Positions 1-39,282 of a DNA stretch of 39,282 bases are shown piece after piece. Position 1 is the first letter of the stretch, and each line of letters begins with the position of its first letter. The notes under the pieces were generated by a model. That model saw only the letters and a list, made by a program, of their open reading frames with translations, ran no database searches and was not told the origin of the DNA. This stretch comes from a virus. Where the stretch lies: the IMG/VR virus record IMGVR_UViG_3300037468_000340, positions 1 through 39,282 of that record, one strand, 5' to 3'. The translations under genes and the position numbers were made by a program.

Positions 1-864
1 ATACAGGGGGTTCAAGGAACTCAAGGGATTCAAGGAATTCAAGGAGAAGGTGTAAGTCAAGATTATGTTGATGGTTCATTAAATTATTTAATAAATTGGA
101 ATATTTCTCAAGATGCTTCAATTGAAAGATTAGATGCTTCTTTAAATGATACAATAGATGCATACGGTTTATTTGTTCCTAATGCTTCATTGGGTACAGA
201 CTTTTATTGGGATATAGGGTATCTTGAAGTAAGTGGAACTGGTGGAATATGTGATGTAACAAAAGCATATGTTGATGGGTCATTATTTGAAAGAGATGCT
301 TCAATATCATATCTTATTAATTGGAACATAGAACAAGATTTAAGTCTTAATGATGTAATAGAAGCAAGTACATTATTTTATTTTAAACAAGAAGTAAATA
401 CATTATTTGTACCTAATGCAAGTTTAAGTACATCTTATTTTACGTGGAATTCAGGATATTTAGAAGTAAGTGGAACTGGTGGTGGAGATTCTTTATGGGA
501 TGTAAGTACTGATACAACTACAGTATATCTTAGAGATCCTTCTGATAATGTTCTATTATCTCATGTTGAATTAGCAGAAAATGGCGGCGTATTATTATTT
601 TCTGATATGCCTTGTTCAAGCACGGTTGTAGGGTCAGAACAAAGTTATAGTATGAACATTGATGGATCTTCAGCACTAAGAATATATGGTATAGGGGCAG
701 GATCAGGATTAAGCAGTACGGCAGTTATAGTAGATGCAAATTATTTAGGCATAGGTGAACCTCAAAGTGATGGAAGTTGGAGATTCATAATTGATAATTC
801 AGGAAATTTATCTGTGCAAAAAAGAATAAGTAATAATTGGGTTGAAAGAGGTAGTTTTCTTTAA
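1..864 (+). CDS. Collagen-like tail fibre protein, 3' part (5' end outside window)
   Basis: The reading frame is open from base 1, so the gene is cut by the window edge; the TTG at 190 is an internal codon, not a start. The visible 287 residues begin with Gly-x-Gln collagen-like triplets (bases 1-50). Two related spacer units follow, each with a YVDGSL motif, a short helical stretch and an FVPNASL...SGTGG segment. The last ~120 residues are a beta-rich tip ending in a WVERGSF-like motif, a common ending of phage fibre tips. The inferred role is a trimeric receptor-binding or side fibre. The SGTGG cassette recurs in the collagen-like protein at 15760-18042. I am confident that it is a fibre; the receptor is unknown. 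Confidence 0.8.
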   Translation: MQGVQGTQGIQGIQGEGVSQDYVDGSLNYLINWNISQDASIERLDASLNDTIDAYGLFVPNASLGTDFYWDIGYLEVSGTGGICDVTKAYVDGSLFERDASISYLINWNIEQDLSLNDVIEASTLFYFKQEVNTLFVPNASLSTSYFTWNSGYLEVSGTGGGDSLWDVSTDTTTVYLRDPSDNVLLSHVELAENGGVLLFSDMPCSSTVVGSEQSYSMNIDGSSALRIYGIGAGSGLSSTAVIVDANYLGIGEPQSDGSWRFIIDNSGNLSVQKRISNNWVERGSFL

Positions 865-868
865 TAAT

Positions 869-904
869 AATTAAGACTATAATATGAATTAAGACTATAA
901 TATG
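869..904 (+). repeat. 18-bp tandem duplication abutting a start codon
   Basis: The 18-bp unit AATTAAGACTATAATATG is present twice head to tail (869-886 and 887-904). Both copies end in ATG. The second ATG is the start of the giant adhesin gene. The first opens a two-codon frame (ATG AAT TAA). The repeat therefore duplicates the translation start region. Confidence 0.9.
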
Positions 905-3900
905 GATAGTAAGTTAAAATTAACAGGTTTTAAAAATAATTTAACTGTAGAATATGGTTTACTATATAACTGGTATGCTGCCACTGATGTAAGAAACATA
1001 GCTAATACAGGATGGCATTTGTCGACTGTGCAAGATTTATGGGATTTAATGATAGCTGTAGATCCTGACGGTGATTTTCCTGTTCCTGCTAATGATGCAG
1101 GAGATAAATTAAAAGATACTGGTACTACTCATTGGTATGATCCCAATACAGGAACAAATATCGTAGGATTTAATGCAAGAGGTGCTGCACAAAGACTTGC
1201 AGATGGAACCTTTGATTACCTTACATACGCTTGTTATTTTTGGACACCCAGTCAATCAGGAGATTATGGATTAGTATCTTGGATTAATGCACTTGATTCT
1301 ATGTTTATGATGTCTAAACCTGGAGGAAGTTCTCAAATTCAAGACAAAAATGTAGGAATATCAATTCGTCTAGTTAAAGATTCTACATCACTAGGTGAAG
1401 GAGAAACTGGAACATATACAAGTAATGATGGTAAGATTTATGGAACAGTTTGTATAGGTGGAAAAGAATGGCTTTCAAGCAATTTAGCAGAAACTAAATA
1501 TCGTGACGGAACAACAATTCCTGAAATAACTAATAACTCAGCTTGGGCTGCCTTATCAACAGGCGCTTTATCTGCATACAATAATGACTGGAATAATGCG
1601 TATATAGGATATACATCAAGTGTAACAAATAAATTACAATTAACTGGAAAATATTTTGATTCAATTATAAATAAATTATTATTAGGATTCGAAGTATCAG
1701 CATATATACCTCCTGAACCAATTCCTAATTTACTTCTTGAGTTTATAACTGATGCTTATGCATCACCCTTTGATCCTACATTTACAACTTCTTCTGGAAT
1801 ACTTAATTGGAATTTAGGAGATACATCTACATCTATAAATTCAAATAATTTTAATCATACATATACAACTACAGGAAATAAAACAGTTAAAGTATATTCA
1901 GGAACAACTTCTGGAAGTACAGGTATTACATCTATAAATATGGATATTGATAACTTAGTTGGAACTTTAGATTTAAGAAATCTTATTAATTTAAGTGGAG
2001 AATTTTATGTTAATAATAATCCAAATCTTACATCAATACTTAATCCAGATTCATCACAAGAGTTTACATATTATGTTGCATATAGTTGTAATTTAACTGG
2101 AACTCTAGATGTATCAGGACTTACTGGATTAAGTGGATATTTTAATGTTGGTGGTAATCCAAATCTTACATCTATACTTAATCCAGTTTCATCTAAAGTA
2201 TTTTCATATTATTATGCTTATGATTGTAGTTTATCTGGAGCTCTAGATGTATCAGGACTTACAGGATTAGGCGGAGAGTTTTATGTTTATAATAATCAAA
2301 ATCTTAATTATATATTTAATCCAATATCATCAGAAATATTTATCAAATATTATGCATATGACTGTAACTTAATTGGAACTTTAGATATATCAGGACTTAC
2401 AGGATTAGGCGGAGAATTTTATGTCTTTAATAATCCAAATCTTACACAAATACTTAATCCAGATTCATCTCAAGTGTTTACAAGTTATTATGCATATAGT
2501 TGTGATTTAACTGGAACTCTAGATGTATCAGGACTTACTGGATTAGGAGGATATTTTGATGTTCCAAATAATCCAAATCTTACACAGATACTTAATCCAG
2601 TTTCATCTCAAGTATTTACAAGTTATTATGCATATGGTTGTGATTTAACTGGAACTCTAGATTTAACAGGACTTACAGGATTAGGTGGAAATTTTTGGGT
2701 TTATAATAATCCAAATCTTACACAGATACTTAATCCAGTTTCATCTCAAGTGTTTACAAGTTATTATGCTGATACTTGTAATTTAACTGGAACTCTAGAT
2801 TTAACAGGACTCACAGGATTAGGTGGACAATTTTATGTTGTTAATAATCCAAATTTAACATCGATACTTAATCCAGATTCATCTCAAGTATTTACATATT
2901 ATTGGGCATATAATTGTAATTTAACTGGAACTCTAGATGTATCAGGACTTACTAATTTAGGTGGTACTTTTAATGTTTTAAATAATCAAAATCTTACACA
3001 CATATCATTACCGACAATTAATCAAGAATTTATAGTATTTGACGCATCAGGTTGTGCTTTAGATTTAGTTACTGTAGATGATATATTTGCAAAAATGGAT
3101 ACATGGTACACAAGTAATGCACCTATAAATGATTTACTTATAAGTGTTGCGGGCGGAACTAATGCAGCACCCACAGATTGTTGGGAAAATGTAAATATAG
3201 TTAATTTACAATCTATATTCAGTAGTGCAGGACAAACTTTAAATATATATATTAACTGTGATCCACTAGAAACACCAATTTTTAAATTTACGACTAATTC
3301 ATATTTAGCAAATTTTGATCCAACTATTATAGTTGTTGACGGAACACTTAATTGGGATTTAGGTGATACTTCTACGTCTGTAGATACAAATGACTTAATA
3401 CATGAATATACATCTGAAGGAGATAAAATGGTTAAAATATATACAGGAACGACAGATGGCTGTAGTGGTATAACAGGAATCGATTTTTATTCTGTTAATA
3501 TAGCAGGAATTGTAGATATATCAAGCCTTACTAAATTAAATTATTTAATTCTTATTTATAATTCAAGTTTAAATCAAATACTTAATCCAGTGTCATCTGA
3601 AGTGTTTACAGATTATTATGCATATAATTGTGATCTAACTGGAATTCTAGATGTATCAGGACTTACGGGATTAGGTGGACGATTTGCTATTGGTGCTAAT
3701 CCAAATCTTACATCGATACTTAATCCAATTTCATCTCAAGTGTTTACATATTATAATGCATATTATTGTAATTTGACTGGAACTCTAGATGTATCAGGAC
3801 TTACAGGATTAGGTGGAGAATTTGATGTTCGTGGTAATCCAAATCTTACACAGATACTTAATCCAGTTTCATCTGAAGTGTTTACTAGTTATTTAGTATA

Positions 3901-6900
3901 TGATTGTAGTTTAACTGGAACTCTAGATTTAACAGGACTTACAGGATTAGGAGGTGATTTTCAAGTTGTTAATGATAATGATATGTATTCTCGCTCAAAT
4001 ATTACACAGATACTTAATCCAACATCATCACAACTATTTCAAAGTTATTGGGCGCCAAAATGTAATTTAACTGGAACTTTAGATGTATCAGGACTTATAA
4101 ATCTATGTAATGATTTTAGAGTTGAAAATAATCTAAATCTTACAAGAATTCTTTTACCGACTCTTAATCAAGAAATTATTTATTTTGATGCTTTTAATTG
4201 TGGTCTAGATTTATTTACCGTTGATGATATATTTGCAAAACTTGACACATATTATAGTAGTAATTCGCCGACAATTGGTTTAACACTTTCTCTTGCTGGA
4301 GGAACTAACTCTCCTCCAACAGATTGTTGGGATAATGTAAATATAGTTAGTTTACAATCTATATTTGGAACAGCGGGCAAAACTTTAAATATAGGGATCA
4401 ATGCAAGTTGTGGTGAACCTCCAATTGGAACAAAAATACTTGAATTTACTACAAACGCTTTAACATATGAATTTGATCCTACATTTACAGTTGTTGATGG
4501 AACACTTAACTGGAATTTAGATGATAGTTCTAGTTCTGTAAATGCAAATGCCTTTAGTCATACATATGCATCATCAGGAAATAAAACAGTTAAAGTATAT
4601 ACTGGAACAACTGATGGATGCACAAGTATTATTCAAATAACTATGGATGAAGATAATCTAGTTGGAACATTAAATGTATCTAATCTTACACAATTAGGTG
4701 ATGTATTTAATGTTGAAGGTAATTCAAATCTTATACAGATACTTAATCCAATTTCATCTGAAGTGTTTACAGATTATAATGCAGGTAATTGTGATTTAAC
4801 AGAAACTTTAGATATATCAGGACTTACAGGATTAGGAGGTAATTTCAGTGTTATTAGTAATAATAATCTTCAATATATACTTAATCCAATTTCATCTCAA
4901 ATATTTACACAATATCTTGCGGGTTTTTGTCAATTGACCGGAATTTTAGATATTACAGGACTTACAGGATTAGGCGGGGCATTCGTAGTTAATAATAATT
5001 CAAATGTTACACAGATACTTAATCCAGATTCATCACAAGCATTTACATATTATTGGGCTTACAGTTGTGGTTTAAATGGAACATTAGATGTTTCTGGACT
5101 TGATAATTTAGGTGGAGATTTTAGAGTATATAGTAATTCAAATCTTCAATATATACTTAACCCAGTATCGTCACAAATATTTAATCATTATTATGCTTCT
5201 ATGTGTAATTTAATAGGAACATTAGATGTATCTGGACTTTCTGGATTAGGCGGTGATTTTCTTGTTTATAATAATATAAATCTTCAATATATACTTAATC
5301 CAACTTCATCTACAATATTTACAGAATATTTCGCATTTAATTGTAATTTAACTGGAACTTTAGATATATCAGGGCTTGTTAATTTAAGTGGAGATGTTAG
5401 AGTTTGGAATAATCCAGATCTTACACATATATCATTACCTACTATAAATCAACAATTTACAGTGTTTGATGCATCAGGTTGTGGATTAGATTTAGCAACA
5501 GTAGATGACATATTTGCTAAATTAGATGCATGGTATAGTGGTACTGGTCATGAACCATCTGAAAATTTAATGGTTAATGTTGCATCGGGAACTAATTCAC
5601 CGCCAACTGATTGTTCATTAAATGCAAATATAGTTAATTTAACTTCTATATTTAATAGTGCAGGACAGACATTCACATATTATATTAATTGTAATTCACC
5701 CGGTCCTATAATGGAATTTACAACTAATGTTCAAATATCAGGTGGAGCAAAATATGGTTTACTTTATAATTGGTATGCTGCTATTGATGCAAGTAATATA
5801 TTAGCAAGTGGGTGGCATTTACCAAGTGTTGATGAATTTTCTACACTTATGCTTTATTTAGATCCGGTCGGTTCTTCTGATAATAATGTAGCGGGAGGAT
5901 CTTTAAAAGAAACAGGATTTACATATTGGGATTCTCCAAATGTAGGAGCAACAAATTTATCTAAATTTAATGCAAGAGGATCTGGGTTTAGATTAGCCCA
6001 TATTTTGGTTTCTCAAGATTTTTATTACATAAAATATCTAACAACTTTTTGGACAAGTACAGATTATGGTTATGTAGCACCTTATGGTTATAATTGTGCG
6101 GGAATAGGTCAAACATCAACTATTGACGCAAATTTTTTAATTGGGGGGGCCTATGTTTGTTTGCCATATTCTATAGGTTGTCCTATTCGTCCAATTAAAG
6201 ATTCTACTGATTTAATAGATGGAGAAACAGGTACATATATTGGTAACGATGGAAAAACATATAGAACAATTTGTATAGATAATCAAGAATGGTTAGCAGA
6301 TAATTTATGTGAAACAAAATATCGTACAGGTGATAATATACCAGAAATAACGAATTATACAGAATGGGCAGCATTAACAATAGGAGCTTTATGCGCTTAT
6401 AATAATACTTGGAGTAATGCTTTTACAGATGTGATAGTAGACCCATTTGATCCAACATTATTGGTTATTGATGGAACTCTGAATTGGAATTTAGGAGATA
6501 GTTCTACATCTGTAAATGCAAATAGTTTTAGTCATACTTATCAACTTACAGGAAATTATATAGTTAAAGTATATTCTGGAACAACAAACGGAAGTGATAG
6601 TATCACTTATATAAATATGGGTGATGATAATTTAATTGGAACTTTAGATATTTCTATCTTAACTAATTTAAGTCAACTTTATATTCAAAATAATCCTAGT
6701 CTTAATAAAATAATTTTACCTACAATTAATCAACAATTTATAGAATTTGATGCGTCAGGATGTGCATTAGATTTAACTACAGTAGATGATATATTTACTA
6801 AATTAGATGAATGGTATAGTGGTGTTGGTCATGAACCATCTGCAGATTTAATAGTTAATGTTGCAAGTGGAACTAACTCACCTCCAACAGATTGTTGGTT

Positions 6901-9250
6901 AAATACAAATATAATTAATCTAGAATCTATATTTAATAGTACAGCGTATACTTTTACTTATTATATTAATTGTAATTCTTCTATAGGAACACCTATGCTT
7001 CATTTTATAACAAATGCTTCTACTTCAGCATTTGAACCAACATTTGTAGTTTCTGTTGGAACATTGAGTTGGGATTTGGGTGATAATACAGCCATAAATG
7101 CTAATAGTTTTTCACACACATATGCTCTTGAGGGTGATAAAACTATTACGATATATTCTGGAACAACAGATGGAAGTAATAGTAGTATTACTGAAATTCA
7201 AATGCATAATGAGGGGTTAGTTGGAACATTAGATTTATCAAGTCTTACAAATTTAGGTGGAGAATTTAGAATTGGCGCTAATCCAAGTCTAAATACAGTA
7301 ATTAATCCTATTTCATCACAAGAATTTTCTTATTATGATGCCGATAATGATGATATAATAGGAGAATTAGATCTTTCAGGACTTACAGGGTGGACTCCTT
7401 ATTTATTTCTTTATAATAATATACATCTTACATCATTAATTTTACCAGATTCATCACGATTTATGGCACAATTTGATGTTTATAATTGTGATTTAACAGG
7501 AACATTAGATCTTAGAAGTCTTCCTGGGTGTGCATACTGGATTCAAGTTTATAATAACCCTAATCTTACACAGATACTTCATGGAAAAACAGATGTACCA
7601 GTTTATTATTATTGGGCAAATAATTGTAATTTAACTGGAACTTTAGATATTTCATCACTTATAGGATTGTTTGGAAACTTTAACGTTAGTTATAATTCGA
7701 GTCTTAATACAATAATTAATCCAGATATATCATTAGGATTTTTAGAGACCTCTGGTGTACCAGATATGCCTTTATCTTATAGTGCATATAATTGTGATTT
7801 AAGAGATACTTTAGATCTTAGCGGACTTGTAAAATTAGGAAGATATTTTAACGTTTATAATAATCCAAATCTTACACAGATACTTAACCCAGTGTCATCT
7901 GAAGTGTTTACAACTTATTATGCATCTAATTGTGATTTAACTGGAACTCTAGATGTATCAGGACTTACAGGATTAGGTGGATGGTTTGATGTTAATACTA
8001 ATCCAACTCTTACGCAGATACTTAATCCGGATTCATCTCAAGTGTTTACAGGTTATTATGCACATCATTGTAATCTAACTGGAACTCTAGATGTATCAGG
8101 ACTTACAGGATTAGGAGGAGATTTTAGAGTTGATAATAATCCATATCTAATTGAGATACTTAATCCAGTTTCATCTCAAGTATTTACGGGTTATTGGGCA
8201 CATAATTGTGATATATCAGGGGCTTTAGATTTAACAGGACTTACAGGATTAGGAGGAATAGTTATTATTAATAATAATCCAAATCTTACACAGATACTTA
8301 ATCCGGATTCATCTCAAGTATTTACGGGTTATTGGGCGAATAGTTGTAATTTAACTGGAACTCTAGATGTATCAGGACTTACAGGATTAGGAGGATCATT
8401 TAATGTAAGTTGGTCTAATCCTAATCTTAATTACATATTAAATCCTATATCTTCACAAGTATTTACACAATATAAAGTTAGTGGAATTAGTTTATTAGGA
8501 ACTTTAGATCTTACAGGACTTACAGGATTAGGGGGAGATTGTGAGTTTAATAATAATGCAAATCTTAATTATATATTATGTCCAGATTCATCACAAATAT
8601 TTACTAGATTTCATGTTGGATATTGTGATTTACTTGGAACATTAGATTTATCAAGTCTTACAGGATTAGGCGGAGATTTTGAAGTAGCAAATTCTTATAA
8701 TCTAGAAAATATATTAAATCCATCTTCTGAACAAATTTTTGATTGGTATGTAGTTAATGACACTGGTTTAACATCATTAGATCTTACAGGACTTATAGGA
8801 TTAGGTGGAAATATTCAGATAAGAAGTAATCTAAGTATTACTAATATATTATTGCCAAATTCATCTACAGCAATTACAACAATTTATTTAGATAATAATA
8901 ATCTTACAGGAACTCTAGATGTTAGTGGATTAAGTGGTTTGGCTATTGTCTTTGATTTTTCTGATAATCCTAATCTTTCAGAAATATTATTACCAGAATT
9001 TACAAATTCACAATATGCATCTAAATTTGATGCCGGAAACTGTTCATTGGGTGTATCAACTGTTGATGATGTATTTTTAAAATTTAAAAATTTCTATACT
9101 TCTACTACACCTGGATCCGATATTGTAGTAACTTTAAATGGGGGAACTAATTCACCACCAACAGATGGTAGTTCTAATATTAACATTATACTTTGTACAT
9201 CAATATTTGCTGCAGCAGGTCGAACATTTACATATTATATTAATACTTAA
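902..9250 (+). CDS. Giant modular adhesin: FISUMP, PKD-like modules and leucine-rich repeats
   Basis: A 2782-residue protein, probably a tail-borne host-recognition adhesin. Residues ~16-237 form a FISUMP domain (YGLLYNWYA at the start, GWHL, FWT). Five modules follow. Each starts with a PKD-like unit (FDPTF...LNWNLGD...SHTY...KVYSGTT), continues with 1-13 leucine-rich repeats of about 46 residues, and ends in a ~90-residue cap (VDDIFAKLD...GTNSPPTD...YYINC). I count about 33 repeats. A second FISUMP domain (about 5750-6425) interrupts the fourth PKD-like unit. Most repeats carry one Cys at the same place. There is no signal peptide or membrane segment, as expected for a virion protein. The start ATG lies in a tandem duplication and has no Shine-Dalgarno. 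Domain calls are by eye; the adhesin role is inferred from architecture and from the neighbouring fibre genes. Confidence 0.8.
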   Translation: MDSKLKLTGFKNNLTVEYGLLYNWYAATDVRNIANTGWHLSTVQDLWDLMIAVDPDGDFPVPANDAGDKLKDTGTTHWYDPNTGTNIVGFNARGAAQRLADGTFDYLTYACYFWTPSQSGDYGLVSWINALDSMFMMSKPGGSSQIQDKNVGISIRLVKDSTSLGEGETGTYTSNDGKIYGTVCIGGKEWLSSNLAETKYRDGTTIPEITNNSAWAALSTGALSAYNNDWNNAYIGYTSSVTNKLQLTGKYFDSIINKLLLGFEVSAYIPPEPIPNLLLEFITDAYASPFDPTFTTSSGILNWNLGDTSTSINSNNFNHTYTTTGNKTVKVYSGTTSGSTGITSINMDIDNLVGTLDLRNLINLSGEFYVNNNPNLTSILNPDSSQEFTYYVAYSCNLTGTLDVSGLTGLSGYFNVGGNPNLTSILNPVSSKVFSYYYAYDCSLSGALDVSGLTGLGGEFYVYNNQNLNYIFNPISSEIFIKYYAYDCNLIGTLDISGLTGLGGEFYVFNNPNLTQILNPDSSQVFTSYYAYSCDLTGTLDVSGLTGLGGYFDVPNNPNLTQILNPVSSQVFTSYYAYGCDLTGTLDLTGLTGLGGNFWVYNNPNLTQILNPVSSQVFTSYYADTCNLTGTLDLTGLTGLGGQFYVVNNPNLTSILNPDSSQVFTYYWAYNCNLTGTLDVSGLTNLGGTFNVLNNQNLTHISLPTINQEFIVFDASGCALDLVTVDDIFAKMDTWYTSNAPINDLLISVAGGTNAAPTDCWENVNIVNLQSIFSSAGQTLNIYINCDPLETPIFKFTTNSYLANFDPTIIVVDGTLNWDLGDTSTSVDTNDLIHEYTSEGDKMVKIYTGTTDGCSGITGIDFYSVNIAGIVDISSLTKLNYLILIYNSSLNQILNPVSSEVFTDYYAYNCDLTGILDVSGLTGLGGRFAIGANPNLTSILNPISSQVFTYYNAYYCNLTGTLDVSGLTGLGGEFDVRGNPNLTQILNPVSSEVFTSYLVYDCSLTGTLDLTGLTGLGGDFQVVNDNDMYSRSNITQILNPTSSQLFQSYWAPKCNLTGTLDVSGLINLCNDFRVENNLNLTRILLPTLNQEIIYFDAFNCGLDLFTVDDIFAKLDTYYSSNSPTIGLTLSLAGGTNSPPTDCWDNVNIVSLQSIFGTAGKTLNIGINASCGEPPIGTKILEFTTNALTYEFDPTFTVVDGTLNWNLDDSSSSVNANAFSHTYASSGNKTVKVYTGTTDGCTSIIQITMDEDNLVGTLNVSNLTQLGDVFNVEGNSNLIQILNPISSEVFTDYNAGNCDLTETLDISGLTGLGGNFSVISNNNLQYILNPISSQIFTQYLAGFCQLTGILDITGLTGLGGAFVVNNNSNVTQILNPDSSQAFTYYWAYSCGLNGTLDVSGLDNLGGDFRVYSNSNLQYILNPVSSQIFNHYYASMCNLIGTLDVSGLSGLGGDFLVYNNINLQYILNPTSSTIFTEYFAFNCNLTGTLDISGLVNLSGDVRVWNNPDLTHISLPTINQQFTVFDASGCGLDLATVDDIFAKLDAWYSGTGHEPSENLMVNVASGTNSPPTDCSLNANIVNLTSIFNSAGQTFTYYINCNSPGPIMEFTTNVQISGGAKYGLLYNWYAAIDASNILASGWHLPSVDEFSTLMLYLDPVGSSDNNVAGGSLKETGFTYWDSPNVGATNLSKFNARGSGFRLAHILVSQDFYYIKYLTTFWTSTDYGYVAPYGYNCAGIGQTSTIDANFLIGGAYVCLPYSIGCPIRPIKDSTDLIDGETGTYIGNDGKTYRTICIDNQEWLADNLCETKYRTGDNIPEITNYTEWAALTIGALCAYNNTWSNAFTDVIVDPFDPTLLVIDGTLNWNLGDSSTSVNANSFSHTYQLTGNYIVKVYSGTTNGSDSITYINMGDDNLIGTLDISILTNLSQLYIQNNPSLNKIILPTINQQFIEFDASGCALDLTTVDDIFTKLDEWYSGVGHEPSADLIVNVASGTNSPPTDCWLNTNIINLESIFNSTAYTFTYYINCNSSIGTPMLHFITNASTSAFEPTFVVSVGTLSWDLGDNTAINANSFSHTYALEGDKTITIYSGTTDGSNSSITEIQMHNEGLVGTLDLSSLTNLGGEFRIGANPSLNTVINPISSQEFSYYDADNDDIIGELDLSGLTGWTPYLFLYNNIHLTSLILPDSSRFMAQFDVYNCDLTGTLDLRSLPGCAYWIQVYNNPNLTQILHGKTDVPVYYYWANNCNLTGTLDISSLIGLFGNFNVSYNSSLNTIINPDISLGFLETSGVPDMPLSYSAYNCDLRDTLDLSGLVKLGRYFNVYNNPNLTQILNPVSSEVFTTYYASNCDLTGTLDVSGLTGLGGWFDVNTNPTLTQILNPDSSQVFTGYYAHHCNLTGTLDVSGLTGLGGDFRVDNNPYLIEILNPVSSQVFTGYWAHNCDISGALDLTGLTGLGGIVIINNNPNLTQILNPDSSQVFTGYWANSCNLTGTLDVSGLTGLGGSFNVSWSNPNLNYILNPISSQVFTQYKVSGISLLGTLDLTGLTGLGGDCEFNNNANLNYILCPDSSQIFTRFHVGYCDLLGTLDLSSLTGLGGDFEVANSYNLENILNPSSEQIFDWYVVNDTGLTSLDLTGLIGLGGNIQIRSNLSITNILLPNSSTAITTIYLDNNNLTGTLDVSGLSGLAIVFDFSDNPNLSEILLPEFTNSQYASKFDAGNCSLGVSTVDDVFLKFKNFYTSTTPGSDIVVTLNGGTNSPPTDGSSNINIILCTSIFAAAGRTFTYYINT
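1950..8990 (+). repeat. Leucine-rich repeat arrays of about 138 bp per unit (about 33 units in five blocks)
   Basis: The unit encodes roughly LTGTLDVSGLTGLGG, a short variable strand, NNPNLTQILNPxSSQVF, a second variable strand and a Cys. Each ~46-residue unit contains two LRR-like turns. Blocks contain about 8, 5, 6, 1 and 13 units, separated by cap and PKD-like modules. Many copies share long stretches of identical DNA, so they are recent duplicates or are being homogenised by recombination. Closely related units occur in the gene at 11104-15657. Confidence 0.85.
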
Positions 9251-9280
9251 TATTTTAAAATAAAAATAAAATAAACATCT

Positions 9281-10651
9281 ATGTCATACTTAACATACAA
9301 TGATAAAATGATTATAACAGATAATAAATATCTGATTGCTACACCTTTTTTATCATTTAATTATACATTAATACGAAATTTACAATTAGATAATACATTG
9401 AGTGCATCTGATAGTTCTATGTTATCTATTACATCTAAAAATGAACAAATTATTACTATTGATAATTTACCTGATCATATAGGATTTGATTCATCGGGTT
9501 GGATTGCAATGTTATGTGATGCAAATAAAACTAGTACTCCTAGTGATCCTACTGCAACAGGAGATTATTCATATAAAAGTGATTGTGATATAATTCGTAA
9601 TAATAAAACATTAACATTCCCAATAGCGTATGATTTAACTGATTGGGAAGTAAATGATAATTTAGTCTTATATAATCCTTTCTTAAATTATCATTTTGTT
9701 GGTGATCAAACATCTGATCCATTAATAAGTGTTAGTGGCGCACCCGCTTGGCGAGTAGCAGCATCTGTTGGAGGACCTATTTGGAAACATTCCAATGGAA
9801 CATATTATAGATTGTTTAGCGGTTATAATAGTTATTCAATAGGTTATGCAACATCACCTGATATGATATCATGGACTATGGGTAATGATGATAACCCTAT
9901 TGTAACTCCAGCATCATCAGGACTTACAAATTGTACATATTTAGTAGCATGTGGAAATATAATAAAAATATCTAATGGAAACTATTGTATTCCAGTTGGG
10001 TGTGCGAGAAGTGATACAACACCTACTCAAAAAATGGCAATAATGTATTTTAATGAAGACGCCAGTAATATATCGTTTAGTGATTATATATCCTTTTCAG
10101 GAACTGATATTTATGGTATAGGCGAAGGTTCTATATTAAAAATAGGATCATATTATCATATTTTATGTAGAACTACAGAAGCGTTAGCTGTACAAAGAAA
10201 GATTGTTGCTGCTAAATCGTTAGATTTAGAAGGACCATATACGACTTATCAAACTGTTGTTGACCCATCAAATAATTATGCTAATAATGATGGTGTTGCA
10301 TGGTCAAATAATGTAGATGCTCCGTTGATAGGACAATTTCATAATAATATATTTGGTTTATTTGCTGGATTTTCTAGATGGAGTCCAAGTGGTAATAAAG
10401 GCAATAGAGAATATTGTTTATTAGATTTTGATCCAAGTACAGAAATTTGGAGTATTAATCAAATAGGACCTGTAATATGGAACCCTCTGTATTTTCAAGA
10501 TATTTATGGAAATTATGATTGGGCTGGAGATCATATGGGAGCAGAACCTGCAATGTTTATCGAAAAAAATGATATTTATTTTGTTTGTAGTATGAGAGGA
10601 ATTGTATATCAAACCGCATTAATAAAATTAAATATAATTAATTATATATAA
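9281..10651 (+). CDS. Putative GH43-like beta-propeller glycosidase / tailspike depolymerase
   Basis: 456 residues. From about residue 160 the protein shows repeating blade motifs of the five-bladed propeller glycosidases (GH43/GH32/GH117/GH130 type): YYRLFSGYNSYSIGYATSPD (175-194) followed by SWT, EGSILKIGSYYHILCRT (282-298), DAPLIGQFHNNIFGLFAG (346-363) and AEPAMFIEKNDIYFVCSMRG (421-440). E282 sits in the EG(P/S)-type blade that supplies the general acid in GH43 enzymes. D346 lies in a DAP motif; either could be catalytic. Residues 1-20 (MSYLTYNDK...NKYLIA) resemble the N-terminus of the FISUMP protein at 30564, suggesting a common virion attachment segment. Inferred role: trimming host capsule or surface glycan during adsorption. 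The fold is fairly clear; activity and substrate are not. Confidence 0.6.
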   Translation: MSYLTYNDKMIITDNKYLIATPFLSFNYTLIRNLQLDNTLSASDSSMLSITSKNEQIITIDNLPDHIGFDSSGWIAMLCDANKTSTPSDPTATGDYSYKSDCDIIRNNKTLTFPIAYDLTDWEVNDNLVLYNPFLNYHFVGDQTSDPLISVSGAPAWRVAASVGGPIWKHSNGTYYRLFSGYNSYSIGYATSPDMISWTMGNDDNPIVTPASSGLTNCTYLVACGNIIKISNGNYCIPVGCARSDTTPTQKMAIMYFNEDASNISFSDYISFSGTDIYGIGEGSILKIGSYYHILCRTTEALAVQRKIVAAKSLDLEGPYTTYQTVVDPSNNYANNDGVAWSNNVDAPLIGQFHNNIFGLFAGFSRWSPSGNKGNREYCLLDFDPSTEIWSINQIGPVIWNPLYFQDIYGNYDWAGDHMGAEPAMFIEKNDIYFVCSMRGIVYQTALIKLNIINYI

Positions 10652-10675
10652 TTTATAAAATAATATAAAAATATA

Positions 10676-11083
10676 ATGGGATTTAGAACAAATTATGTAA
10701 ATGTAGATGGATCTATAAACATAAATGGAGTTATATATCAATTTAATATTCCATTTGAAGGTAGTACAGCAAATGATAATAAGATATTCCAAAATCTTAC
10801 TATTAATGTTAGTACGTTTACATGGAATATTACTGATGGTTATAATGCAAAATTAACACTTACAACTAATGCAAGTCTTAATATTACTAATATATCAAAT
10901 GGTGATACTGGAACGTTACTAGCTATTCAAGATAATATAGGTAATAGATTATTAGAATTACCCGATAATAGTTATAAAAATGATAATTGGGAATTATCTA
11001 CGGCATCAGATGCTATAGATATATTATCATTTTTATATGATGGTTCTGATTATTATTGGAATAAAGGGGGCCCATATGTATAA
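10676..11083 (+). CDS. Small beta-rich fibre-tip-like virion protein
   Basis: 135 residues, predominantly short beta strands: FTWNITDGYNAKLTLTTN, a run of Asn/Thr-rich strands, then GTLLAIQDNIGNRLLELPD and a C-terminal DILSFLYDGSDYYWNKG. Such an arrangement is common at the C-terminal tip of phage tail fibres, but here it stands as a separate small gene. It lies 24 nt after the propeller gene and 20 nt before the second adhesin, so it is probably co-translated with them. It may be an accessory tip subunit or decoration protein of the adhesin complex. There is no catalytic motif. Confidence 0.55.
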   Translation: MGFRTNYVNVDGSININGVIYQFNIPFEGSTANDNKIFQNLTINVSTFTWNITDGYNAKLTLTTNASLNITNISNGDTGTLLAIQDNIGNRLLELPDNSYKNDNWELSTASDAIDILSFLYDGSDYYWNKGGPYV

Positions 11084-11103
11084 AATATTTATAATAATAT
11101 ATT

Positions 11104-14100
11104 ATGTCTAAAAAAATAATATTTGATTCTTTAATACCGTTTTTTGATAATAGGCATATGTTAAATTTTATAACAAATGCTTCGGTTTTTGACCCAACAT
11201 TTATAGTATCACCTTCTACAGGTGTACTTCGTTGGAATTTAGGTGATACTTCCACAAATGTAAATGCTAATAGTTTTACTCATATTTATAGAAATTATAG
11301 AAGAAATAAATTAGTTAAAATATATGAAGGGACAACTGGAGGGGTAAATGATATTATTGGCATTAATATGGAAAATGATGGTATAAATGGAACATTAAAT
11401 TTTTTACAATTAAGTAATTTAGGAGGAGATTTTAATGTAAACGATAATCCACAACTTACCAGAATACTTAATCCTAATTCATCACAAATATTTACATCTT
11501 ATCTGGCAAATAATTGTAATTTAAGAGGAATTTTAAATATTGATGATCTTACAGGTTTAGGGGGAAATTTTCAAGTTTTAAATAATATAAATCTTACTAA
11601 CATATACAATCCAATATCATCACAAATATTTAGTTTTTATGGCGCATATAATTGTAATTTAACCGGAACTTTAAATCTAAGAGGATTAACAAATTTAGGG
11701 GGGATTTTTACTGTTTATAATAATCCAAATCTTACATATATATTTAATCCAGCTTCTCCACAAGTATTCACATATTATGAGGCCTATGATTGTAATTTAT
11801 CCGAAACTTTAGATATATCAGGATTTACTAATTTAGGGGGAATTTTGAGAGTTTATAATAATCCTAATCTTAAACGGATACTTAACCCCGTTTCATCTCA
11901 AGAGTTTACAGATTATCGTGCATATGATTGTAATTTAACTGGAACTCTAGATGTATCAGGACTTACAGGATTAGGTGGAGAATTTGTGGTTAATACTAAT
12001 CCGGATCTTACACAGATACTTAATCCAGTTTCATCTCAAGTGTTTGAAAATTATATTGCATATCAATGTGATTTAACTGGAACATTAGATCTTACAGGAC
12101 TTACTAATTTAGGTGGATATTTTATTGTTCATACAAACCCAAAACTTACAACAATACTTAACCCAGATTCATCACAAGCATTTGGTTCATATGTTGCAAG
12201 TAATTGTGATTTAACCGGAACTCTAGATTTAACAGGACTTACAGGATTAGGAAGAGAATTAGATGTTCGTAATAATCCAAATCTTACAACAATACTTAAT
12301 CCAGATTCATCAAATATATTCATATATTATTGGGCACATGATTGTAGTTTAAATGATACATTAGATGTATCGGGACTTATTAATTTAGGCGGTGATTTTA
12401 GAGTTCAAAACAATACAAATCTTACTCATATATCTTTGCCAACAATCAATCAACAATTTGTAGTTTTTAATGCTAATAATTGTGCATTAAATTTACAAAC
12501 TGTAGATGGTGTATTTTCAAATTTAGATTCATGGTATAGCGGAGTTGGTCATGAACCATCAGAAAATTTAACAGTTAATGTTGCAGGTGGAAATAATTCT
12601 CCTGTTACAGACTGTTGTTTAAATATAAATATAGTTAATCTAACATCAATATTTAATGGAGCTGGAAAAACTTTCACATATTATATTAATTGTAGTACAG
12701 CAGAACCTTCTACTGGAGAAAAAATACTTCAATTTACAACTAATGCTTCAACCGACGCATTTGATCCGATATTTACAGTTTCTTCAGGTATACTTAATTG
12801 GAATTTAGGTGATGCATCCAATAATGTAAATTCAAATAATTTTAGTCACACGTATATAAGCGGTGGAAATAAAACTGTACAGGTATTTACTGGAACAACA
12901 GATGGATCTGCAGATATTACAGCAATTAATATGGATCAAGATAATTTGATTGGAACATTAGATATATCTTCTCTTAACAATTTAAATAACTTTAATGTTG
13001 GTTATAACACAAATCTTACACAGATACTTAATCCAGTTTCATCTCAAGTATTTACATTTTATAATGCAACTTATTGTGATTTAACTGGAATTCTTGATGT
13101 ATCAGGACTTACAGGATTAGGTGGAAGTTTTTATATTCATTATAATCCAAGTCTTACACAAATACTTAATCCAATTTCATCTCAAGTATTTGGATTATAT
13201 GACGCAGAAAATTGTAATTTAACTGGAACTATAGATGTATCAGGACTTACAGGATTAGGAGGATTTTTTGATGTTAATGAAAATCCGAGTCTTACATCAA
13301 TACTTAATCCAGATTCATCTCAAGTGTTTACATATTATCGTGCATACAAATGTGATTTAACTGGAACTCTAGATGTATCAGGACTTACAGGATTAGGCGG
13401 GGTTTTTGCAGTATATAATAATCCAAATCTTACACATATAACATTACCAACAATTAATCAACAATTTACATCTTTTGATGCTTCAGGTTGTGGGTTAGAT
13501 TTAGCAACAGTGAATGATATATTTGCAAATTTAGATGCATGGTATAGTGGAGTTGGTCATGAACCATCTGCAGATTTAACAGTTAATGTTGCAAGTGGTA
13601 CTAACTCACCTCCAACAGATTGTTCATTAAATGCAAATATAGTTAATTTAACGTCTATATTTAATAGTGCAGGACAAACATTTACATATTATATTAACTG
13701 TAATTTATTTCCAGAATATTATGGTTGTGCAAGTTGTGGACCTTATTTTGCAACACCGTCACCAACTGGAGGATTTTTAAGTGCTGATGTTTTAACTTCT
13801 TCATCTTGTGAAATAGGAGATTATGTAATAGAATGGAATTTAAATTCTTCACAAGGAAGTACAGTATTTGTTTCTGGAGTAGGAACTGATCCATCTATTC
13901 AATCTCAACATCCATTTATAGATGAAATTGTATTTGCCGGAACATTATATCCAATCATTAAATATGTATATTTAGATAGTATTAAATATAGTGCTTACCA
14001 AACACCTGACGCAAGATATAGTCCAGATTTTACAACTTGTTTAGATCCTGTAATAATTGAACCAATAACTTGTGATACTTCACGTGGTGTAAACCCACTA

Positions 14101-15657
14101 TATTTATATGATGTATCTTATAATAATATAGCAGATAGTGGTGCAAATAAATCAAGAACTTTTAAATTTGATATATGCCCAAGTATGGATTATTTGGCAT
14201 GGGAATTTGACGGTTATGATGTAACAGAACAAATAAAAATATATTATTGTACATCTACTAATGTAGACGGAAGTATACTTGATAATTTTGTACATGGAAC
14301 ATATGGTACTAATAATACGTATTTAACACAAAATCTATATCCAACAGATTATCCAAATAATCCAAGAATATATTATAGAACAGCACAAGATGGAATTTAT
14401 GGTATTAGATATATTACAAAATTAGATAATATACCTTATTCATCAGGTGATTATTTAAAAATACAAATAATTGCAAGTGTATATGATCCGACTAACAATA
14501 ATACACGATGGGATTTAAGATTAAAAGCATTATCATCTAGTGATATAAGTTGTAATTGGATTTATGATAGTGATATTTCTAAAATTATTGATGATCCATC
14601 TATAAGTTATGTTGTATCTTCTACAAATTGTCATTATAAAATAGAATATGATACATTAGAAAATGCACCGCAACCCATCAAAAATTCAATTACTTCACCG
14701 TTTATATGGAAATATTTACATTTAGGTACAACTGCTATTAGTACGCCAGCTGTAACATCTTTAACAAATCCTGTAAGAATAGGATTATATTGGTATACTC
14801 AGAGTGCTGCTGAAGTAGTATATACAGGAGGACATAATTCTACTAGTTGTGTAAATTGTAATCCTGGCCAATCAATTACGTATACTTTACAAACATCAGA
14901 TGTATCAGCCGTAGTTATAACTTGTACAGACACATCTGATTATGATGCATTTGTATCGGGTATAACTTATGTAAAAAATTCTTCTCGATATTCACAATGG
15001 TTAACAGTTCCCGATACAAGTATACAATATTATTCATATTATGAAACTTATATTAAAAATGCTAGTTCTTGTGGTGATAGTGCAATGGGCTATGATTATT
15101 TCTTCACCCATTTTTCAGCTGATGTTAGTTGGAATCCTGATACTAAAACAATAACGATGCCTATAGTTTTACTCAACAATAATATTGTAGATGTATCTTG
15201 TAACCCAAATTATAGTAGAGCGCAAACACTTGTAGGTCAAATTGGTTTCCAAACAATGCCAAATCCGGCAGGTAGATTACCATTTGGTGTAGGAGTTTTA
15301 CCATTTACTACTCAAACAAGAGTACCTGATCCTATTGGTGGACTTTGGTTATATAATTCGGATTCTTATGCTACTAATGTAACTGCATATTATACATATC
15401 GTATACATGATGTGATGTTAAATGATATATGTGATCTTACTCCTTATGGATTTATGTATGATATGTCAATAGGGGGGACAGCATCAACTTTTTCTAATTA
15501 TTGGACTTTATTTAAATATTGGGATAAATTTACACTTCTTGATACTGCTACTCCTGAATCTAGATTAGCAAACTGGAGATTAGAAAGAAGAAAATTCTTG
15601 AGAACAGATATTGCTACTGATACAGAATGGGAAATAGTATATGATGTAAGTACTTAA
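11104..15657 (+). CDS. Second modular adhesin: PKD-like/LRR modules with a large unique C-terminal region
   Basis: 1517 residues. Two modules of the kind seen at 902-9250 make up the first ~866 residues: PKD-like unit, 8 leucine-rich repeats and cap, then PKD-like unit, 4 repeats and cap. Residues ~867-1517 are different. They begin with a Cys-rich stretch (YGCASCGPYF), continue through several predicted beta-sandwich segments with scattered Cys (LYLYDVSYNN, DICPSMDYLAWEFDGYD, CVNCNPG), and end in a hydrophilic ERRKFLRTD...EWEIVYDVST tail. I do not recognise this part; it may hold the virion attachment or a second binding head. A strong terminator follows 21 nt downstream, so this is the last gene of the upstream transcription unit. 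Confidence 0.75.
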   Translation: MSKKIIFDSLIPFFDNRHMLNFITNASVFDPTFIVSPSTGVLRWNLGDTSTNVNANSFTHIYRNYRRNKLVKIYEGTTGGVNDIIGINMENDGINGTLNFLQLSNLGGDFNVNDNPQLTRILNPNSSQIFTSYLANNCNLRGILNIDDLTGLGGNFQVLNNINLTNIYNPISSQIFSFYGAYNCNLTGTLNLRGLTNLGGIFTVYNNPNLTYIFNPASPQVFTYYEAYDCNLSETLDISGFTNLGGILRVYNNPNLKRILNPVSSQEFTDYRAYDCNLTGTLDVSGLTGLGGEFVVNTNPDLTQILNPVSSQVFENYIAYQCDLTGTLDLTGLTNLGGYFIVHTNPKLTTILNPDSSQAFGSYVASNCDLTGTLDLTGLTGLGRELDVRNNPNLTTILNPDSSNIFIYYWAHDCSLNDTLDVSGLINLGGDFRVQNNTNLTHISLPTINQQFVVFNANNCALNLQTVDGVFSNLDSWYSGVGHEPSENLTVNVAGGNNSPVTDCCLNINIVNLTSIFNGAGKTFTYYINCSTAEPSTGEKILQFTTNASTDAFDPIFTVSSGILNWNLGDASNNVNSNNFSHTYISGGNKTVQVFTGTTDGSADITAINMDQDNLIGTLDISSLNNLNNFNVGYNTNLTQILNPVSSQVFTFYNATYCDLTGILDVSGLTGLGGSFYIHYNPSLTQILNPISSQVFGLYDAENCNLTGTIDVSGLTGLGGFFDVNENPSLTSILNPDSSQVFTYYRAYKCDLTGTLDVSGLTGLGGVFAVYNNPNLTHITLPTINQQFTSFDASGCGLDLATVNDIFANLDAWYSGVGHEPSADLTVNVASGTNSPPTDCSLNANIVNLTSIFNSAGQTFTYYINCNLFPEYYGCASCGPYFATPSPTGGFLSADVLTSSSCEIGDYVIEWNLNSSQGSTVFVSGVGTDPSIQSQHPFIDEIVFAGTLYPIIKYVYLDSIKYSAYQTPDARYSPDFTTCLDPVIIEPITCDTSRGVNPLYLYDVSYNNIADSGANKSRTFKFDICPSMDYLAWEFDGYDVTEQIKIYYCTSTNVDGSILDNFVHGTYGTNNTYLTQNLYPTDYPNNPRIYYRTAQDGIYGIRYITKLDNIPYSSGDYLKIQIIASVYDPTNNNTRWDLRLKALSSSDISCNWIYDSDISKIIDDPSISYVVSSTNCHYKIEYDTLENAPQPIKNSITSPFIWKYLHLGTTAISTPAVTSLTNPVRIGLYWYTQSAAEVVYTGGHNSTSCVNCNPGQSITYTLQTSDVSAVVITCTDTSDYDAFVSGITYVKNSSRYSQWLTVPDTSIQYYSYYETYIKNASSCGDSAMGYDYFFTHFSADVSWNPDTKTITMPIVLLNNNIVDVSCNPNYSRAQTLVGQIGFQTMPNPAGRLPFGVGVLPFTTQTRVPDPIGGLWLYNSDSYATNVTAYYTYRIHDVMLNDICDLTPYGFMYDMSIGGTASTFSNYWTLFKYWDKFTLLDTATPESRLANWRLERRKFLRTDIATDTEWEIVYDVST
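11380..13430 (+). repeat. Leucine-rich repeat arrays (8 + 4 units, about 138 bp each)
   Basis: These are the same LTGTLDVSGLTGLGG-type units as in the giant adhesin, in two blocks separated by a cap and a PKD-like unit (about 12415-12900). The first three units are more diverged (for example NLRGILNIDDLTGLGG). Later units are almost identical in DNA to units in the upstream gene, which gives long direct repeats between the two genes. Confidence 0.85.
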
Positions 15658-15678
15658 TTAAAAAAATAAATAGTAATA

Positions 15679-15716
15679 AAAAAACAAAGGACTTTATATA
15701 AAGTCCTTTGTTTTTT
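15679..15716 (+). terminator. Strong symmetric (bidirectional) intrinsic terminator
   Basis: A perfect 38-nt palindrome with 19-nt arms centred at 15697/15698: an A-run, CAAAGGACTTTATA, its complement and a T-run. On either strand this reads as a GC-containing hairpin followed by a U-tract. It lies 21 nt after the stop codon of the second adhesin and 43 nt before the next gene. It ends the upstream adhesin transcription unit. Confidence 0.9.
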
Positions 15717-15759
15717 AAATAAAAATATTTTTTAAGATATATAAAATAAAAAAAGTAAC

Positions 15760-18042
15760 ATGGCAACAGCAACACCATTTGTTAAACGTATGCGGACACA
15801 AGGGGGAACTATTTATACGTTTAGTTCTGCTCTTGAAGATATAGGTTTAAATATAAATGAAAGAAATAACGTGGTGAAAATGTCACACTACGCTTTGTTA
15901 AATATTCCTTCTATTGATGCTCCTGATAATTTACAACAAAATAGATTCAATGTACTTGCAATTCCGGGTGCATATCAATCATTTTTAAATAGTGGAAGTA
16001 TTAAAGATGGAAGAATCATAGTTGCAGAAAGTTTTCAAAACTATGCACTCAATCTTGAAGTTAATCTTTTAAGACAAGGAACATATAATGCAGCATTAAG
16101 TACTACTATATCAGAAAGAGTATTCTGGAAATGGTTAAAAGAAACTGGAGCAATTCGTTGGCAGTCATATGATACATCAATTGGATTATATTGGCAAGAA
16201 GAACGTGATACAGATTCTTCAATTGGATATAATTCTGTAGTTAAATGTATAGGGCAAATTAGTGCGGGTTCTGTTCGTACAGATACATTTGGAACTTATA
16301 ATGAAACCTATGTTTTAGTTCCTACATCATTCGGACAAACACCTGTATATTTTAAACAAGTCGAAGATGATAACTATTATCATGGATTATCTATTTTAGA
16401 AGGAAACACAAATATATATGGAAGAGAAACATTTCTTAGACCACATCCTGATGCACTAGATTTTAAAGCATATTATGATTTAGCAGATTCAAGTACAGAA
16501 GTAGTTGGTGTTGATATGTATTATGATGCAAGTGATGGTTCAGGATATCAAACTGGTTGGTGGTGGACAGCTGAAGGATTATATTTAGATGTAGATAACA
16601 ATTATTATATAGATACATCAACGTATATAGATTCTGGTATATACAATTTTAATCTTCAATATAATTCTGTATTAGAATACAAACGATCAAATGTTGATTG
16701 TATATCTATCGAATATGACTTGGATAACTTAAAAACTATATTTAATGATCCTGCTCTTACTTTTGACAGATTAGCAATTGATCCGGCATATGTATTAGAT
16801 GATACATTTGATTTCAATGCTATCATGATATATTATTCGGTTTATAATAAAACTCTTGATAAAGTACTTGCAACTAATCTTTTAGGTATTTTATTCTTAG
16901 ATGCTCCAAGTGGAAATACACAAGACTATCCTTTAAATCAAATAATATTACCATCTATTACTAAAATACAAAGTGGGCCTACAGGATTTGGAACTTCATA
17001 TTCATTTAGACTTAACATTAAGTCTGATTATATGTTAGATGACACGGCAGCAACAATAATGGATGAATCAACATCTGATCAAATAGTATTAGAAGATTTT
17101 ACAGATGTATTTGATAGTTTAGGAAAAACGCTTGCTATTTTAAATCAACATACTGGCACTATAAATTATATTACAGAACAATATTTAGACATAACATCAC
17201 AACAAACTAATATACTAAATTCAATTATTGCGTTAGAACAATTACTTAATGATATTAATAGTATATCAGGAACAGATAATGCAATACCTATGTTTTCTAC
17301 ACAATCTATTCTTACTGAATCTTCAATTTATATGGATGATGGAAGAATAGGATTTTTCAATAAATATCCAATTTATCCTGCACAATTTGATGTAAGTGTT
17401 AAAGTTATGGATCTTATAATTGAAAATGCAGTAAGAGACACAGGAGGAAACATTTTATTAGGATATGGTTCACCATTACAAATTGGGTGTTCAACTAATT
17501 ACAGAGATATTACATTTTATACAGGTGGACCAAGACCTGTAATGACAATAGATACATCTGGACATGTTATTTTTGATTCATCAACATCAATAGTATCTTC
17601 TACAATTATTATTGAAAGTTCATTAGGAGATTCATTTTACTGGGATAATGGAATGCTTGAGGCAAGTGGCACAGGTGGAGGTACACAAGGAATTCAAGGT
17701 ATTCAAGGTGTAACAGCTGGGGGTACACAAGGTATTCAAGGTAGACAAGGGACTCAAGGAACACAAGGAAGACAAGGCACTATTGGTACTGGGTTGCAAG
17801 GAAATCAAGGTACTGCTGGAAGCGTTCAAGGAACACAAGGAATACAAGGTATTACTGGCGCTGGAACACAAGGAACTCAGGGTACTTCTGGGGGTGGAGC
17901 TAGTTTACCAGCAAATTGGTCATTTGTAGCAAGTGGAAATAATTTAGTATTAAAATATATAGACGTAAGTTTATTTATGTTTACTACTGATGGAAGTATA
18001 TTATCAAAAGGAGAAATAACAGCATTTGCAAATATAGTATAA
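15760..18042 (+). CDS. Conserved tail structural protein with C-terminal collagen-like fibre
   Basis: 760 residues. Residues 1 to about 440 look like a conserved structural domain (MATATPFVKRMRTQGGTIYT at the start, many aromatic beta strands, WWWTAEG near 267). A helical stretch follows near residues 440-500 (TDVFDSLGKTLAILNQ...LNSIIALEQLLNDIN), probably a trimeric coiled coil. After a beta-rich linker and an SGTGGG cassette comes a Gln-rich collagen-like segment (bases 17680-17898). The last ~45 residues form a tip (ANWSFVASGNNLVLKY...KGEITAFA) of a type common in phage fibres. Inferred role: tail or baseplate-attached fibre, with the N-terminal part as anchor. It is the first gene after the terminator, so a promoter should lie in 15717-15759, but I cannot identify one in that A/T-rich stretch. 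Confidence 0.7.
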   Translation: MATATPFVKRMRTQGGTIYTFSSALEDIGLNINERNNVVKMSHYALLNIPSIDAPDNLQQNRFNVLAIPGAYQSFLNSGSIKDGRIIVAESFQNYALNLEVNLLRQGTYNAALSTTISERVFWKWLKETGAIRWQSYDTSIGLYWQEERDTDSSIGYNSVVKCIGQISAGSVRTDTFGTYNETYVLVPTSFGQTPVYFKQVEDDNYYHGLSILEGNTNIYGRETFLRPHPDALDFKAYYDLADSSTEVVGVDMYYDASDGSGYQTGWWWTAEGLYLDVDNNYYIDTSTYIDSGIYNFNLQYNSVLEYKRSNVDCISIEYDLDNLKTIFNDPALTFDRLAIDPAYVLDDTFDFNAIMIYYSVYNKTLDKVLATNLLGILFLDAPSGNTQDYPLNQIILPSITKIQSGPTGFGTSYSFRLNIKSDYMLDDTAATIMDESTSDQIVLEDFTDVFDSLGKTLAILNQHTGTINYITEQYLDITSQQTNILNSIIALEQLLNDINSISGTDNAIPMFSTQSILTESSIYMDDGRIGFFNKYPIYPAQFDVSVKVMDLIIENAVRDTGGNILLGYGSPLQIGCSTNYRDITFYTGGPRPVMTIDTSGHVIFDSSTSIVSSTIIIESSLGDSFYWDNGMLEASGTGGGTQGIQGIQGVTAGGTQGIQGRQGTQGTQGRQGTIGTGLQGNQGTAGSVQGTQGIQGITGAGTQGTQGTSGGGASLPANWSFVASGNNLVLKYIDVSLFMFTTDGSILSKGEITAFANIV
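17680..17898 (+). repeat. Collagen-like Gly-x-Gln repeat tract
   Basis: Short in-frame repeats of the type CAAGGTATT encode GTQGIQGIQG, GRQGTQGTQG and similar triplets, interrupted by GVTAGG and GTGLQG. The tract resembles bases 1-50 of the fibre gene at the left edge. It could allow slippage or recombination that changes fibre length. Confidence 0.85.
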
Positions 18043-18046
18043 AAAT

Positions 18047-19090
18047 ATGTCATTAGGATTAACTAATATTACAATATCAGATGTAAAAACAGAAATAGGT
18101 AGTTCATCTAATTCTGTATCTGCTTTAGTTGGAGCGCCTGGATTAAATAAATATTCATTTTATGCTCCAGGTAGTTTGGCTGTAGATGCGAGTAAAAATG
18201 TTACGTTAACACCACCAACATCAAATTATAAATTGGGTGATTTTAGAAGCTATAATGATTCAGCATTAACTCCGTCAGCACAAGTAGATTATACTCAAAA
18301 CTGGGGTCCTAGTGCTGCAGACTTTGATTTTGCAGTATCTTGGTTTCCTCAAAATATGAATATAAAAGCTTTTGTTGAACCAGCAGATTATGTTACTATG
18401 GATTTTTATCCTACTTCTTTAGATAGAACAAATGAAACAAATCTTATTAAACGTCAATGCGCATCAATTTTATATGATGATATTATTCCATTAGCTGGAC
18501 ACACGAGACAAGTAACTAAACAAGCTTATTCAACACAAGCACCTGTTTGGGTTTATTCTTATCCCACAGGAGGTTTATCAGATCCTGATACATCAATATA
18601 TATGGAAACATATATATCTGATTTAACAAGTGTTAAAAAAATAAATTTAGGAATAAGAAATAACAATTACACTACAATTAAATTTCATAAGAATCAAATA
18701 CCATATATTTATGGTGGCGGTAATGTTCCATATCATCCTTCGGGATGGACTTCGGTTTTTCCAGAAGTATCTATTTCTTCTACACCGGTTTGTTCTTTTG
18801 CACCACAATTAGATATGACATTTGGATCAAGCACTATTGATTTTTATATTGTTGCACGAGGAATATATGGTCTACAACAAAAAATAATAGATGTTACAGA
18901 TTGTTCTGTAATGTTAACTATAGATGGCAGTACACAAAAACTTTATTCTGGACCAATTAGTTATTCTGCGGGTACACATATTGATACTACGTTATCTATT
19001 AGTGGAGGAACTTGGGCTTATGATGATATAGGAGCTATAACATTAGTTGATTGTGAATTTAATGATAATGCTTCAACAAATTGTACATAA
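18047..19090 (+). CDS. Virion structural protein, unknown role
   Basis: 347 residues beginning MSLGLTNITISDVKTEIG and rich in Ser, Thr and aromatic residues. There are no transmembrane segments, coiled coil or catalytic motif. The N-terminal helix followed by GAPGLNKYSFYAPGSL gives it the look of a tail or fibre-associated structural protein. Only 4 nt separate it from the fibre gene upstream, so the two are surely co-transcribed and probably functionally linked. The C-terminal third is beta-rich and ends in a short Cys-containing stretch (LVDCEFNDN...NCT). I do not recognise a named family. Confidence 0.55.
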   Translation: MSLGLTNITISDVKTEIGSSSNSVSALVGAPGLNKYSFYAPGSLAVDASKNVTLTPPTSNYKLGDFRSYNDSALTPSAQVDYTQNWGPSAADFDFAVSWFPQNMNIKAFVEPADYVTMDFYPTSLDRTNETNLIKRQCASILYDDIIPLAGHTRQVTKQAYSTQAPVWVYSYPTGGLSDPDTSIYMETYISDLTSVKKINLGIRNNNYTTIKFHKNQIPYIYGGGNVPYHPSGWTSVFPEVSISSTPVCSFAPQLDMTFGSSTIDFYIVARGIYGLQQKIIDVTDCSVMLTIDGSTQKLYSGPISYSAGTHIDTTLSISGGTWAYDDIGAITLVDCEFNDNASTNCT

Positions 19091-19115
19091 TATAAATAAA
19101 AATTAAAATTAAAAT

Positions 19116-20285
19116 ATGGCAAATGTAAATTCTTTTAGTGAAGTTGTAGACGTACTTGTAGAACAAGTTAATATTGCACTAGAATCTATGGTTAAATTAA
19201 ATGAAAGCATAACTACGCAAGATGATACGGTTGTTATGTCTATAGAACAAACTAATCCACTTACAGGTGATCCTTCTACTGTATATTATTCATTACCTTC
19301 ATATAATAATGTTATTAATAAAGTTAATGCATTAGCACAAACAATGGATACATTTGTTAAAGGAGAAGGTGTTGTTTTATTAAATGACGGAACTTATCGT
19401 AAAGTAACCACTATTCCTGTTGCAATATCACCCAATAAAATAACTGGTATTAACGCACCTACTAAATTTAAAACTAGAAGTAATTGGTTTTTTGAATCAA
19501 TGATGTCTCCACAACTTATTGTTTCTTTTAATCTTAAAGATAAAATTGATGACAGGTCAGATAGAGTTGTAGTTAAAAGAGTTATTTTTGATAACTCTAG
19601 TGACGAAGAAACACAGTGGTTTTTAGATTATATAGGCAGTGTTGAAAGAACATATTATGAAACGATAACTTATCTTACAGAACAAGGAAAAAAATATTGG
19701 GAAGATGAAGAACTTCAAAATCTTCCTCTTGCTACCGAGCCATTTACAGGGTATTTTGTAATAACGGATAAACAAACTATATCCGGAAAAGAATGGTATT
19801 ATCTCGATACATTTTACTATGGTCAAACTACAGATCAAATTTTGCTTAAAAACCATCAGTTGACAATGGGAGATACTCTTCGTTATGGAAATTCTATTTG
19901 GAAAATAGATGATATTAATTTAAGTCAAAATAGAATTCATGTTATTCCAACTGTAGGTATGGACCATCCAACTATTAACAATACATTTGAAATTTATAAT
20001 GCACCATTTTCAACTAAAATATTAGATATTCCTGTCGGTTTTAATGAATGTAATATAATTTTTATAAAAGGTGTTAATGATGATTTTAATATCATAGGTG
20101 ATGATTGGAGTAATGGAATATCATTTTATACAAATTATTTAATAATTGATGGTGGAAATTTAACTTTTGAAGATTATTATAATAATTATGTATCAGATTT
20201 TGGAAGACAATTAGAAGGACAAGCAAAAGAGAAATTTATTCCTGCATTTTTTGGAGAAGTTCCTGATGCACCAGTAATAAGTTAA
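19116..20285 (+). CDS. Virion structural protein, probable tail/baseplate component
   Basis: 389 residues. The first ~110 are largely helical (SFSEVVDVLVEQVNIALESM, then YNNVINKVNALAQTMDTFVK), like the shaft of a trimeric tail or baseplate protein. The remainder is mixed alpha/beta. The protein ends FGEVPDAPVIS, a sequence that looks like the entry strand of a fibronectin-III-type domain, and the next gene carries such a domain. It is followed after 21 nt by that gene. The A-rich leader (about 19091-19115) has no Shine-Dalgarno. I infer a structural role from context and composition only. Confidence 0.5.
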   Translation: MANVNSFSEVVDVLVEQVNIALESMVKLNESITTQDDTVVMSIEQTNPLTGDPSTVYYSLPSYNNVINKVNALAQTMDTFVKGEGVVLLNDGTYRKVTTIPVAISPNKITGINAPTKFKTRSNWFFESMMSPQLIVSFNLKDKIDDRSDRVVVKRVIFDNSSDEETQWFLDYIGSVERTYYETITYLTEQGKKYWEDEELQNLPLATEPFTGYFVITDKQTISGKEWYYLDTFYYGQTTDQILLKNHQLTMGDTLRYGNSIWKIDDINLSQNRIHVIPTVGMDHPTINNTFEIYNAPFSTKILDIPVGFNECNIIFIKGVNDDFNIIGDDWSNGISFYTNYLIIDGGNLTFEDYYNNYVSDFGRQLEGQAKEKFIPAFFGEVPDAPVIS

Positions 20286-20306
20286 AAATAATTAAAAATA
20301 AATATC

Positions 20307-21443
20307 ATGGCAAATAATTTTTTTAAAGTTGTACAAATAAATACTCAATTAAATGCAGCTCTTGATACTGAAGCTATTAAGAATACTCAAACACAAATTG
20401 AAAGTACTAAAACAATCATTAATAGTTTAAAAACTACAATTGCAGATCAAAAGGCACAATTAGTTGAGTTAACTGATGTTGGACAAAGAGCAGATTTAAA
20501 TGCTAAGATTACTGCAAATATCAACGATTTGTCAAAGAAAACTATCGAATATCAATCTTTGGTTAGATCACTTGCAACTGTTGCATATGAAAATTCGGCA
20601 GTAATAGCAGAACCAAAATATCGTGTGCGTGGGTTTTTTCCAATCCCTGAACCTAAAGGAAATCCCCCACAACAAATTGTTCAATTTGAATATGCATATC
20701 GTTATCTAAGATTAGATAATACAGGAAATCCATTAGAGACATTTCAACACACAGATCCTTCTTCAGGACAAGTAATGCGAGGAGTATTTACAGATTGGGT
20801 AATAGTACAAACAATAGCCAAACAAAAAGTCTATGATGCATCTTCTGGAACTTATACATGGATTGTTGAAAATATTGCAGATGGTGAAGTTAATAACATA
20901 AATCAAGTAGATATTCCAATAAGAAAAGGAGAAAAAGTAGAACTTAAAATACGATCAATATCCGAAGCGGGCTGGCCATTAAACCCATTAAAATCTTCCT
21001 GGTCAAATACTATTATTATTGATTTTCCTTCAAATATTGAAGGATCGGATCAAGTTGTAAATATCTTAAAAGATGCTACAGTTGAAGAAGAAACTATAAA
21101 ATTAGATGAAACTTTATCTGCAGCAGGAGTTCCTACACATGTAGCAGATAGTGTTCCAAATCCAAATTCAGGAACAGGCACATATTTTAAACATCAAGCG
21201 GTTAATCTTGCATATGATCTTAAAACAAAGGATATTACAGGAATAATAAGTGAAGTTAAAACGACAGATTTACAAAGTCAACTTGAAAATTTATCGCCAT
21301 ATACATATGTAACTCTTACTAGACCAAATTCAGCTACACATTCAGATCCACAAATTACAGGAACATTACAACAATTGTTACAAGCAATTATAAATATAGA
21401 TCCATCTATTTATGATGAATTTAGAGATATTATACAACCATAA
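20307..21443 (+). CDS. Virion structural protein with coiled coil and FN3-like domain
   Basis: 378 residues. Residues ~10-95 form a predicted coiled coil (QTQIESTKTIINSLKTTIAD...AKITANINDLSKKTIEYQ). Residues ~105-250 resemble a fibronectin-III-like module: FEYAYRYLRLD, a WIV strand, DIPIRKGEKVELKIRSISEA and WSNTIIIDFP. Similar modules occur in tail-tip and baseplate proteins that display fibres. The C-terminal ~120 residues include a beta strand pair (YTYVTLTRPN) and a helical end (LQQLLQAIINID). It sits in a tight run of structural genes (21 nt before, 12 nt after). Inferred role: tail-tip or baseplate connector. Confidence 0.55.
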   Translation: MANNFFKVVQINTQLNAALDTEAIKNTQTQIESTKTIINSLKTTIADQKAQLVELTDVGQRADLNAKITANINDLSKKTIEYQSLVRSLATVAYENSAVIAEPKYRVRGFFPIPEPKGNPPQQIVQFEYAYRYLRLDNTGNPLETFQHTDPSSGQVMRGVFTDWVIVQTIAKQKVYDASSGTYTWIVENIADGEVNNINQVDIPIRKGEKVELKIRSISEAGWPLNPLKSSWSNTIIIDFPSNIEGSDQVVNILKDATVEEETIKLDETLSAAGVPTHVADSVPNPNSGTGTYFKHQAVNLAYDLKTKDITGIISEVKTTDLQSQLENLSPYTYVTLTRPNSATHSDPQITGTLQQLLQAIINIDPSIYDEFRDIIQP

Positions 21444-21455
21444 TAAAAATAAAAT

Positions 21456-24400
21456 ATGAAGCAATTCAATAATACCGTTATATTAACAACAAAAAACCCA
21501 GAAGCGTTTTTAAATTTTACTTTTGATGCATGTGAATACTGGATAATTCCAGATTGTTGTATAGGTACCAAAATATTATATGTTAATGGATTAGATGTTA
21601 ATTCTTATAATAGTTATGGAGAGCCTTCATTAGGATATGCTGTATTATTAGATGCTACAAACAACATTGCGTCATTTCATGTTTATACTGATATTAATTA
21701 TAAATTTGATACAAATCTTATATTTCATTTTTATGATTCAAGTTCTTTAACTTCAGATGTATCTACACATGATGTTTCAATTTTAAATAGACCGTATATT
21801 GTTGAACAAGGATCTTTTAATTTTTATGATAATGATAATATTCTTGTTGATGATGAAGCATCGTATATGTTATTACGTACAAATCCTAAATTTACGGGAA
21901 ATATAAAATTATATGTAGATACAAGTGATAATATGTTTTTAGATACATTTAAAATTTCAGATATATTATCAAACAAAAAATATCGTAAACAAAAGGTTTC
22001 AGCAAATAGTATATTATCAAGTGATGTAAGAAATATATTCTCAACATTACCTTTGGGTGAATTATACAGAGTAGATTCTGCAAATACACTTTCTATTTCT
22101 ATTCCCAAAACAGAATTAAAAGATCAATATATTACTACATATAATTATGGTGCTGCTCTATTAAAAGATGAACTATATTCAGAAGATAATGGTATCCTTG
22201 CACCACTTTGGTTAAATTCAAAATTACCTGATTATTTTGCATTATTTAGATTAAATGGTGTTTATAACGCTGAAACATATGACGGATCTTCACTTGAAAA
22301 TTTAGCATCAAAATATTTAGAACAAAGTGATTTGATAAGAAGTTGGAGTTTAAAATCAGATGCACCAATTGGCAAATATTTAACAACACACCTTAATGAT
22401 GTTGTTAAAATTCAGTCACCTGTATTTTTATCATTAACAGATCCAGATGCAAATGAATCTGATCCCAATACATGGTATGGGATAGCAGTAGATAAAGGTG
22501 TTATTACTGGGAGATCTGAAACTACATATTTTTTTAATCAAACAACTAATAATTACACTGATTTAAATGCATTTGTGTCACAAGGGTTTGAGAGAAACAC
22601 TCTATTATGCCCTAATATGTTAAATCTAGAATTTATTTTTAGTGATGAAGATGTTAGTTTATATACAATGAGTAGATATTTTGGTTTTTACTTAACAGAG
22701 AATATATTATATAAAATTGCATATTATGCTAACATATCAACAGGTGCTATTGAAATTTTATCATTAGATGGTAAAGATAGTAGTGTATTTATGAATTCTT
22801 CAATATTTGATGCAAGTGGAAATATTATAAATGAATATACAAATAGAATTTTTGTTATTAATGATGGAAATCAATTACATAGATTTACTAATGTTAATCA
22901 GATAAATGACACTATTGCAAATCAATATTTAAGTTCACCATATCAAAATATATTTAGTGTTGATGTTGAACAAACAAATATAAATCCTTTTATGATATTA
23001 ACTCTTAATAATCTTTTAGATGAAGGAGAACATTTAAGAGTTATAAATAAAACACAAAATATAATATGGGAAGTTTATGGTGTTAATGCAAGTTCATATA
23101 CATGTGATAAATATTGTTCGGTTACGTTAGATGTAAGTGACCATCATCCTATAGTTTATCGTACATATTTTAATACATATGGAACTATATCTCAACAAAT
23201 TAGAGAATTAGAATTAGCATTTGACAGGTTTGAAGATTATGAACAAGCACAATTTAGATCAGGAATACGAGGAAGTAATTGGGTATCTATTATTCTTAAT
23301 GATAATGCAAATCCAGATGAAGAATGGTTATTTCAAAGAATAACTAGTTCAACTAGAAATAATTATAATGATCCTTCAACTTCATTTAATAATGCTGGAA
23401 AACCTGAAGATATAACATTTTTTGGAAGATTTACACCAAGTGCAAGTGATTTTGAAGTAGTTACGTATGATGCTTCTTATGGACCAATAGATTTTGAATT
23501 ATATGGTGATCGCCAAAGCATAACTATTAATTTTATTAATAGAGGTAATAACAATTTATATAGTTTTGATTCTTCGAAAAATGTATTAGATAAATTTGAA
23601 GATCCTACACTTTATCAAGGTGCAGATGGATGGTATAGAAAAATTTCAGAATTTGATGTTTCAAATAACTCGTATTTGTATGTAAAAGATCCTTTGCATA
23701 TGCATGATAATGTGTTAGTAATGACTACTGGAGAAATACAAATAGCTCAAAATAAATTTAATGCTTATAAAATATGGCCACTTAATATTTCTTTAATGGG
23801 TATAAATCCTGTTAAAGATATTGATTATACTGTTTATGATTCCTGTTTAGGATTTAGAAGTCAATATTATTATAATAGAGAAGATGATATAAGTACTTAC
23901 AGTATTTCAATAAAAGCTGGATCTTCACATACATTAGATATTCCTGGTTCATATATTATTAAATATGGAACTGTTGATATTACACAAAACGGAGTAACTA
24001 CATCTTATAGTGATTCATCTATATTTAATACATTTGATAATAGTGTATACCTTTTAGCTACGTCAAACACAAGTATAACATATGCAGTATTAGATGGTTC
24101 ACATAATTATACAGGTTGTGATACATCTGTTTCTGAGGAATATATATCAGATTATTATGATTCTAGTGTTTTATTAAAATATGGATTAACTGTACCTTTA
24201 GTTTCTAAATGGGTTGGATGTGGTACAGATACTAGAAACAATCCATTAAGATTGATATTAAATTCTTCTTCTAATTTTATTGCTCAGGGTGAAAATCAAG
24301 AAATTTCATTTCCATCTTTTAAATATTTAACACCCGGTGAAAGAGCATGGGAATTTTATACATTTTATGATATTAACGATGTTCTTCAAGATGGATCAAC

Positions 24401-26090
24401 ATATTTAACATTTAAAGAAGCTATGTTACAATATCCATACACTGATTATTTTTCAAAATTAGTGTATTCAAATTATAATGTTGCTGGAACAAATTCTCGT
24501 TCATCTATACTTTATTATAATGGATATAAAAATACATTAGATACTCTTTTAACTGGATTAAATATTTCTATTAAGGTCAATAATAATGCTAAAAATACAT
24601 TTGACGTTAAAAAATATGATAGATATAGGTTTTCATTTATTTCTTCACCATCAAAAAATAAAAGTGATAAACACCCAATTGAAGTTATAATAAATGAGAA
24701 TACTGGAACTATTTTAATGATATGGTATCAAGGTAATGATGAATTAAATTACAATATGAGATATTCTTCATTTTTACCAGGTAAATCATTATTAGATCCA
24801 ACAAATAGTGGATTTATTACAGGAACACTGATTGATTCATCTTATTATTCATTTATTAAGACTCCATATTATGTAAATAATATGAGTATTGTAAGAAATA
24901 AAATCAATATATATGATCATCAATCTACTTATGATTCAAGTATAGCAAGACCATATGCACAATTAAATAAAAATTTAAATAGTTATCATTCTATTTGGAA
25001 CGCATTTGGTAATAATTTAACTACAGGTGTTTCTTTTGTTGCACCAAAATCTTACAATACATTTAAACAATATATAGATTATCAATATGTTCCAAATAGT
25101 AATACATTAAACAATAATGTTACTAATTATGGATATCGTTATAATAGTAATCAAAATTTATATAAGAATAATACAACTAATTTAGAAACTTTAAAATATT
25201 TATTGAATCAAACCCGTGTTAATGTAATATATTACATATTAAGAGGTGATTATTTATTCACAACATATGATTTTATGGGTGTAAATCCATTTGCAATAAA
25301 TATTAATTCACCAAGAAACTATGAAAATATGTACACATATAACGGATGGTTTAAACCAAAATTTAATTCAATATTAGGATTTAATACAAATGAAGAATCA
25401 GATTTAATAGATATTGTTGATAGAGATTTTATGTTTAGTAATACTAATTTATTATCTTATAATGATATTCCTCAATTATGGTATAATAAGGTTGTTTCAA
25501 CTGTTTCTTCGGCGGATGTAGCTGCAGGAAACGCAATATCTTATGTCACAAATTATAATGTGTTTAAATCTTTATGGGATGATGATTATTATATACAAGA
25601 TTCAATACCATTATCTGGATATAGATCTTCTTATGAATTGCCATCATTTTTTGGATCAAAATTACCTAAATTACCAAATGAAATAATATTAGAAAATTGG
25701 AATATATCTATAGCAACAACAACTGAAACATCGTCTGAAATAACATTATTATTTAATTTAACTAATGCAATTTCAAACAAATTCATATCAAATCTTACCT
25801 TTACAAGTAACTGGGTGGGATTTAGCAATATAGATATTAATTCATATATAAAAAATAATATTATTACATATTATAATGTGAGTCAACCTAAAATAAAAGT
25901 AGATTTTTACTATAAATCTTATGATGGACAATTATTACATTATGCATATGATTCAGCTTTTATTAATGATGGTAAACAAAATTTTAATGGACAATTAATA
26001 TATGAAAATGATGAATATACATATAAAATAATAATTCCTAAAACTGGAAGTTTTTCATATTTTATAAAATTTACATTAACTGAAAAATAA
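21456..26090 (+). CDS. Very large conserved-type virion protein, unknown role
   Basis: 1544 residues, apparently a single-copy architecture with no tandem repeats. It is rich in Tyr, Asn, Asp and Ser and predicted mainly beta. Recognisable stretches include MLLRTNPKFTGNIKLYVDTS near residue 138, GILAPLWLNSKLPDYFALFR near 246 and GSNWVSIILND near 606. There is no catalytic signature or membrane segment. Its size and position among tail genes suggest a baseplate, tail-tip or tail-sheath-associated scaffold. The gene begins 12 nt after its neighbour behind the A-rich leader AATAAAAATAAAAT. I cannot assign a family. Confidence 0.55.
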   Translation: MKQFNNTVILTTKNPEAFLNFTFDACEYWIIPDCCIGTKILYVNGLDVNSYNSYGEPSLGYAVLLDATNNIASFHVYTDINYKFDTNLIFHFYDSSSLTSDVSTHDVSILNRPYIVEQGSFNFYDNDNILVDDEASYMLLRTNPKFTGNIKLYVDTSDNMFLDTFKISDILSNKKYRKQKVSANSILSSDVRNIFSTLPLGELYRVDSANTLSISIPKTELKDQYITTYNYGAALLKDELYSEDNGILAPLWLNSKLPDYFALFRLNGVYNAETYDGSSLENLASKYLEQSDLIRSWSLKSDAPIGKYLTTHLNDVVKIQSPVFLSLTDPDANESDPNTWYGIAVDKGVITGRSETTYFFNQTTNNYTDLNAFVSQGFERNTLLCPNMLNLEFIFSDEDVSLYTMSRYFGFYLTENILYKIAYYANISTGAIEILSLDGKDSSVFMNSSIFDASGNIINEYTNRIFVINDGNQLHRFTNVNQINDTIANQYLSSPYQNIFSVDVEQTNINPFMILTLNNLLDEGEHLRVINKTQNIIWEVYGVNASSYTCDKYCSVTLDVSDHHPIVYRTYFNTYGTISQQIRELELAFDRFEDYEQAQFRSGIRGSNWVSIILNDNANPDEEWLFQRITSSTRNNYNDPSTSFNNAGKPEDITFFGRFTPSASDFEVVTYDASYGPIDFELYGDRQSITINFINRGNNNLYSFDSSKNVLDKFEDPTLYQGADGWYRKISEFDVSNNSYLYVKDPLHMHDNVLVMTTGEIQIAQNKFNAYKIWPLNISLMGINPVKDIDYTVYDSCLGFRSQYYYNREDDISTYSISIKAGSSHTLDIPGSYIIKYGTVDITQNGVTTSYSDSSIFNTFDNSVYLLATSNTSITYAVLDGSHNYTGCDTSVSEEYISDYYDSSVLLKYGLTVPLVSKWVGCGTDTRNNPLRLILNSSSNFIAQGENQEISFPSFKYLTPGERAWEFYTFYDINDVLQDGSTYLTFKEAMLQYPYTDYFSKLVYSNYNVAGTNSRSSILYYNGYKNTLDTLLTGLNISIKVNNNAKNTFDVKKYDRYRFSFISSPSKNKSDKHPIEVIINENTGTILMIWYQGNDELNYNMRYSSFLPGKSLLDPTNSGFITGTLIDSSYYSFIKTPYYVNNMSIVRNKINIYDHQSTYDSSIARPYAQLNKNLNSYHSIWNAFGNNLTTGVSFVAPKSYNTFKQYIDYQYVPNSNTLNNNVTNYGYRYNSNQNLYKNNTTNLETLKYLLNQTRVNVIYYILRGDYLFTTYDFMGVNPFAININSPRNYENMYTYNGWFKPKFNSILGFNTNEESDLIDIVDRDFMFSNTNLLSYNDIPQLWYNKVVSTVSSADVAAGNAISYVTNYNVFKSLWDDDYYIQDSIPLSGYRSSYELPSFFGSKLPKLPNEIILENWNISIATTTETSSEITLLFNLTNAISNKFISNLTFTSNWVGFSNIDINSYIKNNIITYYNVSQPKIKVDFYYKSYDGQLLHYAYDSAFINDGKQNFNGQLIYENDEYTYKIIIPKTGSFSYFIKFTLTEK

Positions 26091-26113
26091 AAATATATAA
26101 ATAAACTACACAC

Positions 26114-27739
26114 ATGAATTTTGAATATTCATCAGGGTTACTAGGATACGGTATTAAAGGAGCAGATGGATCTGAAGGATTATCTGGTATGTCATTATAT
26201 TTTACAGATTATGATCCATATGTTGATTTTGTAATTATTGCTACTGCTATTAATAATAACGAAACATTAATATCATCTATGCCAAGTGGAACAAAATTAC
26301 CAGGTGGAAGAAATTATGTTAATGGTGATTTGTTTGTAGATGCAAGAGGTCAAATATGGGTTATTAATGATACAACAAAAAGATACTCAATAACTCCCGG
26401 TAAATTAATGACAGGTGATTATTTTATTACAGATGGTGCTGTTACAACAAACGGTTTTTTTAGATATTGGAATTCAGATGCATCTGTCAAATACATTATA
26501 GATTCAGTTCATTCCAAAACAGCTAAACCTAATTATACATCATTACCAAATCAAATTTATGGAGTACTACCTAAAAATTTTGTACGTATAGAATATTGTG
26601 ATGTTGTAAATTCTTTACGTAATGCATTTACTGTTTATTCTGCTGGTGAAATGGAACTTGATGATGATCATAAATCATTTGCAATAGTCAGAGAATTATC
26701 TGGTAATACATTTAGAATAGGTAATATTAATGAATCTAATAGTGTAAGACAATCAAACATATGTTTCGATGTATCTTCATTAAAGAAAAACAGCGTTTTA
26801 ATAGGTGTTAATACACCTACAGGTGAAATATTATCAAATTCTGAAATTAGAAGTAACAGTTTATTTAGAAATATTTTTAATCCTGCTCCTAATTCATTTA
26901 TAGCATCATCAAATACTACTGATGCATCTATTGCATGGATTTTATCTGATTTCACAACAGATCCATGCATATATGCAGATTTATATTTATATGAAAAAAG
27001 TCCTGTAGATATAGAATCTAATAGAATAAAAGTATTTCATAATTTAGATTCTAGTGGATATGTGAATCTTTCTAATGTGGTTTTAGACACAGTTTATGGA
27101 TATTATATAAGTATTAATAAGGATGGCTGGATAAGAAAATCGTTAGTTAAAGAAGTTAAAATAGGTGAAGGAATTAAAACATTAACTATAACTGCACCTG
27201 TATCTAAAATTTTAGATGTATCAGCTAATGGTTCAATTAATGGAGCAACAACATATAATTTACAATTTGTAACCAATTCTTCTAATTGGAGTACAACAGC
27301 TGATTCTTGGATCAAACGAATACCTGTATCGGGTGATTGGCTATCTACTGCAACTGATGTTAGTGTAGATGTAAATACCGGAGGATATAGAGAAGGAAAT
27401 ATATATGTAACTTCAGGCCCACTTGTTGAATCTGTATTAGTTAGACAAGATTCTGGATTACCATATTTAATGAGTTCTCCTTCACACATTAGATTTAATC
27501 AATTTGGAGGAGTATATCCTACATATTCAAATATGATAAGAGTTAAAACATCTGCTGATGTTACATGGGAAGCATCTACACCTGATAGTTGGATAAATAT
27601 TGTTAATTATGTTGGACCTGTAACTAATAGTGGAACTTTTTCAATTTTAGTAAGTCCAGGAGATAATTCATTGGGTATGGTTTATGTATATTCAACTGAT
27701 ATTAGTACACATGTATATGTTATTAGACAAACTATATAA
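26114..27739 (+). CDS. Tail-associated protein with BACON-like C-terminal domains (paralogue 1)
   Basis: 541 residues. A short collagen-like N-terminus (GYGIKGADGSEGLSGMS) leads into MSLYFTDYDP and a ~250-residue domain shared with the next gene, including NQIYGVLP, FVRIEYCDV, FTVYSAGEM and NTFRIGNI. The C-terminal ~190 residues contain two Ig-like units with the look of BACON domains: a variable strand, SSNWSTTADSWIK, an acidic bend, and a closing VLVRQDSG or VYVIRQT strand. BACON domains are common in Bacteroidota carbohydrate-active proteins and in crAss-like phage tail proteins, and may bind glycans or mucin. Inferred role: tail protein contributing to surface binding. Confidence 0.6.
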   Translation: MNFEYSSGLLGYGIKGADGSEGLSGMSLYFTDYDPYVDFVIIATAINNNETLISSMPSGTKLPGGRNYVNGDLFVDARGQIWVINDTTKRYSITPGKLMTGDYFITDGAVTTNGFFRYWNSDASVKYIIDSVHSKTAKPNYTSLPNQIYGVLPKNFVRIEYCDVVNSLRNAFTVYSAGEMELDDDHKSFAIVRELSGNTFRIGNINESNSVRQSNICFDVSSLKKNSVLIGVNTPTGEILSNSEIRSNSLFRNIFNPAPNSFIASSNTTDASIAWILSDFTTDPCIYADLYLYEKSPVDIESNRIKVFHNLDSSGYVNLSNVVLDTVYGYYISINKDGWIRKSLVKEVKIGEGIKTLTITAPVSKILDVSANGSINGATTYNLQFVTNSSNWSTTADSWIKRIPVSGDWLSTATDVSVDVNTGGYREGNIYVTSGPLVESVLVRQDSGLPYLMSSPSHIRFNQFGGVYPTYSNMIRVKTSADVTWEASTPDSWINIVNYVGPVTNSGTFSILVSPGDNSLGMVYVYSTDISTHVYVIRQTI

Positions 27740-27769
27740 AAATAAAATATATAAAATATAGAATATATT

Positions 27770-29692
27770 ATGGAAAAATTTAGATATGCACCAGGAAAAG
27801 TAGGATTCGGCGGAAAAGGTAGTGATGGTTATGCAGGAATACAGGGTCTTTCTATGTATTTTACTGATTATGATCCATTAACTGCAAAACCTTTGATTGA
27901 TGCTGCTATTCAAAATAATTATACATTATGGTCTGGTTCAACTACTACATTACCAGATGGCAGAGTTTATGTTACAGGTGATCTATTTGTAGATAGTTTA
28001 GGAAAGGTATATGAAATTGATGCAGAAGCAGGTACATTTAGAGATACATTTGGAGTTTTAAATATTTCTGGATATTTTACATCTGCTCAAATTTCATCTT
28101 CTGATGGATTTAATCGATATTACAATACAAACATTTATCCAAAATATATAATCGATAATGTTTATACTGATGAAACTGTCGCATATTATAATATACCAAC
28201 CGAGATTTATAATATAATGCCGATAGATTATACTAGAATAGAATATTCAAATGTTGCACAAGGAAATTATAATCCATTTACAGTATATTCAGCAGCAAAA
28301 ATCGAAGATACTGACTATAATTCGGAAGCAATCGCTATTGTTAGAGAAATTTCTTCAAACACTTTTAGAATTGGAAATATAGATTCTAATAGTAATATAA
28401 GAAATGTTAATTTAATGTTTGATGTAAAATCATTAAGTCAAATAAAACAAGCTTCAAATGTATTTAGTTATTATACACCAGAGGGCACTATTTTATCTAA
28501 TTATGAAATAAATGCAAATGCATTATTTGATGGAGTTTTTTCATCATCACCTGCATCCTTTTATGCAACATATTCTTCAACAGATGTATCAATATTTTGG
28601 AATTTAGCACATTTTACTCCGGATACAGATATTAAAGCTGATTTATATGTATACAGAGATATTTCAACAAATGGACAAACATTTAATTTATCAATAGATA
28701 CTTCTCAACTATGGCCTTATGTATTTAGTGGCATTGATCCCACTGGATCTGTTAATCTTACTGGAATTGCAGAAAATACAGCATTTAAATATTATATAAA
28801 TTTTTCAAAAAATGGATGGCAAAGATATTCAACAGTTAAAAGTGTTACAACACAACCTACACCATACATTGTTGTAGATCCTTCACTTACTCGTGAATCT
28901 TCTGGTGGTCATTATGCAGCATTCTGTGTAAGCTCTAATGTAGAGTGGAGTGCAAGATCTGTTTCTGGAACATTTATGTGGGATATAAGTCCAAATACTA
29001 TTGTTCCTCCTGGACCTGATACATCAATGTATATAGGTCTTACTGAAAATACAGATTGTCCACCTAGAACTGGTATAATAGAAATAAGTTCTACAATTAT
29101 GGGAGGCAATAGCCCAGTATATGCTACAATAATTCAAAATGGTATATGTATTCCTGTAACGGTTACTTTAACCGATGATAGTTCAAGTTATGGTGCAGGA
29201 AATAGTCCAACACGCGTTGATAAAACTAAAAATTCTTCTATAAATATTTCAGATATTCCAACTGACACAACATTTGATGTATCAGTTAATTATACATTAG
29301 AAATAAGAAATTATTATTCTTATAGTGATAATTATGTAACAAATATATATTTACCAGTTGCATATGACAATACATATATCGAACTTACTGCAAATGGCAT
29401 GAGTAATGCATATAGTCATATACCACCACAATGGATGGGAAGTTGTACATCTGGAACAACTGATACAACAACAGGAACAATCAGCATGTTTGACGTAAGT
29501 TTAGGAAATCTTCCAATAATGGCAACATTAAAAACATATGCATATTTAAATGGAAGTGCATTACGTTATAGATTTTATGTAAAAGCATCAATAGATAGTA
29601 TTTATATAACTAGAAAAACAGGAACTCTTATATATCCTAGTTATATTATTCTACCTACAAATGGTGTAATAGATGAATTGAGAACTAATTAA
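27770..29692 (+). CDS. Tail-associated protein with BACON-like domain (paralogue 2)
   Basis: 640 residues, a diverged paralogue of the preceding protein over about the first 370. It shares GGKGSDGYAGIQGLSMYF, FTDYDP, DGRVYVTGDLFVD, YTRIEYSNV and NTFRIGNI with matching spacing. One BACON-like unit follows (VEWSARS...IIEISST...ATIIQNG). A C-terminal ~190-residue beta domain is absent from paralogue 1 and begins near CIPVTVTLTD. This points to tandem duplication followed by exchange of the C-terminal binding modules. The two genes are 30 nt apart and are probably expressed together. Confidence 0.6.
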   Translation: MEKFRYAPGKVGFGGKGSDGYAGIQGLSMYFTDYDPLTAKPLIDAAIQNNYTLWSGSTTTLPDGRVYVTGDLFVDSLGKVYEIDAEAGTFRDTFGVLNISGYFTSAQISSSDGFNRYYNTNIYPKYIIDNVYTDETVAYYNIPTEIYNIMPIDYTRIEYSNVAQGNYNPFTVYSAAKIEDTDYNSEAIAIVREISSNTFRIGNIDSNSNIRNVNLMFDVKSLSQIKQASNVFSYYTPEGTILSNYEINANALFDGVFSSSPASFYATYSSTDVSIFWNLAHFTPDTDIKADLYVYRDISTNGQTFNLSIDTSQLWPYVFSGIDPTGSVNLTGIAENTAFKYYINFSKNGWQRYSTVKSVTTQPTPYIVVDPSLTRESSGGHYAAFCVSSNVEWSARSVSGTFMWDISPNTIVPPGPDTSMYIGLTENTDCPPRTGIIEISSTIMGGNSPVYATIIQNGICIPVTVTLTDDSSSYGAGNSPTRVDKTKNSSINISDIPTDTTFDVSVNYTLEIRNYYSYSDNYVTNIYLPVAYDNTYIELTANGMSNAYSHIPPQWMGSCTSGTTDTTTGTISMFDVSLGNLPIMATLKTYAYLNGSALRYRFYVKASIDSIYITRKTGTLIYPSYIILPTNGVIDELRTN

Positions 29693-29709
29693 TAATAAAT
29701 TTAAATAAA

Positions 29710-30546
29710 ATGGCAGAAGAAACTAAAAAAATAGATTGGAAAAAAATATGGAGCTTTATTAAAAGCAAAATATTTATAGCTTTAATTATAGCAGGATTAA
29801 TTATATTTAATGCTATACAGTGTTCAAGAATTAAAGAACTTAAAAGACAACAAAGAATAAGTGATCAAAATATCATAGCACTTAATGATTCTCTTAGATA
29901 TGAAAAAACTAAAAGTGGGGCACTTCAAGTTTCAATTGCATCATACATTGCATCAGAAAAGGATTTAAAATCATTAAATAAAGAGCTTTGGGAAAGAATT
30001 AAGGCTCAAGATGGCAAAATCATATCACTAGGGCATGCAATAGTACAATTACGTCAAGATTCTGCATTTTTTGCACAACATGTTAAAGATTTAGTGAAAA
30101 AGATAGATCAATTGACAAAAATAGATGAAAACACATATGTTGCGCCCTGGTCGTTAAGATATCAGTATGATTCAACTAATTTTGATGTATTTTCAGGTAA
30201 AACTTACATAGGGATAGGAAAAAAAGATCCTCTCGAATTAATACATCTTGATACAGAATTAACAAATAGGTTAACACAAATAGATTTAACATGGGGACAA
30301 AAAGTAGAAAAAGATGTTTTACGTGTATTTATAGAAAGCAAATATCCTGGATTTACTGTTGCACAAATGGAAGGAGTACTTATAGATCCTAACACAAATC
30401 CATATATAAAAAAATTATTAAAAGAAAAACATTGGTTTTCAGGATTTAGTGTAGGTGTTGGTGTAACTGGAGGATTTAATATAACAACAGGTGGATATGG
30501 ATTAGTAGTAGGACCATCACTTGTATACAACATATATAGTTGGTAA
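29710..30546 (+). CDS. Membrane-anchored coiled-coil protein (possible spanin-like lysis or envelope protein)
   Basis: 278 residues. A Lys-rich N-terminus precedes one transmembrane segment (residues ~21-37, IFIALIIAGLIIFNAIQ). A long coiled coil follows to about residue 140, then a mixed domain. The C-terminus is Gly-rich and amphipathic (FSVGVGVTGGFNITTGGYG, then LVVGPSLVYNIYSW). The Cys after the membrane segment (AIQC) is not a good lipobox. An N-terminal anchor with a periplasmic coiled coil is the layout of inner-membrane spanin subunits, and the C-terminal segment could insert in the outer membrane, making it a unimolecular spanin candidate. No holin or endolysin is visible in the window, so this rests on architecture alone. 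The alternative is a membrane-bound phage envelope protein. Confidence 0.4.
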   Translation: MAEETKKIDWKKIWSFIKSKIFIALIIAGLIIFNAIQCSRIKELKRQQRISDQNIIALNDSLRYEKTKSGALQVSIASYIASEKDLKSLNKELWERIKAQDGKIISLGHAIVQLRQDSAFFAQHVKDLVKKIDQLTKIDENTYVAPWSLRYQYDSTNFDVFSGKTYIGIGKKDPLELIHLDTELTNRLTQIDLTWGQKVEKDVLRVFIESKYPGFTVAQMEGVLIDPNTNPYIKKLLKEKHWFSGFSVGVGVTGGFNITTGGYGLVVGPSLVYNIYSW

Positions 30547-30563
30547 TAAAAAAATAAATTAGT

Positions 30564-31283
30564 ATGTCATATTTTACGGCAAATAATAAATATTTAATAG
30601 CAAATGAAAAATACCTAACAGGGACAATACCTCTTGATGTAAGTATACCTTTTTATGGATTATTATATAATTGGTATGTAGTAGAAACTAATATTTTAGC
30701 ACCCATAGGATGGCATGTACCATCAGCATCAGAATTTGAAATTTTAACAAATTTTTTAGGAGGTGAACTTGTTGCAGGGGGCAAATTAAAAGAAGCTGGA
30801 ACAACACATTGGGTTGAACCAAATGAAGGCGCAACAAATGAATCGGATTTCACAGGACTTCCAAGTGGTTTACGTTATGAAAGTACAGGAAGTGGAATGT
30901 TTGATTTAATAACTACTGAAGGTTATTTTTGGACATCTACCGTTAATTTAGATAATACTGGTGCAGATTCATTTATTCTTGAAACCAATACTGAAAGTTC
31001 AAACATAAATCCAGAAGTATTTTTAAATTTCGGTTTTCCTGTTAGATGTATACGAGATACTTCATCTGGTTGGATTGTTGGTGAAACCATAACAGATTAT
31101 GATGGTAATACATATAATACAATTAAAATTGGAAATCAAATTTGGACTAAACAAAATTTAGCAGTTACCCATTATAATGAAGGTACTATAATTCCTGAAG
31201 TAACAGATCCAGATACATGGATTAATTTATCAACAGGAGCTTTATGTGCTTATGATAATGATTGGAATTATGTATTTGTTTAA
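30564..31283 (+). CDS. Small FISUMP-domain virion protein
   Basis: 239 residues. After a 30-residue N-terminus (MSYFTANNKYLIANEKYL) that resembles the start of the propeller protein at 9281, the whole protein is one FISUMP domain: YGLLYNWYVVE, GWHVPSASEFEIL, GGKLKEAGTTHW, FTGLPSGLRY, GYFWTST, GFPVRCIRD and a C-terminal KIGNQIWTKQNLAVTHYNEG segment ending CAYDNDW. FISUMP is a C-type-lectin-like domain common in Bacteroidota, which suggests ligand binding. The same domain occurs twice in the giant adhesin. Inferred role: minor receptor-binding or accessory fibre protein. Confidence 0.7.
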   Translation: MSYFTANNKYLIANEKYLTGTIPLDVSIPFYGLLYNWYVVETNILAPIGWHVPSASEFEILTNFLGGELVAGGKLKEAGTTHWVEPNEGATNESDFTGLPSGLRYESTGSGMFDLITTEGYFWTSTVNLDNTGADSFILETNTESSNINPEVFLNFGFPVRCIRDTSSGWIVGETITDYDGNTYNTIKIGNQIWTKQNLAVTHYNEGTIIPEVTDPDTWINLSTGALCAYDNDWNYVFV

Positions 31284-31306
31284 AATAAATAAAATAAAAA
31301 ACTAAA

Positions 31307-33085
31307 ATGGCAACCAATATAAGTAAATACATCACTTTATCGGATTTTATATTATGTGAATATGAATTTAATAAAGATGGTGTTGAAACTACTTTAACTT
31401 CACCTCGTCTCGTAAACACAAATTTAGGATATAGATATTTTTATGAGAGTGATGGCGCGTTAGGTATAACAAATAATATTCTTCCATTAAATTCTGTACC
31501 TATAAATGTTGAAAGAACTAACTGGTTTTTAGATTCATCAGGATATAATACTACATATACTTCATATTGGGATTCATCTGTAGTAATAACTACACCTAAT
31601 TATACATGTGATACAATTAAAATACACATAGTTTCTGGATATAATTTTGATGATATTGGGGGATTTATTCTTCAAGTTAGGGCTTTGGATACATCATCAT
31701 ATTTATTAGATTTAGCTAATTTCACATATGCAAAACAAACTCAAACATTTGGAAATAATGTTATAAAATTTGCACCAAATACATTATTTCTTGGAAATAG
31801 ATTTTATGATAAATATGTTGAACTTAAAATTCCTTCAATACAAGCATTAGGTGGAGCAACATCTGAAAATATAGAATCTGTTTTAAGTATTGCATCATTA
31901 AGTGATGTTTATTTAACTTATAGTTCGATTGATGATATTGTAGATGATACATATATTATTAAAGAAATAGTAAATGTACAACTACCTGTTACAAGTGTTG
32001 CTGATAATTTTAATTGTTTTATTGCAGAATCTACTGCTGGGGATTTTATAGAATACTATGCATCCTGGACAAATCTTATAATAGGAAATTATATAGGTGA
32101 TATAGAAAGTGGAAGAATACGATTATATACTTCAAATAATCCTAATGACAATTATGAACAATTTACAGATATTTATGGTATAGATGCAAGAAAATGGGTA
32201 CTTATTCATGAAATATCTGTGTATGAACATCTTGCAGGTATGGAAAGTACATCTTTGTTAACACAAAAATTTTCATTTACACAAGATGGTAATTTTTCAT
32301 CTCCTAATTATTTTAGACCAATTATTCAAAATGCCGATATTGATACTTCATATACGATACAATATGTTTGTCGTTTAATGAATAGAATGGATGGTACTCA
32401 AATTATAAGAAAGGCATCTTTTTCATCTACTGATCCCAAAAAATATGGTTTATTTTTTACAAGATTAAATGTAGATAATTTAATTCCATATAAAGTATTC
32501 AATAAAGTTGAGTCAGAAAAACCAAATATCGTTATGAATTCAAACCTTGAAAAAACAAAATATGTTAAAGTATTCTTTGATACAACTTCAGTTGTTTTAA
32601 ATGCATTTAATGAAGTATTTCCACAAGGAACTGGTCCTTTATTTTTGAAATCATTTGATTCAGTTTATAAATTTAAATTTGAAAGAATAGATACAAATGG
32701 TGATAGAGTTAATGTTGATTTATCTGGCGCCTATAATTATGCATTGTTATTTAAATTAGATGATAACTCTAAAATTGAAGTTGGACCTACATATTCTTCA
32801 AATATGAATACAACTATCGGAGAATTAGAATTTAAGTTAAATGAAGACCAACTTAATAAATTACAAATACAAGTTAATAATAATTATTCTTTAATTGTAA
32901 AAAACCCAAATGGAACATCATATACATTTTACGAGGGTGTGTTTTATAAATTATCCGATGAACAAGCTGTAATTTCTAATTATCAAAGTATGTATACTGT
33001 TACAGATTTACAAGCAAAAAATGCTGATTTGCAAGCACAAATTAATAAATTAAATGAAGAACTTTCAAAATTAAAAACAAAATAA
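31307..33085 (+). CDS. Virion structural protein with C-terminal coiled coil
   Basis: 592 residues, mainly beta with many aromatic residues. The start is MATNISKYITLSDFILCEYE. The middle contains WVLIHEISVYEHLAG and FRPIIQNADIDTSYTIQYVC. The last ~35 residues are a heptad-rich coiled coil (LQAKNADLQAQINKLNEELS), which suggests oligomerisation or docking. It is the last large structural gene of the block and is followed after only 2 nt by the leader-bearing ankyrin gene. I do not recognise the family. Confidence 0.55.
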   Translation: MATNISKYITLSDFILCEYEFNKDGVETTLTSPRLVNTNLGYRYFYESDGALGITNNILPLNSVPINVERTNWFLDSSGYNTTYTSYWDSSVVITTPNYTCDTIKIHIVSGYNFDDIGGFILQVRALDTSSYLLDLANFTYAKQTQTFGNNVIKFAPNTLFLGNRFYDKYVELKIPSIQALGGATSENIESVLSIASLSDVYLTYSSIDDIVDDTYIIKEIVNVQLPVTSVADNFNCFIAESTAGDFIEYYASWTNLIIGNYIGDIESGRIRLYTSNNPNDNYEQFTDIYGIDARKWVLIHEISVYEHLAGMESTSLLTQKFSFTQDGNFSSPNYFRPIIQNADIDTSYTIQYVCRLMNRMDGTQIIRKASFSSTDPKKYGLFFTRLNVDNLIPYKVFNKVESEKPNIVMNSNLEKTKYVKVFFDTTSVVLNAFNEVFPQGTGPLFLKSFDSVYKFKFERIDTNGDRVNVDLSGAYNYALLFKLDDNSKIEVGPTYSSNMNTTIGELEFKLNEDQLNKLQIQVNNNYSLIVKNPNGTSYTFYEGVFYKLSDEQAVISNYQSMYTVTDLQAKNADLQAQINKLNEELSKLKTK

Positions 33086-33087
33086 TA

Positions 33088-33555
33088 GTGAAATTAGTAC
33101 GTGAACATATTAATGAAAAATTTACCGAAGAATCAGATCCTATAAAAGATATGAATATAGGTATAATGCATGATATTAGAGAATTTGTAAACAAAGTTGA
33201 AGGCATTAATTTATACAGTAAAGAAAATCTTTTATTATATTGTGCTAAGCATGATAAAAATGAATTTGTAAAATTTTTAATAAATGATGGGGCCGATATA
33301 CATGCATATAAAGATATAGCATTAAGTTGGGCTGTTCAGAATAAAAATTTAGAATTAGCTAAAGTTTTAATAGATAATGGGGCCAATGTAAATGTAAATT
33401 CTACATATACATTATTAAGTATAGCAATGTATAATGAAGATAAAGCTATGATTAAATTATTGAAAGATAATGGTGCTATAGAAAAAAATGAGAAACAATT
33501 ATTAAAAGATATTAAAAAGGAAGGACGTAGACTTTTCAAAATCAATAAAAAATAA
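33088..33555 (+). CDS. Ankyrin-repeat protein with putative capsid-targeting leader
   Basis: 155 residues, GTG start. The N-terminus MKLVREHINEKFTEESDPIK and the following DMNIGIM match the leaders of the proteins at 36536, 37706 and 38089. Residues ~46-133 contain about three ankyrin repeats (LLYCAKHDKNEFVKFLINDG, then ALSWAVQNKNLELAKVLIDN and a diverged third). The C-terminus is Lys-rich. Ankyrin repeats mediate protein binding. The leader resembles the T4 internal-protein signal MKTYQEFIAE, with an INE where T4 has the cleaved IAE. I infer a protein packaged in the head and delivered to the host, possibly to bind a host target. Confidence 0.6.
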   Translation: MKLVREHINEKFTEESDPIKDMNIGIMHDIREFVNKVEGINLYSKENLLLYCAKHDKNEFVKFLINDGADIHAYKDIALSWAVQNKNLELAKVLIDNGANVNVNSTYTLLSIAMYNEDKAMIKLLKDNGAIEKNEKQLLKDIKKEGRRLFKINKK

Positions 33556-33576
33556 ATATAATATAACGTATTCATT

Positions 33577-34161
33577 ATGAGTCTATTAAATGCAAAATTA
33601 AACCAATTTTCGATTTGGTTCCCGAAAGATTTCTTTTATCCTGAAATAAGAGAAAGATGGACTCCTGTTGTTAAACGTTTAAAATTACAATATCAATCAC
33701 TTGAGGATTTTTTTAATGCATCCGTACAATCAGTTACATTTCCAGAAGTAAGATTGGAACCTGTTATTCAACCACAAACAATGTTTCAAATCAGATATAG
33801 AGGAGGAAAGGAACTTGAACCCATTCTTGATAAGATGATCACAGTTACATTTAAATTAAATGAAGGATTCATAACTTATTGGATGTTATTTGAACAAATA
33901 GAAATGTTTATGAAATATAAAGATACATCACCGTTTTGGCCATCAATGTATATAAGTTTTCTTGATCATCATGGTTATGAATTAGTTGTTTTTGAATTTA
34001 AAAAATTAATTCCTATTGCATTATCACAATTTAATGTAAATTATGCTACAGTAGGTGCAGATTTTAATACATTTACACTAAATCTAGCATATAACAGATA
34101 TAAAATACAAAGACGATTAACTAATGAGATTAATGAAGTGGTCGCTAATGATCAAATATAA
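33577..34161 (+). CDS. Probable tail tube protein (T4 gp19/gp54-like layout)
   Basis: 194 residues. The order of elements matches contractile-phage tube and tube-initiator proteins: an N-terminal segment ending SVQSVTFPEV, a loop with QIRYRGGKELEPI, the strand KMITVTFKLN, a helix near YWMLFEQIEMF, the strand pair MYISFLDHHGYELVVFEFKK, the proline-led turn PIALSQFNVNYAT, and a closing strand TFTLNLAYNRYKIQ. In T4, gp19 forms the tube through which DNA passes. This is the best evidence in the window for a contractile tail. A baseplate tube-initiator paralogue is an equally possible reading. Confidence 0.5.
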   Translation: MSLLNAKLNQFSIWFPKDFFYPEIRERWTPVVKRLKLQYQSLEDFFNASVQSVTFPEVRLEPVIQPQTMFQIRYRGGKELEPILDKMITVTFKLNEGFITYWMLFEQIEMFMKYKDTSPFWPSMYISFLDHHGYELVVFEFKKLIPIALSQFNVNYATVGADFNTFTLNLAYNRYKIQRRLTNEINEVVANDQI

Positions 34162-34190
34162 AATAAAATATATAAAATAAAAATAATAAC

Positions 34191-34511
34191 ATGGAAAAAT
34201 TTCCCACATATTATGATCTAAAAAATTCTTCAAAAATATTTGAATCTGAAGAAATTAAAGGATTTACGTTAGAACAAGTGCAAGAAGCTGAAAGAACATA
34301 CAATATTATAGTTGAAAAACTAGAAAAAGGTGAAGAAATAGATGAAGGTTTATTTTCAGGACTTCTTGTAGGTGGTGCATCAGCATTAGTTGGACCAAGT
34401 ATTATGAGAGCAATTTGTAGAGTTTTAGGAATTCAAGAAGGTGGTGCTCTTTATAATTTATTAACAAGTAAACTAGTTTTAGCAAGTGTTGGTTATACTA
34501 TTGGAAAATGA
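34191..34511 (+). CDS. Small protein with Gly-rich hydrophobic C-terminal half
   Basis: 106 residues. The N-terminal half is charged and helical (FTLEQVQEAERTYNIIVEKL). The C-terminal half is Gly/Ala/Leu-rich and membrane-like or amphipathic (LFSGLLVGGASALVGPSIM, then LLTSKLVLASVGYTIG). The start MEKFPTYYDLKNSSKIFESE looks like a short leader and may be a variant of the N-terminal leaders seen further right. It follows the tail-tube-like gene by 29 nt. In T4 small prohead core proteins are encoded near gp19, which is a loose analogy only. Its last 33 bases overlap the end of the convergent nuclease gene. Function unknown. Confidence 0.55.
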   Translation: MEKFPTYYDLKNSSKIFESEEIKGFTLEQVQEAERTYNIIVEKLEKGEEIDEGLFSGLLVGGASALVGPSIMRAICRVLGIQEGGALYNLLTSKLVLASVGYTIGK

Positions 34512-35486
34512 TAGATATAAATTAATAAATTCATTATAATCTTTATTAATAATTATTAAATAATCATATCCTTCTTTTATAACTACCTTTTTCTTTAATT
34601 CTATTTCATTTTTATCTTTCTTTGCTAAATATGAATTTTTAATTTCAACTATAAGATTTTTAGATGGAATATAAAAATCCGAATGATAAACTTTATTTTT
34701 TTCATTCATTTTATATTTTATTGAATGACCATTTTCAATATCTATTTTATCATAAAAATTATCTAAAAAATCAAGTTCATAAGATCCCTGATACGTTAAA
34801 TTAGTATTTTTATATTGATGAATTAAAAATCTAGTTTTATATCCCTTATTTAAAATATTTATATCTTGAGATGGATTTTCAACACCATAATGTATTAAAC
34901 ATGATTGTTTAATTTTTTCTATATTACAATAATTTTTATTGTTATATTTTTGTTGTTTTGTTTTATTTCCTTTTTCTCTAATTTCTAAATTTTGCAACGA
35001 ACATTCAACACCATATCGTTCTTTACATGTTTTTTTAGTTTTTTCTTTAATTTTTATGTTTTGTTGCGAATATTCTACACCATATTTTTTTAAACAAGAT
35101 TGTTTACTTTTTTGTTTTATTTTTTCTGCTTGCCAAGGATTATTTACACCATATTTTTCTTGACAAGTTTGTTTAGATTTTTCTTTTATTATAATAGATT
35201 TAGATACATGTGTGACTCCGTATTTTTTTAAACATGTTTGTTCACGCAATCTATTTGTGCATTCTTTAGAACAACATTTTTTATATCCAATTTTAAAATT
35301 TATAAATATAGTTTCTTTTTTACATATTTTACATAAATCCCTTTCATCTTTTATCCATTTATAATAATAATTTTTATAATTATGTATTTTATTTATATGA
35401 TAACTTAATGTTTTTTTATAAATGAATGTTTTATCACATTCTTCACAAATAAATAATCCTTGTTCATTTTTTCTAAATTCTTTCAT
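34479..35486 (-). CDS. Zinc-finger / PD-(D/E)XK nuclease, probable free-standing homing endonuclease
   Basis: 335 residues. The N-terminus has a C2H2 finger (C14-x2-C17-x12-H30-x4-H35) and a second Cys cluster (C52, C55, C71, C72, C76). Residues ~84-215 carry about six ~23-residue repeats with a central YGV (KYGVNNPWQ, KYGVEYSQQ, HYGVENPSQ) and Lys-rich helices, probably DNA-reading modules like those of phage homing enzymes. The C-terminus fits a PD-(D/E)XK core: GSYELDF (E237), HSDFYIP (D270), IVEIK (E281, K283) and a YLIIINKD strand. It lies opposite to its neighbours and, unlike them, has a Shine-Dalgarno-like AAAGGA. Both facts suggest a mobile insertion between structural genes. Cleavage target unknown. 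Confidence 0.7.
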   Translation of the reverse strand: MKEFRKNEQGLFICEECDKTFIYKKTLSYHINKIHNYKNYYYKWIKDERDLCKICKKETIFINFKIGYKKCCSKECTNRLREQTCLKKYGVTHVSKSIIIKEKSKQTCQEKYGVNNPWQAEKIKQKSKQSCLKKYGVEYSQQNIKIKEKTKKTCKERYGVECSLQNLEIREKGNKTKQQKYNNKNYCNIEKIKQSCLIHYGVENPSQDINILNKGYKTRFLIHQYKNTNLTYQGSYELDFLDNFYDKIDIENGHSIKYKMNEKNKVYHSDFYIPSKNLIVEIKNSYLAKKDKNEIELKKKVVIKEGYDYLIIINKDYNEFINLYLSFSNSITNTC

Positions 35487-35494
35487 GATTTCTA

Positions 35495-35500
35495 TCCTTT
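35495..35500 (-). promoter_or_regulatory. Shine-Dalgarno-like site of the nuclease gene
   Basis: On the minus strand AAAGGA lies 8 nt before the ATG of the nuclease gene. The other genes of the window show only A/T-rich leaders, so this site is exceptional here and supports a separate origin for the nuclease. Confidence 0.5.
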
Positions 35501-35518
35501 ATTTTAAAATATATAGAT

Positions 35519-35586
35519 TATAGTAGGACAGCATTTAAATCTATCCGAATGTTGATTAATGTTTCTGCATTAATCTAACTACTATA
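35519..35586. other. Candidate structured RNA or DNA element between divergent genes
   Basis: An 8-bp closing stem (TATAGTAG 35519-35526 with CTACTATA 35579-35586) encloses two further hairpins: CATTT/GAATG (35532-35551, one G-T pair) and GATTAATG-TTTCTG-CATTAATC (35554-35575). Together they can form a three-way junction. An alternative hairpin GGACAG/CTATCC (35526-35546, one mismatch) competes with part of it. It has no U-tract like a terminator and is not a tRNA. On the minus strand it would be in the 5' leader of the nuclease. Function unknown. Confidence 0.4.
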
Positions 35587-35648
35587 TTATATATATTTAT
35601 TTATTTTTTATTGAATATATATTAAATAAAATAAATAAGAATATAAAA

Positions 35649-35831
35649 ATGAAAAAAGTTAAAGAATCTCTTAATGAGAATATTAAATTTTCAGGACATG
35701 AATTTACACAATTTCATTTAAAAGATGGATATGTATATGCTTCTAAAGAAGGTATACTTGGTGATAATAAAACTTTTATTTCTTGGGATTTTATCAAGCA
35801 ATTAATGAAAAAATTTACTATCATATTTTAA
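35649..35831 (+). CDS. Small leader-bearing protein, first gene of the resolvase operon
   Basis: 60 residues. It starts MKKVKESLNENIKFSGHEF, a variant of the leader seen at 33088 and 36536 with LNE at residues 8-10. The remainder (FHLKDGYVYASKEGI, then FISWDFIKQLMKK) is a small alpha/beta stretch that I do not recognise. An A/T-rich stretch precedes it, so the operon promoter probably lies in 35587-35640, but no consensus is evident. Its TAA shares one base with the next ATG (TAATG), so the two are translationally coupled. Confidence 0.55.
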   Translation: MKKVKESLNENIKFSGHEFTQFHLKDGYVYASKEGILGDNKTFISWDFIKQLMKKFTIIF

Positions 35832-36331
35832 TGAAAGCAAAATTTATATACGAAAATATTAACGAATCAAAATTCGTAAGTAATTTTCGTCCCAAAATGA
35901 ATGTTAAAACAAAAGATAATGAATATCATATAATAAAAGTAGAGGATCACAGTCAGAAATATGATCTTATTTATGTTATTGATAATCATGGAAAGAAAAA
36001 AATGATTGCATCAGATTGGTTAGAACAAAATGGAACTATAATACCAACAGAAAGACAAAAAAGAAAATTAGAATCAAAAGAACCATCAATGACTACACGA
36101 GAGTATATATGTGAAATTAAAGATGCAATTGACGGGTTAAAACAAACTATAGATGATGATGAAGACCCAGGTAGTTATATTTATGATTCTGCAGAAAGTA
36201 TGATTTACGATCCTAAATTACTTAATTATCTTCAAAGGAAATATAAAAGAGAATATGGTCAAATAACAAATCGTGAAAGTGAATTAATTGAATTGCTTGC
36301 AAATGATATATCAAATAATTATTATAAATGA
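35831..36331 (+). CDS. Leader-bearing protein of unknown function
   Basis: 166 residues when started at 35831. An ATG at 35783 is in frame but lies inside the previous gene. The start at 35831 forms a TAATG junction and gives an N-terminus, MKAKFIYENINES, that fits the local leader family with INE at residues 10-12. A small beta region follows (YHIIKVEDHSQKYDLIYVID), then a basic linker (PTERQKRKLESKEPS) and a helical C-terminus with an acidic DDDEDPG loop. Its end overlaps the next gene by 4 nt (ATGA). Possibly another head-packaged protein; no known domain recognised. Confidence 0.6.
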   Translation: MKAKFIYENINESKFVSNFRPKMNVKTKDNEYHIIKVEDHSQKYDLIYVIDNHGKKKMIASDWLEQNGTIIPTERQKRKLESKEPSMTTREYICEIKDAIDGLKQTIDDDEDPGSYIYDSAESMIYDPKLLNYLQRKYKREYGQITNRESELIELLANDISNNYYK

Positions 36332-36534
36332 AAATAATTAAAGAATATATTAATTGGAAAGGAGATTGGATACCTGATAAAAAAGATCCATTTGATAAAG
36401 CTCGTGAATATGATATTAAAAAAGATTTTTCTAACGAATTAATAGTTATTATAAAAAAATATCAAGATAAATTATCAAATAAAATCGTACTGGATGTTTT
36501 AAATAATATAATAAATAAAAAATTTAATCTTTAA
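36328..36534 (+). CDS. Small protein with diverged leader
   Basis: 68 residues. The start MKIIKEYINWKGDW matches the leader pattern up to YIN but has W in place of the Glu, so the supposed protease site is missing. DPF at residues 19-21 may correspond to the DPI of the longer leaders. The rest is helical and Lys-rich. The start overlaps the previous gene by 4 nt and the stop lies 1 nt before the next TTG start, so it is part of a tightly coupled operon. Function unknown. Confidence 0.55.
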   Translation: MKIIKEYINWKGDWIPDKKDPFDKAREYDIKKDFSNELIVIIKKYQDKLSNKIVLDVLNNIINKKFNL

Positions 36535-36535
36535 A

Positions 36536-36982
36536 TTGAAATTACTTCGAGAACATATTAATGAAAAGTTCACTGAAGATTCAGATCCCATTCATGATAT
36601 GAATATAGGAATAATTAAACTTATTAATGATTGGATTAATACACCTAACAATCAACATCATATAAAAAATTATAATATTACAAAGGATTTAAAAATTGAT
36701 GCAGATAGTATTGATATTTCATGGGAGTATATGGATATAATTCCAGAATATATTCGTTTTGGAAAAGTGAATGAATTTTTTTCGTGTTTTTTCAATGAAA
36801 AAACTAAATTACACCAATTACCAGAATATATAGGTAGTAAACTAACAATTTATACTAATAAAAAAATAGATTTTACTAAAAAAGATATATTAAAATTTTG
36901 TCAAATATATGAAAGAAACATAAAAATACAAACATATAATTATTCGGGATATACTAATTTTACCTATTTAACAATAAAATGA
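36536..36982 (+). CDS. Leader-bearing protein of unknown function (TTG start)
   Basis: 148 residues. TTG is chosen as start because it gives MKLLREHINEKFTEDSDPIH followed by DMNIGI, nearly identical to the leaders at 33088 and 37706, and sits 1 nt after the previous stop codon. The remaining ~120 residues contain KLINDWINTP, a beta stretch (LPEYIGSKLTIYTNKK), and FTKKDILKFCQIYERNIKI. No known domain is visible. Its end overlaps the resolvase start by 4 nt (ATGA). By the leader argument it may be a packaged internal protein. Confidence 0.6.
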   Translation: MKLLREHINEKFTEDSDPIHDMNIGIIKLINDWINTPNNQHHIKNYNITKDLKIDADSIDISWEYMDIIPEYIRFGKVNEFFSCFFNEKTKLHQLPEYIGSKLTIYTNKKIDFTKKDILKFCQIYERNIKIQTYNYSGYTNFTYLTIK

Positions 36983-37605
36983 ATATTATTGGAATAGATT
37001 TTTCTATAAATAAACCTGCTGCTTGTGTTTTTACAAGCAGCAAATATTATTTTTATAGCTGGCCATATGAATTTTCAGAAAAATATCTTTATATTTATAA
37101 AACAAGTGGTGTTACGATTATTAATCGTATAGATAATAAAGATAAAGGAGAAAGTCTTACTACTAAAATGAGATATGAAGTTGAAAATGCTAAATATATT
37201 GCAAATTTGATCACTGAGACGCTTTTGTGTTATCTTAGTAGAGATACCTATCTCGCATTCGAGGGTTTATCTTACGGCTCCTCAGGCGACGTGGGAATAC
37301 AATTAGGAGGTTACAAATATATGTTGATGCATGCATTAACTCAACATGTTCCTTTAGAAAATATGTTCACATATTCCCCTATCACAGTTAAAAGTATAGC
37401 AGGATGTGCAAAAAAAGGAATGAAAAAAACAGAAATGATAAACGAGTTTATCAGAAATGGTCCAATTTGTAAATTTCGTTTATCATTATTCGAAAAAAGA
37501 GAATTATTTATGAAAAGAGGGGAAAGAAATTGGATAGATCTTGTAGATGATTGTGTAGATTCTTATTTCATATTAGAAACTCTTAGGAAAAAAGAGAATC
37601 TTTGA
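36979..37605 (+). CDS. RuvC-like Holliday junction resolvase (RNase H fold)
   Basis: 208 residues. The acidic motifs of the RuvC family are in order: MNIIGIDFSINKPAACVF with D7 on strand one, LAFEGLSYGSSGD with E95, and the C-terminal DLVDDCVDSYFILE with D190/D191 and D194. Between them, TVKSIAGCAKKGMKKTEM corresponds to the Lys/Gly-rich junction-binding segment of RuvC. Such phage resolvases cut four-way and branched DNA made during recombination and replication so that it can be packaged (the role of T4 gp49). The gene is the last of a five-gene overlapping operon, which links the leader proteins to late DNA processing. I see no sign of inactivation. Confidence 0.8.
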   Translation: MNIIGIDFSINKPAACVFTSSKYYFYSWPYEFSEKYLYIYKTSGVTIINRIDNKDKGESLTTKMRYEVENAKYIANLITETLLCYLSRDTYLAFEGLSYGSSGDVGIQLGGYKYMLMHALTQHVPLENMFTYSPITVKSIAGCAKKGMKKTEMINEFIRNGPICKFRLSLFEKRELFMKRGERNWIDLVDDCVDSYFILETLRKKENL

Positions 37606-37612
37606 TTTCTAC

Positions 37613-37657
37613 TCTAGATCTAGAAATTAGATTTCCTTTGGAGCTTAAGTACTTAAG
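37613..37657. other. Two perfect palindromes 32 bp apart between convergent genes
   Basis: TCTAGATCTAGA (37613-37624) and CTTAAGTACTTAAG (37644-37657) are perfect palindromes. The first also lies inside a longer hairpin, ATTTCTA/TAGAAAT at 37605-37627. Their centres are 32 bp apart, about three helical turns. The 100-nt gap also holds short A- and T-runs (about 37688-37704) that might help termination. This could be a terminator pair or a protein-binding site; the sequence does not decide. Confidence 0.45.
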
Positions 37658-37705
37658 TTATATGGATGTCGGTGTTTGAGTTTTGTTAAAAATGTTAAAT
37701 TTTTG

Positions 37706-38092
37706 TTAATATTCACCTCCGCCTTCTATCATCCATGATTTTATATGTGGATACTTATTTTTTAAAAATAAATGAAAGTTATTAGGATGAACTCCCGTAC
37801 TATCTTTATCTTCTATAGATGATAAATATTGGTTTGCATATTGTGCTAGTTTATTCCAATATTTAACACCAAGATATATTCCTGTTCCTCCCGGACTATT
37901 AAGAATATCAGTGAGAATATCATCTAGTGGACGATCAGGATCAAGAATTCCCTGTAAATTATATGAAAGCCAATTATACATTTCATTTTGTGTATTAAAT
38001 TTTCGACGTATATATATTCCTATACCCATATCGTGAATGGGATCTGAGTCTTCAGCGAATTTCTCGTTAATATGTTCTTTAACTAATTTCAT
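37706..38092 (-). CDS. Leader-bearing protein of unknown function
   Basis: 128 residues. It starts MKLVKEHINEKFAEDSDPIH followed by DMGIGIYI, nearly the same leader as 36536 on the other strand. The body is helical (IYIRRKFNTQNEMYNWLSYN, LDDILTDILNS, GVKYWNKLAQYANQYLSSIE) and ends HIKSWMIEGGGEY. No known domain is recognised. Its ATG overlaps the stop of the upstream ankyrin gene by 4 nt (ATGA), so the pair is coupled. The leader suggests packaging with the proteins described above. Confidence 0.6.
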   Translation of the reverse strand: MKLVKEHINEKFAEDSDPIHDMGIGIYIRRKFNTQNEMYNWLSYNLQGILDPDRPLDDILTDILNSPGGTGIYLGVKYWNKLAQYANQYLSSIEDKDSTGVHPNNFHLFLKNKYPHIKSWMIEGGGEY

Positions 38093-39189
38093 TTATCTTT
38101 TCTATAATCAATTATTTCATAATTATTTTCTTTAAGATATTTTAACATATCATCTATTTCAAATTTATTATGATATATTTTTTCCCAAGCATGTTTTTCT
38201 TTATTAAAATTAAATTTAAAATATTTTAAAAGATTTCTTGCAATATAAGTTCCTTTACCCATAAGACTTATTATATAGAATGGTTCTTCTAATAATTTAA
38301 CATAAATTTTTAATCCTGTACCATCATCTACTCTTGGATATTCAGATATATCCCATTTACCAATAGCTGGAGAATTTGTAGGAGTTCCTGGATTTTTACG
38401 TTTTTCAATAACATATCCAGGTATTTTTTCTATTTCTGTAAATAATTCTGAAGCAATTTTTTGCCAATGTTCTAAAGTACGTGGACGTGCTGATTTCCAT
38501 CCTTTATGTATACTACTCCATTTAAATGAATATTTTTTAATAATATTTTTTATATCAAATGTATTGCCAGTTATTACAATTTCATAATGATCTTTTACCA
38601 TAAAAGGTTTAAGTTCATAATATACAATTTTAGCACCTATACCCATTGACTTAATAGGATCTACATCATCTTCAGTGAACTTTTCATTAAGACTTTCTTT
38701 AATTTTCTTTCTTTTTTCTTTAGCGATATGATCTTTAAGGACTTTAACCACTTCAGTGTGTCCATTACTACATGCCCATTGTAAAGCTAAATCATCATTA
38801 GCATGTACATCTGCTCCTGCAGCTAATAAGACTTTAACCACTTCTGTGTGACCATTATTACTTGCCCACCGTAATGCATAATTATCTTTAGTATGTACAT
38901 CTGCACCTGCAGCTAACAAAACTTTAACCATTTCAGTGTGTCCATACTCACTTGCCCACCGTAATGCATAATCATCATTAGCATGTACATCTGCTCCTGC
39001 AGCTAACAAGTATTTAACAAAATCTAGTTTTCCATAATAAGCACTAAAAATTAGAGCATTATCTTTATCTATAAAGGGTTGATCTATAGATTTCATCCAT
39101 AACTTTATCTGATGTATCATACCAATGTTCATGTCAGCTATAGGATCTGAATCTTGAGTGAACTTCTCGTTTATGAATTTAGCTCTCAC
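38089..39189 (-). CDS. Ankyrin-repeat protein with two leaders and a duplicated W-motif C-terminal domain
   Basis: 366 residues, GTG start. Residues 1-8 (MRAKFINE), followed by KFTQDSDPIADMNIG, form the leader. Residues ~43-157 are four ankyrin repeats of 30 residues (ALRWASEYGHTEMVKVLLAA and near copies). A second leader-like sequence lies inside, at about 162-186 (IKESLNEKFTEDDVDPIKSM). The C-terminal ~180 residues hold two copies of a motif of about 38 residues: ITGNTFDIKNIIKKYSFKW...KGW (206-231) and LMGKGTYIARNLLKYFKFNF...HAW (309-335). The layout suggests fusion of two leader-bearing proteins, or a polyprotein cut at the internal LNE. Function is unknown; ankyrin repeats imply protein binding. 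Confidence 0.65.
   Translation of the reverse strand: MRAKFINEKFTQDSDPIADMNIGMIHQIKLWMKSIDQPFIDKDNALIFSAYYGKLDFVKYLLAAGADVHANDDYALRWASEYGHTEMVKVLLAAGADVHTKDNYALRWASNNGHTEVVKVLLAAGADVHANDDLALQWACSNGHTEVVKVLKDHIAKEKRKKIKESLNEKFTEDDVDPIKSMGIGAKIVYYELKPFMVKDHYEIVITGNTFDIKNIIKKYSFKWSSIHKGWKSARPRTLEHWQKIASELFTEIEKIPGYVIEKRKNPGTPTNSPAIGKWDISEYPRVDDGTGLKIYVKLLEEPFYIISLMGKGTYIARNLLKYFKFNFNKEKHAWEKIYHNKFEIDDMLKYLKENNYEIIDYRKDK
38719..39063 (-). repeat. Ankyrin repeats encoded by 90-bp tandem DNA repeats
   Basis: Four 30-codon units. The central copies are nearly identical in DNA, for example the shared strings TGTACATCTGC and CTGCAGCTAA on the + strand at 90-bp spacing. That points to recent tandem duplication. 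Variation is mostly at the ankyrin loop and helix-surface residues (ASEYGH, ASNNGH, ACSNGH). Confidence 0.8.
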
Positions 39190-39282
39190 TATATATTTTA
39201 TTTTATATATCTATGTTAAAGAAATGTTAATATGTTTAGTTTATTCACAAACAAATAATTTTATATGATAAATAAATAAAAA

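Follow-up and report, generated by a model that had tools for sequence, protein, structure and literature searches.

In phage T4, a sequence of 10 residues suffices for the loading of internal proteins and gp21 cuts after L/I-x-E (PMC9026906). In the next host, a restriction enzyme is inhibited by IPI, one of these internal proteins; according to a proposal already made in a review, sequences of this kind enable T4-like phages to load a variety of proteins (PMC9026906). In the giant phages SPN3US and phiKZ, many head proteins are cut by the prohead protease after x-x-E and several are ejected with the DNA (PMC5694885, PMC10052503). Their propeptides are often long and are discarded, unlike the leaders described here, and the word polyprotein is absent from both of these papers (PMC5694885 and PMC10052503). 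No report of leader-bearing phage cargo polyproteins or of the DPI block described below was found in the literature searched. The loading principle is already known; what appears to be new, as far as was looked, is the scale, together with the polyproteins and the block predicted to be retained.

The window (the whole stretch of viral DNA that was analysed, 39,282 nt) is a 39-kb fragment without head genes. It was collinear with the genome of a relative, G001 (405 kb), and the tail genes were 34-80% identical. The leader shared by several of its proteins had two parts, namely a capsid-targeting sequence of the T4 type, with [I/L/V]-x-E at its end, and a following block KFTEDSDPIxDMGIG. T4 IPI, IPII, IPIII and Alt are alike in having a short M-K leader that ends in [I/L]xE before the unrelated bodies of small proteins, and IPII and IPIII carry MKTYQEFIAE. 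The T4 system is also alike in its gp21-type protease, scaffold and gp23-type capsid protein, which were found here in the relative's genome. However, T4 has a handful of leaders compared with about 90 copies here, plus polyproteins with internal sites, and the conserved 15-residue block past the site, predicted to stay on the mature protein, is not a feature of T4. In addition, P1' of the leaders was Lys whereas T4 internal proteins and the capsid protein of this lineage have Ala, and protease and scaffold formed one polypeptide. In this lineage of huge T4-like phages, internal head proteins of the T4 kind have very probably been expanded into cargo polyproteins that can be cleaved.

Leader copies in the window

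A search for the DPIxDMxIG pattern in the DNA gave exactly four matches in the window with 0.00 expected in shuffles. The matches fell in the ORFs at 33088, 36536, 37706(-) and 38089(-), where the preliminary description of this DNA had already placed four full leaders. The ORF at 33088-33555 (+) has a GTG start, a leader MKLVREHINE (33088-33117) and a block KFTEESDPIKDMNIG (33118-33162), and is a predicted stand-alone cargo protein with an ankyrin body. It is flanked by tail genes on both sides and has a syntenic orthologue at G001 182148-182618. Another predicted stand-alone cargo protein at 36536-36982 (+) has a TTG start, a leader MKLLREHINE (36536-36565) and a block KFTEDSDPIHDMNIG (36566-36610); its body belongs to a large family, some members of which are LRR-like. 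The ORF at 37706-38092 (-) carries MKLVKEHINE (38063-38092) and KFAEDSDPIHDMGIG (38018-38062) before a helical body with approximately 30-48 relatives, and is likewise predicted to be a stand-alone cargo protein. Pfam identified the ankyrin bodies of 33088 and 38089. It gave no match for the bodies of 36536 and 37706, each of which is a family of its own with many relatives.

The ORF at 38089-39189 (-), with a GTG start, a leader MRAKFINE (39166-39189) and a block KFTQDSDPIADMNIG (39121-39165), contained a fifth leader copy that was absent from the preliminary description. This copy is internal and reads ESLNE-KFTEDDVDPIKSMGIG, with a predicted protease site LNE at 38683-38691 (-) and a block KFTEDDVDPIKSMGIG at 38635-38682 (-). 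The ORF is therefore a predicted two-module polyprotein in which the ankyrin module is followed by a second module opened by this block.

Three further starts had been listed as leaders. The short ORF at 35649-35831 (+) with MKKVKESLNE, a weaker candidate based on sequence only, and the ORF at 35831-36331 (+) with MKAKFIYENINE kept the [I/L]NE end and had no DPI block. The leader-like start at 36328-36534 (+), MKIIKEYIN-W, has no P1 glutamate and fails the cleavage rule.

Several other genes of the window were recorded. The DUF7487 protein at 34479-35486 (-) has a C2H2-type finger and is encoded on the opposite strand, with late genes on either side; its relatives occur at many loci of these phages and it is possibly a homing nuclease. 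Two very large repeat proteins of 2,782 aa (902-9250) and 1,517 aa (11104-15657) have PKD domains and show the pattern LTGTLDVSGLTGLGG...NPNLTQILNP in many nearly identical repeats. The 2,782-aa protein also has Fibrobacter succinogenes major domains, and a small separate protein with such a domain is encoded at 30564-31283. Collagen-like G-x-Q-G repeats were found at 15760-18042 and 1-864, in presumed fibre proteins.

Conservation of the leader

A total of 302 DPI cores were gathered with no constraint on the upstream sequence; exact duplicates were removed and near-duplicates were kept, so that the counts are not independent. Matches of the type RPDLLAYDLYG...DPIFDMRIG came from an unrelated protein with the DPI string alone in common and were removed as decoys. 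E was present at the expected P1 in 283 of the 302 cores, and in all 283 of these P3 was I, L, V or M, residues which together make up 24% of the genome's amino acids. P2 was variable, with N in 185 of these and Y, F, D, S or other residues in the remainder. The 19 exceptions mostly had an insertion separating the site from the core.

The set comprised 193 N-terminal copies and 109 internal or other copies, approximately 100 of them internal. The seven residues upstream were conserved in N-terminal copies at 1.3-2.0 bits each. In internal copies they fell to 0.4-1.2 bits while P3, P1 and the block were kept, and the two functions therefore separate: the targeting part would thus be needed once per chain, and site and block before each module.

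Conservation was not confined to the part of the leader predicted to be removed. The block lies after the predicted cut and was the most conserved part of the leader in the 302-core set, and these proteins are therefore not plain members of the T4-type capsid-targeted internal head proteins. They share with that class the short N-terminal [I/L]-x-E leader and the unrelated mature bodies, as well as a leader site that equals the predicted substrate sites of the phage's own protease.

Polyprotein arrangement

Up to six modules of approximately 100-130 aa were encoded in a single ORF, with [ILVM]xE in front of every module and a median module length after the core of approximately 100-125 aa. Of 100 internal modules, 76 fell in families that were also found at protein N-termini. 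The arrangement could be followed between the window and G001. The window ORF 35831 corresponds to the second of two modules in G001:177664-178440, the homology beginning at ENINE/ESLNE. Likewise, 36536 corresponds to the second of the two modules encoded by G001:176885-177667, and the same RuvC-like gene adjoins. Both occupy the same locus as their G001 counterparts, and homology begins at or just before the site. In arrangement, these ORFs match viral polyproteins, as their units are split by predicted viral-protease sites and stand alone in relatives.

The leader ORF of L049 comprises three parts, namely a nucleotidyltransferase-like one, a small module and one with DUF6267 homology. The first of these had no Pfam match, and its naming is the authors' reading of a GSYKPMHAAH stretch. 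In T4-like cyanophages, a DUF6267 gene adjoins a cytidyltransferase gene. Here, by contrast, the nucleotidyltransferase-like part and the DUF6267 homologue, which forms the C-terminal part, share an ORF in which a cut site is predicted to separate them; no significant similarity was found between the L049 first part and the cyanophage cytidyltransferase. A nucleotidyltransferase-like N-terminal part was also seen in the leader ORF L037:3150-5051(-) (G001 167659-169563). After its internal site, GSAGKKDISGDIDL recalls a second nucleotidyltransferase, with no match in Pfam.

Protease, scaffold and capsid protein

The preliminary description had named a gp21-like prohead protease as something to be looked for in the genome, its absence counting against the leaders. 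No prohead protease was detected in the 39-kb window by a search whose controls gave no signal either. In G001, the nearest relative, a Peptidase_S77 (gp21-type) protease was found (E 2e-17) in one polypeptide with a long, scaffold-like C-terminal region, and its gene adjoins that of a gp23-type capsid protein. Both proteins were also present in other relatives. The T4 motifs GELNHP and SSRG, which contain the catalytic His and Ser of this family, aligned with GELDHP and SSRA in the G001 protease.

The G001 fusion protein contained 11 [ILVM]NE compared to 1.3 in shuffles, an approximately 8-fold enrichment, and the fusions of nine relatives contained 9-12 compared to 1.1-1.8 expected. T4 gp22, which is degraded by gp21, served as a positive control with 16 sites compared to 5.8 expected. 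The capsid protein of all lineage members contained HALNE[A/S], with a predicted site LNE|A. One of these capsid proteins reads LNEAEMGG where T4 has LTEAEIGG; the likeness is local, and the two sites were not in register in a global alignment. The leaders therefore match the specificity deduced for the phage's own protease from the [ILVM]NE-rich scaffold and the capsid LNE|A, which bears out the earlier proposal that INE and LNE leaders fit a gp21-type rule. The DPI block is absent from the scaffold and capsid sites and is thus not required for cutting as such. Its role may lie with the released proteins, or it may help to load or present the modules.

Two other proteins with [ILVM]xE motifs were observed. 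A 181-aa protein at L140:17439-17984(-) (G001 157439-157984) has five [ILVM]NE compared to 0.5 expected and is a candidate second scaffold or core protein. The small protein encoded at 34191-34511 of the window is conserved among relatives. Its N-terminal half contains IFE and IDE and its C-terminal part is hydrophobic; it could be another substrate of the protease.

Bodies and structure models

The preliminary description had noted unrelated bodies behind one leader, and this was extended to approximately 100 body clusters, 75 of them singletons. Pfam, PHROG and PADLOC searches on 114 modules returned mostly ankyrin, and few bodies had recognisable domains. Single matches to an AbiA C-terminal HEPN-like domain and to MzaA were too weak for naming functions. 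In AlphaFold2 models, the body of 37706 and the ankyrin module were well folded, and no match to the 37706 fold was found in a PDB search. The leader and the linker between modules were modelled at low confidence with little structure, which would fit an accessible site and proves nothing.

Spread among relatives

A pattern scan with decoys removed gave at least approximately 55 viral contigs with at least one true leader, several of which probably belong to one phage. A profile built from 20 leaders matched 88 times in G001 and 59 times in G005 (83 kb), nearly all at E < 1e-6. The number in syntenic G001 is far beyond that of the preliminary description, which had suggested looking for further leaders elsewhere in the genome. 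The strict leader set of G001 comprised 53 ORFs and approximately 10% of the coding sequence, and 26 leader ORFs of G005 lay within its first 22 kb. The more distant G018 and G024 carried a variant leader, M[KR]A[KR]F[VI][FY]E-xxxFERGxDPxxxMGIG, and G021 encoded a predicted 1,276-aa ankyrin polyprotein in which a related block was repeated four times. In several relatives that share this capsid protein and protease, leaders were few or absent; most of these relatives are short fragments.

By capsid protein, the nearest named relatives are the Lak megaphages and the Tenacibaculum phages PTm1/PTm5 (48% and 30% identity, respectively). Their capsid proteins have LNE or INE near the N-terminus, and a prohead core scaffolding protein and a protease are annotated in PTm1. 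The leader profile had no significant match in Lak-A2, in LR756500 and LR756501 (two huge-phage genomes) or in PTm1. A tblastn search of 50,697 phage records found no leader with a 34-residue query, which is a weak one. Matches to the leader pattern in Flavobacterium genomes (L120, L121) did not lie in a matching ORF and were put down to chance.

Discussion

The earlier proposal of a T4-like capsid-targeting leader is supported by the protease of G001 and by the scaffold and capsid sites, and has to be modified since the main conservation lies after the cut and many copies lie inside polyproteins. In the mechanism proposed here, the N-terminal capsid-targeting sequence (MKLVREHINE, MRAKFINE or similar) would bring the precursor into the prohead. 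There, the gp21-type protease, made as a fusion to the scaffold, would cut after [I/L/V/M]-x-E, mostly [I/L]NE, using the same site as in the scaffold and the capsid protein. One targeting sequence could import up to six modules, and the site before each would yield separate small proteins that begin with the retained block KFTEDSDPIxDMGIG. By the parallel with T4, the bodies, of approximately 100 sequence families, would be injected together with the DNA and serve as effectors in the host, and an anti-defence role may be conjectured.

The unit [ILV]xE-KFTEDSDPIxDMGIG could instead be an uncut small domain or docking motif, e.g., a scaffold-, capsid- or tail-binding peptide, with the likeness to a gp21 site as a by-product and the multi-module ORFs as ordinary multidomain proteins. 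Such a domain would agree with the block being the most conserved part and occurring both N-terminally and internally, and with capsid and scaffold sites that manage without it. However, a P2 that varies while E is invariant and P3 always aliphatic is the signature of a protease site, and this site stands on its own in the scaffold and the capsid protein. The 35831 module, which has no block, retains [I/L]NE, and the same modules are split or fused across related genomes; an uncut domain is thus considered unlikely. That the leader directs proteins elsewhere, to the host membrane, a replication compartment or the tail, with any cutting unrelated to the head, is more improbable still. Leader genes do also occur among tail genes (33088 lies between two), but the site matches the predicted substrates of the head protease itself and in length, M-K start and [I/L]xE end the leader is similar to the targeting sequence of T4.

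The least credible alternative is a mobile or recombining DNA element that copied 5' ends, its peptide having no selected function. The number of copies (88 in a single genome) and the location of many of them in neighbouring genes are what such an element might leave, but this origin was rejected by the codon test. Between leader copies, third codon positions differed 3-4 times more than second positions and codon choice was roughly that of the genome; since third positions vary freely in this way, selection acts on the peptide. Position-specific amino-acid conservation also holds across divergent copies. Cleavable cargo polyproteins derived from T4-like internal head proteins are therefore preferred over these alternatives.

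If this is right, it would be the first phage cargo delivered as protease-cleaved polyproteins, as far as the searched literature shows. The tag would mark injected proteins of uncultivated huge phages and give approximately 100 candidate effector families, among which anti-defence proteins may hide. The approximately 300 natural signal variants would make the choice and loading of T4-like internal proteins testable. A more far-reaching reading, to which an even chance is given, is that about a tenth of the coding capacity consists of head-packaged polyproteins that are cut in the capsid into dozens of small proteins, with the shared N-terminal tag serving a later step such as portal passage or action in the host. 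If true, these phages would carry a modular, swappable arsenal of injected proteins.
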